From NCBI GenBank assembly GCA_963969365.1, contig OZ017748.1, positions 3,221,001 to 3,285,000 of the forward strand: DNA of 64,000 bases, given 5' to 3'. The DNA comes from Asterochloris sp. CNOR1. Its lineage: Eukaryota; Chlorophyta; Trebouxiophyceae; Trebouxiales; Trebouxiaceae. The notes beneath the pieces were generated by a model. That model had not been told where the DNA came from and searched no databases. It saw nothing but the letters and a program-made list of their open reading frames with translations. The position numbers and the translations under genes are program-made. Within the stretch, counting starts at the first letter, position 1. Every line of letters starts with the position of its first letter. Shown in pieces: positions 1-64,000 of the stretch.

Positions 1-220
1 CATCTGGTCTGCTTGTGTTCATAAGCTGGGTTTTACACGTGTTAATCTTGCTTGGCGCATTTTGTCAGCTTGTTTGTGACAAGCTGACCTGCCTCAGCTA
101 GATACATGTCAGTCCAGTGGGCTTGTGGGCCTATGTTCAGCTCAAGGGCTTCAGCAGAGCTGGTCTCTGGTGGGCTTGTAAGGTCGGCGCAGGGTTTCCT
201 CAGATAAGCTGCTTTGCATG

Positions 221-3200
221 CAGATCTGGTGGCCCCCGGCACAACTGAGGATCCAGGAGCTCCCGGCGAGGCAGCTGCAGCCCAGGCACAGGCGTACTCA
301 GCTGCCTACTCCCACGCAGGCAGCTATGGGTACAGCAGCTGGTATGGGGCCTATGCAGGGCAGCCCATGCCAGACCTGGGAGCCTCAGCGGCATTGGCAG
401 CGCCTGCAGTGGGCGCTGCTGAGGAGCCCCCTGCCCCGGGGATGGAGGGAGCAGAGCCGCTGCCACCAGGTAGGGCGGCACATCTAGTGCTGCCGCTGTC
501 GCTGCATGGGTGCAGTGCTGAAAGACTAGAGCGGCTGCCGAGTGAGGCCTGTGGCACATGGATGGAAAGGCAGAGCTGCAGCCACCAGGTAGGACAGCTC
601 TGGCTGCTGTGCTGTGTTGATGCCCTGCTGCAGGACCACCACTGCTGCTAAGAGGACCCCAGGCAAGAGGGGACAGGCCTCCCCCTGCCAGATTGTAAAG
701 CAAAATCCGCTGTCACTGCTGGAGGAGGTGTACAGGCTGTATGCATAATGCAGCAGGGCAGTGAGGCAGGCACAGACCCAAGAGTACAAGTAAATGCAAG
801 GGCTCACTTCAGCTGCCCATTTGCTGCAGGCATGGGCAGATATGCAGCAGCCACCCTGCTCATGCTGCTGCTGAGGGCCTACAGCAGTTTGATCGCAGCA
901 GCTTTGCTCAAGCGTAGCTGCCACCGGTGCTGCAGGCGAGGATGACGCTGCAGCCTCAGCCGCTGCTGAGGCTGCTGCCCTGGCCTGGCAGCAGGCTGGG
1001 TACGATTACTCTGCTTATGGAGCCTACGCAGCCTGGCCAGGCTATGAGGGGTATGAGGGCATGTATGGCTACCAGGGCTACTATGACCCAGCTGCCTATG
1101 CGCAGTATGCGGCTGCCTCTGGCGCTGAGGCAGCCCCAGCAGCAGCAGGCACAGATGCGGCAGCCCCAGCGGAGTCCCAGGCTGGAGCGGAGGCGGACCA
1201 GGAGGACACCAAGTCACATCCACAGGCGGCGCAGAGTTTGGCAGAGGGTGGCCCGGCAGTGCAGGGTGGGGACGGCAGCGGCAACTTGGCGGCAGAGGCA
1301 GCTGCAGAGTGAGTGAGCGAGCCTGGCATGCATGCAGTGCCTCTTCTGGGAACTGGAGGCGGGAGGGGGGGGAGGCTGCAGCATGGTGTTTGCATGGCAG
1401 CAGCAAGCCATCAGGACAGGCGGCTGCACAGAGGGAGTCTTGCTGGCCTGCATACACTTCTCAGTCTGCCTCAGGAAGCATCAGCAGTCATGCTACTTTA
1501 AATTCTTGTCTGCCTTGTTACACATATTCTTCCAGAGTGATAGCCTGGCATTGACATGCACGCACACACTGGCTGCATGTGATGCTGGGCCGTGATGCAG
1601 GACAGCCCTCACCTCAGCAGTGAGGGTGCTGTGAGCCAGTTCCCAGCAGCTGCACTCACACCAGCTGCCTTTGATGCAGGAGCAGTGATGCAGCCCAGCC
1701 CAAGGCGGCGCCCGCCAAGTCCAAGCCTGCTGTGCCAGTGGTGCAAGTGAAGCTGCCCAAGCAGTTTTACGAGAAGCAGCGGCAGCGGCAGGCCCAGGAA
1801 GCTGAGCGCAGGAAGGCAGCCATCGCAGAGGCTGCAGCTGAGCAGGTGAGGCCTGCCCAGGAAACTCCTGCTGAGGCATCGTCACTTTGACGGCTGGTGC
1901 AGCTGGGCAAATAGGCAGGTGATCTTTGGCTGAAGCTCTGCTGAGGCCTGGGATGCTGGGTGCAGAACGCTGCCAGAGCAACAGAGGCAGCTGAGCAAGG
2001 GGGCTGGCTCGGCAGGCGGTGCTGAGTTCATGCAGAACAGCCTCTCAGCCAACACTTGCTGGTGGCCTGCTGATGTGAGCTTCACAGCACTGTGTTGCCT
2101 GTCAAGCAGGTGGCCAAGGCGAAGGCGGCTGCAGAAGCACGGCGTCAGGCTGAGCGGGCGGAGCTGGAGCGGCTGGCATCTGAGCGTCGTGCTGCCGGGC
2201 TTGCATCCCCCTCACCGGAGCGCCAGGCTTCACCCTCACAGCCGCCTGCTATAGCAGTGACACGTGGGTCTAGAGACTATTCATGCTGCTTCACTGTAAT
2301 GCAAGCCAGACGTCACATTCCATGCCGCCGGGACAGCCGGCCCTGCAGGCCATACACAAGTAGATCTCAAAAGCAGCACTTGCTTCCCTGCATGTCTGCC
2401 AAGCCTCAAGGTACAGCATGCCTGCTGTGGCAGAGACCTGTGGGTGGGCTTGCTGGCAGCACACAGATGGCTGACACATGGCGTGATTCTCTGTGAGCTG
2501 CTGCTTATGCATCCGCGCTCATGGCTCAGATGCCGAATTCTTGACGAGCTCGGGCGCTGAAGTGGTTGCCCCTGTGTGCGTATGACACTCACTGCAGGAA
2601 GCAACTGTGTACATCGCCGCCCAGCAGGTCACCACCTTCAAGGCATCCGCAAGATGTTCTGGCACCTCAGCGCCACCCTGCCCAAGCACCTTGCTGACCT
2701 GGCACAGAGCTTGAATGATGCCGGCTCTGCACGGCATGACCTGACACCTCCAGCAGAGAGGTCTGACAGGTCTAGCACGGCAGCATGACCTTTCCATGGT
2801 TCTTTTTGTGCAGACGGCACCGCGACGACACCAGCAACAGCGAAAGGGAGGCAGCGTCGGCGGCGCAGCCGCACCCGGTGGGGCGCTGACCACGACAGGG
2901 CGGAGGAGGCACACCGCCATGGGCGCAGCTGGTCTCAGGGCAGATCCAGATCGCCGCAGCCGCGCTTCTCTGGCCATAGGTGGGCTTGTCCAGCCAATTG
3001 GTTGAACTAAGCATTCTGGTGTCAGCGGCAGGGACATGTGAGACCCAAAAGTGGTTCTGGGCTGCAATGAGCAGACGGCTGCATGGGTCCAGCTGTGGTA
3101 CAGTGTGGGTGCTTGCACAGCAGCCAAGCAGCAGCAGCAAGCCCTTGCAAGTCAGATCTGCACAGGCCCAAGTCTGCCTCCCAGCAGCAAGCCCTCTCAG

Positions 3201-4484
3201 AGCAGCCATGTGTGTAGGCTAAACCCCCCTGCCCCTCCCTGATCTGCAGGCAGAGGCGGGCTCCAGAGCATGGATCTCCAAGGAGGGGCTACCAGCGTGA
3301 GGCATATGAGGACGCGCCACCCAATCGCTATACCCCACCGCCCCTGCAGGTCTGTGCGTCGGGTACCTGGTGCTCAACATTGATGATTGCTGTGTGTAAG
3401 GCTTGGGGCTGCTGCTGCCTCTGCTCCAGGGCTGGCCACCCTGGCATACATGCGGAGGCGCTGCCTGTGCGCAGCCTTGCCCTAAGAACCAGGATGCAGT
3501 CTCTCAAGTGCATGCTCAGTTGATGCTGGACGCTAGCTGTGCACCTGTGGCTGCCCACCAACAAGCACATCTTCTACACAGGGTCCATAGACTGCCTTAG
3601 CTGAGACGTGTGCCCTCCCTTCTCAGGCTGCGCACAGAATGAGCCAGCAGAGCTCATGACCTCATGGTGGCTTATTGATTGCAGGAGGACGAGCCTCACC
3701 CAGAGCCCAAAAAGGTTGCAGAGCCTGCAGAGCCATCAGAGGAGGAGGAGGGAGAAATCGCAGAGGAGGGGGAGGTGCAGGCACCACCGCCACAGGTGTG
3801 TGAACCCATCATGTGCATGAGTGCTGAAGATCTACATCTACAGGTCTCCTGTCTAGTGCCACCAAAACCTCTGGGAGCACCTGACGGATGCAAGCACTGC
3901 TGCCCCTGGTCTGCGGCACCTGCAACTTGATGTTGCCCAGGTGGGCGCTGCTCTTCTGCCTTCTGCTTTGGACGACCTTGCAGCCAAGTGCAGTCAGGGA
4001 CCACAGCAGTGGTGGTTGGTCACGGGTGGGTGCTCATCACAATGCACAGGCTGCCCTGCTGAACTGATACAGCAGATATGCAGCCATCAAAAGGGTACAG
4101 TCTGGCTTATACATGAGTCGCCTGTGCAGCGCCAGCAATGCTAGTGCTGCTCACTGCCTGCAGGCGGCGCCAGCAGCACAACTGCCTGCGGGACCTCCCT
4201 CCCGCTTTGGCAGCTCACCCCACCCTCCACCCCAAAGTCGAGGGCGAGCAGACCCGTACTCAGCTGACTTTCAGAGGCAACGCGGCACGTGGGGCTACCA
4301 GGACAGGCGTGGGCACCCTGCAGACTGGGAGCGTCACGGCCCCCGTTCTGCAGGCTGGGCCCCCCAGCCCCACCCGGCCTACCCTGATTCATACCATGAC
4401 TCTGAGGAAGAGGACCCGTACAACATTGCTCTCCTGCAAAACAGTGGCTCAGGCATTCCTGGCCCCAGGAAATCAACTCTGTGA
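221..4484 (+). CDS. Arg/Ser/Tyr/Ala-rich, probably RNA-processing protein (5' end outside window)
   Basis: Unidentified protein whose composition resembles RNA-processing factors. Exons I can follow: about 221-470 and 936-1310 (Tyr/Gly/Ala-rich, with runs such as YDYSAYGAYAAW and YGYQGYYDPAAYAQY); 1685-1845 and 2110-2263 (charged helix with KQFYEKQRQRQAQEAERRK and ARRQAERAELERLASERR); one or more exons at 2.6-2.97 kb, where frame and edges are unclear; 3250-3348 (RRAPEHGSPRRGYQREAYED); 3685-3795 (acidic, EEEEGEIAEEGE); and the last exon 4165-4484 (RQRGTWGYQDRRGH, acid patch DSEEEDPYNIALL). These features recall SR-related or SWAP-type splicing proteins, but I see no RRM, SURP, G-patch or zinc finger in the part present. 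No convincing ATG precedes the first exon, so upstream exons are expected. The stop at 4484 is clear. Function is inferred from composition only. Confidence 0.5.
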
Positions 4485-5140
4485 ATTTTGACCCTGAATC
4501 GGCAACAATTCATATTGCTGGCACAATTCTGAAAATTGCTAGGCCCAAAGCCGCTGACAATCCACAACTACAAGGAGGGGTGCAACAGGGACATCGTCAG
4601 AGCCCTGCTGGCAAGATTTCCAGCGCACAGAGTGACATGCTGCAATGAACTCAGCCGCCTGTGTTGTCTGTGTTTTTTATTGTCATGGTAAACTCTGGCC
4701 ACACCAAAGGTCTGCCTTTGCAAAGTGGGCTGCAGCACAGCGCCTGCAGAGCCTCCACAAATGCACTCAAGTTGTCCTGCTTGCGGGGCTGTCTGTGCCA
4801 CTGAAGCCCACACATTCACTCAACAGTCATGAAGCCTGGCTAAGGTCACTCCATCCATAAGAGAAACATTTGGGAGCGGCTTCTCCACATGCCCGCTTCC
4901 GGAGGACTGGTCAGCAAGGCCTCAGTGAGTATCAATTGCTCCTGGTCCTGAGGAGTCTGCCACACAGCGATGGAGCCTGCTGCCATTAGCCGCATCAGCT
5001 AGTGATTCCTTTAACATATCATGCTCAAAACTAGACTATGGTGGCTTCCTGGATTCACAGTTGGAGCATCCTTCTGCCCGTTCATGTCGGCCTGGAAGCA
5101 GCCGCTCATCTTAGCAGGATTGGCTCAGTGAATCAAGCCC
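4485..5140. other. Intergenic gap, no gene recognised
   Basis: This holds the 3' flank of the Arg/Ser-rich gene and the presumed promoter of the next plus-strand gene. Short open frames occur on both strands, but none resembles a family I know. No TATA box, tRNA-like fold or repeat stood out. Confidence 0.4.
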
Positions 5141-8100
5141 ATGCCGGAGAGGACCACAGGCGCCTCCCAGCTAGCAGGCTGCCTGCCTACTATGCTGAAT
5201 GAAGAGGCTGCAGAAGTCAAGGAAACAGCATCCCAGGGCACTGAACCTCCATATGTAGCCACACCACTTGCAGGCTTGGATGTGCCAGATGCAAGGGGTA
5301 GTCAGCGGCCTCTAGGTGAGCAGGCACATGCATTGCACGCTGCGGATTGCGCGCGGCAACACACAACAGTTGCATCGACCGGCACTGCACATGCCATGCA
5401 CGTTTTAAAGACGCAGTTGTCTGGCTGGCAGGTGACATGATCAACGCCAGGCTCAATGAGGAGTGGAGCGCGGCCAACGCGCCCCGGGAGCTGCAGCAGC
5501 AGCCTGCTGACAGCGTGGCCTTCCTGTTCAGCATGCTGCAGCCAGAGGTGATGGCCAAAGTGGAGCCTCTGGCAAAGATCAACTTGGCAATGGCGCCACT
5601 CTTCCTTAGCAGGTCAGGAACTTAACAGGGGCACATGCATAGAGGAGGCACTGAACACTGCAGCAGGTATGGCACCTTTCCAAGATCTACCTGGCCGTGG
5701 TGCCCCTGTGTCCCTCAGATGGTGAGCATGCAGGGCTGTGCTGGGGTGATGGCTGGGTTACAGTACATGTGTGGTGCAATGTTCAAGCCTGCTGGGACTG
5801 TGGGCTTTCCCAGCATGCTACGCATGGCTGCCACACCAGCCCATGCCAGCGCACGGAACCTCTGATAATGTTGCCTCCTTGTCGTGCCGGCAACACAAGC
5901 TTGCTAGCTCGAAAAGGCCAGCTTCTGCTCATCAAGCACCCTTACGGTGCTGACCGCCTCCCTGCCATGTAGGCAGCACAAGCAGAACCTTGGCAGCGGC
6001 CTGAAGACGCTGGCAGAAACCCTGCAGCACAGCGATGATGAGTGGGTGCGCATCATGGCTGCAGCAGCAGGCCAGTACAGCGGGCCCCTCATCCTGGCAG
6101 CCGTTGAGAAGCTCAGCGTGCCAGTGAGCTATGATCCTCTGCTGCTGTACAAAGCTGCATGCCTCCCCAGAGCACAGCTGCAGAGTTAATACAGTGGACC
6201 CCTCACCGGGCAGCTGTTGAGGAGCTCAGCTCGCCGGCAAGGCCCTTGAGTCTGCTTTGTGTGCATCGCTGCATGCCTCCTCAAAGCAGCAAGGAAGCAC
6301 AGCGCCGCATGACGCCCTGAACTTCAAGTCTTGCTCTACTGCATTCACAACCCTGTGCACGGCCACGTATCTGCAATCATCGAGAACCCCTGCCTTCACT
6401 GTTCAGGTGGCCAAGACCATGCAGGAGCTAAGGGTTGGCCTCAACTCTGCACAGCAAACATCCTTCCAGCCTCTTGAGGTGTGAACATTTCACCATGCCC
6501 TGCGGCACCACACACGTGCGCTCTCGACAGGTGCTCTTCCTGTCTCAGCATGGCGAGAGCAGCACTGTGCCCTCTGTGCACCATGCTCTGTCAATCCATG
6601 TTGCTCCTCACCTGGGCACTGTGGATGCTCTGTCTGATGTGGCTGTGCCTGGCATCAGCACCTTCACGCAGGCTGCAACTTCTCAAAAGCCAGTTCATGC
6701 ATCACGTCTTGTATAGCAGCGCATCCTGCTCAGCTGGGCACACAATTGCATACCTACACATATGGCTGCTCTTGGCATTGACACCTGAAACACCCGCTGT
6801 TGACCCATTCTGCAACTTATTTATCTGGGACCATGTCAGTTGGGCATGGAGATGCAGTTCGACATGTGACTCTTGGCAGCAACATGTCAGACACCATACG
6901 TTGCTGCTCTTCCTGCAGTCAGGCTACCTGGGTGCTGCTGCTCTCTGCAGCCAGCAGCCGCAGCAGCACGACCACTTCACGGTCAGATCGAGTGCTGCTG
7001 GCTCCCCCTCTCAGGTGGTGCAGCTGGGCAAGCTGATGTCTCGGACAGCTGTGTCAGCAGCAGCTGCAGCGGTGTCCTCTGCTGACTCCACACAGCGCCG
7101 TGCACAGATCGCTGTGGGCTCCAGCGGACGAGCTGTGCCATCTGGTAAGCTGTGGCTGAGGCCCCTGCAGTGCTGCATACTTCGCGGCAGTAAGGCTGCC
7201 ATCCATCTGCTTGAGATAGGTATAGCACACTGCCAGGGTCTGTCAGCCGCCACTTGGCATCCTCTTTGTCCAGTCACGCAGCCATGCGCATGAAGCTGCC
7301 CTGCGTGCTGCACACTGCATGTCTGGTCACTGCATGTCCAGCAGCCACCTGGTCTGTGCAGGCGGCCCTGCAAGCAAGGGGAAGGCATCGGCAGGGCTCT
7401 TCCTCAACACCAGGCGACCATTGCCCTCACGAGTGAGCTGATGCGGTGGCACAAGTGCCCAAACTTGGCGGCATGGTAGCTGCAGATGCATGGCTGTCAT
7501 GCTGCCAGGAGCTGCACACTTCTTGTGCTCATGTTCAGTGTGCAGAACGTGTGCAAGCCTGGCTGCCTGACGGCTCTGGAGCTGCGTAATTCCTGCACCA
7601 GTGTCTCATGTGAGGTTACCTGCAGGCTGGCCCCACCAAACCCGGTCCTTCAGCAGCTGTGCCATCTAAGCAGGCCAAGCTGCTGGACAGCTCTGTGGCC
7701 GGTGAGCTTCAGGCCAAGCGTGTGGCTGCGCAGCGCAGAGGCAAGCCCCTGGCCAGGTGGGCTGCCCGCGAACTCGACGGTGCATGCCCTGGACCACATG
7801 AGGCAGCCACTGTGTGGCCTGCTGTGCGCATCTCATCTGCAGCAAGGGCCTCATGAGCCAAACCCTGTTGCAGGGACCATGCTTGACAGGCTGTGTGTAG
7901 AGAACAGCGGCATCGGGCAGCTCTGTTAAATGTTTCAGCGTGTGCAAGTCTCGTGGTGCAGGCCAGCCGCAGCCCCATCAGAGGCGCAGCGACCTGCAAA
8001 GCATGCAAGGGTGGATAGCCAGCCGGCTGCTCAGGCTCCAGCTGCTCAAGCCCAGCCAGAGGTTGCACACGGTGATGAGGATGGCCCCATCTTCACCCCA

Positions 8101-8190
8101 GACACTCCTCCCTATGAGCCTGAGTGGACAAACCATGGCTGTGCTGGAAGCGCACGAGAACTCTATAAACAGCCAGGCATGCCCCTGTGA
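5141..8190 (+). CDS. Hypothetical protein with helical N-terminal half and basic/acidic C-terminal tail
   Basis: Not recognised. Probable exons: 5141-5300 (starts MPERTTGASQ); 5433-5611 (helical, DMINARLNEEWSAANAPREL, then QPEVMAKVEPLAKINLAMAP); 5969-6125 (TLAETLQHSDDEWVRIMAAA, QYSGPLILAAVEKL); 6405-6480 (VAKTMQELRVGLNSAQQ); about 6919-7145 (Ser/Ala-rich, QLGKLMSRTAVSAAAAAVSS); 7627-7757 (PSKQAKLLDSSV, basic RVAAQRRGKPLAR); and 7963-8190. The last exon has a nuclear-signal-like RPAKHARV followed by acidic DEDGPIFTPDTPPYEPEW. The layout suggests a nuclear protein with a small helical domain and a disordered tail. That is inference. The start at 5141 is the first ATG of the first convincing exon. 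Exon edges between 6.1 and 7.6 kb are weakly supported. Confidence 0.4.
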
Positions 8191-8294
8191 ATGATCATTG
8201 GTTGGAACCCAGTCCCTGGCAGTGTGCACTGCTGGCCCAAGGCAGGGGCCAGGGCACAGACGAGTTTCAGCCTGACATGCAATCCAGGTGAAGG

Positions 8295-11200
8295 CTAATG
8301 TCTTTGGTCAGAGAGTTTGAGCTGCAGGGCCCTGTGCAGGATAGCGTGGACGTCAACAGAGGGGTAGCGCTGCAGCAGTTTGAGGTTCTGTGAAAAGTCC
8401 CCCTGCAACAGCTCCTCGCGTATGTTGACCAGCATTGCCACACAGATGCGCAGGAGTGAGTCCCTCCTTCCAGTTGGGTCGCTCAAAAGGGTGTCCCAGA
8501 TGCGCACAGCGTCGGGAAATGAAAATTCCTGTGTCAAGAGCAGAGTGATCCATCGGAAGGCATAGAAATGGGCGTCCACCTGCAGGCAGAGAAGGGATTT
8601 TTAAATTAGGACTAATTGCTGGGCCACTGCCAGACATTGTGGGTACAGCGCATTGCTTGCAAGACTGTGCCGACCTGAAATAGTAGATATGCCCAAGCTG
8701 ATTGTGATGCCCATTGATGTATGTGCAGCAGACTGCTGAGCAGGAGACCTTGGGTGTGACCAGATCTGGGTGCCTGACCAGAGCACATTGTCATGCTGCT
8801 CTACCACTTGCACGCTGTAGTGAGAAGGAGCTGGCAGGCTGCTGTGCAGAAGCAGCAGACCTTGCAGCGTTCCAGATGCGACCAGAGCTCATGGTCGTGC
8901 TGCTGCAGCAGGGCGTTGAGCTCCCCAATGGTGGCTCGGATGCCCATTGTGCTGTTGTCCTGCAGCAGCATGCCATGAGACATGCCTGTGACCCTGTGCA
9001 CAGGCATTCGCTGCTGCAAACGTCTTGGACAGCCCCAGCAGCAGCAGCAGTGCAGCAACTGCAGGCCAGGTGTGCAGCCTCATTGACCTTCTGCAAGGGC
9101 GTCGCGCTGCAGCCCTGCAGGCTGCCAGGTGCAGGGCAGCACTCATGCCCAGCTGCCTCATCAGCCAAACTGTTTCAGAGCAAGACTGATGTCATTGGTC
9201 TGTAGGCCATCAGCTGTTTACAGAGTCGGCCCCGAAACCCGCTGAATGTACGGCTACAAGCAGACCAACCAGCTGACTGCAGCAGTGTGCAGGCTCACCA
9301 GCTGTTTGCAGAAGTGGTCTCGAAACTCGCTGATGAGGTCCATGAGGCAGTAGAAGGCATCTGCCTCAGCATGCCTGGCTGCCTCCCTGTTGGGGTCAGT
9401 CTTAAACTGGAAGTAGATAGGGGCGTACAGCTCGTTCATGCCTTGCACGTATCTGATGCCGGGGTTCAGCTTAGCATAGATGAAGAGAGCCCGCTTGCAT
9501 TCCTGCGGCACATGCCCAGTGTTCAGTCAGGGAGCAGCAAGTACCCTGCTGGCTGACATGCCTGTAACTGCAAGGCAGCAGTGCGGGTCACAGTGCAAGA
9601 CACATCCGGACTGAGCCAGAGACAGACACTCCTGCAAAAAATTCCTTGCAGCAAGGGGCAGCAGCAACAGGCAGCCCCGTCCTGGTGCAGCAGTGGTTTC
9701 CAGCTTCTTTGAGCTTGAGCCCCCAGCTTCCGGATGCTGTTCATGCCTCTGCAGGGTGGGCGGCCAGGTCATTAAGAGGCACTGGTCCCCACCTCATGCT
9801 TCTGGGTGCCAGTTTGGTTAGCCATCTACCTGCTGCTGCAGGTCTAGGCCCATGATACACTGAGCTAGCACTTGGCCACGCACCCATCCACCTCCAACCC
9901 CCAGATTTGTAGGGGTTCAGCGTCAGCTGCCTTTCACCCAAGCACCTGCTGCTGCTGGCCATGTCATTGGTTAGCTGAGCACGCACGTGGCCAGGCATGA
10001 ACTCCATCTGCAGGGTGCCACCTTCACCTTGCGGGGCTGTTTGTGGCCCTGTATGCCGCCATCAGGTCACTTGGCTAGTTATCAAAGGTGCAACCTTAAA
10101 CCTTGCGGTGCTAGGAGCGGCCCTTTTAGCCACTATCCTTTCACTGGGCCAGGACCCAGCGGGGATGCGCAGCAGCTGGCAGAGCAGTCCCTCACCTTGC
10201 GGTTCCTAGGCAGCCAAGCCCCCACTCCTGCAGCACTGCCATCAGGTCAATGAGCAACAAGACCTGCCAGGCCGGGCCCCCCTGCCTGCAGAAGCAGTAT
10301 CCGCATCTATCCGCGGTCCTGGTGACAGCCTGACAGGCCAGGCACCTGCTTCTGCAGGCTGGGCTGTCGCGTCACAGAGCAAGCAGTGCCAGTCGTGCTT
10401 TGGCCCCTGCCGGCAGAGCAGTCTCCTCACCTTGCAGTGCTGACTGGCGGCCACACGTGCTGCTGTACATTCTCCCCAAGCAGTTGCAGAGTAGACAGAT
10501 TGCCAGAAGGTGAGCACAGGCTGCGTGCTGGTCATTGCTCATGGCGAGGTGACCCCACCTCACGATGCTGGGTGGCAGCCTGATCGCTCCCGCTGAAGAA
10601 GTGCATGTCGGGGTGGGTGCGCATCACATCGCGGTCTATCTGCTCCTTCATCTCCCCATCCTGCAGCAGTCAGAGCAGCTCAAAGTTCGACTGCTGGTTG
10701 CCTCTGGTTCCGATGCAGGAGTGGCATTGTAAGGCATGTCATGTCAAGGTCAACCTGCCCCTTCAGCTCCCATCCTGCAGCAAAGATCCTGCAGGTCAAT
10801 ATATCTCATCTGGGCATGTGCTAAAGCATGGCCCCTCAGCGTAGTCAGTTTGCAGATGAAACACCTCCAGTTCCCCATCATGGCAACTCTGAGCAGCCAT
10901 AGAACAGCAGTGGTGCAGCAACCAGTATCATAATCTGCCAGGTCCTGCAGCCTTGATGTGCACGCCTGATTGCAGGAGCCACGGATTGGGCCAGGCAACT
11001 GCATCAGGGTCAGCAAGCAGGCCTGCCACTGCAGCACTTGCTGCAGGCAGCCTGCTGACTTGTTGTTGCTCTGGGTGCCAGTCATGCGCCTGTCCAGGCA
11101 GACTGCTTGATGGCTGGTGTTCTGCTGTGCATTCCGGCTGGAGAGCAGCTCCTGCAGTGCATGTCTGGATGGCAGCTCAGACTGTCTAAGTCTTCCTTTG

Positions 11201-12205
11201 TGATTGCTGCTGACAGACAGTCACATGAGGCCAACCTCTGCAGGCAATGTTGTCCCACTATACTTACATGACCACAGCGCTGTGAGCATGCAGCAGACCG
11301 CCTTGCTGCATCATAGCACTGCAGCAGCACACCATACAACTTTTCTCACACGAAGCTGCTGACCTGGAAGTAGACTCTCCATATGCTGTCGTCTGACTGG
11401 CTCAGCGGGTGGTCGTTGTGGGAGCCCGACCCCAGCTTGTCAGTTTCCAGAACCAGCTCCTGCAGTCCGCGACAGAGCATTGAGAAATGTTTGATGCAGG
11501 CATGCAGACAGGAGAGGAACCAGCCTGCCTCCTGAGGCAGATACAGCGACACAAGGACAGGGCATGCATGTGCTCAGCCACTGAGCAGCTGCGAGGCCTG
11601 ATATGGGCCTGTCAGCATTGAGGTAGCATGTGCCTGCCATCTGGTGCCCACCTTGCAGAATTGGTTGTAGGCTTTCCTCTTTGCCGTGAGGATGCCTTCC
11701 CATTGTGACGCATCTGGGGGCAGGTACCCCAGCAGCAGCTGCAGGCAGGCCAAGTCAAGTGGTTTCGTGGAAACCACCCTTGCTGTGAGCAGCTTGGCGC
11801 ATTGCAAAGCCAACATATTCCAATGGAACAGCCCTTGCTTTTGAGAGTGCCAGTGCATTGCACAATGCTGCCAGACGCAGCAGACAGATGCAAGGCTGCC
11901 GGTCTCCATGGAAACGCCAGGTAAGCAAACTTGATGGATGAACACTGCCATGAAGCATTCCCCTGACAGAGTGCAGCTTAGCTCATTAAACCTCTGCCTA
12001 CCTTCCACACCACAGGTCTGAGGCCCTCCCTGTCTGGTATGCCATGGTAGGCAAGCTTTTGCAGATTGGTCATGCTGATGCTGTTCTTTCTGAGCTCCTC
12101 CTGAAACCTCTTGACACGGGCCTCATGAGATGGGCTCCCAGTGGCCCCCAAGGGCCCACTGTCATCGCCAATGCTGGTGGCCAGGTTCACTGACTGGCCT
12201 GCCAT
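8295..12205 (-). CDS. TBC1D13: TBC-domain Rab GTPase-activating protein, TBC1D13 type
   Basis: Predicted GTPase-activating protein for a Rab GTPase in membrane traffic. Reading leftward, exons are 12205-12002, 11738-11652, about 11459-11365, about 10661-10553, 9502-9299, 8959-8861 and 8579-8295. The family motifs appear in order: the GIPDREGLRPVVWK arginine-finger block, LLLGYLP, IRYVQGMNELYAPIYF carrying the glutamine finger, FYCLMDLISEFRDHF, the DNSTMGI block, and FYAFRWITLLLTQEF followed by PDAVRIWDTLLSD. The DNS block plus the late FRW block match TBC1D13 rather than generic TBC proteins. Both catalytic finger residues (Arg in LRPVVW, Gln in YVQG) are present, so an active GAP is expected. 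The start MAGQSVNLATS lies 228 bases from the SMU1 start, giving a divergent pair. The intron at 9503-10552 is about 1 kb and built largely of exon-edge copies. Confidence 0.88.
9780..10580. repeat. Decayed copies of an exon donor edge inside a TBC1D13 intron
   Basis: The real exon end at 10553 reads, on the plus strand, CACCTCACGATGCTGGGTGG. Related segments recur near 9788, 10024, 10098, 10191 and 10431, each with a CACCTTGC or CACCTCATGCTTCTGGGTG core. The copies at 10178 and 10415 also share the preceding GGCAGAGCAGTC. Spacing is irregular (roughly 75-240 bases) and the copies are diverged, so this is an old amplification, not a fresh tandem array. Confidence 0.6.
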
Positions 12206-12432
12206 GATTGCTACCCCATCTCAGGAGCTGCAATCCAAACTGGGAAGGATCCTGCAACAATCACATGCCAACAAGCTGGCAGAGATTCTCAGCCAGCACT
12301 TGGCAATGTTGATGGTCTGACTGAACGTGGGCACTGTGGAATGTGATTTGGTCTTCTTTGCTGCAATCAGCTTCAGAGCTGCCTGAAAGCCTGTGGGCTC
12401 GGGATCGGAGGGTAGCAGGAGCCAAGGCAGTC
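12206..12432. promoter_or_regulatory. Shared divergent promoter region, TBC1D13 / SMU1
   Basis: The 227 bases between the two oppositely oriented start codons must hold both 5' leaders and promoters. I see no clear TATA box or other motif. The assignment rests on gene orientation alone. Confidence 0.4.
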
Positions 12433-15400
12433 ATGTCTATGGAATTCGAGTCCACAGAGTCAGTCTATCTAATGGCATGTGTGCAGAAGGCCTTCTGAAA
12501 GCAACATGTGATGGGTGGCCACTAACTCAAATTGCTCTTGGTGGATCTGCAGCCTCATCAGAATCATTCTGCAGTTCCTGAAGGAGAACAGCTTGCTCCA
12601 GACTTTTGACAGCCTCCAGGTGGGTCTGCTGCGGCCATCAAGCTCCTGCAGGCGCCTGTGTAGCTCATTGACGGTTCTCACATGTGTCCTGCCATACTGA
12701 GACATCCCGCCTTGCCCTGCAGAACGAGTGTCATGTGTCCCTCAACACAGTGGACAATGTTGAGGCCTTCCTGTCAGACATCAACTCTGGCAGATGGGAC
12801 CAGGTGCTGCCAGTGATGGCCACCCTCAAGCTGCCACGAGCAAAGCTGGAGGACTTGTATGAGCTGGTGAGCAGGATGCTGGCTCTTTCAATGTCTGGTG
12901 CGCAGCCTGCACCCATGTGTGCCTCCAGCAGCAGTAGCTCATGCCACGCGGACTGGAAGGCTCCAGGTGTTTGCTTGGTATCAGCTGCAGCATAGCTGGT
13001 CAGCGCTCAGCTGATGAGGCATGCCCAGAGCTGGACTGGCACCCAGCCTGGCCCCTTTCTACCCTCTAGCAGCACTGCTTGCATGCCGCTCCTAGCACTG
13101 TGCTGTGCTGGCCTCCTGTGCCAAGCGTTAGACATGTGCCACAGCACCGGTGCTCCTGAACAAGCCTGGCTGCTCCCAGGCTTTTCACGTGCACCCTGAT
13201 GCAGTGCCCAGCTCTGAAAATTGGACTGGGCAGAGGCAGTTAATGCACATGATGGGCTCCGCTGCGATGCTCAGAGCTTCATGGCAGGCTGTTTGGAACT
13301 GGAAGAATGCTGGAGGGTGCAGAGCAGCCTTTGGGTGCAGAGCAGCCTCTGAGTGCAGGAAAGTGCTGCAGCAAACCAAGCTGCCTGGCCCTGCAGGTGC
13401 TTGAGAGTGCGGTAGGCATCCCTGAGTCCACTTAAAAGGCACACAGTTGTATTGTAGAATGTTGTAGACTTGTTATGTCTAGCACTGCTGCCGCCTGCAG
13501 GAGGTGCTGGAAGTGGCAGAGTTGCGTAAGGCGCCCCAAGTCCACTTGACGCTTGCTCAGCTCTATGCAGATGATGCCAGAGACAGCACAGCTGCAGGAC
13601 AAGGATGCACCCAGTGCAGCACGCTATGTTTATAGCTCGACAGGCCGCCCGGACCTGCAGGTGGTGCTGGAAATGGCAGAGCTGCGGGAGGTGGACGTGG
13701 CGCGGGGCATCCTACGGCAGCCTCAGCTGTTTGCGCGCATGCGGCAGGAGGAGCCTGAGCGGCTCCTGCGTTTGGAGCATCTGTGCAACAAGACATATTT
13801 TGATGTCAGGTGACCCCACTGCTGCGCTGTCAGGCTGGAACGCGCTCATTGGCTGCCACCTTGCTGTGTCCAGCTCAGCTGGCATGCAATTCAGTGACTG
13901 AATAGTGTGCAGTCATGCGAGACAGTCCTTCTGGCACTAATGCTGCACCCGGCATCCAGCTCTCCTTGTGCACCCTGACTACATTTGTGCAGACAGAGCT
14001 CACTGAGCCACCTCCTAGGGGCTGCACCGTTGTGGCTGCTGTGTGAGTTGTCAGTACAATGGAAACCTCAGCCTGCCTGATGTCCACAAGCCATCACAAA
14101 CCCTGCTGCCACTATGCCTGAACCCTGCAGGGAGGTCTTTGGAGCATTCCCTCGGGATGCAGCAATACCTGAGTGGCACCAGCTGTGCTGCAAGCAAGCA
14201 TCCAGCATTCTCGCTTTGCTTCAGGCAGGTGTTTGGCTGCTTCTGCCTGAAGCAGTAGTGCCTGCGAGGCGCCACCAGGCAGCTTCGCTGCAAGCTTGCT
14301 CTTGCTTGTATGGTCCCCTTGGTGCCCAGGCCATCCAGATCCAGAGAGCGCCTACGCTGCACGGGGCTTGCAGCAGTGTTGGCCCGGCGCATATCCAATT
14401 ACAAAAGCGCCCTGCAGGGAGGTGTATGGTGGCATCCCGAGGGAACAGCGGCGGCAGCAGGTGGCCCACAGTCTGTCGCAGGAGGTCTCCACAGCGCCGC
14501 CTAGCAGACTGATGGCCCTCATTGGGCAGGCAGTCAAGTGGTGAGCTGTCAGCCAGTGGCAGTGCCCTTGGGTGACGCTGTTGTGCAGTGGGAGGCCAGC
14601 TTTCAAAGTGTCTCAGCATCAGGTCTCTGAACAGGTTTGGGCAAGAGACAAATGGCGCAAGCCGCAGGGGGCAGCAGTCAGGTAGTGAGTGAGCTGCTGC
14701 CATAGCAGGAGATAAGGCTGATGTCACAGTGCACCATGCATCATCATCCAGTGCTTGCTTCGCAAGTTGCCTCTCTTGTACAGTGATGCACCCCGCTGTG
14801 GAGGTTACTGCCATGCTCTGAGACAGGGCCTGCTCAGCCAGTACAGGCTCTTTTCATACAGCCACTCTGCACCCCGCAGCAGCCCCGTCTGCTGCCTGGG
14901 CAGGCAGCAGCATTCGATACCGCCAGGCCCCACTACCTCCAGGGCACCAGGCAGCAAGTCACTGTTTTCAGCATGGCACTCTCCCAGGGTCGGCAGCAGA
15001 AGCAATCCTCCTGCCCTCAAGTCTCATGCTGCCCTGCATGCACGCACCACCACTAGAAGGGCCTGCTGCGCTCTGCTGTGAATTTGATCTCTGTTGGTGC
15101 ACCACAGCCTTGACAAGAAACTGGCGTTGTCCGTGCAGGCAGCAGCATCAGGGCCTCCTGCCCCCTGGCGCAGCCTTTGACCTCTTCCGCGGCACCACTC
15201 AGGGCAGGATTGATGAGGTAGAGCGCTACCCCTCTCTGCTGGACCGCACCATCAAATTTGGGAAGAAGAGCCACCCCGAGTGCGCACGCTTCTCGCCGGA
15301 CGGGCAGATGCTGGCCACTGGCAGCGTGGATGGGTTCATTGAAGTGAGGCTGCTGGCCCCAGAGGGTGTGTGCAAGCACTGCACAGGCACTGTGTTGCAA

Positions 15401-18250
15401 CAGACATGTGCAGACCGCCAACCGACATAGGTGCTGTTGCATGGCTGTCTGCAAGCAGGATCTGGGTGGCAGTGTTGGTGCATTCAGGTGAGCTGCTACT
15501 GCCCGAGGTCTTGCAGGGCTCCTGTGTCTGTAATGCGCTGTTGGCCAGGGCTTCATTGAGGTGCAGTCTGCTGCCTGCAAGCACTGCAGGGACGCTGGTT
15601 GCTGGTTGCTGGCTGCAGTGGGATGCGCTGCAGCCTCCCAACACGGCAGCTTTGCAGGGGTCTGCTGTCACCAGGGCCCTGCTGGAACCCCTTGGGGTCT
15701 GTGACACTCCTGTGCAACTCTTCAGCTTGTCTATGCAGCATGGGTGACATGCACTGCTGGAGGGCAGTGCAGCAGCCTGGTGGGCTGCACCCACTGTGTG
15801 CCAGTTATGTGGTGTGTGCCAATTATGTGGTGTGCATATGCTGCACTGATGGGCCATTGCCATCACAGCGCAGACACTGCAGGCCTGCATGCACAGGACT
15901 GCACCCCTTCACAGCTTCCTGCTTTGCAGATCTGGGACTACATCTCGGGCAAGCTGAAGAAGGATCTGCAATACCAGGCAGAGGAGCAGTTCATGCTTCA
16001 CGACACAGCTGTGCTGGCGCTGGCATTCAGCAGCAACTCAGATGTTCTGGTGTCAGGCTCCCAGGATGGCAAAATAAAGGTCAGCTATGCCGTTGATCTG
16101 GTAGAGATAGCCCACTGCTTGCTTGTTCTGCTGGTCAAGCGTTCAGAGCCCTGTTGCCATGCTTAGCTGCTGTGGTCAAGACAAACGCCCTTTCCATGCT
16201 GGCCCCTGTGCCCATCAATCACAATTCTCTTACCAAGAGTCCCCACAGTTGCCGGCTAGATTTACAGCTGTGATTGCTGCACTTATGGCAGGTGTTTCCG
16301 CTCCAGTGCCTGTGATAGCTGCCTGCTCCCCTTTGTGGGTGAGATGTGCCCATCAGCTCCTGCACCCTGCTCCCATTCAGTAGCAGTCTGTGCTCCCTCC
16401 CCAAGGCTGCACGCCCTCTACCCGAGCAGGGCGGTGTAAGGGCAGAGCCTGCGGCAATGTTCAGTCCATTCGGCAGTGTTCAGTCCCTGCGCCTGCACCC
16501 TGCAGATGTGGAGGGTGCAGTCTGGGCAGTGTCTGCGGCGATATGAGCGCGCCCATGGTCAGGGCATCACCTCCCTGCAGCTCTCCCGCGATAATAGCCA
16601 CATCCTGTCAGCCTCCTACGACGGCTTGATACGAGTGCACGGCATCAAGTCGGGGAAGCTGCTCAAGGAGTTCCGGGGGCATACTTCCTACGTGAATGAT
16701 GCCATCTATTCCCCGGATGGCAGCCGGGTAGGCCTGCTGTATGCTGCCTGATGCCTGCTTGAGTCGAAGTCCTGGTGCCATCTGCCGTCCAGATGGCAGC
16801 CATGCAAAGCCTGGCCGTGTGCGGCTTATGCTTGCATCCAGCGCGGGCAATGTGGTGTCATGAATGCCCCAGGTGGCAGCCAGATGGCTGAGGCTACATC
16901 TTGCCTTGGCTTTGGGACAACACTTCCGCCATGCTGCACCCTCCCTGCTCTCAAGATGCACCTCAGCACCTGTGAGATGCTGTTTCTCCAGCATGCCGCA
17001 ATTGCATAGGTGCCAGCTCTGTCTATAGCCAGAGGCTGTAGGGCTGCCAGAAACCTTCAGCTGTGTGTGCTGGCAGGGCTTCACTGAAGCTGAGGGGTTG
17101 TTTGAGGGTACAACTGCTGGCATGTAGTAATCAGCTGCAGCATGCTGGCACTGGATTCATTACCCACATCATGCTGGCATTGACTCACGTGTTCCAAGGC
17201 TTCCAGGCAACTGTCAGCCCCAATGTGGGTGCAAGTTCTCTGTGGTGGTCAGCTTGCTGCAAAACTCTACTCGCCGGTCTGCAGTTTGGCTTGCTGTGCA
17301 CGCCTGTTGGGCTTGTGCTCAAAGAAGGGTCTATGGCTGCAGGTGATGTATGCTTCCAGTGGTGCCACAGCTGCCACCCCTCTGCTGGGCAGAGGCTGCA
17401 AAGCCTGGCATGGTGTACTGCTGCACAGTACAGCCGCCAGCCACATCCTCAGGCCTGTGTGGCTGAGAGGTTGGCAGGGACTTGCAGCTGCGGAGGCTGC
17501 TGGCAGGAATTCACCACAAAAATTGATTGCAGGTGGTCTCTGCTTCCAGTGATGCCACAGTGCGCGTGTGGGATGCCAAGAGCTGCGACTGCCTGGTGAC
17601 CTTCCGCCCACCCCAGTCGTCTGCGGGAGCAGAGGCCAGCATCGGCAGCGTGCACTTCAATCCCCAAAACCTTGAGCAGCTGGTGGTGTGCCCGCGGGCG
17701 AGCACCATCTATGTCATGACCATGCAGGTGATTCTGCGGTGGCGCGGTCGGGGGGCAGCTTTGTTTCCATCAGCTCAGCAACTGCAAGGGAGCGCCTCAT
17801 TTGCAGCATTTGTTTCACACATACTCATGCCATGCATGCTTCTGGCTCGAATTGCTCAGGCCAAACAAAATGGCAGCCTTCTGCTTGGTGCAAAGTTGCG
17901 GCACAGCATGGTGTGCTTCAGGTTGCGGGTCAGCACCTCGTGCTCACAGGAAGGCTTCAGGCTGTTAGAGTGCATTGCCTTTCCCCATGCAGGGTCAGGT
18001 GGTGCGCTCGTTCCAGTCAGGGAAGCAGACAGGGGGTGATTTCGTGTCATCGTGGATCTCACCCAAGGGGGAGTGGATCTACTGTCTGGGGGAAGACGGC
18101 TACCTGTACTGCTTTAATGTGGCGGCTGGCAAGCTGGAGAAACTGTTGGAGGTGGCAGAGAAGGGCCCCATTGGCGTCTGCCAGCATCCGCACAGGAACT
18201 TTGTCGCTACCTGGGCTGATGAAGGAATGCTGAAGCTCTGGAAGGCGTGA
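12433..18250 (+). CDS. SMU1: SMU1, LisH/CTLH WD40 spliceosome factor
   Basis: Orthologue of SMU1, which with RED joins the spliceosomal B complex. Ten exons: 12433-12449, 12553-12619, 12723-12866, 13661-13809, 14418-14540, 15139-15343, 15930-16079, 16506-16727, 17533-17727 and 17993-18250. They total exactly 1530 nt, or 509 residues (human SMU1 is about 513). The LisH motif ([17 protein letters not shown]) is at about residues 8-25. The conserved blocks [34 protein letters not shown] and HQGLLPPG then lead into seven WD-type repeats, with family landmarks [30 protein letters not shown] and [16 protein letters not shown]. The first coding exon is only 17 nt (MSMEF plus two bases of Asp). It is chosen because it alone gives the right frame and the MS-E-F/I start of the family. 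Several introns contain decayed copies of adjacent exon edges. Confidence 0.95.
13498..13545 (+). repeat. Decayed partial copy of SMU1 exon 4 start
   Basis: After a CTGCAG the segment GAGGTGCTGGAAGTGGCAGA mirrors the true exon start at 13661 (GTGGTGCTGGAAATGGCAGA), and similarity continues for about 35 bases. The copy then diverges and loses frame. It sits 163 bases upstream in the same intron. Confidence 0.65.
14121..14165 (+). repeat. Decayed partial copy of SMU1 exon 5 start
   Basis: CCCTGCAGGGAGGTCTTTGG here matches the true acceptor and exon start at 14411 (CCCTGCAGGGAGGTGTATGG). A CATTCCCTCGGGATGCAGCA tail parallels the true exon's GCATCCCGAGGGAACAGCGG. It lies in the intron just before the exon it resembles. 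Confidence 0.65.
17336..17375 (+). repeat. Decayed partial copy of SMU1 exon 9 start
   Basis: GCTGCAGGTGATGTATGCTT followed by CCAGTGGTGCCACAG mirrors the true acceptor at 17527 (TTGCAGGTGGTCTCTGCTT, then CCAGTGATGCCACAG). Frame is lost after about 35 bases. Confidence 0.65.
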
Positions 18251-18420
18251 TTGCACAGGCCAGTTGTGACTGTACAGTTGAGTGAGACTAACAGAAAGGC
18301 GGCAACAGTGCACGAGACAGATTCTGCTTGGCCGTTATCTTCGCGCCAATGTCGGCCACGTAGCCGTTGAAAGGTCAAAACATTTGTGCTGGCAGTTGTG
18401 ATCTGGATTTTAGCCCTGAC

Positions 18421-21400
18421 ATGGCAGCCCGTACAGACATCCATGCCTCAGGTATGCCAGACACTCCTGTGGAGGAGGTTACTGACCTTCTCAGGCAGGC
18501 GCTGCGGAGCAGCGATGCGGCGGAAGTGAAAAGCCTGGTGCAGCGAGCTCGTGACATCATTGGTGGCCTGGATCCCTACATGGAATCTGTGTCTAGCAAG
18601 CCTTCTCAGGTATGTTGGCAGTTGTCACCTGCATGCATGCTGTGGAGGTCACCGCCAGTAGCAATGATGCTGAACCTGCAGGTGGTGGACAGCCTGATTC
18701 GCCAGTCCGTGGAGCATGATTGGGCAAAGGCCTATGACGAGGTGTGGAAGGCAATCATGCTGGCAAACTTTGCATGTAACCAATCAGCAATGAAGACGGC
18801 CTGCTGTCTGCTCCTGATTGCAACCAGCGCTGGCTTGTGCATCCTTTGCATGGGCGCCGCTTTGTTTCCCACTCAAGTATGTCCCCGCTTCCTGCAGAAA
18901 CGGACGCAGTTCAAGCAGAAAAAGGAATGCTGTGCTGGTCGGCTGGAGGGATCCTTCCTGCGCTCCCTGGTGCGCCTCACAAAGGCCAAGACGGTGCTGG
19001 AGGTCGGCATGTTCACAGGAACGTCCAGCCTGGCCATGGCAGAGGCGCTGCCCACTGACGGCAAGGTGAACCCGGGCTGCAGGGTATCTGCCATCTCTCA
19101 CAGGTTGGTGTCAGCCTTGGCCCAGGGGCTGCTTCTCAATGGCCTGGGCTGCAGGCTGGTGTGCTGCAACAGCACCTGATATGCATATGCTTGGGCCCAC
19201 CTGCTCTTCTGGGCAGACAGTCTCCGGCGCACTGCATATAGCAGCTTATTGGTCTGCCATGACTCCAGAGACGTGTGTCTGGAGACCTTGGTGCATGGCA
19301 TCACCCTCAACAGCCCTTTATTGTCGCTCTAATCGCATCTGGCATAAGAGCCTCACGCTGCCCCTGGTTGCAGGTTTACTGCCTGGAGATTGAGCCCTAC
19401 ATGCTGCAGCTCGCACAGCCAGCCTTCCAGGAGGCCAACGTGCAGGACCAGATCGAAGTCCTGGTGAGCGTGGGGTGAACACAGAGGTTCCCCGGCTTGC
19501 TGGGCCCAGCATGGTTGATGGGGCTGCTGAAAAGCACCAGCTGTTGCTGAAGTCAGCAGTTGCCGCATGGTGCTGGGCAGGGCCTTGCTGTGCCTGCAGC
19601 TGGTTGGTCTCTTGCCTGCCTGCTGCACTTCTGTGCGCAAGCGTTGGGCAGAGACCACTTTGCCTGAAGCTAGTGGCTCTCTTGCCTGCCTGCAAACACT
19701 TTGGCAGCAGTGCAGGCCCTGTCTGACTGCATTCGGATCTGACCTCGCCCCTAGGGCTTGGCTGAACATGCCCAGCAGCAAGGCTGCATGTCAGCGGGTG
19801 GCTGCCCATGCTTACTGGCGATCTGACACGCTCCTCCTGCACAGCTGCAACTATCAAGCTGACAGGCTGCTGCCGCTGCAGGTGGGGCCAGCAAATGAGG
19901 GCATCTCGAAGCTTGCTGGGAGGGGTGTCAGGTTTGACATCGCATTCTTGGATGCTGACAAGACTGGCTACCTAGGATACTACAAGCAGCTGATGGACAG
20001 CAACTTGATTGTCCCAGGGGGCATCATCGTTGTCGACAATGCCCTGATGAAGGTGAGACATCGCTGTGCAGTGAAGAATGCTGCAACTGCCACATGCACC
20101 TGGCAACAGATGGACAGTGACCAGATGCTGCCTCTTGACAAGCTCAAGCCCCAGCTGCCGGCTGGCTGCTGCCTGCCAGTGCATTCAGTACATTTTGCGA
20201 TAAGGTCTTGTTGTGGGGCAACGCTTGTGCAGGGATGGGCGCAACATGCTGGTCAGGCCGCTCACCAGCCGTCCCCAGCTGCCTACAGGCTGAATGGCCG
20301 TCACAGTGCTGGCATCACTGCCCATAACAGTATCTGATGAGCAAACCTGATGAGCAGCAGCACTGTGTTGACAGTGCTGGCCCTCAGCACACCTGCGCGT
20401 ACAGCCGCCACCCCTGCCTGGCTCACAGCTGCTTGCCTGGGTGCGGCAGTGCAGGGCGCCGTCACTGGGGCCAGGCGGGACCTGCAGGCTGCCTGGTGAC
20501 TGACAGCCCTGTGGTCATCAAGCTGCTTGACCAAGAGACCTGTGGCCATCATGCTGCAGGGCAGGGTGTACTCGCCTGGGCCAGTCAAGGACGACATGGC
20601 GGAGGCCATCCGGGAGTTCAACCAGTTTGTGATCAACGACAGTCGGGTGGAGGTGGTGGCGCTGCCCTTCAGAGACGGTGTCAACATCGTGCAGCGCAGG
20701 TATGGCAGGCTGCAGCATGCTAGATTGTGTGACTCACCTGCAGAGGGCAGCCATACAACTTGGTTCCTGGCTTGAATGCATGTCAATGCTCCATATCTTG
20801 CTGCAGGCTGCCCCAGGGCGATGAGGTCATGACTGGGGCTGCCAGGAACTTGGTGCAGCAGCGCCTGAAGCTGAACAACAAGGTGGCTCTGGTGACAGGT
20901 GGGGCGATGGCCGCCAAGCCTGGCTGCCCGTCCTATGCTTCCCTGCAAATGCTAGCAGATTTACTGCAGTGCATGTGGCATCTTGGTGCCACGGAGGAGG
21001 CATTGAACATGCACCACATTTGTCCTGGCAGGACCAGCTTGCAGAAGCCAGTCTAGGCTATCTGTGAAGGACAGTGGCTGGGCAGCACCAGACCAAAGTG
21101 GCAGGCTTGGCGGTGCTTGACGCAGGCAAGACCCGCACCAATTGCTGCAGATGCCAGGCAGAGCATCGGCTAAGTGGTGTCACCCTAAAGCTCAAGACGC
21201 CATGCAAGCTTCACCTCCCAATGACGGCTGCAGGTGCGGGGCAGGGCATCGGCCGGGCATTTGCCCACGCCCTGGGAGAGGCTGGAGCCTCCGTGGCCAT
21301 CGTGGACGTCAACAAGGCCAAGGCAGACGAGGTGGCTCAGGAGCTGAACAGCAAGGGTGTGCGCAGCGTGTCGGTGGGGGCAGACATCACCAGAAAGGCA

Positions 21401-22987
21401 GACTGCCAAAGGTGAGCCCCTGTGGTGCGTGGCCAGCATGTCCGTCTGCCTCGACACCAAGGGCATGCGCCGCATGTGCAGGCCACAGCAGAAAGGCAGA
21501 CTGTCAGCAGAGAGGTCCTGTGTCGCTGTGCCAGCACGTCTGTTGGGCTCAAGAGCAAGGGCATGCGCAGCATCTGCAGGCCTGACTGGACAGGAAGACT
21601 TTCAGGGGTCTGGTCCCAGCTGGACATGACAGCATGGCCACATTGGGACTTGAGCTGCACCAGCTTGTCTCTGAAACATCTGATTGCCTGGGGCTGAGAT
21701 GGTCTCCAGTGTGCAGGTCCCTCGCACATCTGACGTGCGAGGCACAAGACTGCATCAGGTTGCATGGTCCTGTTGCACTCGACTGCAATAGTCTGTGTCC
21801 CTGCGTTGCAGGATGGTGCAGGAGGTGGTGAAGCAGCTCGGAGGGCTGCACATCGCCATCAATAACGCTGGCATCAACAAAAACGCTGCTGCAGAAGACA
21901 CCACTGAGGAGGACTGGGACATGACATTTAATGTCAACACCAAGGGGGTCTTCCTGTGCTGTCAGGTAGGCAAGTTGCAGTTTGTGTCATGCTCCTGTGC
22001 TGTGGGGTGCCCTGTGCAGTCAGGAGGCAACAAAATGCCACGGGTGCTTACATCAGCGGCATGGTCCTGTGCTGGTAAGCGGTCAGGAATGGCCAGCCCT
22101 TATCAGACCAGCCAACCTCTAAAGGGGCTCCATGCCCCACAGCTTGCGGGGTCGCCATAGCTCAACAAAATCCCAAAGCGGGGCTGAGGCATTGGCCAGA
22201 CCCACCCTGACCTTGGCTCCCTGGGCCACATCATGTTGCTGAGCCAGTGTCTTTGTCACCCTGATGGCTTTGGGCTAAAGCCTGCTCAAGCACACACCTC
22301 TGCAAGCATGTCCGCCTCTGCAAATTCCTCAGCCTGCGTCGCTTCTGCCGTGCAGGCTGAGGGCCAGTACATGCTGAAGCAGGGGTATGGCAAGATCATC
22401 AACACAGCCAGCATGGCCACTCTGCTGGTGCCCCACCCACAGAAGCAGATATCCTACAACGCCTCCAAGGCAGCCGTGGTCAAGATCACCCAGACCCTGG
22501 GCACCGAGTGGGCTGACAGGGGGCTCAATGTCAATTGTATCTCACCTGGCATTGTGAACACAGCCCTCATACAGGTCAGTCTGGGCTGACACTTTCCACA
22601 GCTGTCTGCAGTGCTCTTCCAGAAAGCCTGTGCAGACAGCCCCCAGAGTATGCTGGGCTGGCATTGCCTTCCTTTATGCAATGGGAGCAGAGCAGCGGGA
22701 GCATGTGCATAGCACTGCACATGCCAGTCCACCTGGAGCATCTGGCCTGCCTTTAACACGCCTGCACATGTCTGTGTAGCTGCCACCTCCCTCAAGGTGT
22801 CACATCCCTCATGCAGGAGTCCAAGGACCTTCAGCCACTGGTACATGAGTGGCTCACTCAGATCCCCAAGGGTCGCCTTGCTGAGGTCACTGACCTACAG
22901 ACAGCCGTCGTGTTCATGGCCTCTGATGCCTGCAACTACATGGTTGGCCACAACCTAGTCATTGATGGTGGCCAGTCTGTGTGGTAG
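18421..22987 (+). CDS. Fused MysB-like O-methyltransferase and short-chain dehydrogenase
   Basis: Eleven exons (18421-18609, 18682-18741, 18898-19065, 19374-19463, 19882-20052, 20560-20699, 20807-20898, 21234-21411, 21812-21965, 22356-22574, 22817-22987) sum to 1632 nt, or 543 residues. Residues 1-273 form a class I, metal-dependent (family 3) O-methyltransferase: AdoMet motif VLEVGMFTG at 116-124, metal-site FLDADK at 191-196 and DN at 221-222. The leader IIGGLDPYM and the block TKAKTVLEVGMFTG are typical of MysB, the desmethyl-4-deoxygadusol methyltransferase, more than of caffeoyl-CoA methyltransferases. Residues 290-543 are a complete SDR: TGAGQGIG at 303-310, NNAG at 380-383, catalytic Ser433, Tyr448 and Lys452. 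Asp328, at the end of strand beta-2, suggests NAD(H). The domains share exon 20807-20898, so the fusion is in the gene itself. With the cyclase at 25.3 kb, a gadusol or mycosporine role is inferred. Substrate is unproven. Confidence 0.88.
21351..21610 (+). repeat. Three-copy exon-edge array at the SDR exon 8 donor
   Basis: The true exon end (AACAGCAAGGGTGTGCGCAG to GGCAGACTGCCAAAGGTGAG, 21346-21417) is followed by two diverged copies. One starts near 21457 (CACCAAGGGCATGCGCCGCA, with AGAAAGGCAGACTGTCAGCA). The other starts near 21560 (GAGCAAGGGCATGCGCAGCA, with GACAGGAAGACTTTCAGG). Spacing is roughly 105 bases. Confidence 0.7.
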
Positions 22988-23149
22988 GCATGCCTCAGCA
23001 CATCTTCTGAATAGGCTCAGCTTCCCTTCTCCTGCCCATCAATCCAGTGACAGCCGTAGAGTGATCAACCATGTCCGGCGTGACTCCAGGGACCCCTTCT
23101 GCCCAATAATATAATGAATTCGATCATCATTTGCTTAGCGTTTAGATGC

Positions 23150-23872
23150 CTACAAGTGCTGCCCCAACGCTGCCTCTGCATTTGCCATGGCTTGCTTGGC
23201 TACTTGCAGCTCCTCATCAGCCCCTCCTGCTGTGAATTTAGACTGCAACCATTGAGGAGTGCATGGCAGGTGGCATGTGAAGCAGGGCTGCACACCTAGG
23301 CGATTCAGGCTTGCGTCAATAGGTCTCTCGGGTCTGTATCATGCTGTGAGTGCCAAGCGACTCACCAGAAAGACTTGCAGGTCTCCCACTGCAGACTCCA
23401 GACGCTGCCTGGTGTCAGGGACCATCATGGCTGCCTCAGCAAGAACATCTTCCTGCAGGACAGCAGTCTGCTCCTTGTCTAGACTGTGCAAAGCATGGCG
23501 CCCTGCACAACAAATACATGAGCATGATGCTCAACATTGGCAGCATTTGTATGTCTGCACAGGCAGAGTCAAGGGGCGCGCGCAAGTATCGACACCCGTG
23601 TGTGACAGGCAGGCAACAACAACAAGTCTGCTGGTGTGCTCCCAAGTTTGAAACATGCCTTGCTGCGCGTCAAGCAGCCTGCAACCCCTCAGCCAGGTCA
23701 GCCCACCTCTGCTCACCGCATGTTTCAAGTCGTGTGAGTCTGCACCAGAGGCCCTCAGCGTCTTTACTCTGACAGACTCTGCATCCTCTTCTCTGATGTA
23801 AACAGCAAGCTCCTTGGTCACGCGCTTCAGGCCAGCTGTCTTGATTTGCAGCTGGCGCTTGGCATCTGCCAT
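23150..23872 (-). CDS. TBCA: Tubulin-binding cofactor A
   Basis: Small helical chaperone that holds beta-tubulin during tubulin heterodimer assembly in the cytosol. Exon 1 (23872-23717) encodes MADAKRQLQIKTAGLKRV, TKELAVYIREEDAE and GADSHDLKHA. Exon 2 (23452 to about 23360) gives EDVLAEAAMMVPDTRQRLES then AVGDLQ. The last exon, ending at 23150, gives ADEELQVAKQAMANAEAAL. The QIKT-G-KR start and the MMxPDxxxRLE core are diagnostic of the family, and about 100 residues is normal. The donor that joins exon 2 to exon 3 is uncertain by a few bases. The gene lies antisense between the methyltransferase-SDR fusion and the cyclase, with 162 bases to the fusion's stop codon. Nothing suggests it shares their pathway. 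Confidence 0.88.
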
Positions 23873-25258
23873 GGTTTCAGGTCCCTCTTCTGCACCCCCG
23901 AGGTCAGCTGTGTGATCTCAGCAGCAATTCAATCAGTCCACTGTGAAGCTACTCAATTAAGGGTCCTCTGCAGCCATCATTTTTCTCAGCCAGACAATTC
24001 AATACCTGATCAGCACAGTGAGCTCTGATCTGATGTGATGTGGGCCTGGCCTTTCAGGGCCTCTCTGCATGCCACAATGCTTTGGCGGGGCTCCTCAACC
24101 GCCAATGATTGTTGACCGCCTTTGACCAGCTGCAGCCTTTACAAGCGTCCAGGCAACGGCAGAGTTTGCTGGTGATCCGTGACCAGATTGAACAATGTGG
24201 AGACATGTCTGCCCCCTGCCTCATGCTGCGGACACACTACAGTGCTGGTGTACTTGACTGTCAACGAGTCTGCCATGGCTGGCCATCAGAGCACCCATAC
24301 ACTGGATGCTGCACAAGCACGTTTCCCAATGTGGCGGCTCTGCGGCTGTGCTGACTGTGGCCTGCATTGGCTGTGGCTTGACGCAAGGAAGGCAGCAACA
24401 TAGCAGCTTCTAATTACAGCCTCTGACTGCAGCAACCAGACACCGTGACAGGTCCATCCCTGCTGACTGGAGGTGGTGCATGCCCTGCAAGTGCAGGCTG
24501 TTATTGCAGCTTGTACTGCAGCTCTGCCGAGGGTACTAGCTGTTGTGGCCAGATCCATTTGTGACATCAGACTGTTGCAGACCTCACGTGCTGGGCGCAG
24601 CATGATCAAAGTGCTGATACCAGTGAGACTTGATTGCAGCGCCTTGCAGTTGCCACCTGGGGTTTGGCCACATATGTAGGCTGCCTGCCTGCTTCCTGAG
24701 GCATGGCCACTGCCTGTTTGACTGTCACTGTGGCAGTGATGTTGTGTCTAAAGTCCTTTCAGCAAGCTGCTGGTGCCAGCAAGCCTGTTCCACGGCATGC
24801 TTGAGTTGCGGACGGGCAGTAAGCCACCAGGTCGGGTTTCGGCCACGACATCACCGATTCGGTTGCCATTGACCAGCTCCACATTGACGGCATCACCTGC
24901 AAAACACCGATCTGCCACCAGACAACTCTCAGACAGCCACACACAGCCTTTTCAGGATGCAGTTGCTCGGAGACAGACTGCAGGCACAGAAGCTTCTCTC
25001 CGCTTGCCCAAGCCGGAGCAGGAAAGCCATCACCCGCAGGTACGGAGGGGCCTCTTGCATGGCCTCATGGTTCTGCCTCGGGTTGTGGGAAAAATGCGCA
25101 CGCGCGTGCCGCATCTTAAGTCGTCCGCCCGGTGCAGGTGTGTTAAAGCGAAGGCTACCAAGAGCCTGCCAGAGGTTGACGGGCCTTCGAGGCCCAGGAA
25201 TGTGGCAGTGAAGGCAGCCGGTGTGGCACAGCGGGTGCCAACGGCCCAACCACCAGCC
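23873..25258. other. 1.4 kb gap between TBCA and the cyclase
   Basis: No family is recognised. It must contain the TBCA promoter (leftward) and the cyclase promoter (rightward). A minus-strand patch at about 24940-24750 reads like coding sequence (ADRCFAGDAVNVELVNGN, then RIGDVVAETRPGGLLPV) but has no clear partners. An unannotated small minus-strand gene, or an undetected 5' exon, cannot be excluded. Confidence 0.35.
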
Positions 25259-28200
25259 ATGGATCTCGGCAGCGGGGTGTGCGCCTCTGGCCTGAACGGC
25301 CTGTCAGCTGGGGGACTGGAAGGCTTGAAGTCGGTGAGCACAGATGCATGGGGATTTAGTCACCCCTAAAAATTCATCAGGCCCAGTTCGGCAATGCCCG
25401 CGCCTGATCGCACCTGCAATGGCATGTACACATCTTAGGCCTCCCGAGGCAACTTGTCGGCAGCCGATGTCGTGGCAAGGCGGTACTGTGGCCTTCATGC
25501 AGACTCACCAGCTTCCTGTTGGTGTGGAGCTTTGTGTGCCTGCATGTGCAGATTTGCAGTGTTGGATGGTTGCGCATGAACATGGGATCTCCCATTATGG
25601 ATATTGGTGTGCTGCAGGGCACGTTCCAGGTTGCAGCTTCACAGCCAGTCATGTATGCTGTGGAGGAGACTAGCAACCTGTTCCACATTGACAACAAGGT
25701 CAGTCTCGTCATTGCTGCTTGCATTGTTTTCGCCTGCTCTGGGCACATGCTTTCCCTGATTTGGCCAGCTTTGGCATGCTCAGTCTACTTCCAACATGTG
25801 TACAGATGGATGCCGTGTCAGGCTGGCGCTTTGTTGCCCACAGGCCTGCCTCTCACTGCTGCAGAGCTTGCTGCGTGAGCTTGTGCCTGACTCCTTCCCG
25901 GCCAGGCTGGGCCCTGACTGTGGCGCTCCTGGCACGACACAGCGCCGCTTTATCATCATCGATGAGGCGGTGTACGCTCTGTATGGGGAGCAGATGGATA
26001 AGGTGATTGCTGCCCACCTTAGCTGCACATCTGCCCGTGCAGGCCTCCAAATACTGATGGCAGCAGCAGAGATACAGCTTTGTCCTCGACATCATTCTAG
26101 ATCTGGCACAGCCCTCTGGGCAGAAAAACATTGACAACATCCTCAAGCTGTTCTCAATATGGTCTGTGCCCTGGAACCCAGCTGTTCACTGAAAGCTCCT
26201 GCTAGGCTGGACTTGTCTGTCCATGCAGCAATCTGGTGGCGCGTGTTTTCCTGCCCAGCATGCGCACTATGTGTCATGCGTGCTCACCAGCTTCCCCTGC
26301 TGTGCTGCAGTACATGCAGCACCATGGCGTGGATTATCAGGTGCTGCCCCTGCCCACAAACGAGCCCAACAAGAGCTTCGACCTCGTCTTCCAGGTTGCT
26401 GAAGAGCTGGAGAAGTTCAAAATCAACAGGTGGGCAACATCTGCCAAGAGTTTACAAGTGCTGTGCTTGCAGTATTCCTGCAGCTGTGTTTAGCACACTG
26501 AGTTAGGCGTCATGATTTCGACAGCACAGTGCCTGGCTGCTGGCCAAGCGTTGCACAAACTGTTTTGTTGGTGTTTGGCACAGTGTGGCCCACTGTTTGC
26601 ACAGTCACAGCAGCACCAACTGTTCTCCACCTGTCCCTCCCGGCACAGCATGTAGGGGTGGGCCCAGATACGGCTTTTCAGCTGAGCATTTCACACCACC
26701 TACATCGACCAAACTGCTGACCAGATCTGTGTTGTCTTTGACAGACGCAAGGAGCCCATCATTGCCATTGGTGGGGGTGTATGCCTGGATGTAGCCGGCC
26801 TGGCGGCCAACTTGTACCGCCGCAACACCCCCCTGATCAAGGTGCCCACCACCGTGATGGCCGCAGTGGATGCCAGCATTGGCATCAAGGTGAGCATATG
26901 CTGCCTGGCCGGTGCAGCCTGTAGATGCCATCGTGGGCAGACCAGAAAGGCCACAGCAAAGAGACATGCCTGCAGTGCATCAATTCCCCAAGTTGAGTGT
27001 TGTGTCTCACTCCTGGACCCACCTGCTGCAGACAGCTGTCAACTTCCATGGCCGCAAGAACAAGATGGGCACTTACTGCCCACCCCTGGCAGTGTTCATT
27101 GACAACGCCTTCCTGGCCTCCCTGGAGCAGCGCCACCTCAGCAATGGTTCGGCTGAGATCCTGAAGATGGCCTGCATCAAGGATGCAGCGCTGTTCGAGC
27201 TCCTGGAGGAGCACGCAGCTGAGCTGTTGCGTACCAACTTCCAGGTGGGTCAGAGGTACACACATGAAACATGGGCGCCAACTACCAGCCCAGCAGTGTC
27301 TGCATCCTACCCCTGACTTGCTGGCAGGGCCTTTCATCCTGCCCGTGATGTGGTGCCCTGCTCTGGCAAGCTGCTACTGCGACATGATTATTCAACTGCA
27401 GTGCTCAATGCTTGCATAGCTCCTGTGAGTGTGTGTCCCAGCCCCAAGTGCTTGATGCAGTCTTGTGGCCTGTAGTGGCGCCTTAGCCCCGTGTCTTGTC
27501 ACCGAACATGTTTTGTGGTCGATCTTCTGCCTGCCCTTGCCCGCAGAGCACGCCACCATAGCCTCGTGTCCTGTCACCGAACATGTGTTGTGGTCTTTCT
27601 TCTGCCTGCTGTTGCCTGCAGAGCATGCCGCCAGCATGGCATATGGACTGCAGCATGCCGGGCACCCCAGTGTATTTACCCTTGGCTGCATAGTCATCTT
27701 GCCTGGCTGGCTCACTTAGTGTGACCTTCTGCTCTTGATCCTCTTTTGCTGTCACCTGCAGAGCCCTGCAGCCAGCGTGGTGATGCGCCGCAGCATCCAG
27801 GGCATGCTGGAGGAGCTGGAGTACAACCTGTGGGAGCACATCCTGCATCGCCTGGTGGACTACGGGCACACCTTCTCCCCCGAGATTGAGATGGCAGCCC
27901 TGAACGGGGATGAGGCCATGTTGCTGCATGGCGAGGCAGTCAACATTGACATGGCCCTTACCACCCAGGTGCGCTTGGTACTGTGACCTTTTGGGTGTCT
28001 CTCTGCTACCTCAGCCAGCCTCCAAGCCGAATGGAGAGCTGCTAAGCCTCTGATCAGCAATGGCACTGCACTCACCCACCAAGGTGCACTTTGAGCTGTG
28101 GGCTGGTGCAGTGGAATATGTGGGTCAGTCCAGCCAGCTGGCACAACACCTGAACCTTGCGAATATGGCTCCACAGGCCCACAAAGAAGCTCTTTGACCC

Positions 28201-29165
28201 AGGCATGGGGAGGCTTGATATGGCCCTCACAGCTCAGCTGTGCACACAAGGGGGTTCCGTTGTACCTCTATACAGGCTGGTACACAGCCTCAAGGCACAG
28301 CTGCATCAGTTGTTTGGCATGCATGTCCACCACAGTGCTCTGGCAGCCACACCCAATCAGTCAGCGATGGGAGCCTAGTAGCAGCCTGCATATGCTGTGA
28401 GCAGCTGCAGATGGAAACTTACCACTAAGGTTTTGTACGTGTGCCTTGTATGTGCTGCTCCCTGGTTATCTGCTTTCTGTTCAGCGCTGTTGCCAGCTCA
28501 AACAGTTAGATGTGTCTGTCTGCCTTACACGTGGTCCTCTTTGCTTGCAGCTGGCATACCAGCGTGGCATGCTGACCGAAGATGAGCGTGACCGTGTCTT
28601 TAAAGTCATGACCGCCCTGGGCCTCAGGCTGTGGGATGATGTATGCACTGTCCCTGTGCTAATGAAGGTGAGTTCTCAAGAAGCTTGGTTTCAACATCGC
28701 CCTGGCTTGGTGCAGTGTGTTGCTGTGCAAAGCAGTGTCTGCTGACTTGCTGCACAGCCTGGCTGTGCCCTGTCTCTTGTGGCTTTTCCCTGCCCTTCTG
28801 GCTGTACAGTGGCATGCTTGTTTGTGCTTTCCCAGTGCCAGTGCTGCAGCAAGTTTTTGTTACCTGTTGTTGACAGCAAAGATGGCCCCTGTTTGCAGGG
28901 ACTGCGTGATACAACGCTGCAGCGCGACGGCCTACAGCGCATGCCGGTCATGTGTGGCATTGGCAACGCCACTTTTCTGAATGACATAAATGAGGCCGAG
29001 GTTGCGCAGGCTGCTTCCTTTGTGGCCAGGCTGCACAAGGAGCAGGCCCATGCCAGCAGGCCCACCCATGAGAGCCTCTCCATGGGCAACACAATCAGTC
29101 CTTTTGGGAAGTCCTTGCCTAAGTCAATTCAGCAGATCATAAACAAGGTCCCAGTAGAAGTCTAG
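25259..29165 (+). CDS. Sedoheptulose-7-phosphate cyclase (EEVS or DDGS type), DHQ-synthase superfamily
   Basis: Sugar-phosphate cyclase predicted to convert sedoheptulose 7-phosphate to 2-epi-5-epi-valiolone or desmethyl-4-deoxygadusol, using NAD and a divalent metal. Nine exons (25259-25333, 25618-25698, 25865-26002, 26311-26429, 26745-26889, 27032-27244, 27762-27968, 28551-28667, 28899-29165) sum to 1362 nt, or 453 residues. Landmarks: QRRFIIIDEAVYALYG; NAD-binding GGGVCLDVAG from about 147; LYRRNTPLIKVPTTV; DASIGIKTAVN; metal ligands Glu228 (SAEILKM), His293 (DYGHTFSPEIE) and His313 (LLHGEAV). FSPxxE replaces the FGHxIE of true dehydroquinate synthase and marks the sedoheptulose-phosphate branch. 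EEVS and DDGS cannot be told apart by eye. The fused oxidoreductase nearby favours EEVS, because that route needs an oxidation step. The start MDLGSGVCASG is the only ATG giving a clean exon, but an earlier exon is possible. Confidence 0.88.
27480..27785 (+). repeat. Repeated acceptor edge before cyclase exon 7
   Basis: The segment CTTGTCACCGAACATGTTTT, then TCTTCTGCCTGC, at about 27496-27540 recurs at 27570-27615 as CCTGTCACCGAACATGTGTT. Each ends in a splice-acceptor-like GCAGAGCAYGCC (27544, 27619). That edge resembles the true acceptor CTGCAGAGCCCTGCAGCCAG at 27757. There are two decayed copies plus the genuine edge. Confidence 0.65.
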
Positions 29166-29498
29166 CTTGTACCCCCTGCAATGTCTCTCATCGAGCACGC
29201 ACCCTCAGTGTAGTGTCTTCCAACCTGTCTCTGGCATGAGACCTGGCATTGCAATGCACCCTTCCATGAGACACAACTTGCACTGTGAACCCCTCAACCA
29301 GCCCACTGGCCACATCCCTGTGTCCCTGTGCCTCAGGTGAACCACTGCAACGGCATCTTTTCATTGCCCTGGTTGTATAAGTTATCAAAATTTTTGAGAA
29401 TGCGTTGAGTGGCCACATGTATGTTCACATGCATGTTCCTGCCAGAACCATGTGAGACCTCAACTTTCTCTGTCACAAAAATGACATTGATCTCTACT

Positions 29499-29511
29499 TG
29501 TAATACTGTAA
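29499..29511 (+). terminator. Two TGTAA polyadenylation signals after the cyclase
   Basis: TGTAA occurs at 29499-29503 and again at 29507-29511, about 335 bases past the cyclase stop. TGTAA is the usual polyadenylation signal of green algae. The 3' ends of the cyclase and the convergent cytochrome gene would nearly touch. Confidence 0.5.
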
Positions 29512-29560
29512 ATCTGGCTGTCCAACACCTGAGTTATGGGTAGGGTAGCCAGCGACACCT

Positions 29561-30544
29561 TCATTTCCAGTCTATAGCAGCACGCTCCAGGACATACTGT
29601 GTCAGCCGTTGCAAATCGTCATCTGACAACCGCTTCCCAAATGTGCATTTGCCCTGCAATTGCACATCACATGCGACACTCAACCCCTGCAAAGCACAGC
29701 AGGCAGTCCACTGCCTGCCCACATCCAAGGTCCAGATCCTCGGCTTACAGCTGGACTCTCCATGAGGCAGACACTCAGCTGCAGCCAGATACGAGGGGCG
29801 CTGTGAGAGGCTCAGGTTGCTATAGGCCTCTCACCCTTGGTGCACACTCTTTGCCATAGCCCGGCATCTTCCCCTTTCCCTTGTAGATGAGGTCATAAAT
29901 TGCATCAGATGTGGCAGCATTGTTTCGCTGAAGGTCTCCTGTGCGCAGGGAAGCCCCTGCCTGCACGACATTGCCACCGCCTGCGTGACAGCCTGCAGCA
30001 CAGGGGGGGCACTTGCATTGCCTGAGCTTAGGCAAAAGGAGTGGCCAACTTTTAATTCTTGAGCTCTTCTGTGGGGGCTTCAACCTCTTTCAAGCCTCGT
30101 AGCATAGTTCAGAAACTGGCTGCCTCTGTATATCGCTGATGCAATCACATGGGGGCCGAGCTGTGCCAGCGCTCACCAATGCAACCACTGCTCTGAAAGA
30201 GGGCAGCGCCATCGGCGGCCTGTGCTGGGCAGCTGCAGGCGAGGAGGATGGCTGCGGTTGCTGCTGCCTGAAAGAGGCACCTGGAGCCATGCTGGGCCAT
30301 GCTGGCTGCACGCAATAATCATATGTTGCCAGCCACTCCATAGAGTGAGCAGGCAGGCAGTGCCCTGCAGATCAGCACCTGGCTGGTGGTGCCGCTGACT
30401 GCATACGCTTCTTGCTGCCAGATCTTGGGTAAAGCAGCAGGCATGCGTCCTGTGGCATGCCAGTCTAGACCTTGTGCGACCTGGCTTGTCACAGATCCAC
30501 TGCACTCTGCTGCATGTTGGGGGCAGTGACTGATGTGCTGGCAT
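29561..30544 (-). CDS. Cytochrome c6A, thylakoid-lumen c-type cytochrome
   Basis: Low-potential haem protein of the thylakoid lumen, a paralogue of photosynthetic cytochrome c6. Exons read leftward. One ending at 30177 carries a lumen-targeting segment (AATAAILLACSCPAQA, cleavage before ADGAALFQSS) and the start of the haem site. Exon 29992-29835 completes it: the junction gives CIGCH, then AGGGNVVQAGASLRTGDLQ, IYDLIYKGKGKMPGYG and KECAPR. Exon 29653-29561 gives GKCTFGKRLSDDDLQRL and the end RAAIDWK. The insertion ECAPRGKCTFG, with two cysteines after the MPGYG methionine ligand, is the diagnostic c6A disulfide loop absent from c6. The N-terminal stroma-targeting exon is uncertain. The best candidate begins at the ATG at 30544 (MPAHQSLPPTCSRVQWICDK), which is Arg/Ser-rich as expected. 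Confidence 0.88.
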
Positions 30545-30632
30545 TGCGCTGATGTGCACAATCTGCAAAAGATGGCATTCGAGCACAATTTTTATTGTGT
30601 AGCTGGGCAATATCATAGGCAGCGTTCAGCTC
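30545..30632. promoter_or_regulatory. Candidate divergent promoter, cytochrome c6A / SDR
   Basis: If the c6A start at 30544 is right, 88 bases separate the two divergent ATGs. The sequence is AT-richer than its surroundings (AATTTTTATTGTGTAGC near 30588). No specific factor site is recognised. Confidence 0.3.
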
Positions 30633-32515
30633 ATGTCGAATGCAAGCAACAAACTAGCTGTGGTTATAGGAGCCAACAAAGGAGTTGGCTTGGCGGTGGG
30701 CTGATCTCCAGCTTGAGATAGAATCAGCTCCTTGCATTGCACAACCTGCAGTTAACTTATTGTATCGTGCAGGTGACTCTCCTGCTGAAGAAACAGGGCT
30801 ATATTGTTGTAGCATGCTGCCGCCAATCTACACCTGAGCTGGACGCAGCAGGTGTTCGCTTTGTTGTCACAGGTACATTGCTGCAGTCTACCACTGCAAT
30901 CTTGCAGAGAGTCTGGCAGTGCCACAGGGCCTTGGGTGCATTGCTGCAATTCATGCATTGCTGGCAGGTCATGCATGGCCACATAAAGCTATGAGACTGC
31001 AGTGCCTCTGGCAGCACTTGTCAGCCCTTCAACGGGAGGGCTGGCATGTGTGCAGGCATTGACGTCACAAAGGACAATGGCACAGCAGATCTTCAGGAAT
31101 TGCTGCCACCACAGCACATCGACCTCCTGGTCATTGCAGCTGGAGCTCAGCAGCTAGACCATGCCCAGAATGTCACTAGAAAGGGCATCCGAGAGCAGTT
31201 CGAGGTCAATGCCTTGGGCCCGCTGTTTGCAGTCCTGGAGCTGAGGTCCAGGCTTCAGAGTGGCAGCAAGGTGAGTGCAGGCTGCACCCACATATCAATA
31301 TGCTTGCATGTGCCTGGCCGGGTGGATCTTCGGGCAGTGAGGTCTGGGCACCCTCAGTAGATGAGCAGGTGTGTGCCTGGTGTACCTGCATGTGCAGCAA
31401 GGTGATGGGAGATTGCTGTGCATGTGCAGCAACATGGATATGGACTACACCTGTAAATGTGCAAGCAGGCAAGTGCCTGATGCAGATGCATGTGCAGCAG
31501 TTCGAGGGCAGACTACGCCTGCAGCAATGTGAGTGCAGACTGTGCCCTTGGGCGTGTGCCTGATGCAACTTTAGGCAGCAAGACCCAGCCAGACTGTGTC
31601 CAGCAAGATTCTCGTCACCAGGCTCGTGCTTGGAGCCTGGTGCACCCACATGTAGAGGAGCCCCTCTGGGCATATGCCTAAGGCACCTCCTTGCATCAAG
31701 ACCAAAGCAGAGTGCACCGGCAGGCACGTGCCTGGTTGACACACATGTGACGGGGCACAGATGGTTTACACCAGCTCTTGGCCCTGGATGCAGCACAACC
31801 AGGCATTGTCACCCATGTAGACACTTCAGTGTCAGGCCTCCCTCTGCCATTGCTTCAGGTGGCCCTCATTTCCAGCAGGATGGGATCTATCACACAGGCA
31901 GAGTTCACAGGAGGCAACCTGGTGAGGCTGTGACTGCCTTCTTGCGGGTCTGCACTGCCTCAGTGTCTCTCTCTAGAGTCCAATTGAGAAAACGGGTGGT
32001 GCAGCTGCAAGGCTGTCATCGCCTCTGCAAGCCTGCATTTCTCAAGCTGCCTCGCCCTGGCTTGCAGTTTGGGTACCGCATGGGGAAATGCGCTCTCAAC
32101 ATGGCAGGGGCAACGCTGGCGCTTGACCTGAAGCCAGATGGCATTCCCCTGGCGCTCATACACCCAGGCGTGGTGAGCTGACTGCAAAGAAGGAAAGCCT
32201 CACCTGTGCCAGCCTGCCAGTGCGATTGTGAGAGATGCAAATGCAGCTCTGGAAAAAGCTGCCCTGTATCCCTGGGCAGTAAAAACATGCTTGTCTGTTT
32301 GCACCAGAGGGGTGGCAAACCATGCAATGCAGGTGAACACTGCCATGCTGAGGAATCTGCGCAAAGCCAAAGGGCTGCCAGAGGACCAGTGGAGTGCTGG
32401 CTCGATTGAGCCCGAAAAGAGCGCGCAGGGCATCTTGGCCCTGATAAACAAGCTGGACCTCAGCAACTCTGGCTCATACTGGGCTGCCGACAGTGGCGAC
32501 CCAATTCCATGGTGA
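30633..32515 (+). CDS. Classical short-chain dehydrogenase/reductase (C-factor/sniffer-like)
   Basis: NAD(P)-dependent oxidoreductase of unknown substrate. Six exons (30633-30695, 30773-30872, 31056-31270, 31859-31921, 32068-32172, 32333-32515) sum to 729 nt, or 242 residues. Features: Rossmann motif VVIGANKGVGLAV close to the N-terminus, Arg after beta-2 (VVACCRQS, which often goes with NADP), LLVIAAGAQ in the NNAG position, FEVNALGPLFAVLEL, the catalytic serine in VALISSRMGSI, YRMGK as the YxxxK pair, and the IHPGVV-NTAM turn. All catalytic residues are intact. The small size and the SRMGSI block resemble C-factor/sniffer SDRs of bacteria and algae. It is the third gene from the cyclase on the same strand. 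A role in tailoring the same product is possible but unsupported. The long intron 31271-31858 contains exon-edge copies. Confidence 0.85.
31262..31560 (+). repeat. Copies of the SDR exon 3 donor edge and TGCATGTGCAGCA repeats
   Basis: The true donor GGCAGCAAGGTGAGTGCAGG (31262) recurs at about 31523 as TGCAGCAATGTGAGTGCAGA, both followed by CTG(C/T)(A/G)CCC. Between them TGCATGTGCAGCA occurs three times (31387, 31421, 31487), and an AGTGCCTGATGCA-type phrase also repeats. Confidence 0.55.
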
Positions 32516-32655
32516 GGAGTCCACGAATTAAGCTGCCCTGCCCATCTTGACACCAGATCAGCATGCAGCATGGTGATCGCGTCTGACAACAAACGAATAT
32601 CAATGACATTTCATAACATGAAGGTGCCGCACCAAAAACGTCCGTGTGAATGAAT

Positions 32656-35600
32656 TTAGTGATGTGAGTTGGAGGCAAGGCCGGCCATGCAGCAAGCAAA
32701 CATCAGGATGCAGCCCCCTACCCAGCCTCTGGCGCCAAGATGTTGTTCGCTGCTGTCAAACCCGCCTGCTGCAGAAGCCAACGCCGCAAACCCAATGGAG
32801 ATGAGGGGGTCCATTGCCAGGATGATCTGGCCATGGCTGGCACTGATCCTGGCTTGTGCTTCAATCTGGGTGATTTCACCCGTGGTCCAAGGACCGACAG
32901 CAGGCCATAGTAGCACCAACCAGAGAACTACATGCCCATAACCAGGCCACACTGCAGACGCCGGTTTGCCATGTGCAAGCTGACTGAGAATGTCCGCCAC
33001 CAGCCAAAGGGCAGAGAGGATCGCCATGACAGACAATTTGGCGGTGCCCAAGTGAATGGCCTTGAAGTTTGGGGCATGCTTGCTTTGCCGGACCATCACC
33101 ATGGACCAGAGGCCTGCTGCAAGGATAATGATGAGATCGCCTAGCAGTGCTAGCTGAGCTGGGCTGTGTTCTGAGTCTACATCAGCAGCTGCCTTGGCAG
33201 GATCTGTGGTCAGCAGGATGCCGCCCAGCAGGCCGACGATTGCGCCTGCCCACATCAGCCGCGGCACCTCCTCCCCAGCCAGAGTTGAAAGGATAGGGGT
33301 GAACACGATGGACGCCCGTACAAGAAAAGCGCCACGACTGGTTGTTGTAAAGGCAAAGCTGCAGGGCATGCATGCAAATAGACATCAGCCAATGTTTGAG
33401 GACTGTGCATAGGGCCACTTGCAAGCCAGAGGCAGACATGCAAGGCATGGGGCAGAAGAACACGAGGCCAATGATGCAGCTAATTGGGGCGAGGGCATGT
33501 CAGCATGTAAGCTGGGGGACATGAGACAAAAATGGATCCAGTGGGTGGCCACCGTGACAAGTGCATGGCTCTCACGGGGCAGACAACAAGAGCTGGGCAA
33601 CAGCTGCTTGCAAAACACAAGTTAGGCCTCACAGCTCTCCCAGCTGCCAGCTCACCCAACAATCATGATGGAGTTGGCCGCAAAGGCATAGCACCCCAGC
33701 TCCAGGCCTGCCAAGCGCACGTCCTTGGTGCTACAGCTCAGGTAGCCTGCCACGGCCTGCAGGAGCTTCCACTCTTTAGTGCAAGCAGTGGTCAGTGTAC
33801 TAGGCAGGTGACCTTGGTCTGTATGCAAGAAGGGCCTGGGCAGCACTGCACTAGATGTGTGGGAGTTGGATCTTCATGGGCGGCACTGGAAAGGGAGGAG
33901 AGCATAGGACCAGGAAAGCAGCAGTGATATAGCCATTGTAGATGGCAGCTGGCAGTCAGCAGCAGTGGTCTGGTGGGCAGGATAGCATGCAGGCACACTG
34001 CGCCGAGGCGCAGGCTGCAAGGTCTTTGAAAGCTCCCAGCGGCAGTCAAGTGAAGTGTTTGGGCGAGGCAGCAGCTTTCATTGACCTGCAGGGCCTGGGC
34101 CAGCCATCCCTCAGCTGGGCAGCCCCGCCAGCGCTGAGACAATGGCTGCAAAGAGCCATCAGGCAGACTCGCAGCGGCTCCAGCTGCCACGCCGGCCGGC
34201 ACTGGCGCGCTGAGGGCTGCTGCAGCGAACAGCGGCGACAGAGGGGATTCCTGCCCCTGAGCCGCTGCGTGCAGGGAAGGGGGCAGCTCTCCAGAAGACG
34301 CCACAATGTGCCGGGTGCCTTGGTGCAGCGGGCTGTAGCCATTCTGCTGGGGCCCAGTGCTGGCTTGGGACCAGGCTGTAGGGGACAGCTCCCCTACAAG
34401 CACACCAGGGGTGAGAACGAGCTTGCGGCTGCCCCCAACGCAGATGATGGGTATTCTGCAGGGGTACAGTGCTGGCTGGCAACCAGCAGGAGCCAGCTTC
34501 CCTGCAGACGCGGTGAGGTTACCGTTGGTGCCCGCACGGTTGAGGATGCCTTGGCGCCTGCCCCATCCTGGTCACAAGCCCGCACATCAGTGCAATTCCC
34601 ACTTGTATACCACTTGGATCAAGTAACCATGCACAATGCAAGTTTCTGCCACGATATGCAGCAAGACTGCGTCCTGACTGGGCTGCAGCACATGAACCAG
34701 CCAAACTCCCAGTGCCTGGCCTCCCATTGGCTGAGATTGCGACCTCTGCCAGCTCATCTGTGGACACATTCCCACTGCACCTCACAGACTGCGCCTGGGC
34801 TAGGCAGCCTCACCTGAATGAGCTAACTTGTCAGTGCTGGTTCGCTCAGCGGTCTCCAGCTTGATCAGGCGGAACTGGTACCTCTGCTGGTCACCAGACT
34901 CCAGCCCATCCTCTGGAGGCAAGGGCTGTTGTGCATGCTGGGTCAGCTGCAGCATCTCCGAGTCTGCATCCTGTGGTGTGCGGCGCCTACGGAGCATTGT
35001 GATGAGGCGCAGCCCCTGGCTGGAAGGCAGGAAGGGTGCAGTGAGAGGAGCAGCAACCAAGCTTTGATGGGGCCAAGCCTCTGGCTGGGTGGCAGAAAAA
35101 ACTGCTGTGGGTAAAGCAGCAACCAAGCTGTGAGGAGGCCACAGCCCCTGGCTGGGATGCAAATAAAAGTGTGCAGAGTGAAGCAGCACCAAGCTGTAAG
35201 GCCTCAGTCTGGCTGGGAGGCAGGCATGGGGCACGTCTCAAATGCCTGGATTTCGCGGTAGTGACATTGGTGCCAGCGTTGCAGCACAGGCGGGGCAAAG
35301 TGCACCTGCCCAACAGCACCATGCAGCACACGCGCAGCAGTGCGTTCTCCCAGACAGCAGCTACTCTAGATGGACCTGAAGTGCAGTGCCTGACAGCCTT
35401 TGCATGGGCTGTACCACAGCAGGAGTAGGTATCGCAGGCGCACCTGAGTGCCAGCAGAATAAAGGCTGCCAGCACTGTTTGTGCAGCGGCCAGCACGGCT
35501 GAGGAGGGGGGCCCAGGTGAGAGGTAGAGGAAGCGCAGGGCCAAGGGGTTTGAACCCCAGATGAGTGCCGTGACAACCATGAGCACCTGCCCTTCAATTT

Positions 35601-35724
35601 TCCGCCGGCGTGCTCTGTGAGGCTGCTGCGCTGCGCCCAGGTTGCTGCTGCTGCCCTGGCTGAGCTGTGAGGCTGGGTAAGGAATGCAGGCCTGCCCATC
35701 GGCAGGCAGCTCGCCTGCTGCCAT
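32656..35724 (-). CDS. Drug/metabolite transporter (EamA/DMT family) with long hydrophilic insertion
   Basis: Membrane transporter of small metabolites, substrate unknown. Exons 35724-35444, 34986-34814, 34393-34086, 33771-33656 and 33358-32656 sum to 1581 nt, or 526 residues. The N-terminal tail (about 45 residues, ending RARRRKIEGQ) precedes helix 1 (VLMVVTALIWGSNPLALRFL) and helix 2. Then comes an unusual polar stretch of roughly 160 residues, rich in Gln, Ser, Pro and Ala. The EamA core resumes with AGLELGCYAFAANSIMIVG, TTTSRGAFLVRASIVFTPIL, WAGAIVGLLGGILL, DLIIILAAGLWSMV, IILAMDPLISIGFAALA and GWVGGCILMFACCMAGL. SRGAFL followed by FTP is the family hallmark. The insertion sits exactly where two exons and a repeat-filled intron lie. 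The gene is convergent with the SDR and divergent from L-galactose dehydrogenase. Confidence 0.82.
35010..35235. repeat. Imperfect tandem repeat, about 65-base unit, 3.4 copies
   Basis: Copies start at about 35012, 35078, 35143 and 35205. Each has a CTCTGGCTGGG/CCCCTGGCTGG head and an AGCAGCAACCAAGCT(T/G)T-type tail. The last is partial. The array lies in the first intron of the DMT transporter, directly before an exon edge. Confidence 0.7.
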
Positions 35725-36080
35725 GACTGAGCGGGGAGGCTGATCACATCTAGCATGCAAGCGGGCTCTGTACAAGTGTTGCTGCAGGACCTACATGATG
35801 CATCAAAGCCTGCAGGAGAAGGTCTCAGCATCAGTACATCAGAGCCACAGCAAGCTCTTATTGCTGCTCAGCATCATGCTGGCCAGTCACATATACCCAG
35901 CATTGAAGGAACATGTTCAGCTCACCCCTGTGGCCTGAAAGCTCTAGATGGACGCCTGCCCAGACAACTTTCAGGCTGGACAGTGAGAGGGTTGGGCAAG
36001 GGTTTATTGCGTGGCAGCAAAAATCAGGCGGCAGGTGCGGCCACTTCAGCCACGCACCGGCTGCTCACCTAGATCTATAC
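35725..36080. promoter_or_regulatory. Divergent intergenic region, transporter / L-galactose dehydrogenase
   Basis: 356 bases between two divergent start codons. The frames here do not resemble known proteins. No core promoter motif is evident, so the assignment rests on orientation. Confidence 0.35.
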
Positions 36081-38327
36081 ATGACAGGAGAGCAGCTTTC
36101 CAACGGTCAAATGGCGGATCAGCGACTGCCCCGGCATGCATTTGGCAGCACTGGGGTGCAGTGCTCAGTGGTTGGCCTGGGATGCAGCCCCTTTGGCCAT
36201 GCATATGGGGTGAGTGGACTGCAGATGCCAACCACTGCTTCCAAACCACCTGCAATGTTGCTGGCCCGCATCTCAGCAGGTGCCGCCTTGCCCTGCAGAG
36301 CCCAAATGAGGATCAAGCAATTGCAGCTGTGCATCTAGCTGTCAAAAAGTATGGCCTCAACTTCTTTGATGTGGCCCCATTCTATGCCGGTGGCGATGCT
36401 GAGCGGGTGAGAATCTCACATCCACGTGCTGCATAGCTGCCACCTGGCAGCACCTGGGCTGCTTGGCAGCTCCATGCGGTGTGTCTTGTTCAGCTCCTGC
36501 CATTCCTGGCAGGCCTTGCCCAGAGGTCCACTGACAGCCCGTTGCTTGTGTGCTGCAGCTGCTGGGGCGGGCGCTCAAGGGGCTGCCCCGGGAGGACCTG
36601 ATTGTGTGCACCAAGGTGGGCAAGTATGTGCCCGGGGAGCCAGAGGACTTCAGCGCAGACAGGTGAGTGCCCCCCACCATCTGCAGCACCTGTGACACTG
36701 CAATCCCTTTGACATGTCATGAGGCTTGCATCGTCAACATGTGCACCCATGTGCGCACCCACACCAGCTCCCCCAGATCTGAAGTACTGTCTTGAGACTG
36801 TAATGGCAAGCACAAAATCGACATGGCAATTCCGAGCGCTGCTCAAAGCTCTACAGGCTCACATTGATGATGCTGTGCATGCAGGATTACGCGCAGTGTG
36901 CACGAATCCCTGGAACGCCTGCAGCTCAAGTACATTGACGTGATTCATTGCCACGACATCGAGTCAGCAAAGGACATGAAGCAGGTGGGGCAGCCAAGCT
37001 GAAAGGGCGGCATGTATGGGAATGTCAGCAAGCTGCGTGTCGTGCAGCAGCACATAATCAGCTGAACGCATGTAAGCATGCAGTTGCTGTTCTGCAGTGA
37101 GCAGCTGGCTGCTCAGTGCTGCCTTGCACTGCAGATTGTGACTGAGACAATCCCAGCCCTTCAGAAGCTAAGGGACCAGGGCCTTGTCAAGTTCATCGGC
37201 ATCACTGGCCTGCCCCTGGACATCTACACATACGTGCTTGACAGGTGAGCAGCTTGTGAGCAGCATTTGCGACGGGCACTGGAGCACAGAACACCACCAA
37301 TGTGGTGCCAACCTCAAGTACAACACGAGCCGTGCTTTGTACTGCACAGTCAAGCTTGTAAAGAGCTACCCTGAAGTGCCTGGAGCGATATCTGTCACTG
37401 GCATCATCCAGCTGAGCACAACAGCGATGCTTTGCATGCCCTTTCAGGGTTCCAGTGGGCTCCGTTGACTGCATCCTGTCCTACTGCCACCACAACCTGA
37501 GTGACAAGACCCTCCTGGGTCTGATGCCCTACCTGAAAGAGAAGAAGGTTGCTGTCATCAGCGCTTCCTTCTCATCCATGGGACTGCTGCGGAAGGAGGT
37601 GAGCGATTGATGTCTAGGTGTGGGCCTTAGCGTGCCTTCTTGCCCATAGGCCAGTGTGGTCAGCTGCCCCGAGGGAGTGGCTGCCTCGCACCTGCCATCA
37701 GTAGCTCCCTCAAGCAGTTGTACATCACGGCAGCTGTGCCACCTAGCTGTCAGACAGTCCCGATGTGACAGTCCTGGCTTGCCCTGTTGTCTTCCAGTAC
37801 ATGTGCCAGAGAACTGCTCGTGGCTGCAGGGACCCCCATCCTGGCATCCAGCTCCCAAGGAGATGCAGGAGGCTGCAAAGAAGGCAGCTGACCACTGCAC
37901 ACAGCGTGGCACAGATCTGGCAAAACTGGCAATCAAGGAATTTGTGAGGTGAGCTTCCTGCTCGGACTGCAGCTGTTTTCCACTGGAAGGATCCCTGGCT
38001 CTCTGGAGCGTTGCTCAGCTTGAGGAAGCTCTCCTTGCTAGGCTGAAGGCCCATGCAAGCATGTTCTGGCCTGCCGCTTGCCTTGTTGGAACCATCAGCT
38101 GCAATGTTCTGTCCTGCAGGAACCCTGACATTGCTGTGAATCTGATGGGGATGGTGACGCCAGAGGAGGTCGAGACTGATGTTGGGATCTCGCTGGAGGC
38201 TTTGGGATTGAAGCCAACCAAAGAGACAGCGTTGGAGGAGGCTGTTCTCAAAGATGTGCAGGGCATCCTGAAGCCTGTCATGAACATCACATGGAAGACA
38301 GGACGGCAGGACAACAGAACACCTTGA
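36081..38327 (+). CDS. L-galactose dehydrogenase (aldo/keto reductase), ascorbate synthesis
   Basis: Oxidises L-galactose to L-galactono-1,4-lactone with NAD, the penultimate step of the plant (Smirnoff-Wheeler) vitamin C pathway in the cytosol. Eight exons (36081-36209, 36299-36406, 36559-36662, 36885-36984, 37135-37244, 37448-37598, 37830-37948, 38120-38327) sum to 1029 nt, or 342 residues; the plant enzyme is about 320. Family blocks: VVGLGCSPFGHAYG, GLNFFDVAPFY (Asp67, Tyr72), LIVCTKVGKY (Lys98), SLERLQLKYIDVIHCHDIE (His135-His137), TIPALQKLRDQGLVKFIGIT, GLPLDIYTYVLDRVP, GPPSWHPAPKEM and ILKPVMNITW. The AKR tetrad Asp-Tyr-Lys-His is intact. Exon 7 is placed at 37830 because GPPSWHPA continues the family sequence in frame. 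The N-terminus is about ten residues longer than plant enzymes, and a second in-frame Met (MADQRLP) is a possible start. Confidence 0.93.
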
Positions 38328-38492
38328 TCTGAGCCTTAGTCTGAGCCTCTTCAATGAATCTGCAGCTGTGTCCGTGAATTCATCGCCAGCAGCAACAATA
38401 AACTCAATCAAGATTCGAGACCTAATGTTGCACACTTTCTTGCCAGCCAAGCTGGGGATCCATGGCGACCTGACTGAGGAAGCGGGGTACGC

Positions 38493-41400
38493 ATGAACGT
38501 GCTGGATCATGCCCGAGTGCACTCCAGCAACTCAGCCAGCACAAGTGGCAGATGTGAATCAGATCACAATCTGTTGGGCTGCAGCAAGGGCAAGAGGTGC
38601 CTGCTCATATCCCCACGTCATAGGAGGAGGCAACAGGGCACTAGCAAGCTTAGAAAGGGGGGAGCACATGGCACTTCGGTGCCTGTTTCAGCCATTGCAG
38701 GCCCCACAGCATGGGATGGCAGGTATGCTCCTGTGACCGCTTGATGTTGCCCAGAAGGCTGAGCACCATTCATCAGGCAAAGTTGCCACTGCAGGGAGGC
38801 AAGCATGCAGCAGGTACCATCACTGGCAGAGGTCTCAGATAGACAGGGCCCACTGGATGGAGCTTACCTGAGGGACCTCCTTTGGCAGCAAAGACGCCAC
38901 TGCGTCATTGCAGGTACGCGACACCTCAGCTTGAGCGCCACGTTTGCTCACGGGAGTGTATCACTCATTGCATGCACAGAGAAGCAGGACATCTCCCATG
39001 CCAAACCCTATTGCCAGCCTCCAGTGCAGCAGCAGCACATGTATCCCTCCAACTCTGCTGACACTGCTATTCGCCTGTAGGCTTTGCCCTGGTGGTATGC
39101 ACCAGCTGCAACCTGGCCTCCCCAGTTGTGACTGGCATCCTATTTGAGATCCTTGTGGGCAAGCAACCCATGTCACAGTAAGCGTCACGCAGTGCACCGG
39201 CTTTTGCTGACCTGTGGCCTTTTGAGACCATGTGCCTGGCTGCTCCACGGTGCTTGCCTGACAGCATGCTGGTGTTGACAATTGTCAAGCAGGTTGATGC
39301 AGATTCGCATGCCAATACTCTCATCGTCCCCCCGCACCTGCAGGTACCCCAAGTGGCTGGCGCTGTTTGCCGCTATGTACACCCTGGAACCCCTGCTCAC
39401 ACGGGTTTACATCAAGAACGCATGCGCAGCAGGAGAGAAGGTGCGGCAGCCTGGCTGCTGAGTGCACTGCCAACCCAGTGTCTGGCTCCCACCCGCAGCT
39501 GCTGCTGCCAGCACCATGTTTGCCCCTGCACAACACGCATGCAAACCCTGAGAGCCTGGCTGCAGCTTGCTCAACCCCGGGCATGCCTTGCTCTGCTCTG
39601 GCTCAGTTGCACCTTGCACCTCACCAGTGGCCCTGGTGGCCACGCCCTGCATCCTTGTGTGTATAAGTACCCCTGCTACTCTGCAGGGCCTTGCAGCACC
39701 TTTTTGGCCCTTTGAATGAACTTCACTGCTTCTCGTTGTGCCCTGCAGTGCCTTGCAGCACTGCGACTAGAGCTTTTCAGAACCCTTCTTCTCCAGAAGA
39801 TCGAGTTTTTTGACCGCCACTCCACCTCAGACCTGACCTCCCTGCTCTCAGTGGAGCTAGATACGCTCCGCAATTTTGTATTCAGCAATGTTTCACGTGA
39901 CCGAGGGCCCCGGGCAGTCCTGGAGTGTATAGGGGCTGGTGAGGCTTCATAGGCAGCGCGTTGCCTGCTGCCTGGTGGCACAAGCCAGATTCTCATTCCG
40001 CAGCATTGCATTGTGGGGCTACAGCGCAGCCTTATGCCATTGACATGACATCTTGCCTCTCAGGGTGATGGAGGTGCATATCACCCAGAGCAATGGCATG
40101 TTGAACCAGTGACTACGTCTGGCATACCCTTGGCAGTGATGGCAGCTCATGCATGAAGCACTGCCCTGTAGTGTCTGTATATTTGCCAGCGTTGCCAGGC
40201 TGCAGTTCTGGTGCTGTTTGCGCTCTCGTGGCGCCTGGGCCCAGTGCTGGCGATGGTCATTATCGCAACAGGGTGCACAGCAGCCCTGTACAAGCAGCAG
40301 ACCAAGGCAGTGGAGAAAGCTGCCAGCACAGCGCTGTCGAGGATGGTGGGTATTGCCAGCCAGGCCTTCAGCTCCATCAGGACTGTCAGGTGGGGCAAAT
40401 TGCACGTCTCTTGCGTGCTGGACTACTAACGTACTTTTTGCACCAACTACCATCGTACTTTCTGGACCCTGGGGCTTTGAGCAGGGTGCCAGCACAGTGG
40501 CTGCGTCCTGCATGGTGCCAATTGTACAGGCACATGCCAGCGACTTCAGAGTTGTAAAGAGCCCTCCTGTGCTTTTGAGACAAGCTGCTGAGCTGTTGCA
40601 ATTGCCGTCCGCACAAAACAGTGTGCAGCAGGACACATGTCACTGTTTTTGTGGTGTTTGTGCAGGTCCTTTGCTGGGGAGGCCCTGGAGAGGGAGCGCT
40701 TTGCCTCGCATGTCAGCGAGTCTTATCAGGCTGGCATGTCTTTTGCGGGTGCCAAAGCCAATCTGGAAAGCCTCAACAGGCACGCTGCACAGCCTCGATG
40801 CGCCATGCATTGCTGCACCATGTGCCCACCTGCTGGCTGTGCCCCAGATCACTGTCGGCTTGAGCACCCCGCCAACAATCACTCTGCAGTTTACTTCACT
40901 GGACAGGCCAGAAGCTCTGCCCATGCCGCATTCCTGCCGGTGCACATCGTCTCACAAAGGAGGCGTCAGGCGGCACTGGGCAGTTGGCACCTCGGCATGC
41001 TGGCACTGTGTGCGCTGGGGGCAGTTTGCCCGCATGGCTGCTGCTCTCTGGCTGATCCAACAAGCCGTGGCTGTGGTCCCTGCAGGGGCGCAGTGCACCT
41101 CAGCCTCCTGGCACTGTATGCACTGGGGGGCTTCCTTGTCAGCCAGGGGCTGATGCCGATCCGGATCCTCCTGTCAGCCATCGGCTTCACCTTCAGCTTG
41201 GTCTTCGCCACCCAGGGCCTGGTGCAGACGCTGTCCGATGTGCGGCGGGTCAGTGGCTCTCTGGACAGGTGGGGGTTGGCTTTTGAAGACTCATGCTTGC
41301 CCAAGTCTCCCGTCTGCCCTCAAGCTGACGCAAGCTCAACAAGGTGGGATCCTGCCACGGCGAAACCACCTCCTCACCAGACTGCTGCCTCAGCCTCAGC

Positions 41401-44400
41401 ACGGCCGCGGCCTGCAGTCTCCCTGGAATGAGCAGTGAAGCAAGTCCCAGGATCGCCTGCGCGTCAGCAGCTTGGGCTCCTGGCCCCCTGCCGGCCGGCC
41501 TGTTCAGAGGCTATGCACAGGATCAGCTGCACCTGACTCTGCAACATACAGACACCTTCTGTCTGAAGCGTGGCCAAACCCCTCCCTGGCGGGGGCGCTG
41601 CCCGTCAGCCCTAGCAGCCCTACCATACAGCAGCACAATGGTCTGCAGCTGCAGCCACCCTCCCGGTGGCTGCCATGCAGGATCCAGGACCTGCTGTCTG
41701 AGGCGCAGCCAGACCCCTCCATGGCGGGGGCGCTGCCCCCCGGCGCTTGGTGGAGGGCGAGTGGAACAGGCGCCAGCACGGTTGACGCTGTCTCCACCAA
41801 TGGCAGCGCCCCGGGTGTGCAGCCCTACGGGCCAGATGCAGGAGGTGCAGCTGTGGTGGCCGCCAGGCGGTCAGCACTGGAGCTGAGGGAGGTGCACTTT
41901 GCCTACCCCTTGCGGCCAGGCAGCTTTGGTGAGAGTTGCTGCGGCTTGGACCCTGCACTGGGACATCTTGGGTATGCTCTGGTTCCATGCAGGACCTGGG
42001 TGAGAGCTGCGGGGGTGGCCCATTGCCCACCCCTGTGGCCAGGCAGCCGAGGTGAGAGTGGGAGCAGCTCGTCAACAGAAATAGGCATCTCGAGGGCACC
42101 TATGGCATATGCTATGTGTGGCAGGCGCCATGGCCTGCCCCTTGCGGCTGAGTGTGCCTGCCTGTACTGTGTGCTAGCTGTCCCGTCTGAAGACCATCAG
42201 TGGAAGTATAGCTGCTTGAGATGCTGCTGTTCAAAGTGGCCTGTGCCTTGCTGCACTGCCACCTAGGGGTTTGTGGCAGCGCCTTCAGCCTGCCCATCAT
42301 GCAGCACTGGCGCTGTGCATGAGGCGTCCCCTGCATTCACAGTGCGCTGTGCCCTGCAGTACTCCGAGGCCTGGATTTAATCCTGCCCCGAGGGTCGGTC
42401 ACAGCCATTGTGGGGCGCAGCGGGGCGGGCAAGAGCACTGTTGCAGCGCTTCTCTCGCGCTTCTACGACCCTACCTCAGGTGTGCTGCAACCTGCCTACC
42501 ATTGCTGGGCTGAGTCCAAACGTCAGCTGCTAACAAGCCCTGTGGACCTTCCATTTGAGCTGATTCAGCTCTGCAGGCACAATGCTGAGGTCAGAGAGTC
42601 ATGCCTTGTGCAGGGTCCATATACCTTGGGGGCCAGCCAGCCACCGACTTCACTCGGGGGGAGTGGTCGAGGGCTGTGGCTCTGGTGTCACAGGAGCCTG
42701 TGTTGTTTGCTGGTGAGGGACCAGTGCCATCGCGGCGCCACCATGCGTGCTGCTCCACCTGAGAGGACCCCCTGCACCACTCAGCAGCATTCTTGTGCGC
42801 TGTGTTGGGCAAAGCTGGGCGCCTCCAGCCCCTGCTCGTGCAGACCTGCACGGTCAGACTGCCAGCGTGGACCAGCACTGCACGCCTGTCTCGTGATGGC
42901 ACCCTGACAGCCAGTCTGGCATTGCGCAGCTTGTCGCGCGGGGGCACAGCTTGCCAGTGTGCAGCTGCGCTGTGTGCCTGTCAGCTGCCAATCTACCTGG
43001 CAGCCGGCAGCACTTACCTGCATTACAGCCGTGCCTGCCACTGACACCCTGCCACTGATGCCCTGCCACTCAGTAGCATCTCTTGCGCTACCTACCCAGT
43101 GGAGCAACGAATAGCATTTCTCAGATCCTTATTTTTCATATGTATTCATGTTGATGTTGATATTGATGTTGAACTATGACCAGATGAGATGGGCAGGGGT
43201 TGCACTTTGCATGTTGGTAATTTACTGGCACCCCCAGCAGTTTAGCAGTTCACTCCTGCAATTTGTTGCAACATCCTGGCAGCTGAAGGCAGCTCTGTTC
43301 GCGGTGCAGGCACCATCGCAGACAACATTGCATATGGGCGCTATGGGCGCTGCACCCATGATGAAGTTGAGGCAGCAGCCAGGGCTGCCAACGCCCACGA
43401 CTTCATCATGGAGCTGCCTCAGGGCTACAGCACCACTGTGGGTGATCGGGGCACCCTGCTGTCTGGGGGCCAGCGCCAACGCGTCGCCATCGCCCGCGCC
43501 CTGCTCAAGGTGGGTGCCTCTGCAGCATCTGCCTGGTGTGGCACCTGAGACTCCTTTGCACCTCGTCCCTTCTGTTGGGTTGTGGGGTGGGTCTTTGTCA
43601 AGGTTTTGCACACAGCACACCAGTACTCGCTGCTCTAAGGGGCCATTGCCAGCACGTGGCCCTTGCTGATGCTCTGCTTGAGGTGCCTGAACCCTCACCT
43701 GAGCTTTGCTTGCGGCAGGTGCTGGTGCAAGCAAGGGCTTCATTGCTTGAACCAGGGTATTGGTGTCCAGATTGCTCCATGCTGTCTACACATATGCAGT
43801 GCCTGTGCAGGTGAAAGATTGATCGTGTTGGAAGCTTCCTGCCATGGGGCCAGCATGCTGCAAACTTTAGCGAGCTGCGTCCTGCCTGCCTGTGCAGGAC
43901 TCTCCAATCATCATAATGGATGAGGCCACATCTGCACTGGATGTGAAGAGCGAGCGGCTGGTGCAGCAAGCAGTAGAAAACCTGGTGGCAGGGCGCACAG
44001 TGCTGGTCATCGCACACAGGCTCAGCACGGTGCAGGTGCGGGTTGCTGACTGCATCAAGTGCATTCGCTGCGCAGCCGATGAACAGGCTCAACAGTCAAG
44101 CTCATCCTCAGCCAGGAGGCACAACACTGGTCATTGCGCACAGACTGAGGTGCAGCTAGCCAACTGCATCAAGTGTAGTCCGTTTGCAGGCGCTGAAAGA
44201 TGGCGTGTCTGGAAGGCATGGCTAGGCTGAATCGCACTTCACAAGCCAAGCATGTTGACTTTCACGCTAACCTGTGCTGTGATGCAGGCTGCTGAGCAGA
44301 TTGTGGTCCTGGAGCAGGGCCGAGTCAAGGTGATGGGTACAGGCTTGTCGGCTTTGCATGCTTGGGACGTGCTTTATTGCAAGGGCTTGACGGTGTCCTG

Positions 44401-44505
44401 GCTGGCCTACAGGAAGTCGGCAACCACCAAGAGCTCGTGCGCAGGAATGGTGTGTATGCAGACCTTGTGTCCTCCCAGTCCCTGTCTCTCACCGCCAGTG
44501 TCTGA
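38493..44505 (+). CDS. Plastid-type ABCB half-transporter (ABCB28/NAP8-like)
   Basis: Half-size ABC exporter that would dimerise, probably in the chloroplast envelope. Fifteen exons sum to 2154 nt, or 717 residues, with 38493-38722 first and 44413-44505 last. The first exon ([17 protein letters not shown], then basic [14 protein letters not shown]) has the composition of a transit peptide. The membrane domain carries [77 protein letters not shown] and [19 protein letters not shown], a pattern I associate with plant ABCB28. In the nucleotide-binding domain: Walker [10 protein letters not shown] at 506-514, Q-loop [11 protein letters not shown], signature [15 protein letters not shown] from 611, Walker [13 protein letters not shown] from 631 and H-loop IAHRLSTV. 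The ATPase should be active. Intron 40780-41085 has a GC donor, forced by the reading frame. The substrate is unknown. Confidence 0.9.
41560..42060 (+). repeat. Exon-edge copies flanking the ABCB linker exon
   Basis: CTGTCTGAAGCGTGGCCAAA followed by CCCCTCCCTGGCGGGGGCGC (from 41562) matches, in the next exon, CTGTCTGAGGCGCAGCCAGA followed by CCCCTCCATGGCGGGGGCGC (from 41694). At the other end the donor TTGCGGCCAGGCAGCTTTGG plus TGAGAG (41911) recurs at 42033 as CTGTGGCCAGGCAGCCGAGG plus TGAGAG. Confidence 0.7.
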
Positions 44506-44606
44506 TGGTATATTCATTTGCTCATCGACCTTTCATGTCACAGAGCACGAGAGCCTGTGTAACCCCGAAGCCTGTGTCTCTGCTCATGCTGGCACTATGG
44601 CGTCTG

Positions 44607-44611
44607 TGTAA
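44607..44611 (+). terminator. TGTAA polyadenylation signal of the ABCB gene
   Basis: TGTAA lies about 100 bases after the ABCB stop, at the position expected for a green-algal poly(A) signal. Confidence 0.45.
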
Positions 44612-44658
44612 ATGACTGCAGAAGCTAGGGTTCGCAAGAAAGGCATCAGAGATGAACC

Positions 44659-44663
44659 TTACA
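44659..44663 (-). terminator. TGTAA polyadenylation signal of the TENA gene
   Basis: Plus-strand TTACA is TGTAA on the minus strand. It lies about 155 bases past the TENA stop. With the signal at 44607 it implies nearly abutting convergent transcripts. Confidence 0.4.
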
Positions 44664-44817
44664 GGTCTGAGCATGATATGGGGCAGCAATCAATTGATTG
44701 CATAGGGTGTGCGCCTTGGTGTGGGGGCCTCTGCAGCTATCGATTGGTGCCTAGGCGTTCTGCACAGGGATGACGGTGTCCATTCGTCTGGGAGGCATTG
44801 ACTAGCCAGTCTCAGCC

Positions 44818-45863
44818 TCATAAGCCATGTTCCAAAAAGCAACCTCCTGCTGAGCCACTTTGCCAACTGCTGTCCCTACCAGCTCTGCCTCCTGCAAACA
44901 GACGCCTCTTCAAGCATACATCCTTCCAAAGGAGCTGCGGACTGTCATCTCTCACCTCACGATTGGCTTTTGACATACAGTCATCCACTGTATGCAGTAG
45001 AGCTTGACAGTAGGCTGTGAATTCAGGGCTTCCCCAGCGGTCAGCAAATTCCTGGTATGTAGGCTGCACAGAGGCCTGACTCCATGCCTGCAGCAACCCC
45101 GTGAAGGCACCAGCAGACTCAGGCATGCCTGCATAAGCGATCTGCGCAGGGGAGCGTCATCACAGCAGCTACATCTTTGACCAGGCTCGACCTCACCTCA
45201 TTGTACGCCCTCTCAATTGCCCAGATCACCGCAATCTGCACAGTGAACGAGCTGCCAGTCCGCAGATCCGTCATGAACTGGCAAAAGCTCTGGCAGCTTG
45301 GCAGCAATATGGCTGTGTGCAGCTGGAGACCCCTCTCCTGACTTTTGGCCTGCATTCATGTCTGGCTTGTTAGTGACATGCCAGCCAGGCAGGGCATGAG
45401 CCAGGGACTGACTTTCCTGGAACCAGCGTAGCTCTGCCTGAAGCGCTGTCAGCCCACCAAACAAAACATCAAAAGCTTGGAAGGGCGCCTGTGACAGAGC
45501 ATGTGCCACCAGTCTGCATGCAGGTGATCTGAAGCTCAGTGCATGACAACTGCCCAAGCTTTGTCTGATCACATCAAGTCACCTGGTGAACTCTTGGACG
45601 AATGAGTAGTCCTGTGTGAGCCAGGTGTCAAACTGCTCCTTTGTCATGGAGCCGTCCCTGATAGCCTGCAGGAATGGATTGTGGATTGCAGCACTCCACA
45701 CAGAGGCATGCCTGCTCCACAACTCTTCTGCCTTCATACACACCAGATTTGACCTAGCTTGTCTTCTGCACCCTCCACAAAAGCAGCTTTTCAGAGATTG
45801 TGCTACATTTTCACATCGCAAGTCTTCACCCTGTGGCCCAGAATCGTCAAATGAAATGCTCAC
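44818..45863 (-). CDS. TENA/THI-4 domain protein (thiamin salvage family)
   Basis: All-helical protein of the haem-oxygenase-like TENA family, whose members hydrolyse or salvage aminopyrimidines from degraded thiamin. Exon 1 (45863-45583) encodes AEELWSRHASVWSAAIHNPF, LQAIRDGSMTKEQFDTWLTQ and DYSFVQEFTR. Exon 2 (from 45513) gives VAHALSQAPFQAFDVLFGGL and ALQAELRWFQES. The next gives LPSCQSFCQFMTDL and IAVIWAIERAYNE. The last gives AWSQASVQPTYQEFADRWGS, PEFTAYCQALLHTVDDCMSK. The QDY, AEL-WF, W-IE-AYN and FADRWG-P-F blocks are in family order. The C-terminal reading (NREVRDDSPQLLW onward to 44818) may pass through an unrecognised donor, since the usual closing FW-MA motif is not seen. The start could be Met1 or the later Met43 before KAEELW. 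Reaction specificity cannot be assigned from sequence alone. Confidence 0.83.
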
Positions 45864-47365
45864 ATTGACATGGCCAGCTCAAAACCTTATGGCCGTGTAA
45901 TCTATGCAATTGCCAGCAGGTGAGCCAGCAGGAATTGTTGAGCAGAGACAGCGTCCTGCTGGAATGGACACAGCACATGCTCTCTGAGCCCGACATCTTT
46001 CAGCAGTAGTTCCATAGCTGGTGATCTTCTCCAACCGATCTTTACCTGCTGACGGCATGGTGGTCCTTGGGAAAGGCCTGGTGCTGCACCTGACATGCCT
46101 GCTGCTCCAGCATGGCCAAATGCAGTCAATGCCTGTAGGCGACAACCATTGTCATCTGGCAGCATGGGCCTGCTGCAGAGTTTGCATTGTTGCGCTGGGT
46201 GACTCTGCTGCCAAGTGCTTTCGTTCTGACCTGGAGCAGGCTGGAGAGAGATTGGAACCATGTAGGACGTAACTCGTGACGCCTCAGTGGCGCAGCCGCC
46301 ATGCAGGAGGTGACTGGCCAGTAGGCCACAGAACTGCTGCTTCAGATGGCAGTCATGCAACTGCAGCTGCACCAAAACCTCTCGCGGAAGCAGGAGCCCC
46401 AGCTCGTGCAGGATGTTGGGGCATTGCTGAGTGCTACAGTCAGGGGAATTGAGTTGCAAGGTGAACGCTCTGTATTCTGGTGCCCTGGCATTGCTGGCTG
46501 CCCAGGGGCCTGACAGGTCCCCCAGCCACGATCTATCTAGGAAGAGGTGCGCTTACACAGCCTGAACAGCAAGCTGTGGCTGCCTTCCTGACTTAGTATT
46601 ACCTGGGCTTCCCTGTAGGAGGCAACCTGGTGCTGCTTGAAACGAACCTTGGCCACTTGAAGTCATTGTCAGGTGGCCAATGGCCACCTGGAGCAAGACT
46701 GACAGGATGATGGTCGCCCGCTACAATTGTGCAGCTAGCGTGCGCCCTCGTGAGGAGTGCAATGTGCTTCATAGCCTGAAGTGCCAGGATGTCATACTGG
46801 CCACTCTGAAGGGTTCAACAGAAGCTCACAGGAGGCCATGTGACTCCAAAGAGCCAGTTCTTGCCGGCTGGCCCACCACTGCTCTGTTGATTCCCAAGCA
46901 TGGAGCAGAGATTAGGAGGCGTGCCCAGCTGTAGAGCATTCTCCAGCCAGCGGGCCAGCGGGCCCAAGGTCAACAGCCCTGACGGTGTGCCCTGCCAGGA
47001 GGGCAGGACCTGTGCCAAAGATGAGGCCCTCAAGTTGTGGCTGATACCATGTACAGGACTGTTTCATGTTCGTCTTGCTTGGCAGTCACTTGGCATAGTC
47101 ATCAACTACCAGCCATTTTGCAGAGAGTGTTTGCCCATGTCGAGGCCTGTTCCAGTCCAGACATACCTGGATCCAGCTGATTCTGCGGCTGGTAAAACAT
47201 TCACTCAAGTACCCCGTCTTGTTGGCAGCAGATCAGCTTGTAATTGTTTTGACTTGCTATTGAAACAGCATTCGATTGTCAAACAGCACTGCACCAAAGC
47301 CCTTTAGGACAGTGCCAACTTTGTGACAGCCCAACTTCACGACAGGCTGCTGCCACAGTCCGAGT
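45864..47365. other. 1.5 kb gap between TENA and the RSZ gene
   Basis: A 185-codon open frame runs on the minus strand (46459-45902; it includes LGLLLPREVLVQLQLHDCHL and a C-terminal FLLAHLLAIA) but matches nothing I know and lacks clear splice context. Plus-strand frames at 46.7-47.3 kb are likewise unrecognised. The region also holds the TENA promoter (right of 45863) and the RSZ 3' flank. Confidence 0.3.
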
Positions 47366-50300
47366 TCAGGGGCTCTTGGCCACGCGCTCTGCAGAGAAGC
47401 TGCGGCTCCGTCTGTCAGGTGTGAGGCTCCTCCTGCGAGGACTCCTGGAGTCGCGCCTGGGGCTTCTTGAGACACGACGCGGGCTCCTGGAGTCGCGCCT
47501 TGGGCTCCTTGAGTCACGGCCCCTGGGGCTGCAGGCAAGCATCACAGCTTATCAGACATGAAATCTAGGTAGCAACAAACTTCATCTGTAGGGCACGACG
47601 CATGACACAGCACAAGGAGCAGCCCAGCCTGTCAGCACCAAGTATGGGCACCAAGGGCCACTGAATAGATATATATATGGGACACAGTCCTGAGACGATG
47701 CAGATAGCAGAGCCAAATTGCAGAAGCAGCCAGCAGACCCCTGATGGCCTGCTGCACTGCCGCCGCAGCTGCCGCAAAGGAGTTCACAGCCAGGCAGGGG
47801 CTTCAATGGCTGCAGAGCCACTGCAACTGATTCAAAGACAGTGGCAAGTCCTGTACCTCAGCGCTGCACCCTACCCTGCACCACAATGCAGATCAAAGTG
47901 GAGTACCTGCGGCTGCGGCTTCCCCTGTCCCTGCTGCGGCTGCGGTCTCCATATCTGCCACCACGGTCGCCATAGCGTCCCCCGTCGCGGTCATCATAGC
48001 GGCTCAAGCCCCTGGGCTCCCTGCGGGCAAAGCCTCAACCTGTTGAGGGCGCTTTGCTCATGCAGTCCTGGAGGGGAAGCTCTCAGTGCGTGGCAGGCTG
48101 GTGCTGGCATGCTGCACAGTCCTGCTGCTGGACACAGCTCGCGAGACACTGGGCCCGTGCTGCAGGGACGCTGACCCCTGCTGTGGGCAGTGCACAGATG
48201 CAGTGCTGCACAGATCCAGGGGAAGCAGCCATCGTGGAGCAGCTTCACTGGGCAGCCCTGTGCAGGGATGCAATAGCCGAAAAGCACACTGCCAGGCCAT
48301 TGCACAGCACCTTCCGCAGGCAGACCCTTCCGGGGCACTGCAGAGCCAGAGTGCTGAGGGCAAAGCACACAAGTGAAACTAGGGCAGCCCTGATGCTGCA
48401 GACAAGCTTCCGGCCAAAGCAGTGCACAGCCCTACAAGTAGGGCATTGCACAAGCATACTGGAACCAGGCGCCTGGCAGTGAGCAGCATTGGCAAGCGCT
48501 CAAGGCAAACATGTTGCATTGCTGCACGAGGCAGGACATGACTCTCACCTGCAGTTCTTGGCAATGTGGCCATACTCATTGCAGTTGAAGCACCTGCAGG
48601 AAAGTAACAGCAGCTAGAGTCAGGGCTGACTGGGTGGCCCAGCCTTCAGGTGCAGCAGCAGGCAGAGCTGCAGGCAAGCCAACAAGGCAAATTATAGGAC
48701 CCAGGTTGTGATGCTGACCTGGGTGGCTCCCTGGGTCCAGATCCATATCTGCATCAGGCTGAGCAGTCAGAACTCAGCAGCAGCAAGGTCTGCGGTCAAA
48801 CAGATGGGCAGCTTGGAGCATGCAGACGAACGCAGCGCTGAGGGCAAAGCAACGGGCAGTGCCACGCTCATGGCATGCAGGCTGAGCGCTGGCAGCAACC
48901 TTTGCCCTGAGGCCGGCCAAGTTCAGGCCTCGGATACCTGCCAGGCAGAAAGCCAAACATAATGCTGCATCTGCACCCCTGCGAGTGTGCAGCCCCTGTG
49001 ATGAAGCTGCAAAGCAGGCTCACCCGCCGCCACCGCCGCCGCCATAACCACCTCCGCCACCATAGCCGCCACCGCGTGGGGGTGGGCCGCCATAGCCCCC
49101 ACGGTCATAGCCGCCTGCAAAACTCGGCTGACTCAACAGAGGCAGCATTGGCTGTGCATGTCATGTGTCGTGCAGGAGGCACATGACCAGCATTGGCAGA
49201 AGCAGAGGGCACAGCACTGGTCAAGTTTCAGAGGTTGCTGTCAGTGGGCTACATTATCAGCAAACAGGGCAGAGCCAACGCACAGCACAACATGTTGATG
49301 CTTAAATGACACTGTGAATGCTCCCACACTTCATCCCGAAGCCCAGCCAACCATCAACATCAACAGCCCTTCTGCCACACACCTCCGCCGCCATAGCCTC
49401 CTCCGCCGCCGTAGCCGCCGCCGCCCCCACCTCTGAAGCCACCGGGAGCGCCCCCGCCTCCGCCCCCGCCACGGTTGCGGTCTGGGCGGGCCAGCTCGAC
49501 CCTCCAACCGTGCCGTGCTGCAGGTGTAGCGGGATTTCGCAGGAGCCCGGATTAAGCCTCAGAAAAGCATGCTGCTGGGCGTGACAACGCATGGCTGACG
49601 CTCCGACCGCAGACAAGGAGTGTCGGGCGTCAAGCAGCGCCAGAGCTCACAGCTGTCAACAGGTAGTGGCCACGCAAACCAGAGCAGATGCTGCATCTCA
49701 CAGTAAGCCATGCCCTGACTGCGCCACGCTGATTACTGCACCATGCTTGCTACTGCAGCCTGGCACTCGCTCTCTCAAGTCAGTGGCATCAACTATGCTC
49801 TCCCTTCAAGCCAATGCGATGCCCAAGCACTGGGACCCCAAACTTACTGTCCATGTCCCTGACGGCATCATCAGCATCCCTGGTGTCCTCATACTGGATG
49901 AAAGCTGCAGCACGATCCAGCACTGGCGTTGGCTATGTAAGACGCGCGATTTTCATGGTGGCTGGGCACCCCCCGGCGAGTGCATGGATGAGAGGGCTGG
50001 CAGGTCTCAGCAGGGGGGCGTGGCGTGCGAGCGAATGGGCAGACGGGTGCTGTTTGCGAGGTGGCGAGCGTGCGGCATCTGATGGCACAACGCGCGAGGT
50101 GCAGGGGTGACAGCGACAGCGTGAGCAGCGGGGCGCGAGCGACCCCTGCAGGACGCTGGGCCAGCTTGACACATGCAGGCAGGGCTCGTCACGTAACCTG
50201 TGCGTGCTGAGAGTCAAGACCGTGTCCTCACCATAGCCAGGGGGCTTGCAGAAGGAGGAGCACACAACTCAGCACGTGACTGTGGAGCAAGGGCATGTAT

Positions 50301-50861
50301 ATACAGCAGAGCAGAGCACAATGCGGCAGGCAACACAGGCCAGCAGGCAGCTGAGGCCAAGCAGAGGCACTCAGCAGATGAGAGTCTGGAAACTGTTCTC
50401 ACCCGCCGCGCCAACCAAATACTGGAGATACGCCCAAACTTGTCAAACTGCAGAGGCATTCAATCATTCAGGGTGAGCCACTGCTCTGCTGCTGCAGGCC
50501 CGGCTTTAAGGCAGGCAGCAAGGGAAACCTGCCGAGGGACGGAAGAGGGCTTGGTCTTGCTGCAAGATCAAGAGCCAACCCTTCTCCAGCTTGGGTTAAG
50601 CATACCAGAAAACGAGAAGGTGCGGCAGCAGGGTGCAAGAAAGAGTGGGGGCACGCGCTAATGCAGCATAACTTCCAAGTTGCGTGCAGGACTGCAGAAT
50701 TGCAGCAATCTGTGGCCGCATTCAGGGCCCCAAGGTGTAGACGGCAGGAGCATGCAGGCTGAGCAAGCTTGCACATCGCCAGATAGTCAAACACCTACCT
50801 CTTTCTCAAGCTCTGACTCCGTCATACTCTCTGGAATGTTGCCAACATAAACGCGTGACAT
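47366..50861 (-). CDS. SR splicing factor, RSZ type (RRM, Gly-rich, CCHC zinc knuckle, RS domain)
   Basis: Nuclear pre-mRNA splicing factor of the plant RSZ/human SRSF7 group. Nine exons (50861-50799, 50447-50403, 50244-50232, 49904-49848, 49517-49383, 49114-49024, 48593-48549, 48020-47907, 47528-47366) sum to 618 nt, or 205 residues. The RRM starts at the Met: RNP2 VYVGNI, then FDKFGRISSIWLARR, RNP1 PPGYAFIQYED, TRDADDAVRDMD and GWRVELARPDR. A Gly/Tyr-rich hinge follows. The zinc knuckle CFNCNEYGHIAKNC has Cys100, Cys103, His108 and Cys113 spaced C-x2-C-x4-H-x4-C. The tail has SRSRDRGSRSR and four DSRSPRR/VSRSPRR-type repeats, ending ERVAKSP. RNP1 depends on a 13-nt microexon (PPGY plus one base); skipping it would also shift the frame. 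Several introns are several hundred bases, as in SR genes that autoregulate by alternative splicing. Confidence 0.92.
50232..50244 (-). other. 13-nt microexon of the RSZ gene
   Basis: On the minus strand CCCCCTGGCTATG lies between a CTGCAAG acceptor and a GTGAGG donor. It supplies PPGY plus the first base of Ala, giving the RNP1 core PPGYAFIQY. Total CDS length stays in frame only with it. Confidence 0.7.
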
Positions 50862-51423
50862 GTTGGCCTGCAGCAGGGGCAGTCAAGCTGCAAAGAAAAC
50901 CTGAGCATGCAAAAGGCGGCCAAAGTGTCTGGTGTCATGTTAGGAGGGAGGCTTGTGGTGTCTTGCGGACCCGCAGCTGGCCTGTCACCAGAAAGGGGAC
51001 AGCAGGTGGCAACACCGGCTGACACGGAGGCAGATCACACTCGACTCACTTTTAACAAACTTTGCCGCAGCGCTGGTCAGGTTGCCGAGGTCGCAGGCGT
51101 GCTACAGCTGTGCCAGGCAGTTCAGGACATGCAGACTGCCGCAGATGTGGGAACAGAAAACGAAGAGGCAAAATAGGGTGCATGTGTTGGTAGGTCCCCT
51201 GCAAGTCTCGAAACGCAGGGCACAGATGCTGGTCTGACAGTCCAGGGAGGTACAAGGCATTGGTCCAAGTACCTCTGGCAGCTCAGCACGGTCCAGTGGA
51301 TGAATGCATTTGACGTGAGCAGCAATGAGTGCTTAAACCCAACTGCAATCAGCAAGCAGTCAATGCATGTCGAGCAACTGACAGTCATTCTCCCATGTTG
51401 GCAGTTCAATTCTGCAACTGTTC
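50862..51423. promoter_or_regulatory. Divergent intergenic region, RSZ / coiled-coil gene
   Basis: 562 bases separate the RSZ start from the first plus-strand exon of the next gene. It must contain the RSZ promoter and possibly a first exon of the neighbour. No specific motif is recognised. Confidence 0.35.
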
Positions 51424-54400
51424 ATGCAGCACCAAACCGTGCAACAGAAGATCAATGAGTCTCAGGAGCGCGTGCGGCAGGCTGTGCAAGAGTTCCAGGC
51501 TAATGGGACCAGCCTGCAGCGCAAGAAGCAGCTTTCCGCGGCGGTGCAGGCAGAGGCACTCCTAAAGGATGCCCTGCGCACCCAGCTGGAGCACCAGGCT
51601 GCAGCTCATGAGGTAAGTAAAATCGGTGCAAACGCAGCGGCAGCTGGAGAAAGTGCTCCAGGGTTGTGGTCTGCCTGAGGCCCACCAGCAAGTGATTGTC
51701 ACTCCTGGCATGCTGCAGGTGGGCTGGAGGCTGCCAGCGCAGCACAAGAGCTGGACTGCAGCAGGCAGCCCGACGAGCAGTGCGGTGCAGTCCCCCCGGC
51801 TGCCCAGCCGCCCTGGCAGCAGCGTTGACTCAGGGCAGCTGCTGCCGCGCAGCCTGAATGGGCATGCGCCCGATCTCAGCCTGGCTCGCAGCCCCCAAGA
51901 CAGCCAGCTGCTGCAGCGGGGACACTGGGCGTCCAACAGCGTGGCCCCCAGAACGGTAGAGGACAGGCTGGCAGCCCTGCAGGAGCTGTCCTCGCCAGAG
52001 CTGATGAGGAGAGCTCTGACCAGCACCAGCCGTGCGCGGCAGCAGGCCTGCCTGTCGCCGTGCAGCCCAGTGCCCCCGAGCCTGCAACAGCAGGTGCTGG
52101 ACACCTTGCAGATGGTGAGCGGCTGCGCCTGCCTGGCAACTGGTCCTGCCTGATCCCAGGCAGCCCCCAGGCCTGCAGCAGTAGGTGCTGGCCACCTTGC
52201 AGGAGTGAGGGCAGCCTGCCTTGAGACCTGTCACCACGTCTGCTGCTGGGTGGGCTTGCTCCGCAGCAGCCTGGCAATCTGCCATGGGTGCAGCAACAGG
52301 AGTTGCTTCAGGTCCTGGGGGTATCTGCCCTGTCTCTTCTGCACAGGATGCCACCACGTTGCAGCTGGAGAGAGTGACCTGCAGCAAAGGCAGATCTGCC
52401 CAGATACACCTCATGGGAATTCCTGCCTGCACAAGCTGGAGGAGCCGCTGCCGCTCTTTGCACCTCACAAGTCCCAAGCCTGCCAGCACTGTGCCCACAG
52501 GTGGCAGACCCCTCCCGCACTACCGCCACCAGCAAGGCAGCTCGGTACCTGCAGAAGCGGGGCAGCCTGCTGCAGTCTGCAGCCAGCACACAGGAGGGGC
52601 TGTCAGTCCTGGCGACCACTGGGTGGGAGCTGTCGCCGCGGGAGACGCTGCGCCGGCGTGAGCATGGGGCTGAGCAGGGCAAGCCCCCCTGGCAGATCAG
52701 CATCAAGACGGAGCAGCCCTTTCGGGTCGAGCGCCCAGGAAGTGGGACCCGCCGGGCGAGCAACCAGAGCGTGCCTGCCGTCACAGGTGGGGCTACAATC
52801 ACCTCCACAGAAAAGAGCTGGGGGGGGGGGGCGGGGGGGTCGCCTATGGTGCCGTGGCATTGCCTTGAGGCAGGGCAGGTCCCCCTGGCAGATCATTGTC
52901 AACACATGGCAGCCCTTCCGGGGGACAGGCTGGATGTGATGGTTTCTGGCCCAAGCAAGCACATCTTGTCCGCCGGGAGGGCTGCTCTGCTCTACAGAGC
53001 AAAGCTGCTCTGTTGTGTAGAGGCTTTGTCTACAGTCGGGATACAAGGACCGGGCTGGGCATGCGGTGATGAGCAGGAGGCAGGTGCACAGCCTGGCTGC
53101 GCAAGCCAAGCATGACTGGCGTCACAGTTGTGGTGGCGCCTGTGCAGTACAGAGCTGGGTGCATGGTCAAGGGCTTCAAAAATTGTCGGCCTGTGGCAGG
53201 TTCACAGCATGGCCGCGGTATGCAGAGTGCCGGACGTCTGGGGTGCAGCACAGGGGCTTTGCAGTGGAGAGCTGGGCGCACATGGCTACAGGGTTGATGC
53301 AGTGGTGGGGTGTGGCAGTGCACGTGCTACCAGGTCTTGCAAGCTGTTGAAACGCTCCTCAGTTCTTTCCTCATGCAACGCTGAGATCAAGCACACTTGC
53401 AAGCTCACTCGTGTCCAGGCCCCTAAGAGCTCCGCTTGATTCACAGCATTGCACTTGGCCTCACAAGCCCCCACGCCTGCCTGGCAGGGATCATGTCGGC
53501 ACAGGCTGCACATGGCCACGACCTTGTAAGCTGCCCATTGATGCATTCCCTGGCAGCATGCAGCCACACAAAGTGCTGTCTCACCTCGCAGCTGTGAATC
53601 TCAACACATGGCCAGTCTGCATGTATGGCAGGCACGCTGATGGCGCATCTGGCGCATGGCAGCCGGCGGGACCAGGACTACTTGGTCACCAGCATGGTGC
53701 AGGCGGCGCGCAGGGAGGCAGCTGGCCGGGCAGTCAGCGTGCCTAGGGCACAGGGGTCGGCGCTGTGGCAGTCACCTGATAGGAGGTGGGCTCTGGGAGG
53801 CTGTGGCAGCATGCCTGCTGCCAGCAATGTCAGCAGCATGCAGCGGTGTGGGTATGTGGCAGACACTCTGGCAGCTGCCTGACAGGAGGTGGACATGTGG
53901 GGACGCCACTGCATGCATGCTGACAGCAACAGGTATACCAAGCACAGCCATTGCAGCCCCACCAGAGGACGTCACACAGCAATATATTGCAGCAACACCT
54001 GCTATGGCCACCCACATGCATGGCGAGCCCAGTCAGGGGCTATAAGCCAGCCAGTACAGTCATGCTGCACAATTTGGCCTGTGCAATGCTGTTTGCAGGT
54101 GTCACTGCATTCATAACAGTGCTGTCCAGACTGAGAGAGGGGATATGCTAACCTCCAGCCCCCATGCAGATCTCAGCAGCCAACAGCTCAGACTGCGGGT
54201 AGGCCACAGTCCCTGTCTGCAGCCAGGTCACGGCAGATGTCATCCCCACCTCGCCAAAGTGGCACTGGCAACCAAAGGCATGAAATGGTGCAGCAGGCGG
54301 CTGCCCGAGACCTTGTCAGCAGGGTGAGGAGTCTGTGACGCTGGTCTGCCAGGTGCTGCTGCACTGCCACTGCCACCTGTACGCACCCTGTGACCGACTG

Positions 54401-55762
54401 ACTGCAGGCCAGCTTGCCGCGAGGCCTTGCAGAACATATCAAGCTAGGATTTGGTGTTGAATGGGGGGTCACCAGAGAGCAGTTGAACAAGGCAAGATTG
54501 CCAGCCTGCCTGTCGCCTGCCAGCAAACTGTCGATGCAGGCGGTTGAGAGCTGCCAGCTGTCAGTCCTGTTGTGGCGCTGCCTGCTTTACTCTGCGCTGA
54601 CACCTGCCACTTGCCTTCTGGACATGATTGCGGTTGTGCCTGCTGCAGATGCAATGTTGTATTCATGCTCTGCTGCCACCTGCTTGATTGAGCCGACAGA
54701 TGTCCATCTCTGGTGTGAGCTTTTCAAGTGGTCATCTGCCTGTTGGAGTCACCTTTGCGTGCTGCAGATGTCCAGCTTCGACCTGCGCCACCTGGTGATC
54801 GCGCTGCAGCGGCAGCTGCAAGTGAAGAGCCAGCAGCTGCAGCAGGCTCAGGCCGAGCTCCAGGTGAGCAGTGGCCAGCTGCAGACATCTGCTGGCATGA
54901 TACGCTGTGTGTGCAGCAGCCCGCTGCGGCCATCTGCAACAAGTCGTTGCGCAGCTCTGCACAGGCAGACCAGGCCTGCAGATGCTTACTGATCTGGGCT
55001 CATTATTGTCTCACGTGCCATGTAAAGTCCAGCCTGCAACCAGCTGAACCTAGGCATGACAAGCTACCTGCTCCACAGGCCAATCTGGCAGCCCACCTGC
55101 CGGCAGCAGCTCCGCAGGCAGAGGTTGTAAGCAGCTTGCAGGCACCCTCTGCTGAGCAACCTCAAAGCTGTACGTCCCCTCAGCAGGGACCTGCCGCCGA
55201 CCTGAGCCCTGCAGAGCCTCACACCTCCCAGCTGGGCGTCAGCCAGGCACTTCAGGCCAATGTGCGAGGTGTGTATCATCTGATGGCAGGCTGTTGTCAG
55301 CTCAGCATGGCTTGTCAGCTAAAAGCTAGGCAGAGCCAGGCATGCAGCTTGTACAAGTCTTGGCAAAGTGCGCTCAGCTGCACCAGCAGCATATTGTGAC
55401 GGCTCACTCCAGATGCACCAAGCGCTGCAAGCTGTACGAGTATCGAGGCAATTTGCTGGCAAGTTACACAATATCTGCGTCTGCAGCTCAGCAGATATCT
55501 CTCATGTTCACCTTGCATCATGCTCGCTTGTCTGCCAGCAGTGACAGTAGCTAAAGTCATTGTCAAACTCGCAGAGCTTGAGGCCGCAGTCAGCAGCGCT
55601 CCCACAGAGCTGCTGCTGGCAAAACCTGGCAGGCATGGCAGCAGCGCTGGGACTGAGTCGTGGAGCCAGCCGACTGCTAAATCCCTGGAGTCAAGGGCAC
55701 CACCAAGGCCTGAGCCAGACGGAGAACACTGGGTAAGCCTGCTGCTCAGAAGGCAATGTTGA
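51424..55762 (+). CDS. Hypothetical Gln/Ser-rich coiled-coil protein
   Basis: Not recognised. Exon 51424-51612 (MQHQTVQQKINESQERVRQA, KDALRTQLEHQAAAHE) is a strong coiled-coil candidate. The CATGCAG before its Gln could be an acceptor, so the true start may lie upstream. Exon 51719-52114 is Ser/Pro-rich (SPRLPSRPGSSVDSGQLLPR), then helical (VEDRLAALQELSSPELMRRA, LQQQVLDTLQM). Exon 52501-52786 contains KAARYLQKRGSLLQSAAST and PPWQISIKTEQPFRVERPG. Later pieces: about 53639-53782 (RDQDYLVTSMVQAARREAAG), 54768-54863 (FDLRHLVIALQRQLQVKSQQ, LQQAQAELQ), about 55080-55265 (Ser/Pro/Gln-rich) and 55550-55762 (KVIVKLAELEAAVSSAP). The pattern is a long cytoskeletal or scaffold-like protein with intermittent coiled coils. 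Exon edges after 53 kb are uncertain, and introns hold exon-edge copies. Confidence 0.4.
52081..52925 (+). repeat. Two exon-edge copies in the coiled-coil gene
   Basis: The true donor CAGGTGCTGGACACCTTGCA (from 52090) recurs at 52181 as TAGGTGCTGGCCACCTTGCA, with matching CCTGCA flanks. In the next exon CCCCTGGCAGATCAGCATCA, then GGAGCAGCCCTTTCGGG (52686-52728), recurs at 52881-52922 as CCCCTGGCAGATCATTGTCA, then TGGCAGCCCTTCCGGG. Confidence 0.75.
52820..52831 (+). repeat. Poly-G run of 12
   Basis: Twelve consecutive G, then C and a further G run, lie in an intron. It is a low-complexity run of the kind that causes assembly errors, so local length may be inexact. Confidence 0.8.
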
Positions 55763-56110
55763 AGAGCACTTTAGGGTTCAGCAATGCATTGGCATGTCAA
55801 GCCTTCCAATGCCACAGTATCAGACATCGCTGCAGGGACCAGATGTGTCGCAGCGCAACTGGTTGGGGATAGGCAACGAGGGGGGTCCGGAAGGATCTGC
55901 TGCTGTACTCACTGAGGACATGCGCAGCACTGAATAGAATGCGGGGAACTGACAAGACTGTCTGTTGAACATTGCAAAGGAGATGACTATTTGACGGCCT
56001 CAAAAGAAGGCTGGGGCCAGCACTGCCAAAATTGACTGACTGAACTTTATACAAATGTTGCAAAGCGGCTGAGGGTGGTGCTTAAGATCCTGAAGTAACT
56101 CAGCAGAAAG
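55763..56110. other. Convergent 3' region, no gene recognised
   Basis: 348 bases lie between the end of the coiled-coil gene and the stop codon of the minus-strand dehydrogenase. No coding pattern, TGTAA or repeat was noticed. Confidence 0.4.
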
Positions 56111-58095
56111 TCACTGGGCCATTTTCAACAGCACCTTGAGCGTGCCCTTCTGTTTCGCCATATCAACAGCCTTGATGCCCGCCGTGAGAGGCATGATTGC
56201 TGCAGTCATGCTGGTCAGCAGCGACTTGAAATTTGGGTGCTGAAGCACCTCCAACGCTGGAGGGAAGGGGCCACACCTACAGATCAATAGGGCCGTATGC
56301 GATGCAAGTCAGACAGACTGCGTTGCGGGCTTTAGGCATGCAGCCCAGCACTGATGCTGCCCTCACCTGGAACCTCTTAGCTGCTTCTCGTTCACCACAA
56401 TGTCATTTGCAATGCCTGACCAGGGCGGCATGCTGGCATCATTTTCCAATGAGCACGCTGCAGGGCAGCACAAAGTTTAGCTTCAGGTTTACTGGGCCCT
56501 CAGGGCAGAGGCACTGCCAAACGCAGGTCATGCTGTCAGCTTAGTGCTCCCAAAGCGTCACAGTGAAACAGCCTGCAGTTACTCTCTTGCATGCTCACTG
56601 CTTTTCAAAACAATGGTTCCCATGGGTCTGCAAATGGCTGCAGCCAACATGATGCCTTGGGAGGAGCCACTGGCCTCAATCACAACATCAAAAGCCTGCA
56701 GGGCACGTAAGGTCGTGTGTTCAGGCCTCCAGAGTGCTGTGCACAGCCCCTTGGAGCCAGCCGCATGTGGGTGCAGGCAGCCAGCATGACATTCGTGTCA
56801 ATGCTTGACCCTATGCAAATCTGCACAGCATGCAAAATCCACAATGCTGAGCACAGAGAACAGCTTGCCATTTGACCATGCTTACAGCACGTGCACTTGC
56901 TCAGGAAGGTGCAGAGGTGCCAGGCAGCATGCTGGGAACGGCGTAGTATAAGAGCTGCTCACCTGGCCATGCTTCTCCTTGATGGTGTCACTGTCCTGCA
57001 CAACTTCTGTCTCAGTCCCCGTCACCAGCTGGAGTTTCTCAGCGTGCCTGCCAAAATGCTGAATGCTAGATGTCGAATTTTTTAAACTGCTCTGCAGGGC
57101 CAGCACCTGGGCAACCAGAAGCCCCAGCTTGCCATCCCCAATGACTGCCACCTTTGAGCCAGCCGGGATGGCCTGAGAGGCAGGGAGGTTGGGGATCAGA
57201 ATGAATGGCAGAATGGCAGGGTCTGAGTAAGGCTATGCACATTCGAGGCATGCAGGGGTGGCACCTGCGTCCAGGATGTGCCCACCAAGAGCTGCCTCCA
57301 TCGCTGCTCCCCAGTGCAGCCAGCCAGGGGCTTCTGCATATGCAGCGTGCTCACCTGCTGCCCCATGGCACTCGACTAGGACCTTCTGAGCAGCAGCTGT
57401 CTCACCTGCTGCTCCACAATGCGGCAAGCTGCAGCCAAGGGCTCTGCGAATGCGGCGTGCTCAGCTGGCACGTCGTCGGGGACAAGGTGTAGATTATTGG
57501 CTGGCAAGCACACGTAGTCTGCCATGGCACCATCACGAGCGATGATGCCCAGCACTGTCCGCTCTGGGGCATGGTTGCGCACCATGACAGGGTCTGGGTG
57601 CTTGAAAGGAGCGCAGGGGCAGTTGATCTCTCCAACCTGCATGGGCTCAATGCTTGGGCAACACCGGACATGGTGCAGCCTGCCAGCAAGGCAAAGCACT
57701 GGCATACCACACGCTTGCCAACCAGGCTGGGGTTGGACTCGCAAGCTGCTACCATTCCGACAAACTCATGGCCCAGTGTGGAGTCGTAGCCTGGCACGTA
57801 GCCCTTGATGATCTCCAGGTCCTGCATTGTTGTGGGCTCTCAAATGGACCAGGTGCTGCAGCAGCATGCAGAGAAGAAGCTGATGGTGCAGCTACATCTG
57901 TGACGTCAGCCATGCCGCTTTGTTCTGGCAGGCTGACATACTCAATGAAGCAGATCCCTGGCTGCATACCGTGGAACAGATGCCTGCATAACTGACTTTG
58001 ATCAGTGCCTCCCCTTTGTGAGGCTCAGGCTGGGCGATCTGCTCTAGCCTGAGGCCCTTCTCGTTGCTGTATCGAAGGGCATGCATTTGAGACAT
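56111..58095 (-). CDS. Zinc-type medium-chain dehydrogenase (MDR) with degenerate structural zinc lobe
   Basis: NAD(P)-dependent alcohol or polyol dehydrogenase, substrate unknown. Read leftward: start MSQMHALRYSNEKGLRLEQI, then VSYAGICST (catalytic zinc Cys); DLEIIKGYVPGYDSTLGHEF (His-Glu zinc ligands) and VGMVAACESNP; exon about 57640-57405 with VGEINCPCAP, RTVLGIIARDGAMADYVCLP, NNLHLVPDDVP and EPLAAACRIVEQQ; VAVIGDGKLGLLVAQVLAL (GxGxxG Rossmann turn); HFGRHAEKLQLVTG; AFDVVIEASGSSQGIM and RPMGTIVLK; last exon CGPFPPALEVLQHP to KVLLKMAQ. These are the threonine/sorbitol-dehydrogenase-like MDR blocks. The usual C-x2-C-x2-C-x7-C structural zinc site after GEIN is reduced to CPC followed by a Cys-free stretch, so that zinc is probably absent. 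The catalytic site looks intact. It is divergent from the TXNDC9-like gene, with 88 bases between start codons. Confidence 0.85.
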
Positions 58096-58183
58096 GATGT
58101 ACTGCAGTCTCTCAGCTGGTGGGTGAGCTGCTCAGTTGCAAGAATGCGAGTATACAGAAAAGCCCGCCAGATCAGCAAGAGAC
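58096..58183. promoter_or_regulatory. Short divergent promoter, MDR / TXNDC9-like
   Basis: Only 88 bases separate the MDR start codon from the first in-frame ATG (58184) of the opposite gene, implying a compact bidirectional promoter. Motifs are not recognised. Confidence 0.35.
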
Positions 58184-60549
58184 ATGGCTTGTTGCCAACA
58201 AGATGGGTGCCCTGAAGCCCGTGAACTGCTTGACATGGCAGATGATCCAACCCTGCAGGGTTGCTGCAGGAAGGACCTCCAGCAGCAGGCGAGAGCAGCT
58301 GAGATCAAGACCAGCTTGCTTGCTGTGGATCCCAGCCAGGCAAAGCAGAAGCTGCAGCAGCAGGTGATCAGCACTCAGCCCTACAAAGAGGACTTCGACA
58401 GCAACAGCGATGCAGGTAGCCTTCATTTGGCAAAGCTGCACAAAAGCTGCGTCACTGGCCTGCATGCGGAAGGCACGGCAGGGCATATGTAGCAGGCTCC
58501 ATGCAGGCTTGGAGGCATTGCGGCGCCTGAGGCTGCAGCAGCTGCAGGGCGAAGCTCAACTTCACAGCGGCCTGCAGGCTGCTGGCCGTGGGGCAGTCAT
58601 CTCTGTGGCAGATGATCAGCTTCTGGTGAGTAGCTAATCTCTGCATCTTGGTCCACAGAAGGCCTGCTGGGTGCCACCAGATGTCTGCGGGCCAGTTTTC
58701 TGTCTTGATCCTTTGAGCTGGGCAGGGCAGTGCAGACTTGTGCACTCAGCCGCCAGGCTGGGTAGTGCTCTGCTGCGCCCCTTTACTGCTGGTGCGCATC
58801 AATTGCAGTTCTGCCTGTCTCACAAGCTGCATTCTGGACGACCTGCAGTCCAGCATCATGCTAAGCTGCATGGTCATGCATGTGTCCACTCAGGACAGGG
58901 AAGAAATCTGCCAACACATTACATCCCTTTGCAGGAGAGGGCTGCAGAGGAGGCCTGTGTTGTCTGCCATGTGTCCACAGATGGCTGCAGAGTAAGCTGC
59001 ACTGCATGCTGCAATTTGGAATCCCCTTGCAATTCGGGGTCAGACCCCGCTTTGTGCGTGTGCATGCAGCTGCATATCTGGCAGACCTTGCGGCAGGCAT
59101 GACATGGCATCTGAGTTGTTCAGCCCTGTCTCGTTGCCTGCAAGCAGCTCAGAGCTGTATGACACTTTCCTTGTGTTGCTGTATGACACTGTCCATTTTG
59201 GCTGCTGTTCTGGGCTGTGTGCAGGTCTGTAAGCACCTCACAGTCGTCGGCCACTGCCCCGGTGGGGGTGCCCAGCAGGCCTGTCACCAGCTGGTACACC
59301 TGGACAACAGCAAGTAAGGCCATGAAGTGCGTCCCTAACCTGTGCTGTTGTGTTCTGCAGGCCTGTGAGCAGCTCGACGATCACTTGGACACCCTGGCTC
59401 ACAGATATCTGGGCACTGCCTTCCTGAGGACGCGTCTGTCTCGCCACTCACGCCTTCCAGCTGTGCTCGGCCTGCCCCCTGCCCCTGGTGAGCGCCAATT
59501 GAAACTGGAACAGAGGTCGTTCCTTGATGTTCAAGCAGAGATTCCAAGACATCATGGTCGCCTCGACCATTTGCTCTGCAGCTGTGCCAGGCCTGGTTCA
59601 CTTGACCTGATCAGATGGAAACAGGTTGCGCTTGTACGAGTGAAATCTGATGCTGCAACTCTTCATGGCTGCCTGAAGCCTGGCTTAGCAGCTGCGCTGG
59701 GCTTGGCCCACGTCCCTGGTGAGCTGAACGGGGAACACCAGGACGGACTGCGCATGGACAATGTAGCTGCGACAGTCAAGATCTCCTGGGTGTCATAAGC
59801 ATGCACCGTCTGGCCATAGCAAGCTTGCTGATGACCTGCATGTGGACTGGTACCTGCCTGGACCAGTCCCACTGAGGGCATGAATGGCAGCTGCCAGCAC
59901 AATCTTGTGGCATCAGCCGTGCCTGGCAACTGATGTGGCCTTGCGGCTGGCCGAGTGCATATGCAGTGCACCATACAGTAACTTATCTATCTAAGTAGGA
60001 CCTCCAAGCAGTCAGGCAGACTGTTGCTTCACAATGTCACTGACTCGCGGTGTTCCCTGCACTGCAGCTCTTCTGATCATGCGAGCTCGGTCACTCATTG
60101 GCAAGGCTCCTCTGCACGCCTTTGGAGATTCAGACAGCATCTTTGAAGAGCAGGTAGCAGTTCTGTGCTGCCCCCAACCACATCAGGCTTTGCAGTTCTG
60201 CCGCAGAATTGAAGCAAGTGATGCTTCCATGCTGTGCAGGTCACCAGCTGGTTGCGTGTGAACAAAATGCTTTGTCAAAGTGCAGCTCCTGATGCCAAGC
60301 CTGGTGCTGTGGCAGGCGGTGCTGACAGCGACTCAGAGGCCTCTGCAGTGAGTTGGCAATGTGACATGTGCAACTTGCTGCGCTCATTGCAGTTGCTGTG
60401 GCTGAAGCAAATTTCTCCCTGTTCTGCAGGCATCAGACTCCGAGTGGCAAGAACCATGTGAAATTTGTGGCAGGCGCTACTTCCATGAGCACATTAGGGC
60501 AGTGTATGCAGCAGATGGGGATGGGGATCTTGAAGGGGATCAGGACTGA
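58184..60549 (+). CDS. TXNDC9/phosducin-like thioredoxin-fold protein with C-terminal zinc-finger-like motif
   Basis: Probably a cytosolic chaperone cofactor or redox protein of the TXNDC9/phosducin-like group. Seven exons (58184-58415, 58507-58625, 58935-58991, 59361-59487, 60068-60153, 60240-60347, 60430-60549) sum to 849 nt, or 282 residues. Order: helical leader (RKDLQQQARAAEIKTSLLAV); acidic EDFDSNSD; the family's LEALRRLRLQQLQGEAQ helix; VVCHVSTDGCRACEQLDDHL, aligned with the VVCHF...CK.xDxHL core of TXNDC9; then LAHRYLGTAFLR. Two cysteines, GCRAC, form a CxxC across an exon junction, a site TXNDC9 normally lacks. The expected later thioredoxin strands (ending near a cis-Pro) are hard to see, so an exon may be missing or diverged. 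The tail WQEPCEICGRRYFHEH looks like a C2H2/C2HC zinc finger before an acidic end. Starting at MADDPTLQ instead is possible. Confidence 0.65.
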
Positions 60550-60714
60550 GTTCTCTCAAAAGCGAATGTCTGGCTGGCTACAAAGTACTACATACACTGA
60601 TCTCAAACATCGCTCTGATGCTTGCATCTCTGCTGGCTGACTAAGTCAGAAGTTGATGTTGAGCAGTGTTGTCCACCCCTCAACATTCGATCTGCAGAGA
60701 GACCAAAGGCCTGC
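60550..60714. other. Convergent 3' spacer
   Basis: This short spacer lies between the stop codons of the TXNDC9-like and DsbA-like genes. Nothing else is seen. Confidence 0.4.
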
Positions 60715-61891
60715 TCAGGCACATGATGCAGGGCAAAATTTTAGGGAGCGGGACAAGGGAAAGGCTTGCCTGCCAAACAGTGGGTCCAGCAGCTCCCTCC
60801 ACTGGTCTTCCGTCCAAGAGCTGCTGGTGTCAGTGATGATGCCATTCACAGTGCATGTAGGGGTCACATGCACGCCCTGCTGACGGCCCCACTTCACATA
60901 GAGCTTCAGATCCTGAGATTGGGGAGAAGGCAAGTCCCTAGTGAGTGAGAGAAGGGTTCAAACGGCAGCTGGGGAGTTCAAGTAGGCTGCACATGCAAGT
61001 GGGTGCATCAGAGCAACTCTGAAGCAGAAGCTCACCCCATTTATGTTGCTGCCAGGGTGTGGATCGTTGCCAGGAGTCAGAGCCAGCTGGCGCTCAATGG
61101 CCTGTGCTGGCACCCCTGTGCTGTCATGGGCCAGCTTGGCCAGGTCTGCCGCAACCTGAGGCCTGGTCTTGTCATACACCATTCTGTCAAAAAAGGCCTA
61201 CAGTTGCAACAATGATGCGTCTTGAAGATCATGCAGCCCAGAAGCTGAAAGCCAAAATGTGCAGGCTCCAAGGTTTTTTGTGATGAATGCACTGTGCAGT
61301 GTTCCGCTTTGAGTGGTGTGCACCTCAGGGCATAGGTGAGCTGGGACCTGGGCCCTGCTTGCGCACTGGCGATGTACAGAGCTTGCCCCTTCCAGTCGTC
61401 ATTATGTCATGGTGAGCCAGGGTTGATGCCACAAAGCAGTTCACTCACCTCTTGCTGATCAAACATGGCATCTGAAAAGTCCCAAAAAGCTGCAGGCCCA
61501 GCCTCTCTAGCAACTGCGAGGCCTGCCTCATGCGTCAGCGTGCTCTGTGGGTGCCAAGGCTGCACCTGCACATGCAGGCAGGCCATGCGTCAGCCCAAGA
61601 GCCACTGCTGTGGTAGACCTGCCACATCATCTGACTTGCCATGTGGTAGAACTGCACAGCAAAGGACCTGCTCTGATACGCTGGCTGCACCTTGCGCCTG
61701 ATGGTGGCATATGCTTTTTTGCTGTACCTGCAGACAGGGAGTCTAGGCTCATGCATGCATCCTTATTTGCATGGCTTCTCAGCACAGATAGACTCATGCA
61801 TGGGTCCATAGTGGCTGGAGTCTTGCATGGGCAATGGGGAGCCGGCTGCCTCACGGGCATACGTAATCAGCATACAGTCCCAGAGTGACAT
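60715..61891 (-). CDS. DsbA-like thioredoxin-fold oxidoreductase (N-terminus unresolved)
   Basis: Thiol oxidoreductase-like protein of the DsbA family. Exons leftward: 61891-61855 (VTLGLYADYVCP); about 61731-61632 (completes CPYSKKAYATIRR, then VQPAYQSRSFAVQFYHMASQ); 61544-61449 (TLTHEAGLAVAREAG, AAFWDFSDAMFDQQE); 61197-61036 (AFFDRMVYDKTRPQVAADLA, VPAQAIERQLAL); 60912-60715 (LKLYVKWGRQQGVHVTPTCT, VNGIITDTSSSWTEDQWREL). DYVCPYS is the active site: a single-cysteine CPxS instead of CPxC. VHVTPTCTVNG carries the cis-proline loop (TPT). The order beta-strand, CPxS, helical insert, cis-Pro, VNG is standard for DsbA proteins of algae and plants. The first exon needs one base of phase before 61891 and was not found. 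A start near 62200 (MVGPPDSSANLIDC) fits poorly, so the 5' end is left open. Confidence 0.72.
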
Positions 61892-61916
61892 CTGCAGGAC
61901 ACGGAAGAGCATTACT

Positions 61917-61958
61917 TGGCAATGCTGTATTGGCAATGCTGTATTGGCAATGCTGTAT
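61917..61958 (+). repeat. 14-base tandem repeat, three exact copies
   Basis: TGGCAATGCTGTAT occurs three times head to tail without mismatch, just upstream of the DsbA-like exon that holds the active-site cysteine. The perfect identity marks it as recent. Confidence 0.9.
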
Positions 61959-62039
61959 ATCCTTCAATCAGGCACTGCTGGGAATGCAGGCCTGCATCAC
62001 CTGCAGGCCTGCCCTGGCCAGTGGCATGTCCCAAGGGTG

Positions 62040-62125
62040 TTTTTGGCAATGAAGGAGGCATATGCTTGTTTGCTGTACCTGCAGATAGGGAGTTTAGGCT
62101 TATGCATGCATTCCTGTTGGAACGC
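62040..62125. repeat. Displaced copy of a DsbA-like exon acceptor
   Basis: GGCATATGCTTGTTTGCTGT ACCTGCAGATAGGGAGTTTA then GGCTTATGCATGCATTCCT here parallels 61705-61765, where the true minus-strand acceptor and exon start YSKKAYAT lie. In the copy the frame would read YSKQAYAS before breaking. Confidence 0.65.
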
Positions 62126-62539
62126 GCTCTCAACATGTGTGCTCACACTTTGTTGCAGTCGATCAGATTCGCAGAGCTGTCAGGTGGGCCCACCATCACG
62201 TCAGGTCAGTGAATTCTGCATCGCACAGAGCTGCAAATTGCAGTTGGGCAATGAGGCTGACAAAAGGTGATCCTTCCCTACTGACTGTGATTTCACAGGG
62301 TGTGAGGTTTGTAACTTCCAAGTCCGCCCAGAACCTGTTGCTAATGATTGTTCAAGCAACAAGCCTGCTGGTGTGCGATCTGCAGAGCATCATCTGGGCT
62401 TGGGCAGACGCAAGTCCTGCAGCCTTTCAGGGGTATTGGCCACTCAAAGTTCAGCCTGAGGCCCCAGCAATCCAGGAGGATCTCCAAGCAGCAGTTCTGG
62501 AGAGGCAGCCGCGGGGAGGACACCTGGAGAGTCTGCAGC
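62126..62539. promoter_or_regulatory. Region between the DsbA-like 5' end and D-lactate dehydrogenase
   Basis: It contains the unresolved DsbA-like 5' end and the D-LDH leader. The frame leading into D-LDH stays open from about 62348 and is basic and Ser-rich (HSKFSLRPQQSRRISKQQFW), like an organelle transit peptide. It has no ATG, so an upstream exon would be needed. Confidence 0.3.
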
Positions 62540-64000
62540 ATGCAGTCAGCTGCTGGTACCTGTCAGGGCAGGTTCCGTGTTGCAGTATTCTCCGCAGAAC
62601 AGTATGTGAAAGACTTCCTGCAGCTGCCCCTGCAGTCCAATCACTTTGATGCCTCCTTTCTGGAGGTGAGCAGCCTTCTGCATGCTGGTCAGGAGGGAAA
62701 TGGCTGCCTGCAGCATCATGATGGCAAGTGTCAGCTTCTGTTTGCTGCCATCAACCAGGAAGCCCTTTGTGCTTTTGGCTTCAATCCACCACGAGAGACC
62801 TGGCAGCCTGCGGCGTCGTGACAGAGCACTCCCTTGCTGTGCATGCTGCCGTCAGCAAGGATGCTATCAGCCCTGATCCATCAGGGGGCTGGCAGCATGT
62901 GGCATCTTTGACATGCACTTGAATTCTGCTGCATGATGTCATCAGCCAGGATGCCAACCGTGCTCGTGGGTACGGGTTGAGAGGAGCTCAGCATGGGCTG
63001 TCTCAGACAGCATCTTCACCATTAGTAATTTTGCTTCTGCATGCTGGCTGATGCCAGGGTCGTTGTGCTGACAGGTCATGCAAATGGTCTGCAGGTCCCA
63101 CTGTCACTTACCACAGCACCACTGGCAGCGGGCTTCCTCGTCCTGAATGTCTTTGTGAACGATGACTGCAGTGCAGAGGTGGGCCTTGTGCAAGGTGCTG
63201 CAGAAGCTATGCCACCCATGTGTGCCAGCTGGAGGCAAATATGCGCACCACTCACTGTGTCAGTTGGGTCATCTGCAGGTCCTTGAGATCTTGGCCAAGA
63301 ATGGGACTCGCTTCATCACGCTCAGGTCAGCTGGTGGCACAATTCCAAGAGCGCTGCAAACTGCAGCTGAGCAGCTTTGTAGCACACCTTGAGAAGCCGG
63401 CTTTGGTGCCAGGATGTACCTGAGTGCCCTCTCCCACAGCAGGCTGTACAGCAGGCTGCACCTCACTCCATTCCATCCTGTGTCCATGCCAATTACCTGC
63501 ATGCAGGCGCAACAAACTGCAGCGGCTGTGTTCAAGTCTCACGACGAGGCTGGCCCACTTGCTGCTGCTTCATTCACAAGCTGCCCCTCTGCGTTGTTGC
63601 AGGTGTACTGGCTATGACAAGGTGGACCTGGTGGCAGCCAAAAGGCTGGGGGTGGCAGTCACTCGAGTGCCCTCCTACAGCCCAGCCTCAGTGGCAGAGC
63701 ATGCAGTGGGCATGATGCTGTGCCTGAACAGGTGGGGCCTGACATTCATAACCCTGAGCTGCCGCTTTGAGCGAGGCGCTGTGCCTGGACAGGTGGGGGC
63801 TGCTGGCAGCACACATGAGCTGCCGAGTTGAGCAGGGTGGGGGTTCGGCAGGGTGCTATGTCTGAACAGGTGGGCCAGCTGAACAAACACAGAGCAGGTG
63901 CTGCAGGGGGAGCATTGCTCTGCCTGAGCAGCTGACAGTGCAAGCTGCCAACAGCCTTTGCTGCCACCTGGGCTGTCTGGAAAGTTGACGATGTGGGGGC
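62540..64000 (+). CDS. D-lactate dehydrogenase, fermentative LdhA type (truncated by window end)
   Basis: NAD-dependent reduction of pyruvate to D-lactate during dark anoxia; 2-hydroxyacid dehydrogenase family. Exons seen: 62540-62665 ([12 protein letters not shown], then [20 protein letters not shown]), 63095-63178 ([19 protein letters not shown]), 63279-63325 ([16 protein letters not shown]) and 63603-63731 ([43 protein letters not shown]). The blocks VAVxSxxQYxKxFL, [21 protein letters not shown] and RVPxYxPxxVAEHAxGMMxxLNR match bacterial LdhA closely. The NAD-binding GxGxxG and the catalytic Arg, Glu and His lie beyond the window. The start may be further upstream if the basic stretch before it is a transit peptide, as expected for algal isoforms in plastid or mitochondrion. 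An additional exon between 62.7 and 63.1 kb is possible. Confidence 0.85.
63715..63890 (+). repeat. Three-copy donor-edge array in D-LDH
   Basis: The true exon end CTGTGCCTGAACAGGTGGGG (63719) is followed by CTGTGCCTGGACAGGTGGGG (63779) and CTATGTCTGAACAGGTGGGC (63856). GAGCTGCCGCTTTGAGCGAG and GAGCTGCCGAGTTGAGCAGG repeat between them. Both extra copies retain a GT after CAG and could in principle be used as donors. Confidence 0.8.

Follow-up and report, generated by a model that had tools for sequence, protein, structure and literature searches.

A close described counterpart of this locus is the vertebrate gadusol pathway, in which a 2-epi-5-epi-valiolone (EEV) synthase (EEVS) is followed by a fused methyltransferase-oxidoreductase (MT-Ox), and in which zebrafish MT-Ox converts EEV to gadusol in vitro (Osborn 2015, PMC4426668). 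The same paper reports a cyclase/MT-Ox pair in Coccomyxa, and a green-algal neighbourhood of four genes, composed of this pair together with a MysC-like ATP-grasp gene and a methyltransferase gene, was later described (Foflonker and Blaby-Haas 2020, PMC7826186). The linked pair is thus not new, having been published in 2015 and 2020. In the green-algal products for which structures are given, a gadusol core carries one amino acid (PMC7118736, PMC5947255). The mysABC clusters of cyanobacteria and actinobacteria (our loci L005 to L050) provide a second point of comparison.

Here, we analysed a window of 64,000 nucleotides, located on the contig that we call C3, and the genome of 56.4 Mb to which it belongs. 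The window contains an MT-Ox-like gene and a cyclase gene, both intact, intron-rich and on the + strand, with exon ends set by hand from homology:

18421 to 22987, + strand: MT-Ox-like gene (ATG at 18421, stop ending at 22987; 11 exons; 543 amino acids)
18421-18609, 18682-18741, 18898-19065, 19374-19463, 19882-20052, 20560-20699, 20807-20898, 21234-21411, 21812-21965, 22356-22574, 22817-22987, + strand: exons of the MT-Ox-like gene
18421 to 20699, + strand: N-terminal methyltransferase part, MysB-like (Methyltransf_3, PF01596, E 9e-45)
20807 to 22987, + strand: C-terminal SDR domain (PF13561/PF00106; motifs TGAGQGIG, NNAG and YNASK)
23150 to 23872, - strand: tubulin-binding cofactor A (TBCA) gene, an antisense bystander (three exons picked by hand)
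23150-23242, 23366-23502, 23707-23872, - strand: exons of the TBCA gene (PF02970, E 1e-20)
24957 to 29165, + strand: sedoheptulose-7-phosphate cyclase gene, EEVS-like (ATG at 24957, stop ending at 29165; 10 exons; 528 amino acids)
24957-25039, 25138-25333, 25618-25698, 25844-26002, 26311-26429, 26745-26889, 27032-27244, 27762-27968, 28551-28667, 28899-29165, + strand: exons of the cyclase gene
24957 to 25288, + strand: N-terminal extension of the cyclase ahead of the GLNGL motif (78 amino acids, two exons; 14 K/R, 4 D/E)
28920 to 28922, + strand: CAG codon of Gln448, aligned with His360 of ValA

These gene models bear out the first-pass annotation, which had described a complete methyltransferase-SDR fusion and a complete sedoheptulose-7-phosphate cyclase on the same strand with an antisense tubulin cofactor A between them; the 2.3 kb that it gave for their spacing has to be corrected, as the MT-Ox stop and the cyclase ATG are 1,969 bp (1.97 kb) apart. 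All introns are of the GT-AG type (10 of 10 in the MT-Ox-like gene, 9 of 9 in the cyclase gene). A GC donor after MT-Ox exon 2, yielding a 546-amino-acid model, was discarded because orthologue lengths favour the GT donor nine bases earlier; the Pfam and homologue searches of the fusion were run with this first, 546-amino-acid model. As for the surroundings, nine exon peptides were scanned against Pfam: those taken for DMT-like and MDR-like genes had no match, and those taken for SDR and AKR genes matched only below their cut-offs.

The fusion protein has the MT-Ox architecture, an N-terminal SAM methyltransferase followed by a C-terminal NAD oxidoreductase, with homology over its full length. 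The likeness to fish MT-Ox claimed earlier is upheld by a pairwise identity of 55% with the zebrafish protein from end to end (a tree was also built), and E-values against relatives go down to 5e-284, well outside chance. A motif scan detected both the SAM site, VLEVGMFTG at residue 116 of the methyltransferase part, and the SDR motifs listed above. The methyltransferase part is 36% identical to MysB over 274 columns, and the genome has a single strong match to it, at this locus; a second, on C5, is only a weak relative (E 1.3e-6). EukProt gene7119/gene7124 groups with Tetradesmus. The NCBIfam model lists of the window and C2 proteins (the best 25 of 240 in the case of the fusion) include no model named EEVS, MT-Ox or MysC.

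The best solved-structure match of the cyclase is ValA, a bacterial EEVS (PDB 4p53, E 3e-100), again well outside chance. In a tree of 42 rows, the algal protein groups with those of Trebouxia, Myrmecia and Symbiochloris (100/99), while the desmethyl-4-deoxygadusol-type (DDGS) and dehydroquinate (DHQS) synthases form separate groups, each with 100/100 support; the tree does not settle the branching order of the EEVS-like groups, ValA among them. No vertebrate EEVS is found among the 120 cyclase homologues listed. Judging from composition alone, the N-terminal extension could possibly be a plastid transit peptide.

Outside the window, a search for MysC over the whole genome matched C2 alone, where five matching stretches belong to one MysC-like ATP-grasp gene; its head-to-head neighbour encodes a PF00891 methyltransferase. 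The ATP-grasp protein is 32-37% identical, over more than 350 columns, to 45 of 46 proteins from cyanobacterial or actinobacterial mys loci. It scores 267 bits against NF005315, the NCBIfam family holding MysC, which is below the cut-off of 406 (the MysC of L005 scores 583), and in our tree it joins P0241 (100/100) on a long branch that is not inside MysC, the MysC rows themselves not being one clade. Searching the PDB with it gave no match up to E 0.01. Its homologue search returned 37 proteins, none from a named alga; this is no evidence of absence, since the poorly conserved N-terminus probably hampered the search, and algal MysC-like ATP-grasp proteins have been reported (PMC7826186). The methyltransferase exceeds the PF00891 cut-off (74.4 against 22.3 bits) and carries SAF where the three solved-structure matches listed show HDW, a motif whose His is the catalytic residue of PF00891 O-methyltransferases. 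The loss of this His may point to N-methylation. At least 3 of the 46 mys loci, 8 of which are shorter than 12.9 kb, encode a homologue of this methyltransferase; in the cyanobacterial loci L042 and L045 it directly follows a mysC-like ORF and has SAW at the HDW motif, and the copy in L039 is fragmentary.

All four gene kinds of the neighbourhood described in Klebsormidium nitens, Chromochloris zofingiensis and Coccomyxa subellipsoidea (PMC7826186) are therefore present in this genome too, as judged at the level of gene kind. In contrast to the clustered arrangement of that neighbourhood, they are divided here between C3 and C2 into two pairs that are not linked, and the antisense TBCA gene sits inside the C3 pair. 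Unlinked members are not unheard of, since a figure legend of PMC7826186 lists 'present but not clustered' as a class. The linked cyclase and full-length MT-Ox fusion are common to the alga and the vertebrate pathway (PMC4426668), although the alga additionally carries the ATP-grasp and methyltransferase genes. With the mysABC clusters it shares a MysB-like methyltransferase domain and a MysC-like ligase; however, its cyclase is EEVS-like rather than a DDGS, and its SDR is fused to the methyltransferase.

From the gene structures, homologies, tree placement and split arrangement, which are all directly observed, we infer every catalytic step and the end product. We consider it likely that the window encodes one half, the core, of a gadusol-type mycosporine pathway of green algae, completed by the ligase and methyltransferase of C2. 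The cyclase would convert sedoheptulose 7-phosphate to EEV or a very close cyclitol, and the fusion would oxidize this product with NAD+ and O-methylate the enol to give gadusol. Gadusol would then receive an amino acid from the MysC-like ligase, and the conjugate would be modified by the C2 methyltransferase; a UV-absorbing, mono-substituted mycosporine built on a gadusol core, resembling klebsormidin or prasiolin in its chemistry, would be the end product. A mono-substituted product fits with the lack of a genome match to the Ddl-type ligase model PF07478, a weak argument because the six-frame search disregards introns.

Two alternatives concern the cyclase. It could be a diverged DHQS whose neighbours are paired by chance, and NCBIfam aroB is indeed its top model, though at 208.6 bits it stays below the cut-off of 305. 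This reading, already disfavoured, is very improbable: the tree separates the cyclase from DHQS, so that the placement with dehydroquinate synthases named in the first-pass annotation as a refutation did not occur; the only other PF01761 locus in the genome is a separate DHQS-like gene on C6; and cyclase and MT-Ox homologues occur on contigs of equal size in all five named organisms comparable between two 120-row homologue lists (Trebouxia sp. C0006, Elliptochloris bilobata, Symbiochloris irregularis, Coccomyxa viridis and the chytrid Fimicolochytrium jonesii), which suggests that the two genes share a contig in each. Residues point the same way. Five positions were checked in an alignment on ValA, with residue numbers and fingerprint roles that agree with 4p53 at a constant offset of 6 over the five sites. 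The three metal-ligand positions are kept in 122 of 122 aligned proteins, the 120 relatives listed included, and so is the Asp of the Asp281 site, where two DHQS carry Asn and 10 of 10 DDGS carry Ala. Tree separation and residues thus reject both DHQS and DDGS, and an EEVS-like type is supported. The algal cyclase shares its metal ligands and Asp281 with ValA but has Gln448 in place of His360, which we take to be one of two fingerprint sites marking ValA-type EEVS; we label it EEVS-like instead of EEVS because it fails at this site. Loss of the His might mean that the enzyme is not a true EEVS and makes another cyclitol stereoisomer or product that the fusion then uses. His is indeed found in ValA and 84 of the 120 relatives listed, and in none of the named green-algal or chytrid cyclases aligned, the 36 without it comprising the 31 top-ranking matches together with Apatococcus and four proteins from chytrids; DDGS have Thr there (10/10). 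Given that Asp281 is invariant, we nevertheless regard a different product as quite unlikely.

The third alternative is that the pathway ends at free gadusol, as in fish, with the C2 pair belonging to another pathway. The first-pass annotation leaned this way on finding no ATP-grasp ligase; its observation holds for the window, but the argument fails at the genome level because of the MysC-like and PF00891 genes on C2, and we reject the step from a missing ligase to gadusol alone. Two enzymes do suffice for gadusol, as the fish genes have shown both in yeast and in vitro (PMC4426668); there is no linkage between the window pair and the C2 pair, and the ATP-grasp protein of the latter combines a sub-cut-off score with a long branch. 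Furthermore, a published survey detected no prasiolin in either Trebouxia arboricola or Myrmecia bisecta (Table 1 of PMC5947255), although EEVS homologues from Trebouxia species and M. bisecta are in our homologue list, and this counts against a prasiolin-type product. Free gadusol is still unlikely as the end point, as the two remaining gene kinds of the published neighbourhood are present and adjoin each other, the cyanobacterial mysC-methyltransferase order mirrors the C2 pair, and the green-algal 324-nm compounds whose structures are given in PMC7118736 and PMC5947255 are amino-acid conjugates.

The gadusol-type mycosporine pathway proposed above, whose core route and green-algal nuclear setting agree with the original suggestion as far as homology can tell, lends itself to a broader and much more tentative proposal. 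In green algae, lichen photobionts included, the route might start from a distinct EEVS-like cyclase that lacks the ValA-type His and continue through MT-Ox, a MysC-like ligase and an N-methyltransferase of the PF00891 family whose catalytic His is missing. The product would be a photobiont-made, N-methylated gadusol-core mycosporine, with the N-methyl as in klebsormidin B, and the two unlinked pairs would still be co-regulated. The altered residue of the cyclase and the methyltransferase lacking its His offer concrete and cheap enzyme tests, and four defined proteins can now be tested for an algal product, against a survey without prasiolin in two relatives (PMC5947255). Our analysis extends the known hybrid of fish and cyanobacterial sunscreen routes to a genome resembling that of a lichen photobiont, and indicates that the four-gene set can persist while split across two contigs.

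The genome of Asterochloris sp. CNOR1 (56.4 Mb in 21 contigs) carries two separate gene pairs that together could account for the synthesis of a mycosporine. The first lies in the window (contig C3, 3221001-3285000), whose GC content ranges from 54 to 61% in 4-kb blocks, and both of its genes were modelled by hand:

18421-22987, + strand: fusion gene resembling the fish methyltransferase-oxidoreductase (MT-Ox), 11 exons, 543 aa
Between the fusion and cyclase genes, antisense: tubulin cofactor A
24957-29165, + strand: EEVS-like cyclase gene, 10 exons, 528 aa

The first-pass annotation had described a same-strand pair with antisense tubulin cofactor A between the two genes, and this layout stands; its spacing of 2.3 kb is corrected to a gap of 1,969 bp. 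The region 3′ of the cyclase (31022-44059) contains an SDR-like exon, DMT-like transporter exons on the minus strand, aldo-keto reductase-like exons and an ABC transporter (ABC_tran); the SDR and aldo-keto reductase labels have scores under the cut-off, and the DMT label was given by eye.

The cyclase contains DHQ_synthase and DHQS_C domains, and its best solved-structure match is ValA (4p53), followed by 5tpr, whose chain is named 3-dehydroquinate synthase and which we take to be the Anabaena DDGS. A 42-row tree, the check suggested in the first-pass annotation, places the window protein apart from both the 10 DDGS and the 3 DHQS, each of which forms one group (100/100), and joins it to four Trebouxia rows, Myrmecia, Symbiochloris and one metagenomic protein (100/99). 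These three genera are the closest named relatives by cyclase and fusion homologues and by the cyclase tree. The tree leaves the branching order of the EEVS-like groups open, and with it how closely the window protein is related to ValA or other algae. A DHQS-like gene belonging to this genome sits on contig C6. In the same tree, the EEVS-like protein of Apatococcus lobatus (P0088) clusters with chytrid proteins (98/96), away from other green algae, hinting at a separate origin. The EEVS-like and MT-Ox proteins of the chytrid Fimicolochytrium jonesii (P0033 and P0146) are encoded on contigs of equal size, and the pair may be linked in this fungus too.

We call the cyclase EEVS-like, not EEVS, because His360 is substituted; Asp281 and His360 (ValA numbering) presumably act as the EEVS fingerprint. 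Across 122 aligned proteins (the window cyclase, ValA and 120 listed of 2,749 relatives), the metal ligands Glu, His and His and the Asp at the Asp281 site are invariant. At the His360 site, His occurs in 85 of them (ValA and 84 listed relatives). The remaining 37 have another residue there: the window protein and 36 listed relatives, which comprise the top 31 matches (from named green algae or without a species name), four proteins from chytrids and the one from Apatococcus. The F. jonesii cyclase has Gly at this site. In a smaller alignment, all ten DDGS have Ala at the Asp281 site and Thr at the His360 site. Ahead of the motif common to its relatives, the cyclase bears a 78-aa N-terminal extension (14 K/R, 4 D/E), perhaps a plastid transit peptide; plastid targeting would fit the Calvin-cycle substrate. 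This reading is weak, as the relatives' extensions differ widely in length and charge.

In the fusion protein, an O-methyltransferase domain (PF01596, E 9e-45) precedes an SDR domain (PF13561, E 5e-61); the domain, structure-match and homologue searches with this protein used a 546-aa version of the model. Homology extends end to end with the MT-Ox of zebrafish (55%) and the fusions of a chytrid (57%) and Trebouxia (76%), and the first half matches MysB at 36%. It groups with Trebouxia, Symbiochloris and one metagenomic protein in a 19-row tree (98/94). Zebrafish MT-Ox converts 2-epi-5-epi-valiolone, with SAM and NAD+, to gadusol (PMC4426668). Contig C5 has a further methyltransferase (C5:3343146-3344100, minus strand) that weakly resembles the N-terminal half of MT-Ox, at 36-40% identity; one stretch has an internal TGA.

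As no ATP-grasp (MysC-like) ligase was visible in the window, the first-pass annotation had suggested that the product may be gadusol-like. That premise falls at the scale of the genome: in a search of all contigs up to E 1, MysC of Nostoc parmelioides (locus L005) matches only five stretches, all of them in one gene on contig C2. This gene belongs to the second pair:

C2:2742773-2746103, - strand: MysC-like ATP-grasp gene, 580 aa in our model
C2:2746368-2748825, + strand: PF00891 methyltransferase gene, 380 aa

With 264 bp between their start codons, the two head-to-head genes may share a promoter; one GC-donor intron was modelled in each. The ATP-grasp protein has a weak ATP-grasp_3 match (27.2 bits vs a cut-off of 23.2) and scores 267 bits on the NCBIfam model passed by MysC, where 406 bits are required. 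All 46 cyanobacterial and actinobacterial mys loci compared contain a match to it, and in 45 of them the alignment exceeds 350 columns at 32-37% identity. In its tree, which has long branches, it groups with protein P0241 (100/100), and the MysC rows do not themselves form a single clade. The Ddl-type ligase domain PF07478 gave no match in the genome, a weak negative since the search disregarded introns. Homologues of the methyltransferase occur in at least 3 of the 46 loci, a minimum because eight loci are short; in L042 and L045 the homologue directly follows the mysC-like ORF. At the catalytic-motif position the C2 protein has SAF, the L042 and L045 homologues SAW (the L039 copy is fragmentary) and three listed solved matches HDW. 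Immediately 3′ of the ATP-grasp gene are PfkB-family sugar kinase exons (C2:2738773-2741656, minus strand); should this kinase act on a C7 sugar, it could be relevant to the pathway. At C2:2728519-2732196 (plus strand), some 14 kb away from the methyltransferase gene, lies a retroelement that encodes an RVT_1 reverse transcriptase domain.

In the pathway that we propose, the EEVS-like cyclase would perform the cyclisation, the fusion would oxidize and O-methylate to yield gadusol, and the ATP-grasp protein would ligate it into a mono-substituted mycosporine, while the His-less methyltransferase would act on nitrogen. The last step is suggested by two N-methylated compounds, klebsormidin B, an N-methylserine conjugate of the gadusol core (PMC7118736), and algasporine-glycine, described with an N-methyl group (PMC13312787). 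N-methylation is weakened by prasiolin, a glutamate conjugate named without an N-methyl group (PMC5947255), and by the other activities among PF00891 relatives, such as the hydroxylase RdmB in the solved-structure listing. Against the proposed pathway, prasiolin was itself not detected in Trebouxia arboricola or Myrmecia bisecta (Table 1 of PMC5947255). That survey could have overlooked a product that is N-methylated or induced by UV, or the pathway may make some other compound.

The window pair is real, looks functional and is mostly known in kind. A predicted EEVS gene adjoins MT-Ox in Coccomyxa subellipsoidea and Aureococcus anophagefferens (Osborn 2015; PMC4426668), and a four-gene neighbourhood, proposed to make a gadusol-core MAA, was described in three named species, although the discussion counts 'at least four' genomes (Foflonker & Blaby-Haas 2020; PMC7826186). 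One figure legend of the latter paper lists a category 'present but not clustered', so unlinked members may be on record for other species; the words 'active site' and 'residue' are absent from its main text. Our literature search, mostly outside subscription papers, found no description of the split in this genome, the His360 change in algae or the His-less methyltransferase; these points may nevertheless be in print, for example in a 2017 survey of C7-cyclitol synthases. What our analysis adds is the four-gene set of this genome, split between two contigs, and two residue-level oddities with testable meaning, together with a probable lichen-photobiont setting.
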